From Hyphomonadaceae bacterium ML37 (GTDB taxonomy: Bacteria; Pseudomonadota; Alphaproteobacteria; Caulobacterales; Maricaulaceae): DNA of 64,000 nt. Made by a program: the position numbers and the translations under genes. The stretch lies in assembly GCA_027627685.1 (NCBI GenBank), contig CP091241.1, positions 1,923,191 through 1,987,190 of the forward strand. Direction: 5' to 3'. Each line of letters starts with the position of its first letter. Position 1 is the first letter of the stretch. This document shows, piece after piece, positions 1-64,000 of the stretch. Under the pieces are notes generated by a model that was not told where the DNA came from, made no database searches, and was given only the letters and a program-made list of their open reading frames with translations.

Positions 1-171
1 CTGGCGAATGGTCAGGTTTGGGTGCAGACCGATTCAACGAATTTCGGACGCGTCACGCGCAGCCGGATCGAGGACGGGCTGACGGCCGATCTGTATCCGG
101 GCGCGCTTGGATCGCATTTCATGGCGCTGAGCCATCATCCGCGCCGCTTCCGCGCGCGGCGTCTGGAGTAG
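1..171 (+). CDS. C-terminal fragment of a hypothetical protein
   Basis: The window opens inside a reading frame that runs 56 codons to a TAG at 169-171. The visible tail contains an LANGQVW-type segment, a short run of polar residues, and an Arg-rich end (RRFRARRLE). Similar NGQVWxQ tails occur at the C-terminus of small alphaproteobacterial proteins of unknown function, but too little is visible to name a family. It converges with oppC, with only 5 bases between the stops. The N-terminus lies outside the window. Confidence 0.55.
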   Translation: MANGQVWVQTDSTNFGRVTRSRIEDGLTADLYPGALGSHFMALSHHPRRFRARRLE

Positions 172-176
172 CGCGC

Positions 177-1082
177 CTAGCGATCCTTCGGATCGATCGC
201 GTCTCTCAGGCCGTCGCCGATGAAGTTGAAGCAGAACAGCGTCAGCATCATCGTCGCCGCCGGGAATAGCAGCGTCCAGTTGGCGATTTCCATGTCCCGC
301 GCGCCATTGGCGATGAGATTGCCCAGCGAGGTCAGCGGCTCCTGCACGCCCAGTCCGAGGAAGCTCAGGAAGCTTTCGGCGAGAATCACCACGGGGATCG
401 TCAGCGTGACGTAGACAACGACCGGTCCAAGCACGTTCGGCACGATGTGGCGCCGGATAATGGCGACCTGGCTGACGCCGGCGGCCTGAGCCGCTTCCAC
501 GAACTCCATGGACCGCAGGGAAATGGTCTGGCCGCGCACGATGCGCGCCATGGTCAGCCACTCCACCGCGCCAATGGCGACGAAGATCAGGATGATGTTC
601 CGCCCGAACACCACCATGAGAATGATCACAAAGAAGATGAAGGGCAGCGAGTACAAGACGTCGACGATCCGCATCATGATCTGATCCACGCGCCCGCCCA
701 GGAAACCGGCCGTCGCGCCCCACGCCACGCCGATCACCAGCGACACTGCGGTCGCCACAACGCCGACCAGCAAGGACATGCGCAGGCCCACCAGCGTGCG
801 CGCGAACAAGTCGCGCCCCTGCGCATCGGTGCCGAAAATGTGCCAGTGCTCGAACGTGGGCGGGATCTGGACCCGATCGCGATAGATCTCGCCGCTGTCG
901 TGGATCCAGAGATACGGACCCAAAAAGGCCAGCAGCACGAGCACCGCCAACAGGATCATGCTGAATACGGCCGCCCTGTTGCGCAGCAGGCGCGCCAGCG
1001 CGTCCTGCCACAGGGACCGGCCCTGAATGGCGCTCTTTTCAAGCAGCTCGGTTTTTTCCGATGGGGTGGAGGTGAACACCAT
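177..1082 (-). CDS. oppC: Oligopeptide/dipeptide ABC transporter permease OppC
   Basis: Integral inner-membrane subunit of a peptide-class ABC importer; 301 residues, normal for OppC/DppC. An N-terminal cytoplasmic stretch (about 1-35) with LARLLRNRAAVFSM is followed by the first membrane segment, a periplasmic loop containing the HIFGTDAQGRDLFAR signature (about residues 80-95), and five more membrane segments. The EAA loop that contacts the ATPase is near 195-215 (EAAQAAGVSQVAIIRRHIVP). It starts in an ATGA overlap with the oppB stop, so the two are translationally coupled. No oppA, oppD or oppF lies in the window, so the substrate cannot be judged. Confidence 0.93.
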   Translation of the reverse strand: MVFTSTPSEKTELLEKSAIQGRSLWQDALARLLRNRAAVFSMILLAVLVLLAFLGPYLWIHDSGEIYRDRVQIPPTFEHWHIFGTDAQGRDLFARTLVGLRMSLLVGVVATAVSLVIGVAWGATAGFLGGRVDQIMMRIVDVLYSLPFIFFVIILMVVFGRNIILIFVAIGAVEWLTMARIVRGQTISLRSMEFVEAAQAAGVSQVAIIRRHIVPNVLGPVVVYVTLTIPVVILAESFLSFLGLGVQEPLTSLGNLIANGARDMEIANWTLLFPAATMMLTLFCFNFIGDGLRDAIDPKDR

Positions 1083-2014
1083 CAGTCGTACTTCACTTTC
1101 GGATTGAGCGCAGCGTAGAGCAGGTCAGCGACCAGATTAAGCAGGATGATCAGGCTGGCGTACAGGATCACAACCCCCATCACGACCGTGTAGTCGCGCT
1201 GCAATGCGGCGAAGACAAACTGACGTCCAATGCCGGGCAGCGAGAACACCTGCTCGATGACGATGGAGCCGGTCAACAGGGCCGCCGCCGCCGGGCCGAT
1301 ATAGCTGACCAGGGGCAAAATCGCGCTGCGCATGGCGTGGCGTACGATGACCGAAGGTCCGGACAGACCTTTGGCGCGTGCCGTGCGGATATAGTTGGAC
1401 CGGATCACCTCGATCATGGACGCGCGCATGAGCCGCGAGATGATGGCGATCTGTGGCAGGGCCAGTGTCGCCACCGGCAGGATCAGCCGGTCGACGGTCA
1501 TGCCCAGGCGTGGATCCAGTCCGCCCGATGGCAGCCAGCCCAGATAGATTCCGACCACAAGTGAAAGAACGGGCCCTACGACAAATGGCGGAATCACGAT
1601 GCCTATGGTGGCGAAGCCGACGACGGCGAAATCAGCGGACGAATTCTGACGCAGAGCGGCGATGGAGCCGAGCACTGATCCGACCATCAGGGCCAGCGCG
1701 ATGGACAACAAACCGATCGTGGCGGACACCGGAAAGCCCTCGGCGATGATGTCGGCGACGTCCTTGTCGCGGAACTTCAGCGACGGCCCCAGATCGCCGC
1801 GCACCAAACCTGCCAGGTAGTCGAGATACTGCTTCCACACCGGCTGATCCATGCCGTAGGCGGCAAGGATGTTCTGGCGGATCTGCTCGGGCATGGGCTG
1901 TTCGAGATCGAACGGCCCGCCCGGCGCAATGCGCATCATGAAAAACGCCACCGTGATGACGACCAGCACCGTGGGCACGGCGACAAGCAGGCGGCGGGCG
2001 ATGTATCCGATCAT
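1082..2014 (-). CDS. oppB: Oligopeptide/dipeptide ABC transporter permease OppB
   Basis: Inner-membrane permease partner of OppC; 310 residues from the ATG at 2014. A TTG three codons upstream (2023) is possible, but neither start has a convincing ribosome binding site. The protein begins with MIGYIARRLLVAVPT, the usual OppB first membrane helix, followed by APGGPFD. The EAA-type loop (TARAKGLSGPSVIVRHAMRS) lies at about residues 215-235. The oppB-oppC order is standard, but the binding-protein gene that usually precedes oppB is missing; instead there is a small membrane-protein gene. Confidence 0.93.
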   Translation of the reverse strand: MIGYIARRLLVAVPTVLVVITVAFFMMRIAPGGPFDLEQPMPEQIRQNILAAYGMDQPVWKQYLDYLAGLVRGDLGPSLKFRDKDVADIIAEGFPVSATIGLLSIALALMVGSVLGSIAALRQNSSADFAVVGFATIGIVIPPFVVGPVLSLVVGIYLGWLPSGGLDPRLGMTVDRLILPVATLALPQIAIISRLMRASMIEVIRSNYIRTARAKGLSGPSVIVRHAMRSAILPLVSYIGPAAAALLTGSIVIEQVFSLPGIGRQFVFAALQRDYTVVMGVVILYASLIILLNLVADLLYAALNPKVKYD

Positions 2015-2120
2015 GCGGTGCAAATTCGACGATTGAACGGGAAGGAAACGGGTTTGTGAGCGTTGCGTCCTGCCTGATCAAGGGCAGCCCGCAGTCCGGC
2101 GCAGTCAAGCAACTTTCGGG

Positions 2121-2336
2121 TCAACGCATTGAATCACCCTCTGTCAGCATTTCAGACGCCCTATCATTGTATTCCTGAATGGGGGCTGAAGCGGGCGGCG
2201 GCGATGACGGCGCAGTGGCGTCGGGAGACAGGCCGGCCGCGACGGCGCGCAGGGCGATCACGGCCAGCAGCGCCAGCGCAGCCATCCGCAATCGGGCGCT
2301 GACCCAGATCGCCGCTGTTTTGAGCCAATCCGCCAT
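2121..2336 (-). CDS. Small single-pass membrane protein, unknown
   Basis: A 71-residue frame starting MADWLKTAAIW, chosen because a GAGG stands seven bases before this ATG. Residues about 5-38 form a hydrophobic, Ala/Leu/Val-rich segment likely to cross the membrane; the rest is Pro/Ser/Ala-rich and polar (PSSPPPASAP) and ends with an acidic tail. No family is recognised. It lies upstream of oppB on the same strand, about 100 bases away, so could share its transcript. It could also be a chance frame; the start signal and hydropathy are the only support. Confidence 0.4.
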   Translation of the reverse strand: MADWLKTAAIWVSARLRMAALALLAVIALRAVAAGLSPDATAPSSPPPASAPIQEYNDRASEMLTEGDSMR

Positions 2337-2468
2337 GTTCACCCTCGCGCCCGCACTTCTCCCGGGCGGCAAGCAAGCCCCGGGCCAGCGCGCACAGGTC
2401 ACAGCCACTTGAGTTGCGCAGACGTCTGGACGACATAGAGTGCAAATCGGGACCAGGGAGACCCATCC

Positions 2469-3401
2469 ATGAACGCGCGCGCCTGGTGGCACGATTTCGA
2501 GCTTGAAGGCGCTGCCCTGAGGGTGCGCGCCACCGGGGTGCGCGTGCCGCTGTCACCGGCGGTGCTGAGCGATTTTGCCCATTGGATGCCTTATTTTCTG
2601 GCCGTGAAATCGCTTGAAAAAACGGTGGTGCGCGACGGACCGCGAATCGCCTTCGCGCCGCACACGCCCCGGCCCTGGTTTCTGATCTGGGCCGCGGCGC
2701 TGCTGTCCGGCCTGCGCCTCGCCTCAAGCCGGGATGAGGCAGACATTCTGTTCCATTTCGAGGACGCCACCCATTGTGCGCACCCGCATGGGTGGACCGG
2801 GCCGGGCATCAACCTTGATTGCGCCGACATCTCCAAATCCCGCGTCGCGCACGCGTTTGAGTCGGTGTTCGACCGCCCGCTCGCCATTGATCCGGAAGTG
2901 TTTGACGGCCCGTTCGTGGACAAGTCCGAAATCAATGCCGCCCATGACGGGCGGGTGCACACCAGACCCTGCCAGCGCGAGCCGGGGCGGTGTTACCAGC
3001 GGCTGATCGACACGGTCGGCCCGGACGGTCTTGCGGAAGACCTGCGCTGCGCAACCGTGGGCGGGGAAATTGCGTCGGTGTTCGTGAAAAGGCGTCCCGT
3101 CGCGCGGCGTTTTGAGAACCATAATGCGCAGGTGCGCCTTACCATGCCCGAGGCGGCGTTCAGCGTCGGCGAGCGCGCGCAGATCGCGGCCTTCTGCGCG
3201 CAGCTGCGTCTCGAATGGGGCGGGCTGGATGTGCTGCGCGACCGCGCGTCTGGCGATATCTGGATTGTGGACGCCAACAAGACCGACATGGGCCCGCCCG
3301 TGTCGCTGCCGCTGGACGATAAACTCAAGGCCATCCGGCGCATCGCCGCCGCGCTGCGCCGGCATTGTGACGCCCTCCTTCAAGCGAGCCGCCCTGCATG
3401 A
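2469..3401 (+). CDS. ATP-grasp-fold-like protein, function unknown
   Basis: A 310-residue protein with a good ribosome binding site (GGGAG before the ATG). The C-terminal third resembles the catalytic half of ATP-grasp ligases: EWGGLDVLRD, then GDIWIVDANKTDMGPP, where D268 and N270 sit where these enzymes hold magnesium. The N-terminal half (PYFLAVKS, HFEDATHC, HGWTGPGINLD) is not typical of a known ligase. Cys residues at PCQREPGRC may be structural. It overlaps the next gene by ATGA, so it is co-translated with a metallo-beta-lactamase-fold hydrolase. The substrate is unknown; assignment to ATP-grasp rests on the C-terminal motif only. Confidence 0.7.
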   Translation: MNARAWWHDFELEGAALRVRATGVRVPLSPAVLSDFAHWMPYFLAVKSLEKTVVRDGPRIAFAPHTPRPWFLIWAAALLSGLRLASSRDEADILFHFEDATHCAHPHGWTGPGINLDCADISKSRVAHAFESVFDRPLAIDPEVFDGPFVDKSEINAAHDGRVHTRPCQREPGRCYQRLIDTVGPDGLAEDLRCATVGGEIASVFVKRRPVARRFENHNAQVRLTMPEAAFSVGERAQIAAFCAQLRLEWGGLDVLRDRASGDIWIVDANKTDMGPPVSLPLDDKLKAIRRIAAALRRHCDALLQASRPA

Positions 3402-4291
3402 TCGACTTCGTTCACCAGCTTGATGTCGCCTACGCGTCCGTGGAAACGCTATCACCGCTCGTGCGCCGAGTGGTCGCGCGCAATCCGGGCCCGTTCACTT
3501 ACACCGGCACCGGCGTGTTCATCATCGGTCATGGCGAAGTGGCGGTGATCGATCCCGGGCCCCTGCTGCCCGAACACGAGGCGGCGCTACATGCCGCATT
3601 GGCCGGTGAGCGCGTAACCCACGTGCTGGTGACACATCACCATATGGACCACTCCCCCCTCGCCCATCCGCTGGCGCGCCGCCATGGCTGCCGCGTCCAC
3701 GCCATGAGCCCGGGCCAGGCCGCCAGCGCCGACACCGAGGTGCGCCTTGAGGCCGGTGACGATGCCAGGTTTCGCCCGGATCAGGAAGTCGCCGACGGCG
3801 ATGTGTTCGCGGGGCCGGGCTGGACGCTGACGGCGCTGCACACGCCGGGCCACACCTCCAACCATGTCTGCTTTGCGCTGGCTGAGGAGAACACGCTGTT
3901 TTCCGGCGATCATGTGATGGGTTGGTCCACGTCCGTAGTCAGTCCGCCGGACGGCCATATGGGCGATTATCTGGCGGCCCTGGAGCGGGTGCGCGACGCG
4001 CAGTTTGATCTCATCCGCCCCACCCACGGCCCCGCGATCGAAAAACCGCGATCCTTCCTCTCAGCCTATATCGGCCACCGCCGGGCGCGCGAGCGTCAGA
4101 TCGTGGAGCATCTCGCGGGCGGGCCGCGCCAAATCCGCGAGCTGGTCGCGGCGATGTACGCCCATGTGGACAAGCGCCTGCACCCGGCGGCAGCCCATTC
4201 GGTGCTGGCGCATCTGATCCATCTGGTGGAGCAAGGCCGCGTGCGGTGCGACGGCGCCCCGACGCTGGAAAGCCAATACGTCCTGGCCTGA
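3398..4291 (+). CDS. Metallo-beta-lactamase-fold hydrolase (LACTB2/GloB-like)
   Basis: A 297-residue MBL-fold hydrolase. The metal motif HxHxDH is at H80, H82, D84, H85 (THHHMDHSP); further ligands are H152 (TPGHTSNH), D171 (FSGDH) and H210 (IRPTHGP). After the MBL core, residues about 220-290 form a winged-helix-like tail (IVEHLAGGPRQIRELV, VLAHLIHLVEQGRV), the layout seen in LACTB2-type proteins that act as nucleases or thioesterases. It is coupled to the ATP-grasp-like gene by a 4-base overlap and followed 36 bases later by a D2HGDH-like gene. Substrate is not deducible from sequence. Confidence 0.85.
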   Translation: MIDFVHQLDVAYASVETLSPLVRRVVARNPGPFTYTGTGVFIIGHGEVAVIDPGPLLPEHEAALHAALAGERVTHVLVTHHHMDHSPLAHPLARRHGCRVHAMSPGQAASADTEVRLEAGDDARFRPDQEVADGDVFAGPGWTLTALHTPGHTSNHVCFALAEENTLFSGDHVMGWSTSVVSPPDGHMGDYLAALERVRDAQFDLIRPTHGPAIEKPRSFLSAYIGHRRARERQIVEHLAGGPRQIRELVAAMYAHVDKRLHPAAAHSVLAHLIHLVEQGRVRCDGAPTLESQYVLA

Positions 4292-4327
4292 TGCAGCCCC
4301 TGTTCAGCGCCTCTGCGATCTGCATCA

Positions 4328-5734
4328 ATGCGCCCCATGACCACTGACCCGCTCGACGCCCTCACATCCGCCCTGCCGCCCGCCAGCTGGAGCCGCGATC
4401 CTGATGAGATCGCGCCGCATGCGCGCGACTGGCGCGGGCGGTTTATCGGCTCGGCGCCCCTGCTCCTGAAGCCTGCCAGCACGGCGGAAGTCGTGCGCAT
4501 ACTCGACATCTGTCATGCGCGGCGGATCGCGGTCCTGCCCCAGGGCGGCAATACCGGACTGGTCGGCGGCTCCACGCCTCTGGGCGAGGTGGTGATCTCG
4601 ATGAAGCGCATGAACGCTGTGCGCGCGGTGGACCCGGCCAATGATTCGCTTACCTGCGAGGCTGGCGCGATACTCGAGACTGTCCAAAATGCCGCGCGCG
4701 ACGCCGGGCGGCTCTTCCCGCTATCTCTGGGCGCGCAAGGCTCGGCGATGATTGGGGGGCTGATCTCGACCAATGCCGGCGGCGTGCATGTGCTGCGCTA
4801 CGGCATGATGCGCGATCTGGTGCTGGGGCTTGAGGCGGTAATGCCCGGCGGTCAGGTATTGTCGGACCTGGCGGGCCTGCGCAAGGACAATACCGGCTAC
4901 GACCTCAAGCAGCTCTTCATCGGCGCGGAGGGCACGCTAGGCGTGGTCACGGCGGCGACGCTGAAGCTCTTCGCCCGCCCGGCCTCCACATCCGTGGCCA
5001 TCGCCGCCGTCAACGATCCGGCGGGCGCGGTGGAGCTTTTGTCGCTGATCAAGGATTCCACCGGCGGAGCCGTGTGTGCGTTCGAACTGATGCCGCGCAT
5101 CGGGCTGGACCTGGTGGTCGCCCACGTGCCGGGCGCGCGCCATCCGCTGAGCGGGCAGCCGGACTGGTGCGTGCTGATCGAGGTGACCAGCGGCGAGCCG
5201 GACCGGGCGGAAATCCTGATGGAGCGGGCGCTGGAGACGGCGCTTGAACGCGGCCTCGTCTCCGACGCCGTGATCGCCCAGTCCGAAGCCCAGGCGGCGG
5301 AATTTTGGCGCCTGCGCGAATCCATCCCCGAGGGCGAAAAGGCGCACGGCAAGGCCGCCAAGCATGACGTCTCCGTGCCGGTCTCGCGCATGGCGGCGTT
5401 CATGGAGGAAGCCTCCGCGCTGGCTGAAGATGCGCTGGAGGATGCTCTGGTCATCGCGTTCGGTCATGTCGGCGACGGCAATGTGCACTTCAATATCGCG
5501 CGCCGCGCGCCCGGCGGCGGCGACGAGTTCCTGGCCCGCGCCGCGCCGGTGACCGCGCAGCTCTACGATCTGGTGGACCGCCATCACGGCTCGATCTCGG
5601 CCGAGCATGGCATTGGCACGATCAAGCAGGCCGAGTTCCTGCAGCGCAAACCGGCGCAGGCGGGCGTCATGCGCGCCATCAAGGGCGTGCTCGATCCCCA
5701 TTCCATCATGAACCCGCGCGTGCTGCTGGGCTGA
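4328..5734 (+). CDS. FAD-binding D-2-hydroxyacid dehydrogenase (D2HGDH/GlcD-like)
   Basis: A 468-residue flavoprotein of the VAO/GlcD type that oxidises D-2-hydroxyacids such as D-lactate, glycolate or D-2-hydroxyglutarate. The PCMH FAD domain carries PQGGNTGLVGGSTP (about residues 70-86) and an ALGAQGSAMIGG-like segment. The C-terminal FAD-oxidase domain has the metal-binding GHVGDGNVHFNI (about 378) and the closing EHGIGTIK (about 425). The GNTGLVGG form favours the D-2-hydroxyglutarate branch, but the exact substrate is uncertain. The ATG at 4328 and one at 4337 are both possible; neither has a strong binding site. Confidence 0.88.
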   Translation: MRPMTTDPLDALTSALPPASWSRDPDEIAPHARDWRGRFIGSAPLLLKPASTAEVVRILDICHARRIAVLPQGGNTGLVGGSTPLGEVVISMKRMNAVRAVDPANDSLTCEAGAILETVQNAARDAGRLFPLSLGAQGSAMIGGLISTNAGGVHVLRYGMMRDLVLGLEAVMPGGQVLSDLAGLRKDNTGYDLKQLFIGAEGTLGVVTAATLKLFARPASTSVAIAAVNDPAGAVELLSLIKDSTGGAVCAFELMPRIGLDLVVAHVPGARHPLSGQPDWCVLIEVTSGEPDRAEILMERALETALERGLVSDAVIAQSEAQAAEFWRLRESIPEGEKAHGKAAKHDVSVPVSRMAAFMEEASALAEDALEDALVIAFGHVGDGNVHFNIARRAPGGGDEFLARAAPVTAQLYDLVDRHHGSISAEHGIGTIKQAEFLQRKPAQAGVMRAIKGVLDPHSIMNPRVLLG

Positions 5735-5801
5735 CGCCCGGTTGATTTGACGCGGGCGCTCCAGACCTTATCTCAGGGTGAAAGACTGACGAGGACGCCT
5801 G

Positions 5802-6578
5802 ATGCTGATTCTGCTTTCACCCGCCAAGCAACTTGACTTCACGCCCGCCCCGGCGCCGCGCGTGACGCAGCCCGAGCTCATGGACCGCACCCGCATTCTG
5901 TCGCGCACCACGCGCCAGCTGAGCGCGGGCAAGCTCAAGGAGCTGATGCATCTGTCGGATGATCTGGCGCAACTGAACCGCGAGCGGTTTCAGGCCTTTG
6001 ACCCCGAAGCCCCCGGCGGCCAGCCCGCCGCCTTCGCGTTTGCCGGCGAGGTCTATCGCGGCCTTGATGCGCGCTCCATGAAGCCCGCCGATCTTGAATG
6101 GGCGCAGGACCATTTGCGCATCCTGTCGGGTCTCTATGGCGTGCTGCGCCCGCTGGACGCCATCCACCCGTACCGGCTGGAGATGGGGACACGCCTGAAA
6201 ACGCGGTCCGGCGCGACGCTGTATGATTTCTGGGGCGATGATATCGCCAAATCCCTCAAGGGTGATCTCAAGGCCGCGCCTGCACCCGTCGTGGTCAATC
6301 TGGCCTCGCAAGAATACGCCAAGGCGGCGCGGCTCAAGGGGCTGGGCGCGCGGGTGATCAGCGTGGATTTCAAGGAAGAGCAGGACGGGCAGCTGCGCGC
6401 CCTGATGGTGTTTGCCAAGAAGGCGCGCGGCATGATGGCCCGCTGGATCATCGAAAACCGGATTGAGGACCCCGAAGCGCTCACCCGCTTCAATGTCGAC
6501 GGCTACCGCTTTGCGGACCGCAACGACAAGACGGACACTCTCCTCTTCACCCGGCCTCAGCCGCCGAAAAAGGGTTAG
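5802..6578 (+). CDS. yaaA: Peroxide stress protein YaaA (DUF328/UPF0246)
   Basis: A 258-residue homologue of E. coli YaaA, which limits free iron and DNA damage during hydrogen peroxide stress and has a DNA-binding fold. It opens with the family signature MLILLSPAKQLDF and contains the conserved LSGLYGVLRPLD (about 105-125) and NLASQEYAKA. GAGGA lies eight bases before the ATG. It converges with the DUF6456 gene; the two coding ends overlap by about 32 bases on opposite strands. Confidence 0.95.
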   Translation: MLILLSPAKQLDFTPAPAPRVTQPELMDRTRILSRTTRQLSAGKLKELMHLSDDLAQLNRERFQAFDPEAPGGQPAAFAFAGEVYRGLDARSMKPADLEWAQDHLRILSGLYGVLRPLDAIHPYRLEMGTRLKTRSGATLYDFWGDDIAKSLKGDLKAAPAPVVVNLASQEYAKAARLKGLGARVISVDFKEEQDGQLRALMVFAKKARGMMARWIIENRIEDPEALTRFNVDGYRFADRNDKTDTLLFTRPQPPKKG

Positions 6579-7323
6579 CGGGCGCGGTCGGCGCGGTCAG
6601 GCGGTAATGAACGGCCAGCCGGTCCAGCGCCAGCCTCAGCGCCGGCGCGCCGCTACGCGACGGCCAGCCCAGCTCGCGCTCGGCTGAGCCCATGGGCGCC
6701 TCGCGCAGGACCAGCGCAACCAGCAAACGGTCCAGGCCCGGGCCCACAGCTTCCAGCGCGTCCAGCACCCGCGCCTGAGCCGCCAGCCGCCCGGCCGGCG
6801 CGTCGGAGCGGTCGCGCGGCGCGCGGCGCACCTTACCGCCGGGCTGTCCACTCCAGTCCATGGTCACACGCGTCATCAGGGCCGAGCGCTCGTAGTCCTG
6901 ACGCAGGATCGCGGCGGCGGCCAGATGCAGCGGCTCGATCAGCGCGCGCTGATCGCCGCGCGCCCGGGCATAGCGCGCCAGCGGCGAGGACGCGTCGAGA
7001 TCGGCCTGGACGGTTTGCATCCGGCCCTCAGGCCCCGTCACGGTGCGCACGCCGGTGCGCCGGTGCTGGGCCGCGAAATCGCCTCCCGCCTCATCGCGCC
7101 TTAATCGGGCCTGTCCCGCAGCGGTCAGCACCAGGCCGTGGGGGCCAGCCTCCAGCGCGCCATCAGCCTCCGCTTTGCGCGCCTCAGCATCCGCCGCAAT
7201 GGCGAGCGGGCGCCGTCTGCGGTCCGCGCCTGAGAACACGCCATAGCCGCGCCGCCCGCCCGGCAAGGGCGCCAACACCCGGCCTTGCGCGTCCAGGCGC
7301 TTGAGCCAGCTGGGGGCGCTCAT
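6547..7323 (-). CDS. DUF6456 domain-containing protein
   Basis: A 258-residue cytoplasmic protein found in Caulobacterales and related alphaproteobacteria next to a DnaA-C-like gene. The central part (VDLDASSPLARYARAR-like region, then LIEPLHLAAAAILRQDYERS) matches the family known as DUF6456. The N-terminus (MSAPSWLKRLDAQGRVLAP) is probably a small winged-helix-like segment. The ATG at 7323 overlaps the stop of the upstream gene by ATGA. A longer frame to 7395 exists, but the overlap argues for this start. A transcription or replication role is inferred only from the partner. Confidence 0.75.
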   Translation of the reverse strand: MSAPSWLKRLDAQGRVLAPLPGGRRGYGVFSGADRRRRPLAIAADAEARKAEADGALEAGPHGLVLTAAGQARLRRDEAGGDFAAQHRRTGVRTVTGPEGRMQTVQADLDASSPLARYARARGDQRALIEPLHLAAAAILRQDYERSALMTRVTMDWSGQPGGKVRRAPRDRSDAPAGRLAAQARVLDALEAVGPGLDRLLVALVLREAPMGSAERELGWPSRSGAPALRLALDRLAVHYRLTAPTAPANPFSAAEAG

Positions 7324-7670
7324 GCCGCCAGCTCGCCTCTGGCCCGGCCCGGCCCCGGCAGGCTGCGCAGACACGCCTCCAGCTCGTCCAGGCACTGGTC
7401 GAACGCCGGGTCGTCGCGCCGGTCCTCGATGCGGTGACAGGCATGGGCGGCTGTGGAGCGGTCGCGGTCGAACGCCTCGGCGGTCCGCGCCAGGCTCAAC
7501 TCAAACGCGACATGGGTGAGATAGATGGCGATCTGGCGGCCAAGCGCGGCGCGGGCGGAGCCGCGCGTGGCGCGTGTGATGTCCTCGACGGGAATGTCGA
7601 ATGTGTAGGACACCGCCTGCTGCGCCAGGCGCGCCCGCGCCAGATCAAGCGCTCGGATTTGGGACTGCAT
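7320..7670 (-). CDS. Orphan DnaA domain-IV-like helix-turn-helix protein
   Basis: A 116-residue protein resembling only the DNA-binding domain of DnaA, without the AAA+ ATPase. RQIAIYLTHVAFELSL and FDRDRSTAAHACHRIED (about residues 44-85) correspond to the DnaA domain IV signature, with DRSTAAHAC in place of the DHSTVLHA-type box-recognition motif. A GGAGG ribosome binding site precedes the ATG. It is translationally coupled to the DUF6456 gene. Whether it binds DnaA boxes or acts as an ordinary regulator is unknown. Confidence 0.82.
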   Translation of the reverse strand: MQSQIRALDLARARLAQQAVSYTFDIPVEDITRATRGSARAALGRQIAIYLTHVAFELSLARTAEAFDRDRSTAAHACHRIEDRRDDPAFDQCLDELEACLRSLPGPGRARGELAA

Positions 7671-7783
7671 GTGGCTTCCTCCGACCTCAAGCTTTCCGGT
7701 TCCGGATGACTATAAGGACGGCGGATAGAAATGAGGATAACTTTCCTATGCAGGGGCGCCGACTCGCTTGTACCGCTTAAAAT

Positions 7784-7795
7784 TCCCGCGTGGGA
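7784..7795. repeat. Short inverted repeat after the last Mrp gene
   Basis: TCCC-GCGT-GGGA is a small inverted repeat between the DnaA-C-like start and the end of the Mrp operon. Read on the minus strand it is followed by ATTTTAA, so it may be a weak terminator for the operon; alternatively it is an operator of the gene at 7320. The four-pair stem makes either call tentative. Confidence 0.3.
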
Positions 7796-7803
7796 TTACC
7801 TCA

Positions 7804-9528
7804 CTACAACGGGGAGAAGTAGGCGACGATCAGAACCGCCGCCAGCAGCACGCCGGTCCAGATCGCCATCAACCCGGACGGGAAGATGCGTGACAGCGAA
7901 CCGGCCGGGCTGAACACGTTGAACAGGCGGTTTGTCCAGCGCTTGATCACCACGCCAAGCCCGCGCTCGCTGGCGCCCGCCAGGAGAACGCCCATCGCGC
8001 CGCCCCAGCGCACCACGCCGTCGCCCACCCGGCGGTACAACCAGTCCACGTCCAGAATGGCGCGATCACCGCGCAGCGGGAACAGGTTCAGCCAGACCAT
8101 GACGGCGAACGCGAAGGCGCCCGCCAGCAGGATCTGCACCTGCCCGATGATATTGTCGGCGGTGTAGGGTTCGTAATCGATGGCGAAGGGCAACAGGCCG
8201 TAGAGCCCCTGCCAGTGACTGCCCAGATAGATGCACAGGAACGCCGCCAGCCCCATGGCGAGGAGCATGTTCAGCGGCGCTTCCTTGACCTTGTAGCCGC
8301 GGTCCTGCCCGAAGAAGGCGAAGAACGGCACTTTGAGCGCGCTGAGCTCCATCACGCCGGCGGCCGCGAAAACCAGAATGCCATAGACCAGCATGTCGCC
8401 ATGATAGGACACCGCCGACAGGACCAGCGTCTTTGTCACGAAACCGGAAAAGAGCGGCGCGCCGACCAGGGCGAGCGCGCCGATTATGGACAATGCGCCG
8501 GTGATCGGCATGGAGCGGAACAGCCCGCCCAGCTCGCTGACCTTGGCGGTGCCGGTGCGATGCATCACCGCGCCGATCACCATGAACATCAGCGCCATGT
8601 AGAACACGCCAACAAAAGCGTTGGCCGCCGCGGCGTTCAGGCCCAGCGGCGTGCCCACGCCCACGCCCACCACCATGAAGCCCAGCTGGTTGTTGAGCGC
8701 ATAGGCGAGCGTGCGCCGCAGGTCATTCTCCACGATCACGAACAGGATCGGGAACACCGCCATGATGGCGCCAATGGTGATCAGGATTTCGGTTCCGGCA
8801 AAGCCACGCGCAAGCGCGTAGATCGCGAGCTTTGTGGTGAAGGCTGAGAGCACCACTGCGCCCACGCCCGTCGCCTTGGGATACGCGTCCTGCATCCACA
8901 TGTGCAGAAGCGGGAAGGCCGCCTTGATGCCAAACGCGATCAGCAATACGAGCCCCGCCGGATCGTCCAAGCCGATGGCGTCAAATGTCCACGAACCGGT
9001 CTGGCTGGCCCACAATGCGGCGCCGCCCAGCAGGAGCACGCCCGACAAGACCTGGATCGCCAGATAGCGCAGGCCCGCGCGCTGGGATTCCGGCGTGCCG
9101 GCCGCGAAGATCAGCGGCGCGGAGAACAGCGCCGTCAGCTCCCAGAACACGAACAGGGTCAGGAGATCGCCCGCGAACACCGCACCCACGGCCGCACCGG
9201 CATAGATCAGCGCCGAGCCGTCAGATATCCGGCTGCGCTCGTGCAGGGCGTAGATGCCGTTGAGGAAAGCAGCCAGCAGAAACACCAGCGCCCAGATGCG
9301 CGACAACCCGTCATAGCGGAACGTCTCCAGCGTCATAGGCCCGAGCTCGATGACGGCGTAGACGCCCGGCTCACGCGTCGCGAACCAGGCCGCCAGGCCC
9401 AGCAGCGGCGCAGCGATCATCACAACCTTGCGCGCATGGGACCAAGGCAGGGCCAGCGCCAGCACGCCGCCCAGGATCAGGAACAGGGCCGGGTTCACGC
9501 CATGGAGGGCGCCGAACAGATCAGTCAT
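7804..9528 (-). CDS. Mrp-type antiporter NuoL/M/N-like subunit (third D-like subunit)
   Basis: A 574-residue polytopic membrane protein of the proton-antiporter family (PF00361) shared by complex I and Mrp. Channel residues expected for the family are present: E130 in FVFWELTALFS, K202 in FGIKAAFPLLHMW and K233 in AFTTKLAIYAL. A long C-terminal extension (LFPLRGDRAILDVDWLYRRVGD onward) resembles the extra helices of MbhH/MrpD-like proteins. The ATG at 9528 overlaps the end of the 101-residue gene by 8 bases. It is the last gene of the mnh run. A standard seven-gene Mrp has two such subunits; this is a third. Confidence 0.85.
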   Translation of the reverse strand: MTDLFGALHGVNPALFLILGGVLALALPWSHARKVVMIAAPLLGLAAWFATREPGVYAVIELGPMTLETFRYDGLSRIWALVFLLAAFLNGIYALHERSRISDGSALIYAGAAVGAVFAGDLLTLFVFWELTALFSAPLIFAAGTPESQRAGLRYLAIQVLSGVLLLGGAALWASQTGSWTFDAIGLDDPAGLVLLIAFGIKAAFPLLHMWMQDAYPKATGVGAVVLSAFTTKLAIYALARGFAGTEILITIGAIMAVFPILFVIVENDLRRTLAYALNNQLGFMVVGVGVGTPLGLNAAAANAFVGVFYMALMFMVIGAVMHRTGTAKVSELGGLFRSMPITGALSIIGALALVGAPLFSGFVTKTLVLSAVSYHGDMLVYGILVFAAAGVMELSALKVPFFAFFGQDRGYKVKEAPLNMLLAMGLAAFLCIYLGSHWQGLYGLLPFAIDYEPYTADNIIGQVQILLAGAFAFAVMVWLNLFPLRGDRAILDVDWLYRRVGDGVVRWGGAMGVLLAGASERGLGVVIKRWTNRLFNVFSPAGSLSRIFPSGLMAIWTGVLLAAVLIVAYFSPL

Positions 9529-9826
9529 CACGCCCCTCCCCGCTGACATCGCCTGCGGCACGCTCGTAATAATCGCCGCGGCGGCCCAGCACCCAGCGCA
9601 CGCCCCAACCCGCCAGGATCGCCGCCAGCGTCGCCGGGATCAGCACCAGCTCGTAGGTTCCGGTGACGGTGCGGTACTTGGCGAAACCGTCCTCGGTCAG
9701 AAAATATTCCAGACCAAACCCGATCAGATTGAGCGCACCCAGCGCCAGCACCAGGGCGAGGCCGATAAGGCCTCCCGAAACGCGCGGCAGCCGTTTGGCG
9801 CTCTTGTTGGTCTTCGGCGCGTTCAT
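9521..9826 (-). CDS. Small two-helix membrane protein of the Mrp operon, unknown
   Basis: A 101-residue protein with a basic start (MNAPKTNKSAKRLPR), two hydrophobic segments (about 17-40, LIGLALVLALGALNLIGFGL, and about 58-78, LVLIPATLAAILAGWGV) and a charged acidic tail. No known Mrp subunit family is recognised. It lies between two NuoL/M-like genes, overlapping the upstream one by 4 bases and the downstream one by 8, so it is clearly part of the operon. It may be an accessory or assembly subunit of the antiporter; that is inferred from position only. Confidence 0.75.
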   Translation of the reverse strand: MNAPKTNKSAKRLPRVSGGLIGLALVLALGALNLIGFGLEYFLTEDGFAKYRTVTGTYELVLIPATLAAILAGWGVRWVLGRRGDYYERAAGDVSGEGRDD

Positions 9827-11292
9827 GGCGTCATCTCCGTCATGAAGACCGGCGTCAGATAGTCGATCAGCGGCCCGATGGCGAAGAACAGCACCACGGT
9901 TCCGATGGCGGTGATCAGCGGCGCCACCCAGACCAGGGCGGGCGGCAGACCGGGCGTCATCGGACTGGTCTCGGGCGCCGGCTTCAGAAAGCCGCGGATC
10001 GCGATGGGCAGGAGATAGCCGATATTCAGAAGGGTGGAGGCGATCAGCACCGCGATCAGCCAGGGCTGACCGGCGCCGGCCGCGCCTTCCATCAGGAAGA
10101 TTTTGGGCCAGACCCCGCCAAAGGGCGGCATGCCGATAATCGACAGGGCTCCAATCAGGAACACGGCAAATGTGACCGGCATGAGCCTGCCCAGCCCGTT
10201 GAGCTGGGAGATGTCGGTCTTCTTGGTGCCGGTATAGATCGAGCCCGCGGCCATGAAGAGCGTGATCTTGCCATAGGCGTGCATGATGATCTGCAAGGCC
10301 GCGCCCATCAGCGCCAGCGGGCTCGCCAGCATGGCGCCGAGCGTCACGTAGGACAGCTGGCTGACCGTGGAATAGGCGAGCCTGGCCTTGAGATTATCCT
10401 TGGTCATCGCCATCACCGACGCGATCACGATGGACGCGCCCGCGATCCAGGCCAGCACATTCGCGGCCGGCAGCGTCTCGATATATTGCGGGCCGAAAAC
10501 ATAGACCGACACTTTCAGGATGGAGAACACGCCCGCCTTCACCACCGCCACCGCATGCAGCAGCGCCGAGACCGGCGTGGGCGCCACCATGGCGTTGGGC
10601 AGCCAGGGATGGGTCGGCATCAGCGCCGCCTTGCCGATCCCGAAGGCGAACAGCACCAGAATGATCGATCCGGCGACCGGCCCGACCCCGCCCATAATGC
10701 CGCCGGCTGTGAAGTCCGTCGTGCCGGTCAGGGCATAGGTGGCGAAAATCGCCGGCAGGAACAGGCCGATGGAGGTCGCCAGCAGAATGCCCAGATAGAT
10801 CGAGGCGCCCTTGCGCGCCTTGGCGTCGCCCTTGTGCGCCACCAGCGGATAGGTCGCGAGACTGAGCGCCTCGTAGAAGAAGAACATCGTGATCAGATTG
10901 CCCGACAGGGCGATGCCCATGGCCGCGGCGATGGAGATTGTGAAGCAGAAGTAGAACCGGGTCTGGTCCTTCTCCTTGTTCCCGCGCATATAGCCGATGG
11001 AGTAGAGCGAGTTCACGATCCAAAGCCCGCTGGCCACCATGGCGAACACGGCGCCCAGCGGCTCCAGCGTGAACTTCAGCGACAGGCCCGGCGCGATCTC
11101 CAGCAATGTCAGCGCCGGGCGGTCGCCGGCCGCTTCCACCAGATAGGCGACCACAATGGCCAGCGCGACAGCGGTGATCAGGGTCGCCGCTTCACGCAGG
11201 TTCGGCCAGCGGCCCAGCAACAGCACGCCGGCGCCGCCGACCAGCGGCAGGATCAGGGCCAGAGCCAGCGCGAGTTCAGGGGTCCAGGTCAC
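9823..11292 (-). CDS. Mrp antiporter subunit, NuoL/MrpA N-terminal-like
   Basis: A 489-residue PF00361 proton-antiporter subunit. Of the three in this operon it looks most like NuoL/MrpA: it has YSIGYMRG (about 97) and the HPWLPNAMVAPTPVSALLHA block (H228, H246) followed by K252 (VVKAG), together with E141 and K221 in the channel. It probably stands in for the N-terminal half of MrpA, while the DUF4040 gene supplies the C-terminal half. The start is a GTG in a GTGA overlap with the upstream stop. Confidence 0.87.
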   Translation of the reverse strand: MTWTPELALALALILPLVGGAGVLLLGRWPNLREAATLITAVALAIVVAYLVEAAGDRPALTLLEIAPGLSLKFTLEPLGAVFAMVASGLWIVNSLYSIGYMRGNKEKDQTRFYFCFTISIAAAMGIALSGNLITMFFFYEALSLATYPLVAHKGDAKARKGASIYLGILLATSIGLFLPAIFATYALTGTTDFTAGGIMGGVGPVAGSIILVLFAFGIGKAALMPTHPWLPNAMVAPTPVSALLHAVAVVKAGVFSILKVSVYVFGPQYIETLPAANVLAWIAGASIVIASVMAMTKDNLKARLAYSTVSQLSYVTLGAMLASPLALMGAALQIIMHAYGKITLFMAAGSIYTGTKKTDISQLNGLGRLMPVTFAVFLIGALSIIGMPPFGGVWPKIFLMEGAAGAGQPWLIAVLIASTLLNIGYLLPIAIRGFLKPAPETSPMTPGLPPALVWVAPLITAIGTVVLFFAIGPLIDYLTPVFMTEMTP

Positions 11293-12812
11293 GGGTTCAC
11301 CCCCGCCGCAATGGCGGCGTCAGCGGCGGCGCGCGCCATGTCCACAATAGGTTCAGCCCAGACGCCGAACACCAGATTGGCGCCAGCCAGCACGGCCAGC
11401 GGCACGGCGATAGCCAGCGGGACGCGCTTGGGCGATGTCTTGCGCGCTTCGTCGGGCGGCGTCACCCAGATCGCGACCAGGATGCGGTAGACGTAGAACA
11501 CCGCAATCACCGAAGAGATCAGGATAGCGGCCACGGCCCACCACCAGCCCGCGTCCAGCGCGGCTGCGATGAGATAGAATTTGGAGATGAAGCCCACGGT
11601 GAACGGCACGCCCACGAGCGACAGCGCGCCGATGGTGAAGGCCGCCGAGGTCATGGGCATGACCTGGCCCAGCCCCTTGAAATCCTCGATCCGCCGGATG
11701 CCGTAGGACAGGGCGAATGCGCCCAGCGCCATGAACAGCGCGCCCTTCATCATGGCGTGATTGATCAGGTGCAGCATGCCCGCCGACAGGCCCAGCGAAG
11801 TCGCCATGCCCAGGCCCAGCATCATGTAACCCACCTGCGCCACGGACGAGTAGGCGAACAGGCGGCGCACATTGTTCTGGAACAGGGCCTGGGTGGAGGC
11901 CACGAGCATGCCCGCAATGGCCAGCGGCGTGATCACCCAGATCATGGCGTTGGTCACGAAGCCGGTGCCGATGGAGAACACGTCATAGCTGAAGCGGATG
12001 ATGACGTAGAACGCCACTTTGGTGGCGGTGGTGGCCAGGAATGTGGTCACGAAATTGGGCGCGTACGCGTAGGCGTTGGGCAGCCACTGATGCAGCGGGA
12101 ACAATGCGGCTTTCAGCCCGATTCCGACCAGGATGAAGGCGAAGCCTACTTCCACCGCGCGATTGCCGTTCAGGTCGGCGATGGCCCGGCCCATATCGGC
12201 CATGTTGAGCGTGCCGGTGGTCATATAGATGAAGCCGACGCCGATCACGAAGAAGGTCGCGCCGATCGTGCCCATCACCAGATAGTTGAACGAGGCGGTG
12301 AGCGCCTGGCGGTCCTTGCTCCAGCCCATGGCGATAATGGCGTAAGTCGCGATGGAGGAAATCTCGAGGAAGACGAAGAGGTTGAACGCGTCCCCCGTGC
12401 TCGCCACGCCCGACAGGCCGGCGAAACAGATCAGGAAGGCTGCATAGAACAGCGAGCGCTTCTGGCGCGAGATCTCGTCGGCCACGCTGGGGCCGGCGAA
12501 CAGCACGGTGAGAAAGCCTGTCGAGCCCAACAGGAGCAGAAGCGCGGCGTTGAGCGCGTCAATCCGGAACTCGATGCCCAGAGGCGGCGCCCAGCCGCCC
12601 ATCGCGTAGGACAGGACGGCGCCCTCGGCGCGCGTCGCCAGGAATATCTCGACGGCCAGCACCAGGGCTGATCCGACGCCCAGCACGGTCATGCCCCACG
12701 CCACGCGCCCGCTGGTGATCATGGCGGCGGGGGCCGACAGGATCAGCGGGATCATGACCAGCAAGGCTGGCGCATGGGCCGCGATTGCGGCCGGGAGAAA
12801 CTGCGGCTCCAT
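11289..12812 (-). CDS. mnhD: Na+/H+ antiporter subunit D (MrpD/MnhD)
   Basis: A 507-residue polytopic subunit of the Mrp antiporter. Channel residues are E150 (FVFLEISSIATY), K234 (GLKAALFPLHQWLPNAY), K265 (TTATKVAFYV) and K411 (VGFISKFYL), the set found in MrpD/NuoM/NuoN. It follows mnhC directly (five bases), the usual order. Together with the other subunits it exchanges cytoplasmic sodium or potassium for external protons and supports pH and salt tolerance. Confidence 0.88.
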   Translation of the reverse strand: MEPQFLPAAIAAHAPALLVMIPLILSAPAAMITSGRVAWGMTVLGVGSALVLAVEIFLATRAEGAVLSYAMGGWAPPLGIEFRIDALNAALLLLLGSTGFLTVLFAGPSVADEISRQKRSLFYAAFLICFAGLSGVASTGDAFNLFVFLEISSIATYAIIAMGWSKDRQALTASFNYLVMGTIGATFFVIGVGFIYMTTGTLNMADMGRAIADLNGNRAVEVGFAFILVGIGLKAALFPLHQWLPNAYAYAPNFVTTFLATTATKVAFYVIIRFSYDVFSIGTGFVTNAMIWVITPLAIAGMLVASTQALFQNNVRRLFAYSSVAQVGYMMLGLGMATSLGLSAGMLHLINHAMMKGALFMALGAFALSYGIRRIEDFKGLGQVMPMTSAAFTIGALSLVGVPFTVGFISKFYLIAAALDAGWWWAVAAILISSVIAVFYVYRILVAIWVTPPDEARKTSPKRVPLAIAVPLAVLAGANLVFGVWAEPIVDMARAAADAAIAAGVNP

Positions 12813-12817
12813 CGCCC

Positions 12818-13222
12818 CTACACGCCTCTCTTCAACTCGTCATCGTGGTCAATCTCGGACAATTCATCGTCCTCGATGGTGCCGTAGATCTCGCGGATGC
12901 GCACCACGAGCGCCAGCCCCATGGCCAGCGTCGCCACGCCGACGACGATGGCGGTCAGGATCAGCACGTGGGGCAGCGGGTTGGCGTAGACCGCATCGTC
13001 CGGAATCGTGCCCGCAGACAGATCGGAATAGTTGAATATCGCAGGCGCGCCGCCTGTCACCTTGGCGGTGGCGATGTAGAGCAGGAATACCGAGGTCTGG
13101 AAAATCGACAGGCCCACCATGCGCTTGACCAGATTGCCCGTGGCGATGACGGCGTAGAGGCCGACCATCATCAGCACCAGGATCACCGCGAAGGTGAAGC
13201 GATCGCCTAGGATCTCAAGCAT
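12818..13222 (-). CDS. mnhC: Na+/H+ antiporter subunit C (MrpC/MnhC, NuoK-like)
   Basis: A 134-residue NuoK-like subunit with three membrane segments: about 10-28 (FAVILVLMMVGLYAVI), 35-58 (VGLSIFQTSVFLLYIA) and 85-110 (HVLILTAIVVGVATLAMGLAL). The tail is strongly acidic (EDDELSEIDHDDELKRG). The ATG at 13222 lies four bases after the mnhB stop; longer upstream frames run into mnhB and were not used. Confidence 0.9.
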   Translation of the reverse strand: MLEILGDRFTFAVILVLMMVGLYAVIATGNLVKRMVGLSIFQTSVFLLYIATAKVTGGAPAIFNYSDLSAGTIPDDAVYANPLPHVLILTAIVVGVATLAMGLALVVRIREIYGTIEDDELSEIDHDDELKRGV

Positions 13223-13226
13223 CGCC

Positions 13227-13667
13227 TCAGTCCTCCGCCGTGTCATCGCTGCGCTCGCGCCCGGCGAACGCATAGAAAATCGCAATGATCACGGCCGTCA
13301 CGCTGGTCAGCACGCCAAATTCCACCGCCACGATGCCGATATGCTGGCCCAGATAGGTCCGATTCGGGTCGAGCACGGTGTAATCGAGAAAATTGCCGCC
13401 CATGAACAACGAGACAAAGCCCACGCCGGCGAAGATGAGCGCACCCAGCGCCATGCCGATCCGCGCCCACCAGGGCGGCACCGCTTTGCGCGCGGCGCCC
13501 ATGCCGAAGATCAGTGCATACAAGATCACGCCTACGCCCAGCACCACGCCCGCCGAAAACCCGCCGCCGGGCGAGTACTCGCCATGGAAGTGGACGTAGA
13601 AGCCGAACAGGAAGATCAGCGGGATCAGCAGCTTGGAAACGACGCGGAGGACGATATACGGGTTCAT
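13227..13667 (-). CDS. mnhB: Na+/H+ antiporter subunit B (MrpB/MnhB)
   Basis: A 146-residue membrane subunit with the MnhB signature YVHFHGEYSPGGGFSAGVVLG-type block at about residues 24-45 and the TYLGQHIGIVAVEFGV segment near 100. The ATG at 13667 shares one base with the upstream stop (TGATG) and has GGAGG seven bases before it; a TTG one codon earlier is less well spaced. Confidence 0.93.
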   Translation of the reverse strand: MNPYIVLRVVSKLLIPLIFLFGFYVHFHGEYSPGGGFSAGVVLGVGVILYALIFGMGAARKAVPPWWARIGMALGALIFAGVGFVSLFMGGNFLDYTVLDPNRTYLGQHIGIVAVEFGVLTSVTAVIIAIFYAFAGRERSDDTAED

Positions 13668-14230
13668 CAATTGTCCTCCCCGCGCTTGCCGCGTCCGGAT
13701 AGGTTGAGCAGGAGCGCCACGCCCACACCCGCGGCGAACACCACAAAAACCTCGCCCATGGTGTCAAAACCGCGATAGCTGGCCAGCACCGCCGTCACCA
13801 CGTTGGGAATATTGATCTCTTCGGGCGTGCGCGCGATGTAGTCCATGCCCACGCCGGAATTGGCCGGGCTGTCGGCGGCGCCATAGACCGGCAGATCGCC
13901 CAGCGCGTAGAACACCGCCGCGCCCGCCGCCGTCATCACCACCAGCGCCGCCCAGTGGCGGAAGGCCGTGGTGGGTTTGGCCTCGCTCGAGGTGAGCAGC
14001 ATGGCGGCCAGCAGCAATACCGTGGAAATGCCTGCGCCCACCGCCGCTTCTGTGATCGCCACGTCCGCCGCGCTGAGCGATACAAACCAGGCGGCAGCGA
14101 TCAGCGAGTACACGCCGGTCAGCATGACCACGGCGAACAGGTTCTGCAGGCGGATCACGGCCAGGCCGATGACCAGCAGCATCACCATGAACAGATAATC
14201 GAAAAGCTGGGTGATCTCCGCGCCGTTCAT
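13667..14230 (-). CDS. DUF4040/MbhD-like antiporter subunit (MrpA C-terminal equivalent)
   Basis: A 187-residue membrane protein. Residues about 15-100 match the MbhD/DUF4040 domain (GVYSLIAAAWFVSLSAADVAITEAAVGAG), which in bacillus-type Mrp forms part of the long MrpA C-terminus. The second half, with DTMGEVFVVFAAGVGVALLL, matches the MbhE-like end. Here these parts are a separate gene, so MrpA is split. It overlaps mnhG by ATGA and mnhB by one base. Confidence 0.85.
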   Translation of the reverse strand: MNGAEITQLFDYLFMVMLLVIGLAVIRLQNLFAVVMLTGVYSLIAAAWFVSLSAADVAITEAAVGAGISTVLLLAAMLLTSSEAKPTTAFRHWAALVVMTAAGAAVFYALGDLPVYGAADSPANSGVGMDYIARTPEEINIPNVVTAVLASYRGFDTMGEVFVVFAAGVGVALLLNLSGRGKRGEDN

Positions 14231-14583
14231 TGCGCTTCCTCCCGCTTTTCGTCAGAGCGCCAGCGGCGCAGCAGCGGCTTGAGGCCGGAGCGGTAGGCGG
14301 CATTGGCCACGGCATGGGTCGAGGTCGGGCTGGTCAGGAACACGATGAGCCCGAGGATCGCCAGCTTCACGCTCACCAATGTGAAGCCCGACTGGATGAT
14401 CAGCCCCATGATGACCAGCTCGGCGCCCAGCGTATCGGTGACGCCGGCGGCATGCATGCGCGTGTAGAAATCAGGCAGGCGGATCACACCGATGGCCCCC
14501 GCCAGCACGAGGCCGGCGCCGGTCAGCATGAAGGCGGCCGAAGCCAGCGCCTGGGCGACGCCGAGCCAGAACATCCAGTCCAT
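14227..14583 (-). CDS. mnhG: Na+/H+ antiporter subunit G (MrpG/MnhG)
   Basis: A 118-residue subunit with three membrane segments and the family hallmark VIRLPDFYTRMHAAGVTDTLG at about residues 33-52, followed by FLTSPTSTHAVANAAY. The ATG at 14583 is preceded by a GGGAGG with seven-base spacing and overlaps the mnhF stop by one base. Confidence 0.93.
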   Translation of the reverse strand: MDWMFWLGVAQALASAAFMLTGAGLVLAGAIGVIRLPDFYTRMHAAGVTDTLGAELVIMGLIIQSGFTLVSVKLAILGLIVFLTSPTSTHAVANAAYRSGLKPLLRRWRSDEKREEAQ

Positions 14584-14909
14584 CACTCGCCCTCCCCGTC
14601 CTTGCGCGCCGCACGCGGTTCTGAATCGAACAGCGCCACATCCAGCGAGCGGTAGCTAAAGAATTTCAGGATCGCGATGGTCGCCACGAAATTGATCAGG
14701 GCATAGAGCAGCGCAATGTCGAGACCGTCGGCGCGCCCGACCGCCAGCGAGAACACGGCCAGGAACAGGACAATCTTTGTGCCGAACGCGTTCACGGCCA
14801 GCACGCGGTCATAGAGCGTCGGGCCGATAAACAGACGCACCAGCATGAGCGCCATGGCGGCGACGATCATCAGTGCGACGATGATGTCCACAAAGCCGGT
14901 AAAGTTCAT
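14583..14909 (-). CDS. mnhF: Na+/H+ antiporter subunit F (MrpF/MnhF)
   Basis: A 108-residue three-helix subunit. RLFIGPTLYDRVLAVNAFGTK (about 26-46) is the conserved core of MnhF. The ATG shares one base with the mnhE stop (TGATG), consistent with tight coupling. The C-terminus (SEPRAARKDGEGE) is charged. Confidence 0.93.
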   Translation of the reverse strand: MNFTGFVDIIVALMIVAAMALMLVRLFIGPTLYDRVLAVNAFGTKIVLFLAVFSLAVGRADGLDIALLYALINFVATIAILKFFSYRSLDVALFDSEPRAARKDGEGE

Positions 14910-15400
14910 CAGCCGGTCTCCCCGGTGGCGGTCTTCACCCGGCGCTCGAACGCGCGGAAGCCTTCCTGGCTGGCGAACGATTCGTCCAGCGCATGCAGGA
15001 TGAACCCGTTCTCCTGGATCTCCATGGTCACCGTGCCCGGCGTCAGAGTGTAGGAGTTGGCCAGTGTCGCGCGCGCTACGTCGTCGCGCAGCGTCACCGG
15101 CGTGCGCGTCACGACCGGCTTGATCTCGATCACCGGCGACAGGACGATGCGCAGCACGGCGATGTTAGCGGTCACGATCTCACCCGCCAGCCAGCCCCAA
15201 TAGCTGTAATAGCGCACCCGCAAATAGGGCGTGGACTCACCATCGAGCAGGCCCATGCGCACGGTCATGAAGACCGTCACGACAATCGAGAAGATCGCCA
15301 GCGACAGGATGGGCTGCTTGAGCCCGTATCCGGACAGCAGCGCCCACATCGCGGCGAGCACGATGGTCAGGGTCACGCCATAGAGCCATTTGCGGGTCAA
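14909..15400 (-). CDS. mnhE: Na+/H+ antiporter subunit E (MrpE/MnhE)
   Basis: A 163-residue subunit. The two early membrane helices are followed by a conserved part including SYWGWLAGEIVTANIAVLRIVLSP and TLANSYTLTPGTVTMEI, typical of MnhE. The start is taken as TTG at 15400 (LTRKWLYG) because GGAGG lies eight bases upstream; an in-frame ATG at 15466 would add an atypical polar extension. It is the first mnh gene, 130 bases downstream of sbtB on the same strand. Confidence 0.88.
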   Translation of the reverse strand: MTRKWLYGVTLTIVLAAMWALLSGYGLKQPILSLAIFSIVVTVFMTVRMGLLDGESTPYLRVRYYSYWGWLAGEIVTANIAVLRIVLSPVIEIKPVVTRTPVTLRDDVARATLANSYTLTPGTVTMEIQENGFILHALDESFASQEGFRAFERRVKTATGETG

Positions 15401-15530
15401 AGCCCGGTCCTCCCTGGAAAGGTGACAGCTGAGATCGGCGAACGAATTGGCACGGTTTCTAGGCAAGGCGCGGCGCGAATTCCAGCGAAACCGGTGCGTT
15501 GCACGCCAGTTTCTTCATATGGGCGCGCGA

Positions 15531-15839
15531 TTAGAACCGCTCGCCGCGCACCACTTCGACATCATAGCCGTAGATGATTCCCGGATAGCGCTCGAAGAAC
15601 ACAGCCGCCTTGTCGAACACGCGCTCGGCAGTCTCGGCTGTGGTGACGGCGTGAACGATCTTCATCTCCACGGCCTCGAACACCCCGTCCCTGCTCCAGT
15701 CACCCGCAATGCCCGAGCCCTCGCGCCCGTCAATGACAGTGAAGCCCGACACGCCGCAGCTGCGGATCAGATCGACCAGCCGGCGCAGATGCGCGGCCTC
15801 CACGATGGCGATGACTTTCTTTCGGATCGATCGGGCCAT
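15531..15839 (-). CDS. sbtB: PII-like bicarbonate-transport regulator (SbtB-like)
   Basis: A 102-residue member of the PII superfamily. The core (VDLIRSCGVSGFTVIDG, then FEAVEMKIVHAV and FFERYPGIIYGYDVEVVRG) lines up with cyanobacterial SbtB, including the GIIY strand before the end. The protein stops at GERF and lacks the C-terminal CGxxGC redox loop of cyanobacterial SbtB. The ATG at 15839 lies one base after the sbtA stop, so it is coupled to the transporter it presumably controls by binding adenine nucleotides. The nucleotide preference cannot be read from sequence. Confidence 0.85.
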   Translation of the reverse strand: MARSIRKKVIAIVEAAHLRRLVDLIRSCGVSGFTVIDGREGSGIAGDWSRDGVFEAVEMKIVHAVTTAETAERVFDKAAVFFERYPGIIYGYDVEVVRGERF

Positions 15840-15840
15840 G

Positions 15841-16821
15841 TCAGCCTCCCAGAACTGCGCGCGCCACACTGGTATAGAGCGGTATGCCGATGGTCAGATT
15901 GAACGGGAAGGTGATCGCCAGCGACAAGGTGAGATACACGGACGGGTCCGCCTCCGGCAGGGCGATGCGCATGGCGGCGGGCACTGCGATATAGCTCGCC
16001 GATCCTGACAGGATCATCAGCGCCGCCGCATCGCCCGCGCTCATGCCGATCAGCCACGCCACGGGCAGCGCCGCCGCGGCGCCGATCAGCGGCATCACCA
16101 CCCCGAACGCTATCCCGGACACGCCCAGCTTTTTTGCTCCGCCCAGCCTGCGCGAGGCGACCAGCCCCATGTCCAGAAGGAACAGGCACAGCAGGCCCTG
16201 GAACAATCCGTTCACGAACAGATCGAGGCGCGCCATGCCCGCCGGTCCGGACGCCCAGCCGATAAGGAAGGCGCCGATGAGCAGCACCACCGATCCGTTC
16301 AGCAGCACCTCTCGCAGGAGCTCCGGGCGCGCTTCCGGGTCCGGCCCCTTCGCGGCCCGGCCCGCCAGCCACAGACCGGTCAGGATCGCCGGCGTCTCCA
16401 TGATCGCCAGCACCGCCACCATATGGCCCGACCAGATCAGGCCTGACGCGGTGAGGAACTCCGAACCCGCCACAAAGGTGACCACCGAGATTGAGCCATA
16501 GTGCGCGGCGCTCGCCGCGGCCGTGGCCCGGTCCACCTTGGTGAAGGCGCGCAAGAGCGCAAACGCGACCAGCGGCAGGGAGAAGCTGAGCACAACACCG
16601 GCCAGCGCCGCGAGGGCGAGGTCCATCGACAGGCCCACCTCGGCCACGGCCGCGCCACCCTTGAAACCGATGGCGAGCATCAGATAGAGCGCCAGCCCCT
16701 TGGCGATGGCCTGGGGAATGGTGAGATCGGACCGGGCGACGCCGGCGAAAATCCCCAGTGCGAAGAACAGCACGGCGGGCGAGGTGAGATTGGCCAGGGC
16801 CAGAGCAATTGCGTCGGTCAT
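15841..16821 (-). CDS. sbtA: Sodium-dependent bicarbonate transporter SbtA
   Basis: A 326-residue membrane protein with about ten helices, of the SbtA (DUF897) family that brings in bicarbonate with sodium. Recognisable blocks are LMLAIGFKGG (about 50), SAAHYGSISVVTF (about 113), AIMETPAILTG and LSGSASYIAVPAAMR (about 275) followed by LSLAITFPFNLTIG. The internal repeat expected for the fold is visible as two halves joined by a charged linker (RAAKGPDPEARPE, about 160). It is followed by the PII-like gene and then the Mrp operon on the same strand. Confidence 0.9.
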   Translation of the reverse strand: MTDAIALALANLTSPAVLFFALGIFAGVARSDLTIPQAIAKGLALYLMLAIGFKGGAAVAEVGLSMDLALAALAGVVLSFSLPLVAFALLRAFTKVDRATAAASAAHYGSISVVTFVAGSEFLTASGLIWSGHMVAVLAIMETPAILTGLWLAGRAAKGPDPEARPELLREVLLNGSVVLLIGAFLIGWASGPAGMARLDLFVNGLFQGLLCLFLLDMGLVASRRLGGAKKLGVSGIAFGVVMPLIGAAAALPVAWLIGMSAGDAAALMILSGSASYIAVPAAMRIALPEADPSVYLTLSLAITFPFNLTIGIPLYTSVARAVLGG

Positions 16822-16870
16822 AAAACGCGTCGTTAGCGGCAGGACCTGCCCCTGACAAGCGATTCCCGCG

Positions 16871-17980
16871 TCAGCTGGCGCCGGTGCGTCCGATGACCCA
16901 GTTCCAGTAGCGCAAGACCGTCTGCGCCTTGTCGACGGAAAGCGTGTCGAACACGCGCACAGCCTGCTGGATGCGCAGCGGCGTATCGGTGCGCCCGCCC
17001 AGCTCGACCAGCATCACCAGATGCTCGCGCGACAGGCCTGTGGCCTTGGCCAGCACGGCCAGCGGCTCGCCGCCGAAATCATCCAGCATGCGATTGGTCA
17101 GGTCCTGACCGATGGCCGACAGCGTGGCCATCTCGGCGCGCGCCTCCAACCTCAATCCCTCGCGCGCGGCATGCTCGATCAGGCCTTCCAGCGATTGCCA
17201 GGGCGACAGCTCGGCGGCGCGGCGGTCACGCTGGCGCCGGTCGATATAGACCAGTGCGGCGTCCACAGCCGGGTCACGCTCTTCCTGGCGCGCGGCCAGC
17301 GGAAACACGTCGCTGGCGGCTTCTTGCAGAATGGCGCGCGAGGCGGCGAAGCGGTCCAGAATCATGCGGCGCTGATCATGACCACACGCCCAGAACAGGG
17401 TGAGCGCCTGGGCCGGGCGAAGCTCGGCGCGCTTGATGAGCAAAAGCGCCAGCGTCTCGTTTTCAGCCGCTTCGCGCACCAGAAACTCGACCGTCTCCAG
17501 CGCCAGATGCGCCCCGGCATTGCGCAGGATCGCCGAGATGACGTCCACGTCGCCGCTGGCGCACAGGGCGGCGGCGACCACTTCGGACACGCGCTCTCGC
17601 CGGGCCAGCGCCAGACGGTGTCGGCGGCTGGTCTTGCGCGCGATCTCCATCATGTCGAAATCGGTCAGCGCCCGGGCGCGCGCCAGCAAGGGGTCGGCGA
17701 TCTCGAATTCATCCAGCGCCAGGCGGCGCACGAGGCCGGCGGGCGCTTCGGCCTGATCGGCCAGGCGCGCAGCGACCTTCGCGCGCAAGCCGGCATCAGC
17801 GGTGGCCAGCATGGTCTCCAGCACATCGGCCACCATCCAGCGCTCTTGCGGCGCCACGCGGCTGGCGGGCAGGCACACAATGTCAGCCAGGCGCCGCGTC
17901 AACAGCGTGCGCGCCCGGCCCGCTGGCGGAGCGGGCGGCGGCGCGGCCGGCTCGGCGACGGATCGAAAGTCTTCAGCCAT
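16871..17980 (-). CDS. DUF2336 domain-containing protein
   Basis: A 369-residue soluble, helical protein of the alphaproteobacterial DUF2336 family (function unknown, HEAT-like helices). Typical features are MVADVLETMLATADAGLRAKVA near residue 50 and repeated LARRERVSEVVAAALCASGD-type helical pairs. The Pro/Ala-rich N-terminus (PAAPPPAPPAGRA) is probably disordered. The ATG at 17980 is used; a GTG at 17986 is also in frame. It is 48 bases upstream of sbtA and could share a transcript, but a functional link is not evident. Confidence 0.85.
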   Translation of the reverse strand: MAEDFRSVAEPAAPPPAPPAGRARTLLTRRLADIVCLPASRVAPQERWMVADVLETMLATADAGLRAKVAARLADQAEAPAGLVRRLALDEFEIADPLLARARALTDFDMMEIARKTSRRHRLALARRERVSEVVAAALCASGDVDVISAILRNAGAHLALETVEFLVREAAENETLALLLIKRAELRPAQALTLFWACGHDQRRMILDRFAASRAILQEAASDVFPLAARQEERDPAVDAALVYIDRRQRDRRAAELSPWQSLEGLIEHAAREGLRLEARAEMATLSAIGQDLTNRMLDDFGGEPLAVLAKATGLSREHLVMLVELGGRTDTPLRIQQAVRVFDTLSVDKAQTVLRYWNWVIGRTGAS

Positions 17981-18066
17981 GCGCACAAATCCGTGACGGC
18001 AGAATGCGTCAGGGCACTATCGGCGCGGCGCGTTAAGGAATGGTCTCCGCAACCAGGCTGGAGACG

Positions 18067-18438
18067 TTAGCTGGATGGCGGCGCCGAGCGCGGATTGGTG
18101 ACGCGCACGCCCGCGCCCTGCGGGAGCCCCAGATCGTCACGCGTCCACACCAGCTCCACCCCCTGGGGCAGCAGCGCGCGGCAGTTATCGGCATGGATGC
18201 GCGTCAGCGTGACGTCGAAATTCCAGCCCTGCCCGCCGGCGCCGTACACATCGGCGACAAAGCTGTCGCGCGTGGTGCAGCCATTGGAGGCCACGCGCAC
18301 CACCAGATCGCCCGCCCGGTCCACGCGCCAGTCATAGACCGGTTCGGCGCTGTATCCGGCCGGGCTGTAGGGCGCAGTCTGGCAGGCTGTCGCGAGCAGG
18401 GCGAACGCACCGGCGCAGGCGGTCTTCAGGCGGATCAT
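18067..18438 (-). CDS. Small lipoprotein, unknown
   Basis: A 123-residue exported protein with a lipoprotein signal: MIRLKTACAGAFALLATAC, with the lipobox LATAC and lipidation at Cys19. The mature part is short, with VYDWRVDRAGDLVVRVASNGC and a central Cys pair (Cys near 54 and 86) that could form a disulfide. A good AGGAG precedes the ATG. No family is recognised. Confidence 0.75.
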   Translation of the reverse strand: MIRLKTACAGAFALLATACQTAPYSPAGYSAEPVYDWRVDRAGDLVVRVASNGCTTRDSFVADVYGAGGQGWNFDVTLTRIHADNCRALLPQGVELVWTRDDLGLPQGAGVRVTNPRSAPPSS

Positions 18439-18510
18439 GGCGCGTCTCCTGTCGGCAGCTGATCGCGAGCTTACCTGACCGTGAGGCGAGGCGACAGCAC
18501 CAAGGCCGCA

Positions 18511-18544
18511 AGAAAAAGACCCGCCAGCGTGCGCCAGCGGGTCT
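18511..18544 (-). terminator. Intrinsic terminator of rpsD
   Basis: On the minus strand, AGACCCGC and GCGGGTCT form an eight-pair stem around a 12-base loop, followed directly by TTTTTCTT. It lies about 40 bases downstream of the rpsD stop, a textbook Rho-independent terminator. Confidence 0.85.
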
Positions 18545-18585
18545 CGTTCGGTCGTGCAGGCGCAGCCGAAGCCGCGCCGAAGACC

Positions 18586-19203
18586 TTAGGAGGAGTAGAA
18601 TTCCACCACGAGGTTGGGCTCCATCTTCACCGGATAGGGCACCTCGTTGAAATCGGGGATGCGGGCGTAAGTCGCCTTCATGCCCTTGCCTTCAAGCTCG
18701 ATATACTCGGGCACGTCACGCTCGGGGCTGCCCAGCGCTTCGAGCACCAGGGCCATGTTGCGCGACTTCTCGCGCACTTCGATGACGTCGCCCGGCTTGC
18801 ACTGGTAGGACGCGATGTTGACGCGCTGACCGTTCACCTTCACGTGGCCGTGATTGACGAACTGGCGCGCGGCGAACACGGTCGGCACGAACTTGGCGCG
18901 ATAGACGATCGCATCCAGACGGCTTTCCAGCAGGCCGATCAGGTTCTCGGCGGTGTTGCCCTTGCGGCGCATCGCCTCGGTATAGATCTTGAGAAACTGC
19001 TTCTCGGTGATGTTGCCGTAATAGCCTTTCAGCTTCTGCTTGGCGCGCAGCTGAAGGCCGAAATCGGACAGCTTGCCGGCGCGGCGCTGGCCGTGCTGGC
19101 CCGGGCCGTAGGCGCGGTTGTTCACCGGGGACTTGGCGCGGCCCCAGATGTTTTCGCCCATACGGCGGTCGATCTTGTATTTCTGCGAATGACGCTTTGA
19201 CAT
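18586..19203 (-). CDS. rpsD: 30S ribosomal protein S4
   Basis: A 205-residue primary 16S rRNA-binding protein that nucleates the small-subunit body. It begins [21 protein letters not shown], the alphaproteobacterial form without the zinc-binding cysteines. The S4 RNA-binding domain (about 94-155) contains [15 protein letters not shown] and [21 protein letters not shown]. It is monocistronic, as is usual in this class, with its own promoter (19333-19361) and terminator (18511-18544). Confidence 0.98.
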
Positions 19204-19332
19204 CAGGTCTCTCTTTTATGACGCGGCCCGGCGCAGCTCCCTCGTTGCTGCGCAATGGAAACGGCGGTTCTCGCGTCGTCCGTGCGTGTTGATACGAGCG
19301 GTCCGGCAAGGCCGGCCACTGAGGGATCGGGG

Positions 19333-19361
19333 CTTATGGGCCAGGCGCGCCCGCCTGTCAA
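19333..19361 (-). promoter_or_regulatory. Sigma-70-type promoter of rpsD
   Basis: Minus strand: TTGACA, 17 bases, then CATAAG. The -35 box is a perfect consensus and the spacing is ideal. It would give an untranslated leader of about 120 bases before the rpsD ATG. Confidence 0.65.
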
Positions 19362-19449
19362 TCAAGCCCCCTGCCCCGGCGCACGAATCAGGTAGCGGTC
19401 AGGGCTGCGCGCCGCTAGCGTGCGCCTCGCACGCACGAAGGACGCCGCC

Positions 19450-20025
19450 ATGACCCAGCGATGCCCCTGGCCGGGCAATGATCCGCTTTACATCGCCTAT
19501 CATGATGAGGAGTGGGGCGTGCCTGAGCGCGATGACCGCGCTCTGTTTGAAAAACTGGTGCTGGACGGCTTCCAGGCCGGGCTCGCCTGGATCACCATAT
19601 TGCGCAAGCGCGAGACCATGCGCGCGGCCTTCGACCGGTTCGATCCCTACATCATCGCCCGCTATGGCGAGGCGGACATCAACCGGCTGATGGGTGACGC
19701 CGGCATCATCCGTTCGCGCGCCAAGATCAAGGCGGCCATCGGCAATGCGCGCGCCTGGATCGCCATCCAGGAGGCGGGGCCCGGCTTCTCCGCCTTCCTG
19801 TGGGACTTCGTTGACGGCGTTCCCGTTCAGAACCGCCACACGGCGATGAGCGAGGTGCCCGCCCAGACCGAAACCAGCCAGGCCATGGCCAAAGCGCTGA
19901 AACAGGCCGGGTTCAAGTTCTGTGGACCTGTGATCGTCTATGCCTTCATGCAGGCTGTGGGCATGGTTAACGACCATCTGGTCACCTGCCCGCGCCATGG
20001 CGAGGTCGCGCGCCTGTCGGCGTGA
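19450..20025 (+). CDS. tag: DNA-3-methyladenine glycosylase I
   Basis: A 191-residue base-excision repair enzyme that removes 3-methyladenine. It starts MTQRCPWPGNDPLYIAYHDEEWG, with the zinc/DNA-contact Cys and the signature YHDEEWGVP. The rest includes LVLDGFQAGLAWITILRKRE and, near the end, KFCGPVIVYAFMQAVGMVNDH and TCPRH, which complete the zinc site (Cys5, His18, His and Cys near the C-terminus). GAAGGA stands before this ATG, supporting it over the longer frame from 19420. Confidence 0.95.
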   Translation: MTQRCPWPGNDPLYIAYHDEEWGVPERDDRALFEKLVLDGFQAGLAWITILRKRETMRAAFDRFDPYIIARYGEADINRLMGDAGIIRSRAKIKAAIGNARAWIAIQEAGPGFSAFLWDFVDGVPVQNRHTAMSEVPAQTETSQAMAKALKQAGFKFCGPVIVYAFMQAVGMVNDHLVTCPRHGEVARLSA

Positions 20026-20119
20026 TCAACACTCTCTGTACGTATGGTTGGCGCATGGGGCGATGCTCGCTAAGTTGGCGCGTGATCAAACAGACTCAGA
20101 CAGAATGCTGGAGCCTTTC

Positions 20120-21265
20120 ATGAGCGCCGCTGTTATCCGGTCCACGGGCCTGTGGACGCCCGCGGAGTCCATTTCCAATGACGAGCTGGTGGCCAGCTTC
20201 AACGCCTATGTGAGCGCCTATAACGACGCCCACGCCGGCGAGATCGCCCGCGGCGAGACCGAGTCGCTGAGCCCCTCGTCGGCCGAATTCGTCGAAAAGG
20301 CCTCCGGGATCAAGTCGCGCTATGTCATCGACAAGGCCGGCGTGCTGGACATCAAGCGCATGACGCCGCGCATTCCCGCGCGCGGCAATGACGAGCTGGC
20401 GCTGTTGGCCGAGATCGGCCTGAACGCCTGCCGCGACGCGCTGGAGCGCGCCGGGCGGACGCCCGGCGATGTGGACGGGGTGATTGTCGGCGCCTCCAAC
20501 ATGCAGCGCGCCTATCCGGCGGTGGCCATCGAGATCCAGGACGCGCTGGGCATTGAGGAAGGCTTCGGCTTTGACATGAACGTGGCCTGCTCTTCGGCGA
20601 CCTTCGCCATGCAGGCCGCCGCCGACATGATCGCCCAGGGCCATGCCCGCGCCATCCTGGTGGTCAATCCGGAAATCTGCTCGGCCCATCTCAACTGGCG
20701 CGACCGCGACAGCCATTTCATCTTCGGCGATGTGGCCACCGCGATCCTGCTGGAGCGCGAGGATCTGGGTGAAGGCGGCTGGCGCATTCTGGGCACGCGC
20801 CTGCGCACCAAATTCTCCAACAATATCCGCAATAATTTCGGCTTCCTGAACCGCACCGAGCGCGCGGACGGCGACAACGGCGCGCGCGCCAACGGCTCGC
20901 CCAAGGATGACAAGCTGTTCGTCCAGGAAGGCCGCAAGGTGTTCAAGGAGGTCGTGCCCATGGTGTCGGACATGATCCGCGAGCATATGGAGGAGCTGGG
21001 CCTGGCGCCCGATCAGATGCGCCGCATCTGGCTGCACCAGGCCAATATCAACATGAATCTGATGATCGCGCGCAAGGTATTCGGCCGCGAGGCCGGCGGC
21101 GAGGACGCGCCGACCATTCTGGACACCTATGCCAACACCTCATCGGCGGGCTCCATCATCGCCTTCCACCTCAATAGCGACGATCTCAGCGCCGGCGACA
21201 AAGGCGTCATCTGCTCGTTCGGCGCCGGCTATTCGGCCGGATCGGTGTTTGTCGAGAAGCTGTAA
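20120..21265 (+). CDS. Beta-ketoacyl-ACP synthase III-like protein (FabH-like)
   Basis: A 381-residue thiolase-fold condensing enzyme with a complete Cys-His-Asn triad: C157 (MNVACSSATFAM), H306 (WLHQANINMN) and N339 (YANTSSAGS). It is longer than E. coli FabH (317), with extra residues near 25-60 and 225-270, and resembles the larger FabH-like proteins, such as Pseudomonas PA3286, that use medium-chain acyl-CoA primers. That comparison is from memory and tentative. GGAG seven bases before this ATG supports it over the ATG at 20105. Confidence 0.88.
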   Translation: MSAAVIRSTGLWTPAESISNDELVASFNAYVSAYNDAHAGEIARGETESLSPSSAEFVEKASGIKSRYVIDKAGVLDIKRMTPRIPARGNDELALLAEIGLNACRDALERAGRTPGDVDGVIVGASNMQRAYPAVAIEIQDALGIEEGFGFDMNVACSSATFAMQAAADMIAQGHARAILVVNPEICSAHLNWRDRDSHFIFGDVATAILLEREDLGEGGWRILGTRLRTKFSNNIRNNFGFLNRTERADGDNGARANGSPKDDKLFVQEGRKVFKEVVPMVSDMIREHMEELGLAPDQMRRIWLHQANINMNLMIARKVFGREAGGEDAPTILDTYANTSSAGSIIAFHLNSDDLSAGDKGVICSFGAGYSAGSVFVEKL

Positions 21266-21266
21266 G

Positions 21267-22334
21267 ATGCGCGCGGCGCCGACTGACACCGAAATCTTTG
21301 CCCGGGTCCTCGCCAAAACCAGCGAGTATCTCGATTTCCCGTCCGTGGTCGGTCACGAGACGCCCTTTCTTGACCATCTCGCACGCGATTTCACGGCGCT
21401 GGGGGCCAAGGTCACCCGGCCGCGCAATCTGTGCATTGCGCAGCTGGGCGAGGGTCCGGTGTATCTCGCCCATATCGACCGCCATGGCGCGATCACGGCC
21501 GAAGACGGCGCAGCGGTCTACGCCGCCCACGCCGTGAAGAACGAGAAATACGGCGAAGCCCACACCGTCACAGCCAATTTCGCCGAATCCGTCTCCAAGC
21601 GCTATGCCGGTGAAACGGTCTTCGCCTATGACCGCAAGACGGGCGGGCGCATCGCCTATGGACGCATCGTCTCCGCCAGCGTGGACGCCGCGTCGCGCCT
21701 GGTGCTGTCTCTGGAGGGTATGATCGATCTGGCGCCGGGCACGCCGATCGCGTTCGCCCGCACGCTCGGACCGCTGGAAGCCGGACTGATTTCCGGCCAG
21801 CTCGACAATCCGGTCTCGGCGGCGGCCCTGCGCGTGGCGGCGGAGTTCGGACTGACCGGCACCATCATCTTCACTGCCGAGGAAGAGATCGGCCGCTCAG
21901 CGGCCCATGCGCTGGGCTGGCTGGTCAATGCCGGTCAGGAGCGCCAGGACATTGTGGTGCTTGACACCACGCCCTTTGACGACAGCGCCGCGGCGCTGGC
22001 CGGCGCGGTGATACTGCGCCGTCGTGACGCGACCGCCGCCTTCCACCCAGACACCGTCCAGCGGGTTGAGCGCGCGGCCAATACGGTCAGCGCGCCGATC
22101 ATTTTCAAGGACAGCTTCATCGAGCGCGAGAACGACGCCCACGCGCGCCGCGGCCAGCCGCTCAAATCACTGGGCCTGACTGAGCTCGGACGCATCGTCG
22201 CCCTGTCCTCGGGACGCTGCACCGGCGCGACGTTGCAGATCCCGACCTTCAACTATCATTCAAACCAGGAATCCACGACCCCGCGCGCGATCACCGCATT
22301 CGCCAGAACGCTGCTGGCGCTGGGTCAAGGCTGA
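21267..22334 (+). CDS. M42/M20-like zinc peptidase family protein
   Basis: A 355-residue protein with the layout of dinuclear-zinc aminopeptidases. VYLAHIDRHGAI (about 70) corresponds to the first metal-binding His-Asp region, LDNPVSAAALRVAAE to the bridging Asp region, and IIFTAEEEIGRSAA (about 190-205) to the catalytic Glu-Glu pair. An inserted beta-domain lies between about 85 and 165. It starts one base after the FabH-like gene, so the two are probably co-transcribed. The substrate is unknown. Confidence 0.72.
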   Translation: MRAAPTDTEIFARVLAKTSEYLDFPSVVGHETPFLDHLARDFTALGAKVTRPRNLCIAQLGEGPVYLAHIDRHGAITAEDGAAVYAAHAVKNEKYGEAHTVTANFAESVSKRYAGETVFAYDRKTGGRIAYGRIVSASVDAASRLVLSLEGMIDLAPGTPIAFARTLGPLEAGLISGQLDNPVSAAALRVAAEFGLTGTIIFTAEEEIGRSAAHALGWLVNAGQERQDIVVLDTTPFDDSAAALAGAVILRRRDATAAFHPDTVQRVERAANTVSAPIIFKDSFIERENDAHARRGQPLKSLGLTELGRIVALSSGRCTGATLQIPTFNYHSNQESTTPRAITAFARTLLALGQG

Positions 22335-22341
22335 CGCCCGC

Positions 22342-24249
22342 TCACGCCAGGGCGCGGGCGGCGTCTTCTTCACGGCCCAGCGCGTCGAGCACTGTGGCGG
22401 TGATGTGGCGGGCGTTCAGGCGCGCCGCATCATACATGGCGAACGGGCTGTCGTGATCCAGGAACACGTCCGGCAGCGTCATGGTGCGGATTTTCAGCCC
22501 GCGATCCAGTGCGCCCTTTTCCGCCAGCAGGTGCAGCACGAAGGCGCCAAACCCGCCGCGCGAGCCTTCCTCGATGGTGACCAGCACTTCGTGCTCGCGC
22601 GCCAGACGCAGGATCATGTCCTCATCCAGCGGCTTGGCGAAGCGGGCGTCCGCCACGGTGGGCGACAGGCCATGAGCGGCCAGTTCATCGGCGGCTTTGA
22701 GCACTTCGCCCAGCCGGGTGCCCAGCGACAGCACGGCGACGCCGGAGCCCTCGCGCACAATCCGGCCCTTGCCAATCTCCAGCGGTTCCGGCACGGCCGG
22801 AATCTCGACGCCGGTGCCCTCGCCGCGCGGATAACGCACAGCGCTGGGGCCGTCATCAATGGCCGCGCAAGTCGCGACCATGCGCGCCAGTTCCGCCTCG
22901 TCAGACGCCGCCATCAGCACCATGCCGGGCAGCGAACCCATGAAGCCGATATCAAACGAGCCCGCATGGGTCTGACCATCCGCGCCCACCAGCCCGGCCC
23001 GGTCGATGGCAAAGCGCACCGGCAGGGACTGGATGGCCACGTCATGGACCACCTGGTCGTACCCGCGCTGAAGGAAGGTGGAATACAGCGCCGCAAAGGG
23101 CTTCAGCCCCTCCGCCGCCAGACCCGCCGCAAACGTCACCGCATGCTGTTCGGCGATGCCCACATCGAAGGCGCGGTCCGGGAAGCGCGCGGCGAACTTG
23201 TCGACGCCGGTGCCAGCCGGCATGGCGGCGGTGACGGCGCAGATGCGCTCATCCTGCTCGCCCATGCGGATCAGCGCGTCGGCGAATACGGCGGTAAAGC
23301 CCGGAGGTCCGGCCTTGGCCTTTTGCTGCTCGCCGGTGACCACATTGAAGCGCGACACGCCGTGATACTTGTCGTCGGCGAGCTCCGCGGGAGCGTAGCC
23401 CTTGCCCTTCTGGGTCACGGCATGGATCAGCACCGGGCCGTCATCGGCGTCGCGCACATTGCGCAGCACAGCGATGACCTGTTCAAGATCATGGCCGTCA
23501 ATGGGGCCGATATAGCGGAAGCCCAACTCCTCAAAGAGCGTGCCGCCCATGGCCATGCCGCGCAGATATTCCTCGGCCTTGCGCGCCTGGGTCTCGACGC
23601 CCAGCGTCTTGGCGATGCCCTTGCCGATCTTGCGCAGGTCGCGATAGCTCTTGGACGAGACCTGACGGGCGAAATAGTGGCTCATCGCGCCGACCGGCGG
23701 GGCGATGGACATGTCGTTGTCATTGATGATGACGATCATGTTCTTTTTCAGCGCGCCGGCATTGTTCATGGCCTCATAGGCCATGCCCGCCGACATCGAG
23801 CCGTCGCCGATCACGGCGATCACCTTGCGGTCATGCTCGCCCTTGAGATCGCGCGCCACGGCGAAACCGAGCGCAGCAGAGATGGAGGTGGCGGCATGGG
23901 CGGCGCCGAACGGATCGTAAACGCTTTCAGAGCGCTTGGTGAAGCCCGACAGCCCCCCGCCCTGACGCAGCGTGCGGATGCGGTCGCGCCGGCCTGTCAG
24001 GATTTTGTGCGGGTAGCACTGGTGGCCCACATCCCAGACCAGAATGTCGTCGGGCGTATCGAATACGTGATGCAGCGCCAGGGTCAGTTCCACCACGCCC
24101 AGCCCGGCGCCCAGATGGCCGCCGGTGACAGACACCGTGTCGATGGTCTCGGCGCGCAACTCCTCGGCCACAGCCGTCAGGAAGGTCAGATCGCGATTTT
24201 TCAGGTCGCTGGGAACGCGGATCTGGTCGAGATGAGGCGTATGGGGCAT
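22342..24249 (-). CDS. dxs: 1-deoxy-D-xylulose-5-phosphate synthase
   Basis: A 635-residue thiamine-diphosphate enzyme that joins pyruvate and glyceraldehyde 3-phosphate, the first step of the MEP isoprenoid pathway. Signatures are [16 protein letters not shown] (about 80), [19 protein letters not shown] (TPP/magnesium site, about 150-170) and [16 protein letters not shown] (catalytic Glu-His, about 370). The ATG at 24249 is chosen over 24279 because the extension is not conserved. It follows ispA on the same strand. Confidence 0.97.
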
Positions 24250-24286
24250 GCGGTCTCCTGCAGCCGGGCTGACCGGCAATCAACTG

Positions 24287-25192
24287 TCAGGACTGGCGAT
24301 CCAGGACATAATCAACAGTTTGTATCAGTAATTTTGCATCTTCGCCATAATCGGCCAGATGCTCCTTGGCCTGCGCGGCCAGATGCCGCGCGCGCGCGCG
24401 CGCACCCTCGACGCCCAGGATCGACACGAAGGTTGCCTTGCCCTGACCCTCATCCTTGCGCGTGCGCTTGCCGGTCAGGGACTCATCGCCCTCGGCATCG
24501 AGCAAATCATCAACGATCTGGTAGCAAAGCCCCAGATCGTGGGCGTAGCCTTCGAGCGCCGTGCGCGTCTCGCGGTCGGACCGCGCCAGAACCGGTCCGG
24601 CCTCGGCGCAGAAAGCGATCAGGGCGCCGGTCTTCATGCGCTGACAGCGGGTAATGACGCCGATCTCGGCCTCCTCGCCCGCTTCGATGGCCATGTCGAT
24701 CATCTGCCCGCCCGCCATGCCGCGCGCACCGGCGGCCTGGGCGAGGCGCGCGATCAGATCGCAGCGCAGTGCCGCATCGGGATGGGTCTCCGGATCAGCG
24801 AGAATAGCGAAGGCCTGGGTCTGCAGCGCGTCGCCCGCCAGGATCGCCGTCGCATCGTCATAGGCGATGTGCAGGGTCGGGCGTCCCCTGCGCAGATCGT
24901 CATTGTCCATGGCCGGAAGGTCATCATGCACCAGCGAGTAGGCATGGATGCACTCCACCGCGCAGGCCGCGCGCAGAAGCGCGCGCTCATCGGCGCCCAC
25001 CAGGCGCCCGCATTCGATCAGCAGGAAGGGCCGCATGCGCTTGCCCGGTCCCAGCGCCGAATAGCGCATGGCGGAGATGAGGCGCTTTTCCGGGCCATCG
25101 GGCCGGGGCAGCAAAGCATCCAATGCCACCGTCACGCGGTCAGCGGCTTCACCCAGAGCCGTTGAAAACTCTGACAACGCCCGCCCCATCAT
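24287..25192 (-). CDS. ispA: Polyprenyl (farnesyl/geranyl) diphosphate synthase
   Basis: A 301-residue all-helical prenyltransferase that extends dimethylallyl and geranyl diphosphate with IPP. The first aspartate-rich motif DDLPAMD is at residues 90-96, the second DDLLD at 228-232, with GKRMRPFLLIE near 50. It overlaps csaA by four bases and precedes dxs, the common alphaproteobacterial xseB-ispA-dxs order. Confidence 0.96.
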   Translation of the reverse strand: MMGRALSEFSTALGEAADRVTVALDALLPRPDGPEKRLISAMRYSALGPGKRMRPFLLIECGRLVGADERALLRAACAVECIHAYSLVHDDLPAMDNDDLRRGRPTLHIAYDDATAILAGDALQTQAFAILADPETHPDAALRCDLIARLAQAAGARGMAGGQMIDMAIEAGEEAEIGVITRCQRMKTGALIAFCAEAGPVLARSDRETRTALEGYAHDLGLCYQIVDDLLDAEGDESLTGKRTRKDEGQGKATFVSILGVEGARARARHLAAQAKEHLADYGEDAKLLIQTVDYVLDRQS

Positions 25193-25548
25193 GACACCCG
25201 CGCGCCCAGCGGCGCCTCGCCATCGGCGCCCAGCAGGCAGACGCGCCCTTGCGCATCGTGCACGCCCAGCACCAGCACTTCAGAGCGCACTGGGCCGATC
25301 TGGCGCGGCGGGAAATTGACCACCGCCAGCACGCGCCGCCCCGGCAGCTCTTCGCGCGTATAATGCTCTGTGATCTGGGCCGAGCTCTTCTTCACGCCGA
25401 CGCCGGGACCAAAATCGATGGTCAGCTTCCAGGCGGGCTTGCGCGCTTCGGGAAACGGGTCGGCGGCGACAATCTCGCCCAGACGCACATCAGCGCGGAA
25501 GAAATCCTCCGGCGCAATCTCGGGCAGCGGCGGCGCGTCGGGACCCAT
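25189..25548 (-). CDS. csaA: tRNA-binding-domain chaperone-like protein CsaA
   Basis: A 119-residue single OB-fold tRNA-binding domain (CsaA family, homologous to the end of bacterial MetRS). The motifs ADVRLGEIVAADPFPEARKPAWKL and GPVRSEVLVLGV are characteristic. CsaA is described as having export-related chaperone activity in Bacillus; here the function is not established. ATG at 25548 is used; a TTG at 25554 overlapping the xseB stop is also possible. It is inserted between xseB and ispA. Confidence 0.88.
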   Translation of the reverse strand: MGPDAPPLPEIAPEDFFRADVRLGEIVAADPFPEARKPAWKLTIDFGPGVGVKKSSAQITEHYTREELPGRRVLAVVNFPPRQIGPVRSEVLVLGVHDAQGRVCLLGADGEAPLGARVS

Positions 25549-25550
25549 GC

Positions 25551-25793
25551 TCAATCCAGCCCCGCCGGTTCGGCGTCCGGCTTGCCGTCAGCACCGATGA
25601 CGATCTTGTCGACTTTCAGCTGGGCGTCTTTCAGGCGGGCCTCGCAATGGGCTTTGAGCGCCGCGCCGCGCTGATAGAGCGCGATGGATTTCTCCAGCTC
25701 CACCTCGCCGCCCTCGAGCTTCTGGACAATGGTCTCCAGCTCTTCGAGCGCCGCTTCAAAGCTCAGGGTGGAGATGTCGGCAGGCGCACTCAT
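25551..25793 (-). CDS. xseB: Exodeoxyribonuclease VII small subunit
   Basis: An 80-residue helical hairpin subunit that pairs with XseA in single-strand DNA exonuclease VII. The family core is SFEAALEELETIVQKLEGGEVELEKS (in pieces about 11-36) followed by ALYQRGAALKAHCEARL. The ATG at 25793 gives normal family length. xseA is not in the window. Confidence 0.95.
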   Translation of the reverse strand: MSAPADISTLSFEAALEELETIVQKLEGGEVELEKSIALYQRGAALKAHCEARLKDAQLKVDKIVIGADGKPDAEPAGLD

Positions 25794-25901
25794 GCTGGGC
25801 TCCGTGAGGGGATCGGGCCGCTCCAGAGAAGACGGAACCGCGCGCGCAATCAACCCTTCATTCCCGTAGCCGTGTCGCTGTCAGGCGCGCAAACGCAGCG
25901 C

Positions 25902-26480
25902 CTAGCGGCGCTCATACCGGCGCCAGGACCAGTAATCATCACCCCCGTCCACCACACAGCGCCAGTCCTGCGCCTGCAGCGCCGGGCGCAGCATGCGATT
26001 GAACCAGCCATGGGCGAACAGCGCCACGGGACCGTGATTCGCCGCCTCCACTAGCTGCGCGGCGGCCTGACGAGCGCGCAGCTCGGCTTGCTGGCGCGTC
26101 TCGCGCCCGCGCGCGCACCCCAGCCACCAGGCGCAGCGCGCATACACGCCCCAGGTGCGCGCCTTGAACCGGCCCGGCCAGGGCGGCGGCGGCAGCGCGG
26201 CTTCGACAAACATCGGATCGATCAGCAGCTCACGCTCGCCGATGCAGGCGCGTGCGGTCTCGATGGCGCGCGGCAGGGTGGAGGCGAACACGGTTCTCGC
26301 CGCACGCGCCTGCGAACACAGCGCTTCGGGCGGGGTCTGGCCGGGTTTGAGCCCCGCCAGGTCATAGGCCGCCCACCAGCGCTCATAGCCGCGCCAGTCG
26401 ACCCGCTCATACCGGTTCAGGTCCGGTTCGCCGTGACGGGCAATAATGATCTGGCCAGGCGCGGCGCTGGGTAAGGTCAT
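25902..26480 (-). CDS. Histidine phosphatase superfamily protein
   Basis: A 192-residue phosphoglycerate-mutase-like protein. The catalytic RHGEPD is near residue 15-20, the family's second Arg region is in ASTLPRAIETARA (about 65), and the second catalytic His is in ALFAHGWFNRML (about 155-165). The substrate is unknown. A TTG at 26489 is an alternative start. It is next to the HDAC-like gene on the same strand, 48 bases downstream of it. Confidence 0.85.
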   Translation of the reverse strand: MTLPSAAPGQIIIARHGEPDLNRYERVDWRGYERWWAAYDLAGLKPGQTPPEALCSQARAARTVFASTLPRAIETARACIGERELLIDPMFVEAALPPPPWPGRFKARTWGVYARCAWWLGCARGRETRQQAELRARQAAAQLVEAANHGPVALFAHGWFNRMLRPALQAQDWRCVVDGGDDYWSWRRYERR

Positions 26481-26527
26481 GATGTTCAATCAAGGCTGGA
26501 TGACGCGGCGGGCCGCTGCACGAGACT

Positions 26528-27451
26528 TCACGCCGACTGCACGGCGCGCAGGAAGGCTCCGGTGGAGCGCTCCAGCGCGGCGCAGTCGTATCCGCCCTCA
26601 AGCACGCATACAAGCCGCGAATGAGCATGCGCCCGGGCCGCCTGCGCCAGCGCCGCCCCCGCCCAAGCGTAGTCGTCATCGCTCAGCGCCAGCCCGGCCA
26701 GCGGATCATCGCGATGGGCATCAAAGCCCGCAGACACAAACAGGAAGTCCGGCGCGAATGCTTCGATCCGGGGCAGAATCGCCGTCTCCACCGCCTTGCG
26801 CCAGGCGGGGCCTGCCGCTCCGGCAGCCTTCGGCACATTGATGATATTGCCGTGACGCCCGGTCTCGTGCGCGGCGCCGGTGCCGGGATAGATCCAGCCC
26901 TGATGGATGGACGCGAACAGGCAGGCGGGCTCGTCCTGCGCCCAGGCCTGCGTGCCATTGCCGTGGTGCACATCGATATCGACCACCGCGACCCGCGCCA
27001 GCCGGTGATGGGCCAGCGCATGGGCCGCGGCGATGGCGATGGTGTTGAACAGGCAGAACCCCATGGCCCGGTCAGGCTCGGCATGGTGGCCGGGTGGACG
27101 TGCGGCGACGAATACGGCCTCCGCCTCCCCCGCCATCACCGCATCGACCCCGGCCATGCCAGCGCCCGCCGCCGCCAGCGCCGCTTTCAGCGAGCCCGGG
27201 CTCATCCAGGTGTCGGCGTCCAGCGCCGTCTCGCCCTCGCGGGGAGACGCGGCGAACACCTGATCGATCAGGGCGCTCGCATGCACACGCTCCAGCGCGG
27301 CGCGGGAGGCCGGGGAAAAGCCTGTTGCAGGCTCGATTCCGGTCGCCGAAACCGCGCGCAAAACGGCCTGAAGCCTCCCGGCATGCTCCGGGTGCCCCTG
27401 GGGCGGATGGTGGTCCAGAGCGGCGGCGGGGGCGTGTACAAGGGTGCGCAT
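26528..27451 (-). CDS. Histone-deacetylase-family amidohydrolase
   Basis: A 307-residue zinc enzyme of the HDAC/acetylpolyamine amidohydrolase/AcuC superfamily. The proton-relay pair is in RPPGHHAEPDRAMGFCLFN (about 118-136), zinc ligands in VVDIDVHHGNGTQ (Asp-His, about 153-165) and SAGFDAHRDDPLAGL (Asp, about 250). The short loops and Tyr-containing end (DDDYAWAGAALAQ) look like the bacterial class II-like deacetylases. Substrates could be acetyl-lysine proteins or acetylated small amines. It follows a SET methyltransferase gene by 53 bases. Confidence 0.93.
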   Translation of the reverse strand: MRTLVHAPAAALDHHPPQGHPEHAGRLQAVLRAVSATGIEPATGFSPASRAALERVHASALIDQVFAASPREGETALDADTWMSPGSLKAALAAAGAGMAGVDAVMAGEAEAVFVAARPPGHHAEPDRAMGFCLFNTIAIAAAHALAHHRLARVAVVDIDVHHGNGTQAWAQDEPACLFASIHQGWIYPGTGAAHETGRHGNIINVPKAAGAAGPAWRKAVETAILPRIEAFAPDFLFVSAGFDAHRDDPLAGLALSDDDYAWAGAALAQAARAHAHSRLVCVLEGGYDCAALERSTGAFLRAVQSA

Positions 27452-27504
27452 GCCCCTTGGCTAACCCCTCCGCCTGCCGTCTGGCAACTGGTCGGTGCGC
27501 CGGT

Positions 27505-27927
27505 CTACTCCGCCGCCGCCAGGTGCTGCATGCCCGAATGGGCGTCCACCATGGAGGGCAGGATCACGAAGGCCGGTTCAAATTCGGCGTAGTTGCAGGT
27601 GATCTCCTCGCCCGCCGCGATATCGCGAATGGCGTAGCCGTACACCGCATCGGCAAAATTGGTGTTGGGCTCGCAGGAGTGGTTCATGTGCCGCCCGTTA
27701 TCGGCATCCAGCACCAGCAGCGACGCATCGGCAGGATGGGGATAGGTGTAGCGGTCGACGAACCGGCGAATCGGTTCGGGCATGGCCGCGAGATCGGACG
27801 GGGAGATGAGCCGGTCGAAACCGGGTTCAAAGCGATAGATCGGCTGACCGGCGCGCACGAACTCGGCGGCGAACACGCCGACTCCTTCGATCGCGCTCGG
27901 GCCGACATAGGTGTCGATGAGCAACAT
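27505..27927 (-). CDS. SET domain lysine methyltransferase
   Basis: A 140-residue protein that is almost only a SET domain. It has EGVGVFAAEFVRAGQPI (SET-I start, about 14-30), the AdoMet-binding MNHSCEPNTNF (about 80-90), and GEEITCNYAEFEP (catalytic pseudoknot, about 106-118). The post-SET zinc Cys cluster is absent. Bacterial SET proteins can methylate protein lysines, but the target is unknown. Its downstream neighbour is an HDAC-family gene. Confidence 0.92.
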   Translation of the reverse strand: MLLIDTYVGPSAIEGVGVFAAEFVRAGQPIYRFEPGFDRLISPSDLAAMPEPIRRFVDRYTYPHPADASLLVLDADNGRHMNHSCEPNTNFADAVYGYAIRDIAAGEEITCNYAEFEPAFVILPSMVDAHSGMQHLAAAE

Positions 27928-28072
27928 GTGAGAACGCCTGAAGGCGACCCGCGTCGACGGGTGCCGGCAGAGTGGCGGCGGGTCATCTGACCAGGCCGCA
28001 GAGTGCGACGCTCCAACGCCTATGATGCGCGTTTTACAGAAAATGCAAGCGGCGTTTTTGGGGCAGGCCGGT

Positions 28073-28945
28073 TTAGTGCCCCAGCTGGATATCCATAATC
28101 TCCACGCCCGGCGGCGCAGGGGGGTGATCGGGGACGAAGAAGTCCGGCAGGAGCGCCTGGCCGGGCTCCACGGCGTACTGGTCGAGATCCGTCACGCCTT
28201 CGCTCACCAGGAAGCTGTCATCGATCAGGAAATTGCCGGTGAAGTCCGCGGCGGGCTTCAGCATCACGCGGTATGCGGTCTCGGCCAGGATGTCCGGCTT
28301 GCGGCAATGCTTGAACGCCTCCTCGCCGGCCAGCACATTGGCGATGGCGGCTGTGGCGATGGCGGTGCGCGGCCAGATGGCGTTGGCGGCGATGCGGCCC
28401 TTGAATTCGCCTGCCCAGCCGAGGATGCACAGGCTCATGCCGTATTTGGCGCTTGTATAGGCGACATGGGGCGCGAACCATTTCACCTGCATGTCCAGCG
28501 GCGGCGACAGGGCCAGGATGTGCGGGTTTTCAGCCTTCTCCAGCCAGGGCAGGCAGGCCTGCGTCACCAGAAACGTGCCGCGCGCATTGACCCCGTGCAT
28601 CAGATCCCAGCGCTTGATGGGCGTGTCCTTGGTGGGCATCGGGAAGATGGCCGAGGCGTTGTTCACCACGATATCGATCCCGCCGAAGGTTTCAGCGGTT
28701 TTGGCCACGGCGGCCTGAACGCTGGCCTCGTCGCGGATGTCGCATTGCAGGGCCAGCGCCTTGCCGCCTGCAGCCTCGATTGACGCGGCGGCGGTGTGGA
28801 TCGTGCCTTCGAGCTTGGGATGCGGATCGGCGGTCTTGGCCGCGATGGCGATATTGGCGCCGTCGCGTGCGCAGCGCTCGGCGATGGCCAGGCCGATGCC
28901 GCGGCTCGCCCCGGTGATGAAGATCGTCTTGCCCTTGAGGCTCAT
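28073..28945 (-). CDS. SDR family oxidoreductase (HSDL2-like)
   Basis: A 290-residue short-chain dehydrogenase with a Rossmann fold: TGASRGIG at residues 11-18 and NNASAIF near 93-99. The catalytic Tyr-Lys pair is in AYTSAKYGM (about 165-172). The usual Ser lies in LALSPPLDM. The NADP-type early Arg (ASRGIG) and the long tail (PGQALLPDFFVPDHPPAPPG) resemble the hydroxysteroid-dehydrogenase-like 2 group. The substrate is unknown; a lipid or acyl role would be a guess. Confidence 0.88.
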   Translation of the reverse strand: MSLKGKTIFITGASRGIGLAIAERCARDGANIAIAAKTADPHPKLEGTIHTAAASIEAAGGKALALQCDIRDEASVQAAVAKTAETFGGIDIVVNNASAIFPMPTKDTPIKRWDLMHGVNARGTFLVTQACLPWLEKAENPHILALSPPLDMQVKWFAPHVAYTSAKYGMSLCILGWAGEFKGRIAANAIWPRTAIATAAIANVLAGEEAFKHCRKPDILAETAYRVMLKPAADFTGNFLIDDSFLVSEGVTDLDQYAVEPGQALLPDFFVPDHPPAPPGVEIMDIQLGH

Positions 28946-28988
28946 AAACCACCCTTCCCTGTTCTGGGGGAACGAGCCTAAAGCGCGA

Positions 28989-29744
28989 TCAGAGCCCGCG
29001 CCAGACCCGCCAGGGCGGGCAGTGCAGGCCTTCTTCCTGACGGCAGGAGGCGAAGGTGAAGAGCACCGTGAACGCGCGGCCCACTACCTGATCATTGTGC
29101 ACATAGCCCAGCCCGCCCAGCACACGGCTGTCGGCAGAAGCGTCACGATTGTCGCCCATCAGGAAGAGGTGGTTGGCGGGCACGCGGAACGGTCCGACAT
29201 TGTCGAAATTCGCCGCGTCAGAGCGCTCGTAGATTTCATGCATCGTACCGTCGGGGAGAACCTCGTCATACACCGAGGCCTGCACCAGCAGGCCCGACCG
29301 GTCGCGGTACTGCACCACGCCCCTGGGCTCGCGATGGAGCATCTCGCCATTGAGGATCAAGCGCCCGTCGCGTACTTCCAGCGTATCGCCCGGCAGGCCG
29401 ATCACACGCTTGATGATATTGATGTTCTGCTCGGGATCACGCACCACAATCACGTCGCCGCGATCCGGGACCGATCCGAACACTCGCCCGCTCCAGCTTT
29501 CGGGCAGGACATAGCCCAGCCCCAGCGGCAAGGAGTGGCGCGAATAGCCATAGGTGAATTTCGACACCAGCACGCGGTCGCCGACCTGCAGGCCGGGCTC
29601 CATGCTGACCGAGGGGATATGGAAGGCGGCGAACCCGAAGGTCACCAGCACCAGCCACACCGCCGCCACGCCGCCCAGGAAGCGCAAGGTTTCGCCCAGC
29701 TCGCCGACAGCCTTGAGGCCCAATGGGCGCAAACGGTTCATCAT
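28989..29744 (-). CDS. lepB: Signal peptidase I
   Basis: A 251-residue inner-membrane protease that removes Sec and Tat signal peptides. One membrane segment (about 22-41) precedes the catalytic Ser47 (IPSVSMEPGL) and the general base Lys112 (INIIKRVIGLPGD). The box MGDNRDASADSR (about 197) is the family D/E block. The Cys pair near the end (SCRQEEGLHC) may form a disulfide. It overlaps the upstream ybjQ gene by ATGA. Confidence 0.96.
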   Translation of the reverse strand: MMNRLRPLGLKAVGELGETLRFLGGVAAVWLVLVTFGFAAFHIPSVSMEPGLQVGDRVLVSKFTYGYSRHSLPLGLGYVLPESWSGRVFGSVPDRGDVIVVRDPEQNINIIKRVIGLPGDTLEVRDGRLILNGEMLHREPRGVVQYRDRSGLLVQASVYDEVLPDGTMHEIYERSDAANFDNVGPFRVPANHLFLMGDNRDASADSRVLGGLGYVHNDQVVGRAFTVLFTFASCRQEEGLHCPPWRVWRGL

Positions 29745-30094
29745 TTGAGCTTCACCGCTGTTCCATAGGCCAGGATTTCCGCGCTGCCTTCCATCACCGA
29801 GGAGGTGGAGAAACGGAAGGTCACCACCGCATCTGCACCCATTTCCTCGGCATGCGCCACCAGCCTGCCCAGCGCCTGCTCACGCGCCTCGGCCAGCAGC
29901 TTGGTGTATTCGGTCACCTCGCCGCCGACCAGATTGCGCAGGCCGGCGATGAAATCACGCCCGAAAAACCGCGCGCGCACCACCGATCCACGGGCGATCC
30001 CGATGACTTCAGCCACCTCGCGCGCCGGAACTGTATCGGCCATGGTCACGATCACCGGGGCCCGCGCGCCCGGATGGCCTCCCGCACTGGTCAT
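29741..30094 (-). CDS. YbjQ family protein (UPF0145/DUF74)
   Basis: A 117-residue protein of the YbjQ/heavy-metal-binding-like family that forms pentamers; its role is unknown. TVPAREVAEVIGIARGSVVRA (in two parts, about 18-40), LAEAREQALGRLVAHAEEMGADAVV (about 67-90) and the closing YGTAVKL are typical. GGGGAG lies before the ATG at 30094. It is translationally coupled to lepB. Confidence 0.9.
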   Translation of the reverse strand: MTSAGGHPGARAPVIVTMADTVPAREVAEVIGIARGSVVRARFFGRDFIAGLRNLVGGEVTEYTKLLAEAREQALGRLVAHAEEMGADAVVTFRFSTSSVMEGSAEILAYGTAVKLK

Positions 30095-30267
30095 GGTCTG
30101 CTCCCCTTCCGCCCGGCGGCCGAGGCCGCTGGCGAGTCTGTGTTGCACATTCTTATCAGCCTACAGGGCAAATCCAAATGAAACCCTGTTATGATCCGGC
30201 GTGCTGCGCAGTCTTGAGCCATGCGGCGAACCATCCGAAACTGATCGCATCAGGAGGATCAGACCCC

Positions 30268-30633
30268 ATGAGCGACGCCATGCCTGACGCCCGACCCGAC
30301 CCCCATGGCGACCGGACGCTGGCGCTGGTCAATTACGTGCTGCTGCTGTTCGCGCTATCCAACGGGATCACCGCCCTGATCGCGCTGGTCATCGCCTTCA
30401 TGCGCCGCGACAAGGCGCCCGCCTGGCTGCTCAATCACTATGATTTCCAGATCCGCACCGTGATCTACGGCATCATCATCGCGGTGGTCGGTTTCGCCAC
30501 GATCTGGCTGCTCGGTCTCGGGCTCCTGATCTGGCTGCTCGGCGCGGTGTGGCTGGTGGTGCGCACGGTGGTGGGGCTGATGCGCCTGGTCGACGGCCGC
30601 ACCCACCCCGATCCGGGCGCATACTGGATCTAG
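30268..30633 (+). CDS. DUF4870-type membrane protein
   Basis: A 121-residue protein with three hydrophobic segments (about 20-42, 65-82 and 84-105) and the DUF4870-like pattern FMRRDKAPAWLLNHYDFQIRT, in which a charged loop precedes the second helix. CAGGAGGA stands eight bases before the ATG, supporting this start over one at 30178. Its stop overlaps that of the acyl-CoA dehydrogenase gene on the other strand. Function unknown. Confidence 0.82.
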   Translation: MSDAMPDARPDPHGDRTLALVNYVLLLFALSNGITALIALVIAFMRRDKAPAWLLNHYDFQIRTVIYGIIIAVVGFATIWLLGLGLLIWLLGAVWLVVRTVVGLMRLVDGRTHPDPGAYWI

Positions 30634-32414
30634 GCGCTTTCCAGCATCGTCAGCCCCGGCTCGAACAGCACGGCCGCGCCCGTCTGGATATCGCCCAGCA
30701 GGCCCGGGGCGCTGGACAGCACCGTGTCGGCATAAACGCGAGTCATGGCGATGCGGGCACTGGCATAGGCCTGATCGCCCTCTCTTTCCTTCAGGCGGCG
30801 CTGGGCCGCCACCGCGCCGACGCACAACAGCCAGCCGCCGGTGACGTCACCGGCCAGCTTCAGGAAGGGCGTGGCGCCCGCCAGCCGGTCGGCCTCGCTG
30901 GCCTTGAGCATCCAGTCGGACGCCGCTTTGAGCGCATCGCACGCCGGCGCCAGCTGGGCGGCCAGCGCAGTCAGATCAGGGTTGGAGCTGGTCTCGCAAT
31001 CTTCCACAGTCTGGCGGATATCGTCGATCAGCTCGCCCATGGCCTCGCCGCCATCGCGCACCAGCTTGCGGCCCACCAAATCAATCGCCTGAATGCCGTT
31101 CGTGCCTTCATAGATCGGGGCGATGCGGGCATCGCGGTAGTGCTGGGCCGCGCCGGTCTCCTCGATAAAGCCCATGCCGCCATGGATCTGCACGCCCATG
31201 GATGCGACTTCCACGCCCACATCGGTGCACCAGGCCTTGGCGATGGGGATCAGCAAATCCTCGCGCCGCTTGGCCCACGCCGCCTCGTCTTCGTCGTCAT
31301 GGTGCTCGGCGAAATCGGCCTCCACCGCGGCGTGAAAGCAGATGGCGCGCGCGGCCTCGATCTTGGCTTTCATCATCGCCAGGGTGCGGCGGATGTCGGG
31401 ATGCTCGATGATCGGGTGGGGTCCCTCGCCCTCCCCCATCAGGGCGCGGCCTTGCAGGCGGCCCAGTGCGAAATCGTAAGCCTGCTGATAGGCGCGCTCG
31501 GCGATCCCGACGCCCTGAACGCCGACATTGAGGCGTGCCGAGTTCATCATGATGAACATCGCGGCCATGCCCTTGAATTCCTTGCCGACAAGCCAGCCCT
31601 TGGCGCCGGCATACTCCATCGTGCAGGTGGGCGAGCCGTGAATGCCCATCTTGTGCTCCAGCCCGATGGCGGTCACGGCGTTGCGCTCCCCCGGCGCGCC
31701 GGTCTCATCCGGGATGAATTTCGGCACCAGGAAAAGCGAAATGCCGCGCGTGCCCGGCTCGCCGCCGGGCGTGCGCGCCAGCACCAGGTGGATGATATTG
31801 TCCGTGCAGTCGTGCTCGCCCCAGGTGATGTAGATTTTCTGCCCCGTGATCGACCAGGACCCGTCGCCATTGGGTTCGGCCTTGGTGCGCAGCGCCCCCA
31901 CATCCGAACCCGCCTGCGGCTCGGTCAGATTCATGGTCGCTGTCCATTCGCCGGAAATGATTTTCGGCAAATAGACCTCGCGCTGCTGCGGCGTGCCCAC
32001 CGCGATCAGCGCCTCGATGGCGCCAAACGACAGCATCGGCCCCAGACCGAAGGCCATGTTGGCGCTTTGCAGCATCTCCATCAGCGCGCAACCCAGCGCC
32101 CGCGGCAGGCCCATGCCGCCATGCCCGGTGTCAAACTGCAGCCCCTGCCAGCCGCCCTCGACGAATTTGGCATAGGCCTCCTTGAAGCCGTCGGGCGTGG
32201 TCACCGCGCCGTCTTTCAGCGTGCAGCCCTGCTGGTCGCCGGTCCAGTTGAGCGGCGCCAGCACGTCATTGGCCAGGCGTGCCGCCTCTTCCAGAATCGC
32301 GGTCGTCAGATCGCCCGACAGCTCGGGAAACGCGCCCGTAGGCTTGAGCCCGTCGAGCGCAGCGATTTCTTCCAGACAGAAGCGGATGTCGCGGACAGGG
32401 GCGCGGTAGGTCAT
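30630..32414 (-). CDS. Acyl-CoA dehydrogenase with C-terminal extension (DmdC-like)
   Basis: A 594-residue FAD enzyme. It has the usual three acyl-CoA dehydrogenase domains: TATMNLTEPQAGSDVGAL (FAD/substrate loop, about 155), WSITGQKIYITWGEHD and the C-terminal bundle with QIHGGMGFIEETGAAQHYRDARI (pieces about 415-437). An extra domain from about 470 to the end is found in the long group that includes 3-methylthiopropanoyl-CoA dehydrogenase (DmdC). Family membership is clear; the acyl substrate is not, and no other dmd gene lies nearby. Confidence 0.92.
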   Translation of the reverse strand: MTYRAPVRDIRFCLEEIAALDGLKPTGAFPELSGDLTTAILEEAARLANDVLAPLNWTGDQQGCTLKDGAVTTPDGFKEAYAKFVEGGWQGLQFDTGHGGMGLPRALGCALMEMLQSANMAFGLGPMLSFGAIEALIAVGTPQQREVYLPKIISGEWTATMNLTEPQAGSDVGALRTKAEPNGDGSWSITGQKIYITWGEHDCTDNIIHLVLARTPGGEPGTRGISLFLVPKFIPDETGAPGERNAVTAIGLEHKMGIHGSPTCTMEYAGAKGWLVGKEFKGMAAMFIMMNSARLNVGVQGVGIAERAYQQAYDFALGRLQGRALMGEGEGPHPIIEHPDIRRTLAMMKAKIEAARAICFHAAVEADFAEHHDDEDEAAWAKRREDLLIPIAKAWCTDVGVEVASMGVQIHGGMGFIEETGAAQHYRDARIAPIYEGTNGIQAIDLVGRKLVRDGGEAMGELIDDIRQTVEDCETSSNPDLTALAAQLAPACDALKAASDWMLKASEADRLAGATPFLKLAGDVTGGWLLCVGAVAAQRRLKEREGDQAYASARIAMTRVYADTVLSSAPGLLGDIQTGAAVLFEPGLTMLESA

Positions 32415-32548
32415 GGGCGGGCCTCGAGGGTCAGATCAGGATATGAGCCGCAACATACCGCTTTCACGCGCGGGCGCGAGGGGGTGCGTGAACTGGACGC
32501 GGCGCTGTGCCGGTCTAGTCTCAGGCGCCGACAGTGAAAGTCAGCCCC

Positions 32549-33151
32549 ATGCGCCGTCTCGCCACCCTCGCCTGCCTCATGCTTGCCGCCTGCGTGTCGG
32601 CGCCGTCGGTCGATCCCGAGCGCCTGCCCGCTGGCGCGTGGGCGCTGGACACAGAGCATGCCTCGGTCAACTGGCGGGTGCGCCATCTGGGCCTGTCCTG
32701 GTACACGGCGCGCTTTGACGGGCTGGACGCGCGCCTGAGCTTCGATCCGGCAAGCCCCGGCGCGTCAGAGCTCACGGCCGTGATCGACGCGGCCTCGGTC
32801 TCCACCGGCGACCCGGACTTTGACGAAACCTTGCGCGGCGGCGCCTGGTTTGACGCGGAACTTCACCCGCAGATCATCTTCCGCTCCACCCGCATCGAAG
32901 TGACCGGCGAGACCACCGGGCGCATCCATGGTGAGCTCACTTTGAAGGGCGTCACGCGTCCCGCCGTTCTGGAAACAGAGTTTTACGGCGGGGTCTTCAA
33001 TCTGCTCGAAGGCCGTCGCGCCATGGGTTTCGGCGCCGATCTGATCATCGACCGGAATGATTTCGGCGTCGGACAGCTGCCACCGGGCTTTATCGGCGAC
33101 GAAGTTCGGGTACGAATAGAGGCCGAGTTCCTGCGCACCGCCCCGGAGTGA
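32549..33151 (+). CDS. YceI family lipid-binding lipoprotein
   Basis: A 200-residue periplasmic protein. MRRLATLACLMLAAC is a lipoprotein signal with Cys15 as the lipidation site. The mature part is a YceI lipocalin-like barrel that binds polyisoprenoids: WALDTEHASVNWRVRHLGLS (about 32-51), FDAELHPQIIFRST and GELTLKGVTRP. The next gene, a cytochrome b561, starts three bases after its stop; this pair recurs in proteobacteria. A GTG at 32534 is an alternative start but weakens the signal peptide. Confidence 0.92.
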   Translation: MRRLATLACLMLAACVSAPSVDPERLPAGAWALDTEHASVNWRVRHLGLSWYTARFDGLDARLSFDPASPGASELTAVIDAASVSTGDPDFDETLRGGAWFDAELHPQIIFRSTRIEVTGETTGRIHGELTLKGVTRPAVLETEFYGGVFNLLEGRRAMGFGADLIIDRNDFGVGQLPPGFIGDEVRVRIEAEFLRTAPE

Positions 33152-33154
33152 GTC

Positions 33155-33754
33155 ATGACCGCCAGCCGCACCACCTACACCACCGTCGCCATCGCCTTCC
33201 ACTGGGTGATCGCCATCATGCTGATCTCCATGGTGTTCTATGGCTGGTGGATGGAGGGGCTGCGCGATCTGGCCCTGGCTGGCGAGATGACCTTCGCCGA
33301 GGTGCAGACGGCGTATAACTGGCACAAGACCGCCGGCATCACCATCCTGATCCTGTCGCTGGCGCGGCTCGCCTGGCGCTTCACCCATCCCGTCCCGCCC
33401 CTTCCCGCGCACATGAAGCCGTGGGAAAAAATTCTGGCGCGCTTCACCCATATCGCGTTCTACGCGGTGATGATCGGCGCGCCGATCGGGGGCTGGGTGA
33501 CGGCCTCGGCCACCAATTTCCCCACCCGCCTGTTCAATATTGAGGGGTTCGACCTGCCGCGCCTGCCCGTGCCCCAGACCGAGGGCTTCTATGAACTGGC
33601 CGGTTCGATCCACGGGGCCGGCGGCTGGGTGATCTTCGGCCTGCTGGCGCTGCATGCCGGGGCGGCGCTGAAGCACCATTTCCTCGACCGCGACGGCACG
33701 CTGCAGCGCATGATCCCGGGGCTGAACACGCCGCCCCAGACCGCGCGTGACTGA
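33155..33754 (+). CDS. Cytochrome b561 family protein
   Basis: A 199-residue four-helix membrane haem protein. Candidate haem-ligand histidines are H16 (IAFHWVIA), H57 (NWHKTAG), H153 (SIHGAGG) and H167 (LALHAGAALKHH), one in each expected helix position. It is co-transcribed with YceI. It probably moves electrons from the quinone pool to an unknown periplasmic acceptor. Confidence 0.93.
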   Translation: MTASRTTYTTVAIAFHWVIAIMLISMVFYGWWMEGLRDLALAGEMTFAEVQTAYNWHKTAGITILILSLARLAWRFTHPVPPLPAHMKPWEKILARFTHIAFYAVMIGAPIGGWVTASATNFPTRLFNIEGFDLPRLPVPQTEGFYELAGSIHGAGGWVIFGLLALHAGAALKHHFLDRDGTLQRMIPGLNTPPQTARD

Positions 33755-33759
33755 CGCGC

Positions 33760-34101
33760 CTATCGCAGGCCGGGCTCGCGCCAGGACAATAGCAGCGCCA
33801 GTCCCAGCGCCGCCGCGCCTGCGGCGGCCATGACAATCGCCTGCCCGCTGAAGGCGCCGGCGGCGAGGGCGCCCGCATCCTCCAGCACCACGGCGAGCCC
33901 GCTGACCAGCGGGGCCGCCTGCACGCTCGCCACCGCCGCGCCCGCAAGGGCCGCCGCCGTCACCGCCGCCGCCCGCCAGCGCTCCAGATGCGGCAGGCGC
34001 GCCATCACGCGGCCGGCGAACTCGGGATCATGAGCCGGCGGTGCCGCATCCGCGAACAGGCCGCGCAGCTGAGCGTCAAATTCCTCGTCAGGGCGGGTCA
34101 T
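33760..34101 (-). CDS. Probable anti-sigma factor, single or double membrane span
   Basis: A 113-residue protein with an acidic cytoplasmic N-terminus (MTRPDEEFDAQLRGLFADAAPP), a positively charged turn, and two hydrophobic segments (about 44-72 and 85-107). It overlaps the ECF sigma gene by ATGA, the usual place for its anti-sigma factor. No zinc-binding HxxxCxxC motif is present, so it is not a ZAS-type anti-sigma factor. The role is inferred from context and topology. Confidence 0.65.
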   Translation of the reverse strand: MTRPDEEFDAQLRGLFADAAPPAHDPEFAGRVMARLPHLERWRAAAVTAAALAGAAVASVQAAPLVSGLAVVLEDAGALAAGAFSGQAIVMAAAGAAALGLALLLSWREPGLR

Positions 34102-34649
34102 GCGGCCTCCTTGCGCTCGAACCAGAGTTTCAGTTTCGCCCGGCCCCGGCTGACATGGGATTTGACCGTGCCCACGGGAAGGCCCGTCACCTGCGCGGCT
34201 TCAGAATGACTGAGGCCGGACGCGTAACACAACACCACGCAGGTGCGTTCCTCTTCACCGAGCTGGGCCAGCGCCCGGTCCAGATCGATCCGCTCTCCTC
34301 CGGGCTCGGGCGGCGTGCTGGTCTCGCCCGGCTCGGCCGTCAGCCCGTCGGCCAGACGCTGAGCCGCCCGGACCTTGCGCGCGCCCATCAGGAACTCGGA
34401 ATAGGCGATGGCGCAAAGCCAGGCCTTGAAGCTGCCGTCGGCGCGGAAAGAACCAATACGCGTCCACGCTTTCAGGAAAGTTTCCTGGGCCAGATCATCG
34501 GCCAGCGCGCTCTGGCGCGTCAGGCGCAGGAGGAGGCTGCGCACCGCTTGCTGATGGCGTGCGACCAGCGCCCCGAAGGCACGCCGGTCGCCGGCGGCCA
34601 TGACGGCCGCCGCCAGGTCAGCATCCGGAGCGTTGAGCGGGACCGCCAT
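34098..34649 (-). CDS. ECF-type RNA polymerase sigma factor
   Basis: A 183-residue group IV sigma factor. Region 2 spans about 25-90, with LADDLAQETFLKAWTRIGSFR and FKAWLCAIAYSEF; region 4 spans about 120-175, with LAQLGEEERTCVVLCYASGLSHSEAAQVTGLPVGTVKSHVSRGRAKL in segments. The linker is short (LTAEPGETSTPPEPG). It lies between a DUF6249 gene (10 bases upstream) and an anti-sigma gene (4-base overlap). The stimulus is unknown. Confidence 0.94.
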   Translation of the reverse strand: MAVPLNAPDADLAAAVMAAGDRRAFGALVARHQQAVRSLLLRLTRQSALADDLAQETFLKAWTRIGSFRADGSFKAWLCAIAYSEFLMGARKVRAAQRLADGLTAEPGETSTPPEPGGERIDLDRALAQLGEEERTCVVLCYASGLSHSEAAQVTGLPVGTVKSHVSRGRAKLKLWFERKEAA

Positions 34650-34659
34650 CGAAGCCGCC

Positions 34660-35064
34660 TTACTGATCGTTGCCGGTGGCTTTTTTCCTGCCTATGCGCG
34701 CCAGGCCAAACCCCGTCAGCACCAGGCCGATGAAGCCTGGAAACGCGGCCACGCCGGTCAGGATGTAAAGCGGTTCCGGATCGCCGGCGTCCATCGGGAC
34801 GGTATTGGTGATAACCCAGCCCAGCACGATCAGGGCGAGCGCGACGGCGATGAGGATCAGCCCCGTCTTGAGGTCGCCATTGCCTTCCTTCTTCGCGGGC
34901 ACGCCCAGCGCCTTGATGGTTTCGGGATCCAGCGTCTGGCCATTGCGGATGGCCTCGCGCATGGTTTCGAGCACTTCGCGGCGGTCGCGCGATGAGAAGA
35001 AATAGACGGTCGCCACAATGAGGACGACCATGATGAACGGGGCTAGCGGGATAAGCTCTTGCAT
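34660..35064 (-). CDS. DUF6249-type membrane protein
   Basis: A 134-residue protein with three hydrophobic segments: about 5-22, 67-86 and 98-120. Between the first and second is a cytoplasmic stretch RREVLETMREAIRNGQTLDPETIKALG, the recognisable part of the DUF6249 family, which is often located beside ECF sigma genes. It probably starts the DUF6249-sigma-anti-sigma operon. Confidence 0.8.
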   Translation of the reverse strand: MQELIPLAPFIMVVLIVATVYFFSSRDRREVLETMREAIRNGQTLDPETIKALGVPAKKEGNGDLKTGLILIAVALALIVLGWVITNTVPMDAGDPEPLYILTGVAAFPGFIGLVLTGFGLARIGRKKATGNDQ

Positions 35065-35111
35065 GGGTCTGCTCCTGGCCGGGCCGCCCCCGATGGGCGG
35101 CTCGTCAACAG

Positions 35112-35696
35112 CTAGATGCCCGGAGCGCCCGGTTCGGATGCAAGCTCGAACACCGCCACCCCGAACAGCTGCATGTGGAAGTAGGCGAACAGCGCCGCAA
35201 GCGCGGCGCCGGTGACCAGCGCGCCGATATCGGCGCTCCAGCGGCCCGGCCGGTCAAACGCGCCACCGCGCGCGTAGACGTCGATCAGAATGATAGCCGA
35301 CCAGGCGAAAAAGCTCCCGAACAGCACCATCGAGGCCAGCGAGCCATTGGCCGTGAGGTGCGCACCCGCCCACAGGAATACCGCCAGCGTCATGGGATGG
35401 CGCGTGAAAGAGCGGATATGGCTGGGCAGATAGGCCGCCGCCAGCAACACCAGGCTGACTGGAATGGCGAACAGGGCAAGCGTGCGCGTCCACTCCGGCG
35501 GCGTCCACACCAGCGGCGAAGGATGGGCGAGGATGTGGCCGTAAATGACCAGCGCCAGGCCGATCGCGCTGATCACTGAATAGAAGATGGCGTAGAGCGG
35601 CTCGCTGAGAAGACGCACCAGGGGGCCGCGCAGCCCGACCACACGCGTCATGTGCACGCCCAGCAGCAGCACCAGTCCGATGATCAAGACTTCCAT
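35112..35696 (-). CDS. NnrU family membrane protein
   Basis: A 194-residue protein with about five to six membrane helices matching NnrU, a protein linked to nitrite/nitric oxide reduction in denitrifiers and related to isoprenylcysteine methyltransferase-like folds. Typical stretches are EPLYAIFYSVISAIGLALVIYG (about 32-53) and SFTRHPMTLAVFLWAGAHL (about 96-114). No denitrification genes are near, so the role here is open. Confidence 0.88.
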   Translation of the reverse strand: MEVLIIGLVLLLGVHMTRVVGLRGPLVRLLSEPLYAIFYSVISAIGLALVIYGHILAHPSPLVWTPPEWTRTLALFAIPVSLVLLAAAYLPSHIRSFTRHPMTLAVFLWAGAHLTANGSLASMVLFGSFFAWSAIILIDVYARGGAFDRPGRWSADIGALVTGAALAALFAYFHMQLFGVAVFELASEPGAPGI

Positions 35697-35842
35697 GATG
35701 TCGCTCCCCGCCTGTCACAACGCCCTATAGCGCCTAGAATAGACCGAGTCCGGTCCAGGGGGCGAGCTTGTGTGCAGCTAAGGTCGTGCGATGACGCGGC
35801 GGCGCAGGGCGGCGGACCACCCCGCCGTCCGGCTACCCAGGT

Positions 35843-36541
35843 TTATTGAAGGCAAGCCTGCGCACGCGCTCCGTTCCAGCACCCGCTTCGGTCGACGCCA
35901 TAGCGCCGGCCCGGGGGCACGTGGAAACTCTGCGGGTCGGCGCCCTCCAGCCTGTACTTCAGCCAGTAAACGCCTGTGGCGTCGCGTGAATAACCTGCGC
36001 CGAGGAGCTCGAAGCTCGCGCGGTCCTGGATGGGCGCCCTGAAACTGCCGGCAAACACGCACGCCTCATCAATCGCGAAGGCGTCGATCCCATCGCCGAT
36101 GACCCGCAGGCTCGGCAGGTCGCAAGCCTCGAACGGCGTCGAGCCGTAATAGGCGCGGCGATCGTCAACCGCGTAGTCATGGTCGAGCAGGCGAAAACTC
36201 GCCGGGTCAGCGCCCTCGATCCTGGTCTCGTTGAGCCACACATTGTGCTGGTCGGCGGCGAGCGAGGCGCTGCGTGCGGCAAAGCTCGGCTGGTCGACGC
36301 GCCCGACATTGCGTCCCTTATAGAAGACATGATCGCGGTCCGACGCCCAATCGTCGAAGGGTTCGACCCTGAAACTCGCCGGGTCGGCCTCGACCTCACG
36401 CTCGACCCGCTCCAGCGTCGGGAACGCACTGTTGCCGGGATAGGAGGCCCAATAGACCTCCCCCTCGCGCTCAAGATACCCGGTAGGACCACAGGCTACA
36501 CACACAAGAACCGGCAACAACACCCAGACCAAACCGCGCAT
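35843..36541 (-). CDS. DKNYY-repeat lipoprotein
   Basis: A 232-residue predicted lipoprotein: signal MRGLVWVLLPVLVCVAC with lipobox VCVAC. The mature part has repeated units of about 30-50 residues with the pattern D-x-x-x-V-[FYW]-x-x, for example RDHVFYKGRNV, QHNVWLNETRIEGADPASFRLL, DRRAYYGSTPF and ATGVYWLKYRLEGADPQSF. This is the DKNYY family repeat, probably a beta-blade structure. Function unknown. Confidence 0.82.
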   Translation of the reverse strand: MRGLVWVLLPVLVCVACGPTGYLEREGEVYWASYPGNSAFPTLERVEREVEADPASFRVEPFDDWASDRDHVFYKGRNVGRVDQPSFAARSASLAADQHNVWLNETRIEGADPASFRLLDHDYAVDDRRAYYGSTPFEACDLPSLRVIGDGIDAFAIDEACVFAGSFRAPIQDRASFELLGAGYSRDATGVYWLKYRLEGADPQSFHVPPGRRYGVDRSGCWNGARAQACLQ

Positions 36542-36616
36542 TCGAGACCTCGCCAGAAGTGCCCGTCGGGGACGCTGCCACCGCCAGCGCGCCGCGGCAA
36601 GCGGGTCGTGAGCGGC

Positions 36617-36832
36617 TCAGTCATGCGGCGGCTTCTCGCCCGTCGCCGGCGCCAGCCCCGCCTCCAGCTCGGCGATGCGGTCATCAGACTGCAGGAGCCG
36701 TGCCTTCAGCCGCTCGATATCTTTCTGCTGATGCGCCAGCGCCTCGGACAGATCATCAATCACGCGCTGCTGCTGCGCGATATGCGATTCCAGCCGGTCA
36801 AGACGGTGTTCGGTCTTGCAGGTCCAATCCAT
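36617..36832 (-). CDS. slyX: SlyX family protein, copy 1
   Basis: A 71-residue protein predicted to be a coiled coil: heptads run through residues about 8-58, with the typical SlyX blocks RLDRLESHIAQQQRVIDDLSE and HQQKDIERLKARLLQ. It ends GEKPPHD. Its biological role is not known. About 170 bases are nearly identical to the copy at 39906-40106. The N-terminal 10 residues (MDWTCKTEH) differ from the other copy. Confidence 0.9.
   Translation of the reverse strand: MDWTCKTEHRLDRLESHIAQQQRVIDDLSEALAHQQKDIERLKARLLQSDDRIAELEAGLAPATGEKPPHD
36624..36794 (-). repeat. Direct repeat, slyX copy 1 (171 bases)
   Basis: This stretch matches 39913-40083 in the same orientation with about four mismatches in 171 bases by eye, most of them synonymous in slyX. 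The near-identity at third codon positions implies recent duplication or gene conversion. Confidence 0.9.
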
Positions 36833-36934
36833 TCAGCAGGCTACGGCGCGCACAGTGGCCAAGGCGGGAAGGGGAGGCAAGCGGGCATGGGGCGAAGATC
36901 TGGCCTCGTTCCGAGCACCTTGATGGCTCGCGAC

Positions 36935-37318
36935 CTAGATGACGGAATCGAGATCTGTGTGCGCGAAGTCGTCACCGGTGAACAGAAGCGGGACGCGCCT
37001 GTCCGACGCGAGCGCGTACGCGAAGCAGTCGACGAAATTGAGCGCCGCCGGGTGGCGGCCCTTGCCCCAGCGCTTGTAAGCCTGCGCGGCCGCATGGGCT
37101 GCGGCGGCGTTGACTGGCGCGACCTCCATGCCGAGCCCATCAATGAGGGTGCGCATCTCCTGGTCAAGTCCCCGGCGTTCGGCAACGATCATCGCCTCAG
37201 CAACGGTCGCGGCGGAGATGAGGATCGTGTCGGCGGTTTCAAGGGCATCCACAATGAGATCCGCGGCCGCTTCGTTGAGGAGGAGCGCCATCAGGGCGGA
37301 CGTATCCACCGCCATCAT
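36935..37318 (-). CDS. vapC: PIN-domain toxin VapC (type II TA)
   Basis: A 127-residue PIN ribonuclease. The first catalytic Asp is D5 (MMAVDTSALMALL), with an acidic residue at AEAMIVAER (about 41), and the C-terminal Asp in NFVDCFAYALASD (about 97). It ends FAHTDLDSVI, typical of the MvaI-like VapC subgroup. It overlaps the antitoxin stop by four bases. VapC toxins cut tRNA or rRNA unless bound by the antitoxin. Confidence 0.93.
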   Translation of the reverse strand: MMAVDTSALMALLLNEAAADLIVDALETADTILISAATVAEAMIVAERRGLDQEMRTLIDGLGMEVAPVNAAAAHAAAQAYKRWGKGRHPAALNFVDCFAYALASDRRVPLLFTGDDFAHTDLDSVI

Positions 37319-37572
37319 TTCGGCAGCCCTTCGGCACCGTAAAGGAAGTCCTGACTGCGGGCCGAAGACAGCCCTTGCGACTGCGCACGCCGCGCGGACT
37401 TGCGAACCCGGGCGATCAGGTCCGCGCGGCGCTCGCGATCAACCGGCGCCCTGGCCGCCACGATGCGGGCGACGATCAGGCCATTGCGGGTGAGCACGAT
37501 CTCCTCGCCGGCTTCAGCGCGGCGCACCAGATCAGTCAATCTCGCCTTGGCGTCGCTAACGGGAATGTCCAT
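37315..37572 (-). CDS. Phd/VapB-type antitoxin
   Basis: An 85-residue antitoxin of the Phd/YefM type: DIPVSDAKARLTDLVRRAEAGEEIVLTRNG (in parts, about 2-31) is the DNA-binding fold, followed by RIVAARAP. The C-terminal, toxin-neutralising part (about 45-85) is basic. It is encoded just before vapC, with ATGA overlap. The ATG at 37572 gives the family start; longer in-frame codons upstream are not conserved. Confidence 0.9.
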   Translation of the reverse strand: MDIPVSDAKARLTDLVRRAEAGEEIVLTRNGLIVARIVAARAPVDRERRADLIARVRKSARRAQSQGLSSARSQDFLYGAEGLPK

Positions 37573-37708
37573 GCCGTCTCTCCGAACCAACCCGTGAATA
37601 TTGGACCGTCGACTGGACCAAAGCAATACAACGCCCCTCACAGCACCGCAGGCCAAACGGCAGTCGCAACGCTGAATGCCTGCCCGGCGCAGCCAGACTG
37701 CGCAGCGC

Positions 37709-39646
37709 TCACGGCGCGTCTGTTTCAGCGGCATCAGCCGGGCCGACCAGACGCTCGCACACTCCACCCTCGACCGTGTCGAGCTGCACCGTGCCCAGAA
37801 GGCCGGCGAGCGGCGTCAGCAAAGCGCCCAGGGCGACGGTCGCCACGCCGCGCAGATAGGTTTCGTCATCCGGGGACACTTCCGGATTGCGGAACGTGCC
37901 GCCGACATTGATCGGTCCGCCCAGCGAACCAAGATTGGGACTGGCGTCGCGAGCCTGAATCTGAAGGTCGAACTGTTCGCCACGGAAACCGAAGGCGCCC
38001 TGGCCGTGAATCTGGCTGTCGGGCGTCACGATAATGAAGGTCGCCGTCTCGCCGATCCCGTCCGTCACCACCACGTCGGCCACACCGCACAGGGTCGCGA
38101 CCGCCTCGTCGCCGGCGAAGATATAGTTCAGGAGATCCAGCCCGATCAGCTCCAAAGTGCGGCTTGAGATTCCGCCCTCGTCCAGGAGCGCCCGAATCCG
38201 GCCGTTTGACGTCGCCATCGCGTCGCGGATGGTGTCGCCGGTCCCCACCAGGCTGACATCGCCCGAGATGAGGCCCGACATGTGGTCATTGGGAATGAAA
38301 TCCTGCAGCCGGATGCCCGAAAATGTCGCGTCCGCCGATGTGACGGCGTCCTCGCCACGCGCGTCGATTTCGACGCGCGATGACAGCCGCCCGCCGCGAA
38401 AGCCGAACTCCAATGGGTCCAGGCGCAGCACCCGGTTGTCCAGGGTGATCACCGTGCTGACCTCGGTCAGCGCCTCGCCCACGCCTGTCACCTCAAGCCC
38501 CTGAAGGACGAGCCGCCCGTCCACGCCTGAAATGCGCTCCACGGCCAGCGGCGCCCGCGGGAATATGCGGCCCTCGTCGCGCAGGGCTCTGGCCTGGGCG
38601 CGTTCCAGCTCGCTCTGGTTCATATCGTCCGGATCGATAGTGGGCGCGCCGATCAGCATGCCGATATCGGTGAAGTCCAGCGCCGAGGAATTGAGCGCGG
38701 CGTCCACATAGGGCCGCTCGCGGGCCGTGTCATAGTCCAGCTGTCCGGACAGATCGCTTTCGCCCACCCAGCCTTGGATATCGCGCGCCTGCCAGACATC
38801 GTCGACGCGCGCCAGATTGAGGGTGAGATCGTAAGGCGGCGTGTCGGGAACGGGAATGCCAGTGAAATCATACACGTCGCGCAGATTATCGCCGCGCAGC
38901 GCCAGGGCGCCGCGGACCTCCCGGAAACTGCCCTGGGGTCCGAGCCGGCCGTCGAATGTGAAGCGCGTGTCCCCGCCCTCGATCTCCACGCGGAAGGCGA
39001 AGCTCTCACCGGGATCACGCAGGCGCATCACGCCGTCGCCTTCACCGGAAAGGCGCAAGGCGCTGCCGCGCACTTCGCCCTCGCCTGAAATGGAGGTGCG
39101 GTCCGCGCCGCCCTGATCCTGGGCCACGACGGTGTCGAGATTGGCGCTGAATGACACATCACGCGGCGCGTTTCGGTACAGCACCTTGCTTTCATCCAGG
39201 TGCAGACGCCCGATGATGGGCATCCGCCCGCTATCGCCGTCCTCGCCGCCACGGCCGAGCCCCCAATTGTGGCGCCCCTCCCCGTCCACGGTCAGGCGCA
39301 GGCTCATCCCGGTGATCCAGGCCTCGCGCAGATTGACCGTTCCGCCCAGAAGGTCGAGCAGGACCACATCCACTTCCGCGCGCTCCAGCTCGATGAAATG
39401 CGCGTCTTCGGTCCAGGACTCATCGGCCACAGTGACGCCGGCGACCCGCACCCCCGGCACGAAATTCCACCGCCAGTCGACCTCCAGCGGCTCGCTGATC
39501 ACCACCTGCCGGTCAAGCGCACGCGAGACGCGCGTCTCCACCGGACCGCGCAGCCAGTCCCAGCCCGCAATCGCGATGACGACCACAAGAACGAGGCACG
39601 CTGCGAGCACGAAAACCACACCGCCGGCCAGAATGCGTATGAGCAT
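37709..39646 (-). CDS. AsmA family protein
   Basis: A 645-residue inner-membrane-anchored periplasmic protein. One N-terminal membrane helix (about 7-29) is followed by the AsmA N-terminal domain (RALDRQVVISEPLEVDWRWN, LDLLGGTVNLREAWITG) and the C-terminal AsmA_2-like part (GRIRALLDEGGISSRTLELIGLDLLNYIF, pieces about 485-515; GPINVGGTFRNPEVSPD, about 575). AsmA proteins are lipid-transport bridges linked to outer-membrane homeostasis. It lies between the two slyX copies on the same strand. ATG at 39646 is used; a GTG at 39649 is also in frame. Confidence 0.9.
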   Translation of the reverse strand: MLIRILAGGVVFVLAACLVLVVVIAIAGWDWLRGPVETRVSRALDRQVVISEPLEVDWRWNFVPGVRVAGVTVADESWTEDAHFIELERAEVDVVLLDLLGGTVNLREAWITGMSLRLTVDGEGRHNWGLGRGGEDGDSGRMPIIGRLHLDESKVLYRNAPRDVSFSANLDTVVAQDQGGADRTSISGEGEVRGSALRLSGEGDGVMRLRDPGESFAFRVEIEGGDTRFTFDGRLGPQGSFREVRGALALRGDNLRDVYDFTGIPVPDTPPYDLTLNLARVDDVWQARDIQGWVGESDLSGQLDYDTARERPYVDAALNSSALDFTDIGMLIGAPTIDPDDMNQSELERAQARALRDEGRIFPRAPLAVERISGVDGRLVLQGLEVTGVGEALTEVSTVITLDNRVLRLDPLEFGFRGGRLSSRVEIDARGEDAVTSADATFSGIRLQDFIPNDHMSGLISGDVSLVGTGDTIRDAMATSNGRIRALLDEGGISSRTLELIGLDLLNYIFAGDEAVATLCGVADVVVTDGIGETATFIIVTPDSQIHGQGAFGFRGEQFDLQIQARDASPNLGSLGGPINVGGTFRNPEVSPDDETYLRGVATVALGALLTPLAGLLGTVQLDTVEGGVCERLVGPADAAETDAP

Positions 39647-39882
39647 CACAAATCCATAAACAAGAGCGCCCCGAACCTAAGCGCGCGAACAGCCCCGCCA
39701 GTTCCGCTCAGCGTCAGGCGGACGCAGGCGGCGGTGGCAGGGATCAGGTGCTTTGGAGGAGGGAGAGACATACGGCTGGATGCGCCGCCGTGGGTGGTCC
39801 GGGGGTCGGCGGCTGCGCCGCATCCTTACGTCCAGCGGGGTGCGCCAAGGCATCCGGCTCCCTGGCTGCGGTCGCGCCAGAT

Positions 39883-39906
39883 AAACAAGGCGCCGCCTTC
39901 AGGCGC
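39883..39906 (-). terminator. Possible weak terminator after slyX copy 2
   Basis: On the minus strand, directly after the slyX2 stop, CGCC-TGAA-GGCG can fold, or a longer GCGCC/GGCGC pairing can form, followed by CTTGTTT. The T-run is broken, so this is a weak call. Confidence 0.35.
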
Positions 39907-40106
39907 TAATAGTGCGGCGGCTTCTCGCCCGTCGCCGGCGCCAGCCCCGCCTCGAGCTCGGCGATGCGGTCATCAGACTGCAGGAGCCGTGCTTTCAGCC
40001 GCTCGATATCTTTCTGCTGATGCGCCAGCGCCTCGGACAGATCATCAATCACGCGCTGCTGCTGCGCGATGAGCGATTCCAGCGTATCGAGGCGATCGTT
40101 TGTCAT
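39906..40106 (-). CDS. slyX: SlyX family protein, copy 2
   Basis: A 66-residue SlyX with the start MTNDRLDTLESLIAQQQ. Residues 14-65 are almost identical to copy 1, which ends in D rather than Y. MTNDRLDTLES is more like the normal slyX start (short, Arg/Leu/Glu-rich) than MDWTCKTEH of copy 1, so this could be the ancestral copy. The frame continues upstream without a stop into a decayed PIN-toxin tail, so a fusion from an ATG at 40160 cannot be excluded. Confidence 0.85.
   Translation of the reverse strand: MTNDRLDTLESLIAQQQRVIDDLSEALAHQQKDIERLKARLLQSDDRIAELEAGLAPATGEKPPHY
39913..40083 (-). repeat. Direct repeat, slyX copy 2 (171 bases)
   Basis: Second copy of the 171-base repeat, matching 36624-36794 at an offset of 3289 bases. 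Similarity fades abruptly outside it at the 5-prime end of slyX. Confidence 0.9.
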
Positions 40107-40304
40107 GGCGGCGAATTCCTGCAGAACCTCGGTCCGGGCGCAACCGCCGGGAACGGCCATGAGCTTTGCATCGCGCGTCCAGAGCGGCGCGTCCAGCGCT
40201 TCGGCCAGCGCCGCGTAGGCGGCGTCAGGGGCGGAATCGAGATCGGTGGGTGCGAAGTCGCTCCCGGCAGATTGTAGCGGGCAGTGTCTATCTGACGCTA
40301 GCGC
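40107..40304 (-). pseudogene. Decayed VapC/PIN toxin C-terminal remnant
   Basis: Translated on the minus strand this reads ALASDRHCPLQSAGSDFAPTD and LDS, which matches the end of the vapC at 36935 (ALASDRRVPLLFTGDDFAHTDLDS) at 17 of 24 positions. It then continues as DAAYAALAEALDAPLWTRDAK and APG-like residues, the C-terminal pattern of a different PIN-toxin subgroup. An in-frame TAA (40305-40307) stands where vapC has Tyr, and no PIN N-terminus is found upstream. The remnant runs in frame into slyX copy 2. Confidence 0.78.
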
Positions 40305-40309
40305 TTAAG

Positions 40310-40834
<525 letters not shown>

Positions 40835-40835
<1 letters not shown>

Positions 40836-41260
40836 TGCTCTATATCGACACGTCGCTGATCGTGGCGGCGCTTTCCAATGAAGCGCTGACGCCGCGGGCT
40901 CAGGCCTGGCTGGCGGAACAGAACCCGGCTCAACTCCTGATCAGCGACTGGACCATCACCGAGATGTCATCGGCCATGGCGATCAAGCTGCGAACCGGAC
41001 AGATCAGCCTGGAGCAGCGCGCGGCGTCCCTTGCGGTGTTCAACGAGCTGGTCGCCGAGAGCTTCACGGTGCTGGGCGTGACGGGCGGGCAATTCCGCGC
41101 AGCGGCGAAGTTCGCCGATCAGCATGCATATGGACTGCGCGCGGGAGACGCGCTGCATCTCGCTATCGCGTCGGAGCATGGCGCCACAGTGCATACGTGC
41201 GACCAACGCCTCGCCGGCGCGGGACCCGCGCTTGGCGTGCCCGTGCACCTGCTGGCGTGA
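40835..41260 (+). CDS. vapC: PIN-domain toxin VapC
   Basis: A 141-residue PIN ribonuclease with all acidic positions: D5 ([13 protein letters not shown]), E43 ([10 protein letters not shown]), D102 ([13 protein letters not shown]) and D119 (HTCDQRLA). [12 protein letters not shown] is the strongest family signature. It is co-transcribed with its antitoxin and intact, in contrast to the wrecked copy just upstream on the other strand. Confidence 0.94.
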
Positions 41261-41310
41261 TCCGGATCGCTTCAGGCGAGCGGGGCCAGACTCCCTAATC
41301 CCCTACTCCC

Positions 41311-42873
41311 CTACTCCCACTCAATCGTCCCCGGCGGTTTGCTGGTCACGTCATAGACCACGCGGTTCACGCCGCGCACTTCGTTGATGAGGCGCGTCGC
41401 CGTGCGGCCGAGGAAGTCGTGGTCGAAGGGGAAATAGTCCGCCGTCATGCCGTCGGTTGAGGTGACGGCGCGCAGGGCCAGCACATTGTCATAGGTGCGC
41501 GCATCGCCCATCACGCCCACGGTCTGGACCGGGAGCAGCACGGCGAAGGCCTGCCAGATGGAATCGTAGAGGCCGGCCTTGCGGATTTCCTCGATATAGA
41601 TGGCGTCGGCCTTGCGCAGGATGTCGGCCTTGTCGCGGGTCACCTCGCCGGGGATGCGGATGGCCAGGCCCGGCCCCGGGAAGGGGTGGCGCCCGATAAA
41701 GCTTTCGGGCAGGCCGAGCTCGCGGCCCAGCGCCCTCACCTCGTCCTTGAACAATTCGCGCAGCGGCTCGACCAGCTTCATATTCATGCGCTCGGGCAGT
41801 CCGCCCACATTGTGGTGGGACTTGATGGTGACGCTGGGGCCGCCATCAAACGACACGCTTTCGATCACGTCAGGATAGAGCGTGCCCTGGGCGAGGAAGT
41901 CTGCGCCGCCGGCCAGCTTCGCCTTCTCCTCGAACACGTCGATGAACAGCTTGCCGATGGTCTTGCGCTTGGTTTCCGGATCGCTGACCCCCGCCAGAGC
42001 GGACAGGAAGCGCTCTTCCTCGTCGGCGGCCACCAGCGGGATATTGTAGTGCTCGCGAAACAGGGTGACGACCTGATCGGCCTCGCCCGCGCGCATGAGG
42101 CCGGTATCCACGAACACGCAGGTCAGCTGATCGCCGATAGCCTCGTGGATCAGCACGGCGGCGACCGAGCTGTCCACGCCGCCCGAGAGGCCGCAAATCA
42201 CCTTGCCCGAGCCCACCTGGGCGCGGATTTTGGCGATGGCCTCGTCCTTGAACGCGGCCATGGTCCAGTCGCCCTTCATCCCGGCAATGCGGTGGGTGAA
42301 ATTGCGCAGGATCAGCGCGCCGCGCGGCGTGTTGGCCACCTCCGGGTGGAATTGCACGCCGTAGAAACGCCGGGCCTCGTCGGCGATCGCGGCGAACGGC
42401 GCGTGGGTGGTGGCGGCGATGGGGTGGAAGCCCTGCGGGATCGCGTTCACGCGGTCGCCATGGCTCATCCACACGCGCTCCAGATGCCCGGCGCCGCCCA
42501 GGCCCTCGAACAGCGGGCTCTCGGCCGTGATCTCGATATCGGCGCGGCCGAACTCGCGCTCGTCGGCGGCCTCCACGCTGCCGCCGAGCTGCGCGCACAT
42601 GGTCTGCTCGCCATAGCAGATGCCCAGCACCGGCACGCCCAGCTCGAACACACCTTGCGTGGCGCGCGGCGTACCCTCGCCATGGACGCTCGCCGGCCCG
42701 CCCGACAGGATGATGGCCCTGGGCGCGTAGGCGGCCAGGAAGGCGTCATCCACCCGGTTGAACGGATGCACCTCACAATACACCCCGCTCTCGCGCAGGC
42801 GCCGCGCGATGAGCTGGGTCACCTGGCTGCCGAAATCGATGATGAGGGCGCGTTCGTGATTTTCAATTGTCAT
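41311..42873 (-). CDS. guaA: GMP synthase (glutamine-hydrolysing)
   Basis: A 520-residue two-domain enzyme that converts XMP, ATP and glutamine to GMP. The class I amidotransferase half has [16 protein letters not shown] with the nucleophile Cys near 87 and the His-Glu pair in VQFHPEV (about 180). The synthetase half has the PP-loop [13 protein letters not shown] (about 230) and the C-terminal dimerisation part ending [11 protein letters not shown]. The ATG at 42873 is used; it overlaps the end of the DUF5615 gene by 11 bases. guaB lies 4 kb away on the same strand. Confidence 0.97.
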
Positions 42874-43225
42874 CGGCGCTGGTCTCCACAAGCCGCTCAC
42901 CCTCGTCAAGCAGATTGAGCGCGATTCCCAGCTTGGATGTCAGAATGTCCTGCAATCTGGAACGGCTTGTATTGCCAAAGGTCAGCCAGATGACCCGTGG
43001 GGGCGGCCCGTACCGCTCCAGCAGCCGGGGAAAATCAGCGTCCTTGGTAACGATTACGGCGTCAGACTGTCTGGCCTTGGCGAACGCCTCCTCATCCGTC
43101 GCGAACCGCAGCCCTGCGCGGTCAAATGACTGTGCCTGCATATCGAAACGTTCGATCAGCCAAGGCACCAGTGCGGGCGGCAGGTGGGCGTCCGGCCAGA
43201 GCTCTGCCCGCCTATTCGGCGGCAT
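42863..43225 (-). CDS. DUF5615 PIN-like protein (putative toxin)
   Basis: A 120-residue PIN-like protein: [16 protein letters not shown] (about 12-27), [27 protein letters not shown] (in parts, about 44-70) and VIWLTFGN, the pattern of DUF5615. It overlaps the DUF433 gene by 14 bases, and this pair is common and regarded as a likely VapBC-like TA module. The first Asp is D12; the N-terminus [11 protein letters not shown] is longer than usual, so the start is not certain. It overlaps guaA at its 3-prime end. Confidence 0.87.
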
Positions 43226-43442
43226 TGATCACAGGATGATCAAGGCGGCGCGCCGCATACGCAATTGCGGCCCGGATGTCATCGCGCTCCAGATAGGGCA
43301 GCTCGACCAGCACCTCATCATAACCCAGCCCGGCTTCCAGCAGGTCGAGCACGTCACGCACGCGCACCCTCATCCCCCGGATACAGGGCCGCCCGCCGCA
43401 TTGGGCGGGGTCGGTGGTGATGCGGTCCAGAAGCGTGTTCAT
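43212..43442 (-). CDS. DUF433 protein (putative antitoxin)
   Basis: A 76-residue protein with a winged-helix-like DUF433 fold: RITTDPAQCGGRPCIRGMRVRV (pieces, about 7-28) and LGYDEVLVELPYLERDDIRAAI. The GGRPCIRGxRV motif is diagnostic. It probably acts as the DNA-binding antitoxin for the DUF5615 partner. Confidence 0.92.
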   Translation of the reverse strand: MNTLLDRITTDPAQCGGRPCIRGMRVRVRDVLDLLEAGLGYDEVLVELPYLERDDIRAAIAYAARRLDHPVINAAE

Positions 43443-43485
43443 AGTCCGAGAATAACTCGCGGGAAGCACTGGCGGCAAGCGCAGC

Positions 43486-43755
43486 TCAGGCGGCCTGACC
43501 CGCCGGCTTGAGCAGGCCTTGCGCGTCCATGTCGCGGTGCAGCGCCCAGGGCGCCAGATCAAACCCGTTGGGCCAGGTCGGCGCGCCGTCCTCCAGGAAC
43601 ACGCGCGCGAAATACGCCGGATCGCGCAAAGGCAGGACCATCGCGCCGGGCCGGGCGATGAGGGCCGACAGGTCCAGCTCACCGGCCTGACCGTCCGAGA
43701 AGGTCAGGTGCAACGAGGCCGGGCCAGTGGGCTTCATGTGAATGAGCTTGATCAT
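43486..43755 (-). CDS. DUF2442 domain protein
   Basis: An 89-residue protein with the DUF2442 pattern: an N-terminal strand pair (LHLTFSDGQAGELDLSALI, about 15-33), then LRDPAYFARVFLEDGAPTWPNG (about 43-64) and FDLAPWALHRDM. DUF2442 genes usually follow DUF4160 genes, as here, with ATGA overlap. It probably binds the partner or DNA; the function is unproven. Confidence 0.88.
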   Translation of the reverse strand: MIKLIHMKPTGPASLHLTFSDGQAGELDLSALIARPGAMVLPLRDPAYFARVFLEDGAPTWPNGFDLAPWALHRDMDAQGLLKPAGQAA

Positions 43756-44012
43756 TCCAGACCTTCAATGCGCTCCAGCGGCTCCAGACGTTCAGCGCGC
43801 CGCCAGTTTTCCAGTATAGCATCCCGGCGCATATCCATCCATTCAGCAACCAGCCTGCGGGCGCGCGGCGGCAAACTGCCTTCGAGCAAAGCGCCATCGG
43901 CAATAGCGATCAACGCCTCATGCCCTTGATAGACCACATGGATATGCGGCGGCGGATGATCACCGAAATACATGCGGATGGTAATGCCGAAAAAGACTGA
44001 AACTATCGGCAT
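43752..44012 (-). CDS. DUF4160 domain protein
   Basis: An 86-residue protein with the DUF4160 signature ITIRMYFGDHPPPHIHVVY (about 10-28), rich in His, followed by ALIAIADGALLEGSLPPRA. The pair with DUF2442 is widespread and has the size, overlap and mobility of a TA-like module, but no activity has been firmly shown to my knowledge. The ATG at 44012 gives normal family length. Confidence 0.9.
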   Translation of the reverse strand: MPIVSVFFGITIRMYFGDHPPPHIHVVYQGHEALIAIADGALLEGSLPPRARRLVAEWMDMRRDAILENWRRAERLEPLERIEGLE

Positions 44013-44067
44013 GCCTGCTACCCCGCCCGCTCCCGTCCACACACGGAAAATCCGTCGGTTCCGGCCA

Positions 44068-44916
44068 TCAGTTTGCCAGCAACCACTCAAGCCCTCGCGT
44101 GAAGCCAATCGGGAATGTGGTCTCGTGCCGGGCACCCTCGATTATCTCACTTCGGATGACCAGCGAGGGATAGGCCCGCCCCTCGAGCGTGGAAGCGAAC
44201 CTCACCTGATCACCTGCCAGGTCGTGACGGGTGGAGTCCCCCGGGACTTCGCGCGCTCCAGTCGCAAAATAGACCCTGGCTGGAAGATCGGAGTGATTGG
44301 CAGCGTAATCGGCCTCCAGCGCGAAGATCGACCCGTCATTGAACCAGAGAGACGGGCTGGTCAGAATATAGCCGGAAAACAACCCGGGCCTCGCGAAAAG
44401 CATCCACGCTCCGAACGAACCGCCCAAGGACTGGCCGGAAAGGATGCGGCGCGCCGGATCAGCATTATACCGCGCCTCTACCTGGGCAATGATGCCGGTT
44501 TCGAGAAAATCGGCATAGGCTGGTGCCCCACCGGTCTGCAGGCGCCATCCGGCATCGTGCGCATGGGTAAGATCACGCACCCTGCTGTCCATGCCGTTCT
44601 CATTGCGAGCATGGGAAATGCCGACGATGATTGCACTTTCCATAACGCCCGCATTCATGGGCAGGTGGGCGACCCCTACCGCCACGGGAAAGGTATAAGG
44701 ACCGTCATTGAGATAGACGACCGGATACCCTTCCGCGCGCGCCTCTTCATAACCCAGCGGGATACGCACATAGATGTCATACTCCCGCCCGGATTGGCTG
44801 TCTGTGACAGGCCATACCGCGCTGCGGGAAATCTCGTACTGAACCGTTTGCCCCTCGGCCCCCGGAACGCTCCACAGAACGGACAGGCAAAACAGGCTGA
44901 TCAGTCGGAATATCAC
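44068..44916 (-). CDS. Secreted alpha/beta-hydrolase esterase (IroE/Fes-like)
   Basis: A 282-residue esterase with a signal peptide (about 1-21, LISLFCLSVLWSVPGAEG). The nucleophile motif is GQSLGGSFGAW (Ser near 149); the catalytic His is in EGARHETTFP near 265. It has the blocks REYDIYVRIPLGYEE and PVVYLNDGPYTF of the putative esterase D family, which includes siderophore esterases. The start is taken as GTG at 44916, which overlaps the rsmB stop (GTGA) and has GGGAGG a few bases before. Confidence 0.85.
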   Translation of the reverse strand: MIFRLISLFCLSVLWSVPGAEGQTVQYEISRSAVWPVTDSQSGREYDIYVRIPLGYEEARAEGYPVVYLNDGPYTFPVAVGVAHLPMNAGVMESAIIVGISHARNENGMDSRVRDLTHAHDAGWRLQTGGAPAYADFLETGIIAQVEARYNADPARRILSGQSLGGSFGAWMLFARPGLFSGYILTSPSLWFNDGSIFALEADYAANHSDLPARVYFATGAREVPGDSTRHDLAGDQVRFASTLEGRAYPSLVIRSEIIEGARHETTFPIGFTRGLEWLLAN

Positions 44917-46226
44917 CCCTCCCGCTCCATCACGCACACATAAAACCCGTCCGTGCCGGTGCGCGCCGGGGTGAGTTGCAGGGCGCCATGCTCCCCGGCG
45001 CAGGCGGACAGCGTCAGCGCGCCCTCTTCGGTGAGCTGGCCCGAGGCCGTCAGGGCATCCATCACCGGCACGGCGCGGAAGGCTGTGTTGGCGGCCAGGA
45101 ACGCGTTGATCCGGTCGCCGTTCTCTTCGGGCAGGACCGAGCAGGTGACATAGATCATGCGCCCGCCGGCCTTCACGTATTTGGCGGCCTTGGCCAGCAC
45201 TTCGTCCTGCTGCTTGATGCGGGTGGCGAGCGCGCGCTCTTTCAGGCGCCATTTGGTGTCCGGGCGCCGGCGCCAGGTGCCCGACCCCGTGCAGGGCGCG
45301 TCGATGAAAACCAGATCCATCCGGTCTTCCAGATCGCACAGCGCCTCGCCTTCCTTGCCGGTGCGCACCTGGACATTGCGCACCCCGGCGCGCTCCAGAC
45401 GCGGCCAGATGGCGCGCAGGCGCCGCCAGTCATAATCCCAGGCATAGAGCTGGCCTGAATTGTTCATGAGCGCGGCCAGAGCCAGCGTCTTGCCCCCGGC
45501 CCCGGCGCAGAAATCCAGCGCCTGCAGCCCGTCCAGCGGCGCGGCGGCGAGCGCGGCGATCTGGCTGCCCAGATCCTGCACCTCGACCCAACCCTTGCCA
45601 TAGGCGGGGATGGAATCGGCCGGCGGCGCCTTGGCGCGCGGATCGGCCGCCGCGATGCGGATGGCGCTGGTGACCAGGTCAGACGGATCGCAATTGATCT
45701 GCGCGCGCACCGCCGAGATCGCCTTCTCCGCATCGGTCTTCAGCGTGTTCACGCGCAGATCCACCGGCGCGCGAGAGGCCATGCCCGCGCCCTCGACCAC
45801 CGCATCGCCGCCAAAGCCGCGCACAAAGCTGGCTTCCAGCCAGTCCGGGATTTCGGCGCGCGCCCACAGCGGCGCATCGTCCGGCAGGGCGGCGGTCATC
45901 CCGGCGCGCTCGGCGTCGGTCAGCGGCGGGGGGGCATGCTCGTCGCAGTCGAGGATCGCCGCCACCGCGTCGGGCCCCGTCTCCCACTCATGGGCCAGCG
46001 TGGCCAGCACCATGGCGCGCGGCGTGTCCTCGCCCATGCGCACGCCGTGCGAGGCCCGCTTGCGCATGGCGTCCAGCACCAGGCCGGAAATCCACGCCCG
46101 GTCGCCCGACCCGGCATAGCGATTGGCCTTGCCCCAGTCGCGCAGGGCGTCCTTAACCGGCTGATGCCGGTTCAGAACGGTGTCGAGCACCTCGATGGCG
46201 GCGGCAATACGGCCGGCTTCACGCAT
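44913..46226 (-). CDS. rsmB: 16S rRNA (cytosine-5) methyltransferase RsmB-like
   Basis: A 437-residue NOL1/NOP2/Sun-family enzyme that methylates cytosine in rRNA using AdoMet. A NusB-like helical N-terminus (about 1-140) precedes the catalytic domain: ALDFCAGAGGKTLALAALM (AdoMet loop, about 233-250), FIDAPCTGSGTWRRRPD (about 315, with the PC dipeptide) and VTCSVLPEENGDRI (about 368, second Cys). Compared with E. coli RsmB the length is normal. Confidence 0.92.
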   Translation of the reverse strand: MREAGRIAAAIEVLDTVLNRHQPVKDALRDWGKANRYAGSGDRAWISGLVLDAMRKRASHGVRMGEDTPRAMVLATLAHEWETGPDAVAAILDCDEHAPPPLTDAERAGMTAALPDDAPLWARAEIPDWLEASFVRGFGGDAVVEGAGMASRAPVDLRVNTLKTDAEKAISAVRAQINCDPSDLVTSAIRIAAADPRAKAPPADSIPAYGKGWVEVQDLGSQIAALAAAPLDGLQALDFCAGAGGKTLALAALMNNSGQLYAWDYDWRRLRAIWPRLERAGVRNVQVRTGKEGEALCDLEDRMDLVFIDAPCTGSGTWRRRPDTKWRLKERALATRIKQQDEVLAKAAKYVKAGGRMIYVTCSVLPEENGDRINAFLAANTAFRAVPVMDALTASGQLTEEGALTLSACAGEHGALQLTPARTGTDGFYVCVMEREG

Positions 46227-46268
46227 GGGTTTTCTTTCGTCTGGAGGCGGAAATAGCGCGACGACTAT

Positions 46269-46401
46269 CTCCCCCCGCTTGCGGGGGGAGTGCCGCGTAG
46301 CGGCGAGGGGGGGGAAGCGGCAGAGCGATCATCCTCAGAATTTGAAGATGCGGCCTCCCCCCTCCGGTCCTTCGGACCACCTCCCCCGCAAGCGGGGGAG
46401 G
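46269..46401. repeat. Palindromic intergenic repeat element
   Basis: The element is bounded by two perfect palindromes: CTCCCCCCGC-TT-GCGGGGGGAG at 46269-46290 and CCTCCCCCGC-AA-GCGGGGGAGG at 46380-46401. Between them are smaller hairpins, GCCGC-GTA-GCGGC at 46292-46304 and GGTCC-TTC-GGACC near 46366-46378. It looks like a small non-coding mobile repeat of the kind scattered in alphaproteobacterial intergenic regions. It fills most of the 186-base guaB-rsmB gap. Neither strand shows a T-run, so it is not an ordinary terminator. Confidence 0.75.
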
Positions 46402-46412
46402 AAAAGGCGCCC

Positions 46413-47885
<1,473 letters not shown>

Positions 47886-47952
47886 GGGGAGGCCTCCTTC
47901 TCTCTTGCGGGGCCGACTTAGCAGGTCTTGCCAAAAGGGCAAGGGCACCGGC

Positions 47953-48150
47953 TCAATCGCGCTCAGTCCCGCCATCGTCTGACGGCGGCAAATCAGCCGG
48001 ATCCACCGGCTCGCCCGGGACCGCGTAGGCGCCGGAGAACCAGCGGCCGAGATCCGCGTCCGCGCAGCGGCGCGAGCAGAAGGGGCGATAGTCCTGCACT
48101 ACCGCCCGCCCGCAAATCGGGCAGCCGGTCTTGTGACGGCGCGCTGTCAT
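47953..48150 (-). CDS. yacG: DNA gyrase inhibitor / zinc-ribbon protein YacG
   Basis: A 65-residue protein with the four-Cys zinc site CPICGRAV (Cys10, Cys13) and FCSRRCADADLGRW (Cys25, Cys29). YacG binds GyrB and inhibits gyrase in E. coli. It overlaps the RNase E/G stop by ATGA, the usual alphaproteobacterial arrangement. Confidence 0.95.
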   Translation of the reverse strand: MTARRHKTGCPICGRAVVQDYRPFCSRRCADADLGRWFSGAYAVPGEPVDPADLPPSDDGGTERD

Positions 48151-49214
48151 GAGGCATGCGCCGCAAACGCGCGCGGTCCCGTCACTGTGTCCAGCTCCAG
48201 CGTGAAGCGTTCGCCCAGGCGCGCCTTCATCGCCTTGCGCCAGCCAATAGGGTCCGCGTCGAGCCAGGCGTGAACCTCACTCCCCGCGCGCAAGATGATC
48301 TGACGCGCCGCGCGATTGGCTGCGCCCTCGCGCTCCAGCGCGCGAAGGGCAGCCAGCGCCGCCGTCTCCACCGTCTCCACGCCGAACCGTTCCCAGCAGA
48401 TCTCGTGCAGGCCGCGCCCGATGCGCTGGCGGGCCAGCTCGACAATGGCAAAGCGCGAGGCCGGGGCGATGTCCACTTTTGCCGGATCATTCCTGAATGC
48501 GCCGCGGATCGCCTGGTCCAGCGCCGCCTGGTCGGCGCGCTTTTTCAGCGGCAGGAAGTCAATCGCCACCACCCCGCCAATACCGCGCAGGCGAATCTGA
48601 CGCGCCGCTTCGCGCGCGGCGCTCTTGTTAAGCTCAATGGCGAGCTTGCCCGCCCCGCCCGGGGTACTGCGCGCGCCAGCATCCACGTCGATGGCAGTCA
48701 GCGCCGTGACCGGCTCGATCACCAGCTTCCCGCCGCCGGGCAGCGGGACCACCGGGTCCAGCGCATCCTCGAACAGGGCGCCTAGATCAATCTCGGCTTC
48801 CTTGGGCGTGCGCACCGGCGCGTCGAACATCATGGACAGGCGCTCGGCCAGCGGGGGCGACGGCACGACCACCTGGGGCGCATCGCCGGGTTCAACCTCG
48901 AACAGGGCGAGCGTCGGACCCTTTTCCTGAAATGCCTCGCGCTGGATCTGCACGCCCAGCGCCGCGCCTTCGTGCAGACCGTCAGGACGCCCCGCCTTGC
49001 CAAACGGCAGGAAGCCCGCCGGGCCGCGCCCCAGCTCGCAAAAGGCGCCGTTCAGCCCGTTATCCACCTTGGTGACGCGGGCGCGATAGACCTCGCCGCG
49101 GATGGCGCGCTTGCCGCGCTCGCTCCAGCGTTCGAGATGCAGCTCCACAGCCCGCTCGCCGTCGAGCACCGCTGCGCGGGTCTCCCCCACATGATCAAAC
49201 GCCACGATCCTCAA
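48147..49214 (-). CDS. rng: Ribonuclease E/G family protein (short form)
   Basis: A 355-residue short RNase E/G-like endoribonuclease. The S1-like part (about 33-75) contains GEVYRARVTKVDNGLNGAFCELG. The catalytic part has LTAIDVDAGA (metal-binding Asp) and LRGIGGVVAIDFLPL (second Asp, about 225). No long C-terminal scaffold is present. The start is a TTG overlapping the maf stop; a GTG three codons later is possible. It lies in the conserved infA-maf-rng-yacG group. Confidence 0.88.
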   Translation of the reverse strand: MRIVAFDHVGETRAAVLDGERAVELHLERWSERGKRAIRGEVYRARVTKVDNGLNGAFCELGRGPAGFLPFGKAGRPDGLHEGAALGVQIQREAFQEKGPTLALFEVEPGDAPQVVVPSPPLAERLSMMFDAPVRTPKEAEIDLGALFEDALDPVVPLPGGGKLVIEPVTALTAIDVDAGARSTPGGAGKLAIELNKSAAREAARQIRLRGIGGVVAIDFLPLKKRADQAALDQAIRGAFRNDPAKVDIAPASRFAIVELARQRIGRGLHEICWERFGVETVETAALAALRALEREGAANRAARQIILRAGSEVHAWLDADPIGWRKAMKARLGERFTLELDTVTGPRAFAAHAS

Positions 49215-49789
49215 AACGCATACCCCAGTCCGGTGAGCAGTTGGCGGGTCTCATAGACCGGCAGACCCATGACGCCGGTATAGGAGCCGGTGAGCGCGAT
49301 GACAAAGGCCCCGGCCCGGCCCTGAATGCCGTATCCGCCCGCCTTGCCTTCCCACTCCCCGCTATCGAGATAGCCGGCGATTTCAGGTTCGCTCAATGGC
49401 TTCATCTTAAGGCGCGTCTCCGACACCCGGCTGGCGGTCTTGCCGTCCGGTGCGCGCACGGCGACGCCTGTGAAGACCCGGTGATTGCGCCCCGACAATA
49501 GCCGCAGGCAGGTCTCGGCTTCGGCGCGGGTTTCGGTCTTGGGCAGGATGCGCCGCCCGACCGCCACCACCGTATCGCTGGCCAGCACGTAGCAGCCGGG
49601 ATGATCGCTGGCGGCGAGCTTGCCTTGCGCCAGACGCAGAGCCAGCGCCCGCGGCAATTCGCCGGGGCGCGCGCTTTCATCGATATCGGCAGGGGCGATC
49701 CGGTCGGGCGCGGCGCCGATCTGCGCCAGCAAGTCCCTCCGGCGCGGCGAGGCGCTCGCCAGCACCAGGGGCGCGCGCGCGGCGGTCAC
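49211..49789 (-). CDS. maf: Maf family nucleotide pyrophosphatase
   Basis: A 192-residue house-cleaning enzyme that hydrolyses non-canonical NTPs. LVLASASPRRRDLLAQIG (about 7-24) is the family start, and CYVLASDTVVAVGRRIL (about 63-79) contains the catalytic Asp. The GTG start lies four bases after the infA stop. Confidence 0.95.
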   Translation of the reverse strand: MTAARAPLVLASASPRRRDLLAQIGAAPDRIAPADIDESARPGELPRALALRLAQGKLAASDHPGCYVLASDTVVAVGRRILPKTETRAEAETCLRLLSGRNHRVFTGVAVRAPDGKTASRVSETRLKMKPLSEPEIAGYLDSGEWEGKAGGYGIQGRAGAFVIALTGSYTGVMGLPVYETRQLLTGLGYAF

Positions 49790-49793
49790 CGGC

Positions 49794-50012
49794 TTACTTG
49801 AAGCGATAGGTGATGCGCCCTTTGGTCAGGTCATAGGGCGTCATCTCGACGAGCACCTTGTCGCCCGCCAGCACACGGATGCGGTTCTTGCGCATCTTGC
49901 CTGCGGTGTGCGCGATGATCTCGTGTTCGTTTTCGAGACGGACCTTGAAGGTCGCGTTCGGCAGGAGTTCGACGACCTCGCCGGGAAACTCGAGCAATTC
50001 TTCCTTCGCCAT
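49794..50012 (-). CDS. infA: Translation initiation factor IF-1
   Basis: A 72-residue single OB-fold protein that blocks the ribosomal A site during initiation. It starts [19 protein letters not shown] and ends [13 protein letters not shown], with exactly the usual length. AGAGGAG lies a few bases before the ATG. Confidence 0.98.
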
Positions 50013-50041
50013 GCGGCTCCTCTTGATCGTTGCGCCGGACC

Positions 50042-50064
50042 TGAAAAAATCCCGTCGCGCGCCG
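50042..50064 (-). promoter_or_regulatory. Hairpin with T-run in the infA leader
   Basis: Between the infA start and its possible promoter, the minus strand reads CCCG-GCGCGCGA-CGGG followed by ATTTTTT, which has the form of an intrinsic terminator or attenuator. It may limit readthrough from upstream or control infA; the four-pair stem is short. Confidence 0.35.
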
Positions 50065-50070
50065 GGGCGC

Positions 50071-50100
50071 TATATAGTCCCCTATGACAGGCTACGTCGA
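50071..50100 (-). promoter_or_regulatory. Possible promoter of infA
   Basis: Minus strand TCGACG, 18 bases, TATATA. The -10-like box is unusually AT-rich for this genome and lies about 60 bases before the infA ATG, but the -35 match is poor. Confidence 0.35.
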
Positions 50101-50112
50101 GCCTGCAGCACT

Positions 50113-50553
50113 CTAGCTGTGATCAGCGCCCCATTGCGCCACCCGCGCCGCGATGGCGTCACGCGCGCCGCGATAGGCGTCAAGCCGCTGCTCACGCTGG
50201 CCTTCGACCCGCGCCGGATCGGCGATGGGCCAGAACTCATAGGCCGCCCCGCGCCGCTCTGCAAAGGCCGATGCGGCGTGATTGGCCTCGTGAGCCAGGC
50301 ACACCACCAGTTCCACCGGCGTGTCGGCGGTAGCCTCCATATCGCGGCATTCAAAGGCGGTGAGGTCGAGCTCCAGCTCGCCCATCACATGGATCATGAA
50401 ACCGTCCGGCCAGGGCGCCGGTTCCAGACCGCATGAGCTGGCGGGCGCCCCGGCGCCGAATCGCCGCCGCCAGAACGTCTCAGCCATGGGCGAGCGCACG
50501 GCGTTGCGCGCACACACGAACACCACAGCCGGCGCGCGGTCTGAAACGCTCAC
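50113..50553 (-). CDS. Low-molecular-weight phosphatase family protein
   Basis: A 146-residue protein with the P-loop C14-x5-R20 (VFVCARNAVRSPMAE) and the general-acid Asp in FWPIADPARVEG (about 114). It belongs to the LMW tyrosine phosphatase/arsenate-reductase fold, in the form always found in this alphaproteobacterial cluster between UPF0262 and infA. The GTG start overlaps the UPF0262 stop (GTGA). The substrate is unknown. Confidence 0.9.
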   Translation of the reverse strand: MSVSDRAPAVVFVCARNAVRSPMAETFWRRRFGAGAPASSCGLEPAPWPDGFMIHVMGELELDLTAFECRDMEATADTPVELVVCLAHEANHAASAFAERRGAAYEFWPIADPARVEGQREQRLDAYRGARDAIAARVAQWGADHS

Positions 50554-51023
50554 GCGCTTCTCCGGTGCAGGGCGCAGATCAGGGTGAACAGGCGCCGGGC
50601 GGTGTCGAAATCCACGTCGATCTTGCCCGCCAGCCGCTCGCGCAGCAGCGTGGAACCTTCATTGTGCACACCGCGCCGGCCCATATCGATGGCCTCGATC
50701 TGGCCCAGCGGCGCATCGCGCACGGCGGCGTAATAGCTGTCGCACATCAAAAAATAGTCTTTAAGGATGCGCCGCAGCGGCCCGAGCGAGAACACGAAAA
50801 CGCGCACCGGCGCGCCGCTTTCCGATTTTACATCAAACACCAGGCGCTGATCCTCGATGGCCAGGCGCAGGGCGTAGGGGCCGTGTTCGGACCCGGCGGG
50901 CTCGAAGACATTGGCCTCCAGCAGGTCGGCGATCGCCACCCGGCGCTCGTGCTCGACCGCCTCTTCGGCCTTGCCGATGGAGGCCTGGTCCAGCTCCACC
51001 GCAATCAGCCTGTGCTCGCTCAT
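50550..51023 (-). CDS. UPF0262 family protein
   Basis: A 157-residue cytoplasmic protein specific to Alphaproteobacteria. Typical stretches are LIAVELDQASIGKAEEAVEHER, SLGPLRRILKDYFLMCDSYY (about 78-97) and GRRGVHNEGSTLL. The function is unknown. It is coupled to DUF2948 upstream and the phosphatase downstream by 4-base overlaps. Confidence 0.94.
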   Translation of the reverse strand: MSEHRLIAVELDQASIGKAEEAVEHERRVAIADLLEANVFEPAGSEHGPYALRLAIEDQRLVFDVKSESGAPVRVFVFSLGPLRRILKDYFLMCDSYYAAVRDAPLGQIEAIDMGRRGVHNEGSTLLRERLAGKIDVDFDTARRLFTLICALHRRSA

Positions 51024-51463
51024 GTCCGGGCCTCACGATGTTCCGGGCGGCGCGCCGCCGCCCACGGCGCCGACACGTCGGCCAGCGTCACGTCAATGCA
51101 CTCCACACTCAGGCGCAGGGCCCCGCCGCCGGCAAAGGTCAGCAGCAAGACCCCGCCCGGCGCCTCGCCCGGCTCGAACGTCATGGCCAGAAGGCTGACC
51201 ACGGCGTCCGGGGCGCCCTGTTTCAGGCGCTGGGAGCTGGCCTCGAGCACCGAGCTGATCTGCAGCGCCGCGCGCACGCGCTCGCCGCGGCGGCTTTTCC
51301 CCGCCTCCCAGCGGAAGCGGTTGAGCGTAATGGTGAAGCGGCGGGCCCTGGGCTCGTAGACGAAATCGCCCAGCTGCCCGGCGGCGTCCTGCAGCGCCGC
51401 CGACAGGATCGGCAGATCGTCTTGGCTCTCGGCGATCAGGCGCAGGGGACGGTCGGCGGACAT
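51020..51463 (-). CDS. DUF2948 family protein
   Basis: A 147-residue alphaproteobacterial protein: LRLIAESQDDLPILSAALQDA (about 7-27), then ARRFTITLNRFRWE and LTFAGGGALRLSVECIDVTLADV. Function unknown. Its ATG directly abuts the murA stop. The length and position match the conserved cluster. Confidence 0.93.
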   Translation of the reverse strand: MSADRPLRLIAESQDDLPILSAALQDAAGQLGDFVYEPRARRFTITLNRFRWEAGKSRRGERVRAALQISSVLEASSQRLKQGAPDAVVSLLAMTFEPGEAPGGVLLLTFAGGGALRLSVECIDVTLADVSAPWAAARRPEHREART

Positions 51464-52732
51464 TCAGACGGACTCCTCAGGGCGGCGCTCGATATCGGCG
51501 CCGCAGGCTGACAGTTTTTCCTCAAGCCGCTCGAACCCGCGGTCGAGGTGATAGATGCGGCTGACGCTCGTCTCACCTTCCGCCGCGAGACCGGCGATGA
51601 CAAGGCTGACAGACGCCCGCAGATCGGTGGCCATCACCGGCGCGCCCTTCAGGCGGACCGGACCGCGCACGATGGCCTCATTGCCGCGCACATCAATGCG
51701 CGCGCCCAGGCGCGTCAGCTCGGGCGCATGCATGAAGCGGTTCTCGAAAATCGTCTCGCGGATGACGCTGGCGCCGTCGGCGAGCGTCATCAGCGCCATG
51801 AACTGCGCCTGCAAATCGGTGGGGAAGCCCGGAAACGGCTCGGTCTGGATGTCCACGGCGCGAATCGGCCCGCTGCGCGCGATGTCCACATAATCCGCGC
51901 CACTCGTGATCTCCGCCCCGGCACGGCGCAGCACGTCCCACAGGGCACGATTATGGTCGGGTTCCGCGCCCTCCAGCCGCACCTGGCCGCCGGCGGCCGC
52001 CACGGCGATGGCGTAGGTGCCGGTCTCCACCCGGTCGGGCGTGACGGTCCAGTGCGCCTCATGGAGCCGGTCCACGCCATCAATTGTAATCGTGTCGGTC
52101 CCGGCGCCGGACACGCGCGCACCCATGGCGTTGAGGCAATGGGCCAGATCGGCGATCTCGGGCTCGCGCGCGCAGTGCTCCAGCACGCTCTGCCCCCTGG
52201 CCAGCACGGCGGCCAGCATGGCGTGCTCGGTGGCGCCCACCGACACCATCGGGAACACGATGCGATTGCCCGTCAGGCCGCGCGGCGCGCGCGCGATCAC
52301 ATAGCCTTCGGACAGCTCGATATCGGCGCCCAGCGCTTCCAGCGCCATCAGGTGCAGATTGACCGGGCGCGCACCGATGGCGCACCCGCCGGGCAAAGAC
52401 ACCCGCGCCCGCCCCTCGCGGGCGATCAGCGGTCCCAGCACGTTGAAGCTCGCGCGCATCTTGCGCACCAGATCATAAGGCGCTTCCGGTTCAGCCAGGT
52501 CTTTGGCGTGCAGGCGCATGCGCCCGCCGCCCTGATCCTCGACCTGCACGCCGAGCCGGGCGAGCAGCTGACCCAGAAAGCGCACATCGGCGAGCGCCGG
52601 CACGCGCGACAGGGTCAGCGGGGCATCGGACAACAGCGAGGCGGCCATCAGCTTCAGGGCCGAATTCTTCGCGCCGGAGATGGTGATGGCCCCGTTGAGA
52701 GGGCGTCCGCCGCGAATGAGGATCCGGTCCAT
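51464..52732 (-). CDS. murA: UDP-N-acetylglucosamine 1-carboxyvinyltransferase
   Basis: A 422-residue enzyme that adds enolpyruvate from PEP to UDP-GlcNAc, the first step of peptidoglycan precursor synthesis. The inside-out barrel begins [20 protein letters not shown] with AKNSALKLM (Lys22). The loop Cys is C117 ([15 protein letters not shown]), the fosfomycin-sensitive form. [17 protein letters not shown] is the second signature. Confidence 0.98.
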
Positions 52733-52816
52733 GCCTGTGTGTCCGCCTTGCCTGAAATGATGAGGGCCATGTGAGCGGCCGCAGGTGTGGATACAAGAGG
52801 TGAGCGCGCAGCTGCG

Positions 52817-52984
52817 TCAGCCGGTATCCGCCTCGCCGCTGTCCGTCCCGGGCCCATCTGCGGCCCCGCGCGGCGCCTTGCGGCGCTTCAGATTGGCGCG
52901 CAAAGCCTCGGCCAGGCGGGCCTCGCGGGCTGCGGCGTCAGGCGCGGACGCGCCCAGCTTGGGATCGGGAGTGGACCGGGTCAT
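52817..52984 (-). CDS. Small basic helical protein, unknown
   Basis: A 55-residue frame starting MTRSTPDPKLGAS and containing AREARLAEALRANLKRRKAP. Small proteins with this RLxxALRANLxRRK helix are often encoded upstream of murA in Alphaproteobacteria. No clear ribosome binding site is seen, and a TTG at 53020 is an alternative start. It lies 85 bases before murA on the same strand. Confidence 0.6.
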   Translation of the reverse strand: MTRSTPDPKLGASAPDAAAREARLAEALRANLKRRKAPRGAADGPGTDSGEADTG

Positions 52985-53090
52985 GTTTTGTGGAATGGCG
53001 CCGCCTGCGTCTGGGGTCAAGCCCGGCCTTGGCGGGGGGAAAACTATGCGCTATAGCGCGCTCCTCCGCTGATCGGCGGACGTCTGGCGC

Positions 53091-53165
<75 letters not shown>

Positions 53166-53218
53166 GCCAAAGCCGCGTTTTCCCGAAAATCCAGATTGAT
53201 CGAGGGGTTTGGCGGTTC

Positions 53219-55222
53219 CTACTCCGCCGACCGCGCGTCGGTGCGGGCGGCGGCGGTGCGGGCGCGGGCGCCGGCTCTTGGGTCCATTTTGACCACGGCG
53301 GGGCCGGACAGTGCGTCCGGATCATAGCCAATCGCCTTGTCGGCCAGCAGGGCGACCACGCCCGCGGCATCACCGGCCTGGCAGCCCGCCTCGATGCGCG
53401 CCAGCAGCGCCTGCATCGCGGTCCAGTCCGGCGCCACGGCGGCCTCGCTCATGATGCGCGGGTGACGGGTGGGGCTGGCGGCAGCGCCGATCAACAGCTC
53501 CTCATGGAGCTTCTCGCCCTCGCGCAGGCCCTTGAACTTGATCTCGATATCCCCGCGCGTCATCGATTCGGACAGATAGGGGCGCATGCCAGCCAGGCGC
53601 ACCATGCGGCACGCCAGATCCACCACCTTGATGGGGTCGCCCATGTCCAGCACGTAGACGCCCTCCCCGTCCGACAGGGCGCTGGCCTGGATCACTAGCT
53701 GGGCGGCCTCGCCCAGCGTCATGAAATAGCGCGTCACGTCGGGGTGGGTGACGGTGACCGGGCCGCCCTGTTCCACCTGCTGGCGGAACAGCGGCAGAAC
53801 CGAGCCGGAGGAATCCAGCACATTGCCGAAGCGCACCACGGTGAAGCGGGTCGAGGCCTGGGTGGCGCCGAGCGCGTGACAGGTCAGCTCGGCCAGGCGC
53901 TTGGTGGCGCCCATGACGCTGGAGGGGCGCACCGCCTTGTCGGTTGACACCAGAATGAAAGACGACACCCCCGCCTTGATCGCCTCGCGCGCCAGCGCCA
54001 GCGTGCCCAGCGTGTTGTTGCGCACCGCGGCGATGACATTGTTCTCCACCAGCGGGACATGCTTGTAGGCCGCACAGTGGAAGACCGTGTTCACGTCAAA
54101 GCGCCCGAGCAGGGAGGCGACGCGCGAGGCGTCGCTGACCGAGCCCAGCTTGGCGATCAGCTCGCATTCGCCGCGGCGGTCGCGCAGCGCGCGTTCGATC
54201 TCGTAAAGCGCAAACTCCGACTGATCGAGCATGACAAGGCGCGCCGGCGCCTGTTTGAGGATCTGGCGGCACAGCTCCGACCCGATGGAGCCGCCCGCCC
54301 CGGTCACCATGACGCTGCGCCCGCGAATCGTCGCCGACATCAGTTCGGGGTCCGGCGTAATGGGATCGCGCCCCAGAAGGTCCTCGGCCTTGACCGCGCG
54401 AATCTGCGAGATCGGCGCCTGGCCGGAAAGGATGTCGTTGATGTCCGGCACCGTCTGGACGCGCAGATCATACGGCTCCAGCAGGTCCAGTATGCGCTTG
54501 CGGCGCGCGCGGGTGGCGCTGGGCAGCGCCAGGAACACCGCATTGGCCTGGGTCGCGCCGGCCGCCCGGCCGATCTCGGCCGGGTTGAACACTTCCAGCC
54601 CGCCAATGCGCGCGCCGTGCCACAGGGCGTCATCATCCAGGAAGCCCACCGGCGCATGCTCGCCGCGCTCGCGCAGGGCGGCCAGCAGCTGGCGCCCGGC
54701 ATCCCCGGCGCCATAGATCAGCACCCGCTCCTTGGCGCGCACCTGATGGTCGCAGAACATGGCGCGCACCGCCACGCGCACGCCGCCGGTCAGGCACAGG
54801 GCCAGCGCCAGATAGATCACCGCGGCGCCCAGCGGTATGTTCACCGGGACAAACGCGCTCAGGCCCAGAAGCAGCACCGCCGACACCAGCGCGCCCAACC
54901 CCGAGACCCGCAGAATATCCACGTCCCGCTCGGCCCCCATGGAGGCGTAGAGCCGGCCATTCATGAACACGATGAGCCCGGCGGCGGCCACGCCGGCCAT
55001 CACGCCCCAGACGTGCCAGTGCGCCATATAGGCGATGCTCTCGGTGGACAGGGCCAGCGCCAGATGGAACGCGAAGCCGAGGCTGGCCGCGTCAAACAGC
55101 ATCTTGAGCAGACGTTTGTGCGAGGCGTTCATCCCCAGCAGACGGGAGAATGCAGCGCGCCCCAGGGCGCCAGGCGAAATACTCTTGCGAAGACGTGTCA
55201 TGGCGTCCTGACTGGCCGTCAT
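53219..55222 (-). CDS. Polysaccharide biosynthesis NDP-sugar epimerase/dehydratase (CapD/WbpM-like)
   Basis: A 667-residue membrane-anchored enzyme. Four N-terminal membrane helices (about 30-145) are followed by a first nucleotide-binding domain (VLIYGAGDAGRQLLAAL, about 164) and the catalytic extended SDR domain with MVTGAGGSIGSELCRQI (about 290). The catalytic triad shows the family-typical Met in place of Tyr (SVMGATK, with STDKAV before it). It would convert a UDP-HexNAc to a 4-keto-6-deoxy sugar. No other glycan gene is nearby. The ATG at 55222 is one of several possible starts. Confidence 0.92.
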   Translation of the reverse strand: MTASQDAMTRLRKSISPGALGRAAFSRLLGMNASHKRLLKMLFDAASLGFAFHLALALSTESIAYMAHWHVWGVMAGVAAAGLIVFMNGRLYASMGAERDVDILRVSGLGALVSAVLLLGLSAFVPVNIPLGAAVIYLALALCLTGGVRVAVRAMFCDHQVRAKERVLIYGAGDAGRQLLAALRERGEHAPVGFLDDDALWHGARIGGLEVFNPAEIGRAAGATQANAVFLALPSATRARRKRILDLLEPYDLRVQTVPDINDILSGQAPISQIRAVKAEDLLGRDPITPDPELMSATIRGRSVMVTGAGGSIGSELCRQILKQAPARLVMLDQSEFALYEIERALRDRRGECELIAKLGSVSDASRVASLLGRFDVNTVFHCAAYKHVPLVENNVIAAVRNNTLGTLALAREAIKAGVSSFILVSTDKAVRPSSVMGATKRLAELTCHALGATQASTRFTVVRFGNVLDSSGSVLPLFRQQVEQGGPVTVTHPDVTRYFMTLGEAAQLVIQASALSDGEGVYVLDMGDPIKVVDLACRMVRLAGMRPYLSESMTRGDIEIKFKGLREGEKLHEELLIGAAASPTRHPRIMSEAAVAPDWTAMQALLARIEAGCQAGDAAGVVALLADKAIGYDPDALSGPAVVKMDPRAGARARTAAARTDARSAE

Positions 55223-55322
55223 CCCCTGTAACGTGTTCTTAGCGCGCAAAGATCGAAACGGCAAAGCCGCAGTCGCCCGACTCGCAGCGCGCCGGGAAAA
55301 TGCCGCATTTGCGCCACACTAA

Positions 55323-55354
55323 CGCTTGGCTGGAGTCCAAGCGTAATTAACCAT
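55323..55354. promoter_or_regulatory. Inverted repeat plus CtrA-like half-site
   Basis: In the divergent gap between the epimerase and a small membrane-protein gene, CGCTTGG-N7-CCAAGCG (55323-55343) is a perfect inverted repeat. It is followed by TAATTAACCAT, whose TTAACCAT (55347-55354) resembles the half-site of the cell-cycle regulator CtrA. No full TTAA-N7-TTAA is present, so CtrA control is speculative. Confidence 0.4.
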
Positions 55355-55384
55355 AAGGTAGCAGCAGGACCTGGGGAGGGCGGC

Positions 55385-55726
55385 ATGGCACATACGGCGG
55401 GCGCAGCACTGGCGGGATGGGCGGTTCGCACCGTCATCGCCCTGATCGCGATACCCCTCACCACGCTCGGCCTGTTCGTTCTGATCGAACGGGAGAACCC
55501 GGCGATTCTGTCCGGCTTGCTGCAGACCTCCAACTGGCTCACCCGCCTGATTCTCAATTCGCCGCTGGCCAGTTCGGACGCCGCCTTGCTGACCCTGCAT
55601 CTGTCGGGCGCGGCCATGGTGTTCATGCTGCTCATGCTGGCCGCCACCGTGCTGGTGTTGGCGGCGCTGTCGCTGGCGCGCGCCCTGGGCTCGATGCTCC
55701 ACCGGCCGGGCGGCAAGCCGGCCTAA
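55385..55726 (+). CDS. Small membrane protein, unknown
   Basis: A 113-residue protein with two long hydrophobic segments: about 10-35 (GWAVRTVIALIAIPLTTLGLF) and about 70-100 (LHLSGAAMVFMLLMLAATVL). The connecting loop is polar (ERENPAILSGLLQTSNW). GGGGAGGG lies before the ATG. It converges with the SLC13 gene, overlapping its end by 4 bases. No family is recognised. Confidence 0.7.
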   Translation: MAHTAGAALAGWAVRTVIALIAIPLTTLGLFVLIERENPAILSGLLQTSNWLTRLILNSPLASSDAALLTLHLSGAAMVFMLLMLAATVLVLAALSLARALGSMLHRPGGKPA

Positions 55727-57600
55727 AGCGGCCACACCACCAGCAGAAGCGGGATGCTCACCGCCACCACCAGCGCCTCCAGCGGCAGTCCCAGACGCCA
55801 GAAATCCCCGAACCGGAAGCCGCCCGGCCCCAGGATCAGCGTATTGTTCTGGTGACCGATCGGGGTCAGGAAGGCGCATGACGCCCCGATGGCCACCGCC
55901 ATCAGGAAGGCGTCCGGATTGACGTTCAGCGCTGCGGCGGACCCGATGGCGACCGGACACATCACGGCGGCGGTCGCAGCATTGTTGATCATGTCCGACA
56001 GGAACATGGTCACGATCAGGATGGCGGCCAGCGCCAGCACGCCATGGCCCATCGCCACGGTCCCGATCAGGCCCTGCGCGATCAGATCGGCCAGACCGGT
56101 CGACTCCATCGCGCCCGCCACCGGGATCAGCGACGCCAGCAGCACCACCACCGGCCAGTCGATCGCCTGATAGACTGTGCGCGGCGGCACGGTGGAGGTG
56201 ATCATCGAGGCGATAACGCCCATCGCAAAGGACACGGCGGCCGGCAGCAGCCCGAACGCCGCCCCGCCCACGGCGCCCGCCATGATCACGCTGGCTATGA
56301 TGGCCTTGCGCGGATTGGGCACGCGCAGATCGCGCTCGGCCAGCGGCGCCAGCCCGGTATCGGCGGCGAACTCGGACAGCGCCTCGGGCGCGCCCTCCAG
56401 CAGCAACAGATCGCCGGCGCGGAATTTCATCGTGCGCAGCCGCGCGCGCGAGCGCATGCCGTCGCGCGACACCGCCAGCAGATTGATGCCGAACCGTGTG
56501 CGCAGGCGCAGCTCGCTGGCCGAGCGGCCGCCCAGCCCGGCCTCGGGCAGGATCACGTATTCGCGCAGCACGATCTCGTCCGAGCCGTCATCGCGCGCGC
56601 GGGCGGCCTTGGCGTCGCCGTCGGTGGCCGCGGCGTTTTCCTTTTCGCGCGCGGCCTTTTTCTCGTCCTCCGCTTCGCGCTTGTCCGCCGCCGCCACGGC
56701 CGGTTTGGACGAGCCACGCTCCTCCAGCTTGACGCCCAGAACCGTCAGAACGGCGGGCAAATCGCCCACATCGGCTTCCAGGACCAGGATATCGCCCGCC
56801 AGCACCTTGCGGCGGCGATGGGGCGCCGTGATCCGCACATCCTGGCGCACGATGGCGAGCACCTGGGCGTCGGCCTTGCCAAACAAATCCTCCACCTGAC
56901 GCAGGGTCAGGCCGGCGGCGCGGCTCTTCTCGCCCACTCGCGCCTCGGTCATGTAGGCGCCGGTGGAAAACTCGTCCTCGCCGCTGGAGCGGTTGGCGGG
57001 CACCAGGAATCGGGCCGCCGCTACAACAAAGATGACCCCGACCACCGCCACAGCCAGACCCACCGGGGCGAAATCGAACATCGCGAAGCCCTCGCCCGAA
57101 TGGCTGGCCCGGAAACTCGAGACAATCAGATTGGGCGGCGTGCCGATCAGCGTGGTCATACCCCCCAGGATCGTCCCGAAGGCCAAAGGCATCAGCACCT
57201 GACCCGGCGCCAGATCGAACTTGCCCGCCATGCGCACGGCGACCGGCATCAGCAGCGCCATGGCGCCGACATTATTCATGAAGCCCGACAGCACTGCGCC
57301 CAGCGCCACCAGCGCGCCCATGGAGACCAGGGGTCCGGCCCCATTGGGGATGGCGTGGCGCGCAATGACGTCCACGGCCCCGGAATTCTGCAGGCCCCGG
57401 CTCAGCACCAGCACGCAGGCGACCGTGATGACCGCCGGGTGGCCGAAGCCCGCAAAGGCCACGCCAGGCTCGATCAGCCCGGCGGCGACGCAGGCCAGCA
57501 GCGCGCCGAGTGCGATGATGTCATGGCGGAAGCGTCCCCACAGAAACAACGCCATGGCGGCAGCGAGGATGAGGAGGATCATTCCCTGATCAAGCGTCAT
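55723..57600 (-). CDS. SLC13-family permease with two RCK_C (TrkA-C) domains
   Basis: A 625-residue membrane carrier of the divalent-anion/sodium symporter type. The N-terminal half has about six helices with FMNNVGAMALLMPVA (about 110) and LIGTPPNLIVSS (about 153). The cytoplasmic centre carries two RCK_C domains (about 225-300 and 345-425) separated by a very charged Lys/Glu/Ala linker (about 305-345). The second transport half has FLSDMINNAATAAVMCPVA (about 535) and LTPIGHQNNTLILG. The substrate, perhaps sulfate or a dicarboxylate, is unknown. Confidence 0.9.
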   Translation of the reverse strand: MTLDQGMILLILAAAMALFLWGRFRHDIIALGALLACVAAGLIEPGVAFAGFGHPAVITVACVLVLSRGLQNSGAVDVIARHAIPNGAGPLVSMGALVALGAVLSGFMNNVGAMALLMPVAVRMAGKFDLAPGQVLMPLAFGTILGGMTTLIGTPPNLIVSSFRASHSGEGFAMFDFAPVGLAVAVVGVIFVVAAARFLVPANRSSGEDEFSTGAYMTEARVGEKSRAAGLTLRQVEDLFGKADAQVLAIVRQDVRITAPHRRRKVLAGDILVLEADVGDLPAVLTVLGVKLEERGSSKPAVAAADKREAEDEKKAAREKENAAATDGDAKAARARDDGSDEIVLREYVILPEAGLGGRSASELRLRTRFGINLLAVSRDGMRSRARLRTMKFRAGDLLLLEGAPEALSEFAADTGLAPLAERDLRVPNPRKAIIASVIMAGAVGGAAFGLLPAAVSFAMGVIASMITSTVPPRTVYQAIDWPVVVLLASLIPVAGAMESTGLADLIAQGLIGTVAMGHGVLALAAILIVTMFLSDMINNAATAAVMCPVAIGSAAALNVNPDAFLMAVAIGASCAFLTPIGHQNNTLILGPGGFRFGDFWRLGLPLEALVVAVSIPLLLVVWPL

Positions 57601-57675
57601 GGCGCGCACCGGTCTGACTGGAGAAGACCGCACATTGGCACATCTCCGGCCAAGGCCAAGCCCGCCGCGCTGCGC

Positions 57676-57861
57676 TCAGTCCGGATCGGCGCCCGGCGGC
57701 GGCGCGATCTCCACCGGCGGCGATCCGTCCTGCCCCTCCACCAGCGCTCGGTAGTCCGCATTGCCGGGGTCGGGCGGAATGAACAGCACGCGGCCGTCGG
57801 CGCGCTCGGCGCGTATCATCGTGTGTTCGTCATCGGTCCAGCGCGCATGAAGAAACATCAT
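57676..57861 (-). CDS. Small phage-tail-associated-like protein
   Basis: A 61-residue protein beginning MMFLHARWTDDEHTMIRAER; the Asp/Arg-rich start, IPPDPGNADYRALVEGQ and the Pro-rich end (VEIAPPPGADPD) resemble the small proteins found after tail-fibre genes in phages and gene transfer agents. It starts three bases after the DUF2793 stop. Homology is weak and based on pattern and position. Confidence 0.55.
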   Translation of the reverse strand: MMFLHARWTDDEHTMIRAERADGRVLFIPPDPGNADYRALVEGQDGSPPVEIAPPPGADPD

Positions 57862-57864
57862 CGC

Positions 57865-59478
57865 TCAAAGCTCCGCAGAAATGTCGATATGGGCGGCGCT
57901 GTCGGAATCGGCGCGCAGCACGCCGCACACGCCCCCCGCGGCGCTGGCGTCTGTCACCGCCGCCACGATCTCCACCCGCCCGGACGCGGGCCGGGTGAAG
58001 GCCAGCTCGGTGATGACGCCCAGCGACGGGGGGTGAAAGCGGAATGCGCCGCCGCTCGCATAGCTGGGCGTTGCACGCTTGGGCTGATGGATCAGAAAGG
58101 CCCGGCTGTCCGAGGCGCCGGCGGCATAGCCCGTGGCGAAGCAGCCATGGACGTGCAGCGCGGCGATCCGCTCGAAATAGCGCAGGCACAGCGCCCGCTC
58201 CAACGCCTCGGGGCGATGCTCGAACACGCTGGCCGCCGCTCCGGCCTCCAGCTGGACCAGATCAAGATCGAACACCTGAGACGCCGGACCCGTTTCGCCG
58301 CTGAACCGGATCTCCAGATAGCTGCCCTCGCCGATTGTCTTGCCGGTGACCGCCGGCGCGTCGAACACCAGCGCGTGGCGGCTCCATCCGGTCCCGGCCT
58401 CCACGCTCTGATCATCGAGATGCACCGCAGACGATCCGCCCGCGCCGAAAGTCTGCACCAGCCGGACCTGCAGGCTGCGCGCCGCATCGCTGCGCAGGTA
58501 AAAACCCAGCGCCGCCGGACGCCCCGACAGCGTGCGCACGTCCTCGATGCGCGTCACCAGCACCGGCGTACTGGCTGGCTCACCCGTCACCGTCCAGCGC
58601 AGGAAGGCCGCGCCGCCGCCGGGCACATCGCTCTGGCCGGCCGGGTGCAACGCGCGCGCCGCCGACGCCGCGCCGCCGCCCGCGCTCACCAGCCGCCACA
58701 TGTCGGGAATGTCGGCCGGTCCGCGCTGCCACACATCGAACCGGCCATTGATCACATGATTGCGCAGGCCCGCCAGCGGTCCGCCATTGAGGGATAGCGT
58801 GGTCAGGGCGGGCATGTGCGCGGCGCCGGTGGCGCGCTCCACGCGCAGCGCCGCGATCCATTCCGCGCCATCAGGCGAGACGCGCAGAGCCAGGTCATCA
58901 TCACCGATCAGGCCCAGCTCGGCGCGCCCGCTCCAGCCCGACTGCAGCAGCAGGGAGAGCACATGGCCCGCCGCCTCCTTGTTGAGCGTGTAGCGCAGAT
59001 CGCCCGTCCCGCCCTCGCCCGACGTCAGGGCCGTCCACAGCGCGGTGTTGAGCTTGGCAGCAAAGCGGTTGACCGCGTCCGGCGCGGTCCCCACACCGAG
59101 GCCCTCCAAATTGGCCAGAGCCCGGATCATCGCGTCCAGCTCGCGCCAGGCCGAGCCGTCAAACACCATCAGCGCGCCGATATCGGCGACGAACACCACC
59201 AGCCCGGCGCGCGGCGCGGCGCCGTGCCAGGCGCCATCCTGGAACCAGACCAGCGATCCCGGATCGAATACATCCCAGTCTTCGCCCTCGGGTTCGTCAG
59301 GAAGAATATAGCTGTCGCCCGGCGCAGGATCGGACGGCTGCGCCGCAACGCTGGCGCTCAGCGCATGGGCCTGCACCAGCGCATCGAGCCGCCCCAGCGC
59401 CTCGTTCACCGTGACATGCTTCTGGGCCTGGGCCGGCATCAGCCAGGGCAGGCCGAGCATGGGGGTCGCATCGCTCAT
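57865..59478 (-). CDS. DUF2793 phage tail/host-attachment-like protein
   Basis: A 537-residue protein. The N-terminal 120 residues match DUF2793: GLPWLMPAQAQKHVTVNEALGRLDALVQ (in parts), GDSYILP, WDVFDPGSLVWFQDGAWHG and FVADIGALMVFDG. This domain occurs in tail proteins of prophages and GTA-like particles. The rest is Ala/Gly-rich with a carbohydrate-binding-like part (VINGRFDVWQRG, about 247, to LDLVQLEAGAAASVFEHRP, about 420). GGAG precedes the ATG at 59478. There are no other phage genes around. Confidence 0.83.
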   Translation of the reverse strand: MSDATPMLGLPWLMPAQAQKHVTVNEALGRLDALVQAHALSASVAAQPSDPAPGDSYILPDEPEGEDWDVFDPGSLVWFQDGAWHGAAPRAGLVVFVADIGALMVFDGSAWRELDAMIRALANLEGLGVGTAPDAVNRFAAKLNTALWTALTSGEGGTGDLRYTLNKEAAGHVLSLLLQSGWSGRAELGLIGDDDLALRVSPDGAEWIAALRVERATGAAHMPALTTLSLNGGPLAGLRNHVINGRFDVWQRGPADIPDMWRLVSAGGGAASAARALHPAGQSDVPGGGAAFLRWTVTGEPASTPVLVTRIEDVRTLSGRPAALGFYLRSDAARSLQVRLVQTFGAGGSSAVHLDDQSVEAGTGWSRHALVFDAPAVTGKTIGEGSYLEIRFSGETGPASQVFDLDLVQLEAGAAASVFEHRPEALERALCLRYFERIAALHVHGCFATGYAAGASDSRAFLIHQPKRATPSYASGGAFRFHPPSLGVITELAFTRPASGRVEIVAAVTDASAAGGVCGVLRADSDSAAHIDISAEL

Positions 59479-59637
59479 CACATCTCCGCTCCGGTGCGAG
59501 GATAAATCTCGCTTCAAGGCTAGGACGCGGGCAGAGGGGGGCGGACAGATCGCGGACCTGTCCCCGGGTCAGCGCGCACTGGCAAAGCGCGGCATCTGGC
59601 TTGGCGGCGCGGCGCACGCGGTGTAATCCCCGTGGCC

Positions 59638-61472
59638 ATGACCCAATCAATCCGCCCCCTGGCCGAGGGATTCGCCGCGCACTCCGACGCCGACTGGCGC
59701 GCCCTGGCCGAGGACGCGCTCAAAGGCGCGCCGTTCGAAAGCCTCGTGCGCAAAACGCTGGACGGCGTGCCGCGCGGGCCGCTGTTCACGCTGTCCGACC
59801 TTGACGAGGCCTGTGATCCCGGCGCGCCGGGCGCGGCGCCCTTCATCCGCGGCGCGTCGCCGGTGCGCGATGCTTTCCTGCCCTGGGGCATCCGTCAGCG
59901 CGCGGATCTGCCCGATCCGGCTAAGGCCAACGCGGCGATTCTCCAGGATCTCAATGGCGGCGCCAGCGAGATCACGCTGGCCATCGACCCGGCCGGGCGG
60001 GGCGGCGTTGCGGTGAAGACCGCTGACGATCTGGCCCGCACGCTGGACGGCGTCATGGCCGATCTCGCCCCGGTCTGGCTCGCTCCTGCTCTTGAGAGTC
60101 CTGAGGCCGGCGCGCTGTTTTTGAACTGGCTGGACGCTCAAGGCTATGACCGCGCGTCCGTGCGCGGCGGGCTGGGCCTGACGATCCCCGACACCGCCGG
60201 ATGCGCCGCCGTGCAGGACGCGATTGCGCGCTATCCCGCCCTCACCCCGGTCACCATCCGCGCCCACGGCGTCTATGAAGCGGGCGGATCGGAGGCCCAG
60301 GAGCTCGCCTTCATGTGCGCAGCGGGCGCCGCCTGGATGGGCGCGCTAATCGACCAGGGCCTGACCCCCGACACAGCCGCCGGCGCGCTTTGCGTTACGC
60401 TGGCCGCCGACGCCGACGTGCATCTGACCATCGCCAAGCTGCGCGCTGCGCGCCGGCTCTGGTCGCGCATTCTGGAGGCGTTTGGCGTCAGCACGGATCG
60501 CCGCGCGCTGAAACTGCACGTAATAACCGGCGCGCGCATGACATCGGCCAGCGACCCTTACACCAACCTCATCCGCAATGCCTGCGCCGGGTTCGCGGCG
60601 TCTGTAGGCGGCGCTGACAGCGTGGAGGTGCGCCCCTTCACCCACGCCATGGGTGGCTCGACGAAATTCGCCCGGCGCCTGTCGCGCAATCTGCAAATCC
60701 TTCTGATGGAAGAAAGCCATGTGGGGCGCACGGCGGACCCGGCAGGCGGCGGCTATCTGCACGAGACCCTGGCCGCGCGCCTCGCCGAAGCCGCCTGGAC
60801 GCGCTTCCAGGCCATGGAAGCCGATGGCGGCGCGCAGGCTGTGCTGGCCTCCGGCGCCTTCGCGACAGACGTCGCCGCCATGAGCGCCAAGCGCACCCAG
60901 CGCTATGCGTCCGGCGCAGACAGCCTGATCGGCGTCACGGCCTATCCCGAGCTGGACGCCCGCACTGTGGAGACCGGCGTGGCCCACGCCCCCGCCTCGG
61001 CAGTCGATTCCAGCGGCCATGATCCCCTGCCCTGGCCAGGCCTTGCGCCGGTGCGTTTCGCTGCGCCGTTTGAAGCCCTGCGTGACGCCGCCGACGCGCA
61101 GGGCCAAAGACCCGCCGCCTTCCTGGCCACGCTGGGCCCGCGTGCGGATTTCAGCGCCCGCGCCGGTTTCGCCGCCAACCGACTGGCCGTCGCCGGGATT
61201 GCGGCGCAGCCTCCAGAGGTCTTCTACACGATCGAGGCCTGCGCCGACGCCTTCAAACGCTCAGGCGCCCGGCTGGCGGTGATCTGCGGGACCGACGCGA
61301 CCTACGAGGCGGACGCAGCCGCCCTCGCCGCCGCCCTCAAACCAGCCGGCGCAAGCGCCGTCTGGCTGGCGGGCAAGCCGATGGATATCCCCGGCATCGA
61401 CCATTTCATCCATCTGCGCAGCGACGCCCTGAAAGACGGCGCGCGCGCCCATGCAGCCCTGGGGATCGGATC

Positions 61473-61476
<4 letters not shown>
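59638..61476 (+). CDS. mutA: Methylmalonyl-CoA mutase small subunit (MutA)
   Basis: A 612-residue non-catalytic beta subunit of the heterodimeric mutase. It keeps the TIM-barrel pattern of the large subunit ([19 protein letters not shown], about 300; [17 protein letters not shown], about 360), but the C-terminal B12-like domain lacks the DxHxxG cobalamin motif, as expected. A GTG two codons upstream is possible. It overlaps mutB by ATGA. Confidence 0.94.
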
Positions 61477-63602
<2,126 letters not shown>

Positions 63603-63955
63603 ACGGGGGCCGGTGCGAGCCCGCCGCTCCAAGTTATATTATCATTAATGATACGCCTCGGCCTGGCCCGTTCGGCTCTGGACCCGCCGCCACGCGCCCT
63701 CAGCCGGCCTGCGGGCAGGTGTTCCAGTGCAGGGATCGACGTGGAGCGCCGACGCTAAAAACTCCATGTCGCCCCCTTATCTGAACGCAGGATGAAGGAC
63801 GCAGACACGCCGCTGGCGTTACAGTCGACAATATCTTAACGTCCGGCCCACACATTGCATGCGGTGTGTTGAAAACGGTCACATGAATGTGCTTCATGCG
63901 GCTGGCCTGTGGGAGGGCGCCGACTGAGAATGCTAAGGCGAGGCGAGGCGAGCAG
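63603..63955. other. Intergenic region with AT-rich palindrome
   Basis: About 350 bases without a convincing gene. Just after mutB an AT-rich patch in this GC-rich sequence contains the perfect 14-base palindrome TATCATTAATGATA (63640-63653), a candidate operator. Further on are weak TTAAC-like half-sites (cttaacgtcc near 63835) and a small GGCGA tandem repeat (63937-63951). A 98-residue frame on the minus strand (63700-63996) has no codon-usage or family support. Confidence 0.6.
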
Positions 63956-64000
63956 ATGGTGAAACGTCTTCTGGCCGGGCCGTGGGAGCATATCAAGCAA
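63956..64000 (+). CDS. Possible start of a gene cut by the window edge
   Basis: An ATG at 63956 opens a frame (MVKRLLAGPWEHIKQ) that runs off the window. The preceding bases (AGGCGAGCAG) give a weak ribosome binding site. Fifteen codons are too few to judge the product, but no other start serves the downstream edge. Confidence 0.35.
   Translation, partial: MVKRLLAGPWEHIKQ

Follow-up and report, generated by a model that had tools for sequence, protein, structure and literature searches.

An SbtA-like/SbtB-like gene pair upstream of an Mrp antiporter operon: a plausible sodium-bicarbonate module in Hyphomonadaceae bacterium ML37

Analysis of a 64,000-nucleotide stretch of the genome of Hyphomonadaceae bacterium ML37 (hereafter the window) revealed an sbtA-like gene (sbtA1) and a PII-type sbtB-like gene (sbtB1) placed directly upstream of an Mrp operon, an arrangement which plausibly forms a sodium-bicarbonate module. 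On sequence grounds, SbtA1 is a member of an SbtA-like subfamily that stands apart from the SbtA proteins with established transport and SbtB control. It is proposed, at about even confidence, that this cassette was gained once beside an Mrp operon having its own promoter, that one branch subsequently lost it, and that a sodium cycle would feed the likely import of bicarbonate.

The locus is read on the minus strand from 16821 to 7804 (Table 1) in the order sbtA, sbtB, nine genes of Mrp families and one unnamed two-helix ORF, which confirms the gene order and the single direction described in an earlier note on this DNA. The tight coupling of sbtA and sbtB claimed there is borne out, the sbtB ATG lying 2 bases past the end of the sbtA stop codon (one base between the genes), and the gap of 130 bases before mnhE is also found, with a likely TTG start of mnhE at 15400 that is preceded by AGGGAGG (the longest ORF begins at 15466). 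In the Mrp part, every gene overlaps its neighbour or lies at most 6 bases away. Because the same order occurs in 12 other genomes and because purifying selection acts on sbtA1 and sbtB1 (dN/dS 0.05-0.17 versus four other genomes), the sbtAB-mrp order is not attributed to chance.

Table 1. Features of the sbtAB-mrp locus, in window coordinates
Feature	Position	Strand	Basis
DUF2336 gene	16871..17986	-	PF10098 158 bits
Promoter-like element before sbtA (CTTG-N19-NTAN[C/G])	16832..16859	-	comparison of relatives
sbtA1, SbtA-like transporter, 326 aa	15841..16821	-	PF05982 370 bits
sbtB1, PII-like SbtB-like protein, 102 aa	15531..15839	-	PF00543 44 bits
Promoter-like element before mrp operon (GGTTT-N2-CTGGAA-N17-CTAGAA)	15457..15492	-	comparison of relatives
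mnhE (MrpE)	14909..15400	-	PF01899 95 bits
mnhF (MrpF)	14583..14909	-	PF04066
mnhG (MrpG)	14227..14586	-	PF03334
MbhD/MbhE-like, C-terminal part of split MrpA	13667..14230	-	PF13244, PF20501; NF009159 above cut-off
mnhB (MrpB)	13227..13670	-	PF04039; NF009162 above cut-off
mnhC (MrpC)	12818..13222	-	PF00420; ATG at 13222
Antiporter-like subunit D1	11289..12812	-	PF00361; best PDB match 6u8y_H, E 9e-77
Antiporter-like subunit D2	9823..11292	-	PF00361 + PF00662; best PDB match 6hum_F, E 3e-40
Unnamed two-helix membrane ORF, 101 aa	9521..9826	-	positional counterparts, dN/dS
Antiporter-like subunit D3	7804..9561	-	PF00361; NF009310 above cut-off; best PDB match 6u8y_X, E 5e-28

SbtA1 is assigned to PF05982 and is predicted to adopt the SbtA fold: its model superposes on SbtA 8zor with a TM of 0.92, and on the structures of the Slr1512-SbtB system as a whole (7cye, 7cyf, 7egl, 8zor) with TM values of 0.85-0.92, and here as there a PII-like gene follows directly downstream. 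However, SbtA1 differs from Slr1512 in several respects: the identity is 24%, the stretch between the two halves is about 40 residues shorter, and Y140L and S327A are found in the pocket. At the bicarbonate-site positions Ser114, Tyr140, Ser324 and Ser327, SbtA1 carries S, L, S and A, respectively, in place of the canonical set. Close sequence kinship with Slr1512 is likewise missing in SbtA1 (phmmer E 7.6e-18, against E 2.1e-118 for the other copy of the genome); it is not the orthologue of the proven cyanobacterial SbtA. Identification of the window gene as the SbtA of this genome was rejected, the Slr1512 orthologue sitting at C1:180102. In the tree, the canonical SbtA and the SbtA-like types separate with an SH-aLRT of 100, and SbtA1 groups with alphaproteobacterial SbtA-like genes of the same pocket pattern, sharing 53-61% identity with 79 named SbtA-like members outside the genus. 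The earlier note had treated the gene as an SbtA of the established kind; it is better described as SbtA-like, a canonical SbtA-SbtB pair being present at another locus of the same genome. As for SbtB1, encoded by the PII-fold gene directly downstream of sbtA, its PDB matches are to PII-like chains including SbtB slr1513 (E 1e-7 to 2e-6 for the best seven). The protein ends in ...VEVVRGERF and lacks the C-terminal CGPxGC motif, which is conserved in only some SbtB (PMC8352866).

Of 61 genomes, 13 (that of ML37 among them) carry the sbtAB-mrp order, namely 11 of the 15 of the genus and the rest in two further genera, so that the conservation of the neighbourhood, set as a check in the earlier note, held within these three genera. 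Beyond the family, 90 further genomes with a PF05982 match were covered, and the adjacency was seen in one of them, in a divergent arrangement. Two changes of the sbtAB label, forced by starred branches, are needed on the Mrp tree, and the SbtA proteins of the 13 linked loci group in a single clade (SH-aLRT 84, not starred); the best reading of these trees is a single gain of the adjacency followed by one loss, the loss having left mrp in place. In 11 of the 13 sbtAB-mrp loci, sbtA is preceded by a DUF2336 gene; of 16 non-genus loci that have the same Mrp type without sbtAB, 13 carry such a gene no more than 1 kb before mnhE. The three members of the genus that lack sbtA1 retain an sbtA2-type gene. 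Among the matches listed by a literature search, with most subscription papers lying outside it, no description of sbtA adjoining mrp was seen.

Two promoter-like blocks emerged from a comparison of relatives; their patterns were fixed afterwards, and the related species are not independent. The mrp block, situated in the sbtB-mnhE gap, occurs in its strict form (Table 1) in 12 of the 13 sbtAB-mrp loci, the 13th being without GGTTT, with a spacer of 17-18. In 3/3 same-genus loci without sbtAB, mnhE has a related block before it. Because of this conserved block and of its relative in the three species without sbtAB, a promoter of its own is probable for the Mrp operon; control of the two halves looks separate, and co-transcription of sbtAB with mnhE, as suggested in the earlier note, is weakened. 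The block before sbtA is also found in 12 of the 13 loci, 37-42 nt before the sbtA match in ten and 78-82 nt before it in two; mononucleotide shuffles give it in 0-1.4% per sequence, for a pattern chosen after viewing the sequences. The presence of the mrp block in G002, G003 and G005 is no proof that it predates sbtAB, all three descending from the gain on the tree. Only locus L058 (G023) bears on the age of the block, because it lies outside the gain clade, and there the first half (GGTTT-N2-CTGGAA) is kept and CTAGAA is absent. A regulon built on the mrp block was not supported either, with one exact and one three-mismatch copy in the genome versus 3 matches for the reversed control. A sigma-70 consensus scan of 15380-17100 gave no match, the sole terminator-like match falls inside sbtA rather than in the gap (shuffles give 1.0), and no structured RNA was indicated in the gap (RNA fold z-score of +0.51; no Rfam match across 7000-18600).

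Regarding the inorganic-carbon context, the earlier note had seen no CO2-fixing or carboxysome genes; of these, the RuBisCO large chain was sought across the whole closed 3.04-Mb genome and gave no match. Among 80 named SbtA-like loci, a PII-like partner lies within 400 bp in 76 and a beta-carbonic anhydrase within 2.5 kb in 36. Of 15 relatives with an SbtA-like gene away from mrp, 9 have an alpha- or beta-carbonic anhydrase match no further than 0.5 kb from sbtA, versus 0 of 13 at mrp. These neighbours support an inorganic-carbon role of the SbtA-like pair. The alphaproteobacterial subfamily shares with the window its usual SbtB-like partner and its pocket changes, whereas, among the loci seen, this Mrp operon occurs downstream only in the group of the window.

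In the proposed explanation, an ancestor shared by the genus and two further genera would have gained the cassette just upstream of an Mrp operon that was already present and kept its own promoter, before the cassette was lost in one branch. Mrp would use the proton gradient to expel Na+, and the Na+ gradient would drive anion import, most likely of bicarbonate, by the SbtA-like protein, which the PII-type SbtB-like protein would plug depending on a small ligand. In an organism without RuBisCO, bicarbonate could go to carboxylases of anaplerosis and biosynthesis and help to balance pH. Regulation may be joint, the order having been kept, yet two promoter-like blocks are present, with possible read-through.

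The idea that Mrp powers SbtA is not new and has a cyanobacterial precedent. The sbtA/sbtB and mnh (slr2006-slr2013) genes of Synechocystis belong to a common CcmR/NdhR regulon (PMC3401165), and its Mrp, which like that of the window has multiple antiporter-like subunits (ndhD5, ndhD6), has been proposed to provide the Na+ gradient for bicarbonate uptake and is deployed together with SbtA-SbtB (PMC4390856). There, however, one repressor governs two separate clusters and the host is an autotroph having a canonical SbtA, whereas in the window the genes are adjacent, the genome lacks RuBisCO and the transporter is SbtA-like. Papers on Nostoc/Anabaena PCC 7120 describe a bicA operon (all1303-all1304) in which a Na+/bicarbonate symporter gene is joined to a Na+/H+ antiporter gene, and the co-induction of the mrp operon all1837-all1843 and bicarbonate uptake systems on CO2 step-down (PMC4915528, PMC7699953); there, the symporter is BicA (SulP family), the antiporter is another one, and sbtAB is separate from mrp by locus tags.

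It is conceivable, although doubtful, that the two halves have no function in common, the cassette having come to lie beside an independently expressed Mrp operon and having stayed there because both are useful, each with its own promoter. Such a history would agree with the blocks before mnhE and sbtA, with the single gain and the one divergent case outside the family, and with the persistence of mrp after the loss of sbtAB; it fits less well with an order that held in 13 of the 16 descendants of the gain on the Mrp tree, though DUF2336 is gone from upstream in two of them (G010, G011), and with the matching Na+ logic of SbtA and Mrp, for which cyanobacteria offer a regulated precedent. In Synechocystis SbtA, alanine at any of the four bicarbonate-site residues leaves about 10-40% of transport (PMC8352866), and Y140 and S327 are replaced in 107/107 SbtA-like sequences and retained in 4/4 canonical ones. 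These replacements, the true SbtA elsewhere in the genome and a related fold that carries bile acids and pantoate (from the titles of structure matches) would suit an SbtA-like protein moving another small anion with Na+, the adjoining Mrp serving that transport or general Na+ homeostasis. We consider this quite improbable: S114, S322 and S324 are retained in 107/107 SbtA-like sequences, and the PII-like partner and the frequent carbonic anhydrase neighbours also speak against it. In favour of the other-anion reading, a Labrenzia alexandrii 'SbtA-like' protein scored negative in E. coli, but BicA, whose bicarbonate transport is "proven" according to the authors, was likewise negative in the same test (PMC4275256). 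The Labrenzia protein probably belongs to the alphaproteobacterial SbtA-like subfamily, the only one seen in the four Roseibium/Labrenzia genomes examined.

Returning to the sodium-bicarbonate module, the pocket changes, the Labrenzia result, the SbtA-like proteins of Nostoc and Microcystis, the separate blocks and the rarity outside the family all count against it. The Nostoc and Microcystis proteins (24% identity) are thought not to take the place of SbtA (PMC11890772) and could be of another subfamily than that of SbtA1. In favour of the module, two Sbt proteins of Thiomicrospira pelophila (Pseudomonadota), which could be SbtA or SbtA-like, rescue carbonic anhydrase-less E. coli (PMC12628692). 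A more far-reaching version, which appears rather unlikely, is that SbtAB, beside a three-antiporter Mrp in this clade and beside a carbonic anhydrase in many relatives, would give an organism without RuBisCO a dedicated Na+-bicarbonate cycle, with SbtB controlling the symporter (and perhaps the pump), carboxylases being supplied at low CO2 and high pH, and carbonic anhydrase being partly replaced; the last element is suggested because G010 has sbtAB-mrp without an alpha- or beta-carbonic anhydrase match.

Most work on bicarbonate transport has dealt with autotrophs, and the presence of SbtA-like/SbtB-like pairs across many Alphaproteobacteria, beside a carbonic anhydrase in many genomes and a sodium pump in one clade, suggests that heterotrophs, too, have an active supply of bicarbonate. 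Should the substrate prove to be bicarbonate, the rules for the SbtA pocket would have to be revised; should it not, 'bicarbonate transporter' annotations would be wrong for the SbtA-like subfamily. The pocket differences allow a direct test of the substrate.

Concerning the Mrp genes, family matches revealed subunits B, C, D, E, F and G and the A-type C-terminal domain. No full-length MrpA, with an antiporter-like domain fused to MbhD/E-type domains, is encoded, its parts being separate genes; such splitting is known among Mrp-type complexes. The window shares its subunits E, F, G, B and C and its antiporter-like D proteins with Mrp antiporters (6z16, 7d3u, 7qru) and with the related MBS and MBH complexes of Pyrococcus (6u8y, 6cfw), whereas the split MrpA, the three PF00361 antiporter-like genes and the additional two-helix ORF set the window apart. 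No PF10070 partner, as in the idea that the antiporter-like subunits carry out DAB/DAC-type vectorial CO2 hydration, is present among the Pfam matches of the cluster. Nine of the ten Mrp-type genes counted in the earlier note match Mrp/NDH families and the tenth, the two-helix ORF, matches none (no Pfam or NCBIfam family at 1e-3, further matches being sub-threshold at 0.02 or worse). This ORF has a positional counterpart in 24 of the 25 loci examined (window counted), with dN/dS values of 0.14-0.38.

Two PF05982 genes are present in the closed 3.04 Mb genome. By sequence comparison (phmmer E 2.1e-118), the one outside the window (C1:180102, locus L002) is orthologous to SbtA of Synechocystis, whereas the window's gene matches that protein weakly (E 7.6e-18). 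The AlphaFold model of the latter (pLDDT 85.6) matched SbtA structure 8zor at TM 0.92 with 24% identity, and the next matches below the SbtA entries were bile acid symporter homologues (TM about 0.6). The SbtA of the earlier note was over-called, and the protein is referred to here as SbtA-like. At the canonical locus, sbtA is followed by a PII gene and preceded by a divergent LysR gene, with NhaR as nearest NCBIfam model, below cut-off (109 vs 219 bits); this pair with its LysR regulator is perhaps sodium-responsive.

In the window, the minus-strand genes read in the order DUF2336, sbtA, sbtB, mnhE, mnhF, mnhG, MbhD/MbhE-like, mnhB, mnhC, the first two of three PF00361 antiporter-like genes, a two-helix ORF and the last of the three. 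The single-strand order described previously thus holds, with nine rather than ten genes matching Mrp families. The sbtB ATG follows the sbtA stop after a single base, and the probable start of mnhE comes 130 bases after the end of sbtB. Of 25 Mrp loci examined, the window included, 24 have a positional counterpart of the two-helix ORF (98-179 aa) at this place, often carrying, by eye, HPxAxPFLWL...AVLAGWPLR...RPExYY; the ORF may encode an unnamed subunit of this kind of Mrp.

Coordinates of the features discussed (window positions unless a locus is named)
Feature	Position	Strand	Remark
Two-helix ORF	9521-9826	-	101 aa, no family match; flanked by the D2 and D3 antiporter subunit genes
DUF2336 gene	16871-17986	-	
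Canonical SbtA-SbtB pair	L002 415-2790		genome C1:180102 region
SbtA-like/SbtB-like pair and Mrp	L167 (G199) 3742-12089		another alphaproteobacterial family
sbtAB-mrp operon and second Mrp operon	L047 (G028) 1020-19801		
SbtA family match	L160 (G071:C16:188-1105)		Spiribacter; record of L119

The neighbourhood is conserved in related genomes, on a local scale. mnhE was found in 50 of 61 genomes, and sbtA lies immediately upstream of it in 13: G026, G028 and 11 of the genus's 15 genomes, the present one among them. Wider samples were draws from larger groups. In the class sample, PF05982 occurs in 51/241 genomes; mnhE was detected in 25 of the 50 besides our own, within 10 kb of sbtA in G199 only (divergent, another Mrp type). 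In the phylum sample, 47/299 genomes had a PF05982 match (two below the family cut-off); the mnhE scan covered 41, G196 among them for the second time, the remaining six being covered by the earlier scan, and gave 22 positives, none within 10 kb of sbtA. Together, these samples yield one divergent case among 90 further PF05982 genomes. In G199 the SbtA-like/SbtB-like pair and an Mrp operon of a different type (A-to-G) are divergently oriented, possibly an independent pairing. In G028, a second, different Mrp operon lies on the other strand, about 4.6 kb past DUF2336.

Among the 16 loci in other genera that carry this Mrp type but no sbtAB, 13 have DUF2336 within 1 kb upstream of mnhE; among 13 sbtAB-mrp loci, 11 have it upstream of sbtA (24/29 overall). 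An MBL-fold exonuclease-like gene (named by eye) precedes sbtA in G010 and stands directly before mnhE in G002, G003 and G005, an empty site. A tree built from six Mrp subunits of 28 loci (L049, L063, L064, L067 and the other-type loci L053-L055 and L060 excluded) requires the sbtAB label to change twice; starred branches force both changes, and the preferred reading is a single gain and a single loss. The 13 Mrp-linked SbtA form one clade (SH-aLRT 84) on a tree of 73 rows, every second of 79 named loci being omitted.

Co-transcription of sbtAB with mnhE, proposed earlier, fared less well: sbtA and mrp probably have separate promoters, judging from conserved blocks. GGTTT-N2-CTGGAA-N17/18-CTAGAA occurs in the sbtB-mnhE gap of 12/13 loci (L047 lacks GGTTT only), and CTTG-N19-NTAN(C/G) before sbtA in 12/13 (not L042); their -10-like halves seem to resemble the Caulobacter sigma-73 element. 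The gap block has one exact copy in the genome, with one weak match against three for a reversed control pattern. Since G002, G003 and G005, without sbtAB, carry a related block before mnhE (GGTTTTGCTGGAAA then CTAA, same 17-base spacing), it belongs to mrp rather than sbtAB. Whether it predates sbtAB rests on L058 (G023), which has the first half only and lies outside the gain; the pattern was not found in the other tested loci without sbtAB. The gap yielded no terminator, so some read-through into mnhE may occur.

The arrangement is genuine, a variant of a known partnership whose conservation is local. Published accounts describe (i) sbtA/sbtB and an Mrp-like mnh operon within the Synechocystis CcmR regulon (PMC3401165), (ii) Mrp, tentatively proposed in a review, as power source for SbtA bicarbonate uptake (PMC4390856), (iii) co-induction of mrp and bicarbonate uptake systems in Nostoc upon CO2 step-down, and an operon shared there by bicA and a Na+/H+ antiporter (PMC7699953, PMC4915528), and (iv) MpsAB as precedent for bicarbonate supply in a non-autotroph (PMC6689103). 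A RuBisCO search of the whole genome gave no match, in line with the earlier remark on absent CO2-fixing genes. Mrp and SbtA-like could form a Na+-bicarbonate module in a genome without a RuBisCO match, a reading to which we give an even chance; that sbtAB and mrp are mere neighbours is a less probable but serious alternative, given the probable separate promoters and the single divergent case farther afield.

An inorganic-carbon role is considered mainly because carbonic anhydrase often adjoins SbtA-like genes. Among the best 80 of 586 confirmed named loci, an SbtB-like gene lies within 400 bp in 76 and a beta-carbonic anhydrase within 2.5 kb in at least 36, possibly an undercount because one divergent query was used (34/69 among those whose flanks extend 2.5 kb or more each way); Mrp adjoins one, L073, which carries the G001 sequence (same genus). 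PF05982 matches occur in 31/61 genomes: 13 Mrp-linked, three of SbtA2 type only (G002, G003, G005) and 15 with SbtA-like elsewhere, nine of these with carbonic anhydrase within 0.5 kb (eight beta, one alpha, G022). No alpha or beta match lies within 0.5 kb of sbtA in the 13 Mrp-linked loci, and L136 and L144, the sister rows to the Mrp-linked clade, have neither carbonic anhydrase nor Mrp in the flanking DNA examined. Our genome has one beta-carbonic anhydrase and no alpha match; G002, G003, G004, G005 and G010 (5/15 of the genus) had no match to either type. By score, five genus genomes have both SbtA types, six sbtA1 only, three sbtA2 only, and G004 (1.7 Mb) neither.

That the SbtA-like protein carries another anion appears improbable, and the pocket bears on it. 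Liu et al. 2021 (PMC8352866) docked bicarbonate in SbtA at Ser114, Tyr140, Ser324 and Ser327; replacing any one of the four by alanine reduced transport to about 10-40%. The comparison covered 107 distinct SbtA-like sequences, of which 79 came from named loci and 15 from relatives while 13 were Mrp-linked. Throughout this set Ser114, Ser322 and Ser324 are invariant, Tyr140 gives way to A, L, M, V or T, and position 327 is Ala; the four docking residues are all kept in 4/4 canonical-type sequences. Labrenzia alexandrii 'SbtA-like' was negative in E. coli, as was BicA (PMC4275256), and a weakly similar Nostoc SbtA-like is thought not to substitute for SbtA (PMC11890772); a counter-case is the rescue of carbonic-anhydrase-less E. 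coli by two Thiomicrospira pelophila Sbt proteins of SbtA or SbtA-like type (PMC12628692). Four other Roseibium/Labrenzia genomes each encode one PF05982 gene, all SbtA-like. One of two SbtA family matches in Spiribacter (L160) has an in-frame TAG, either a pseudogene or a sequencing error.
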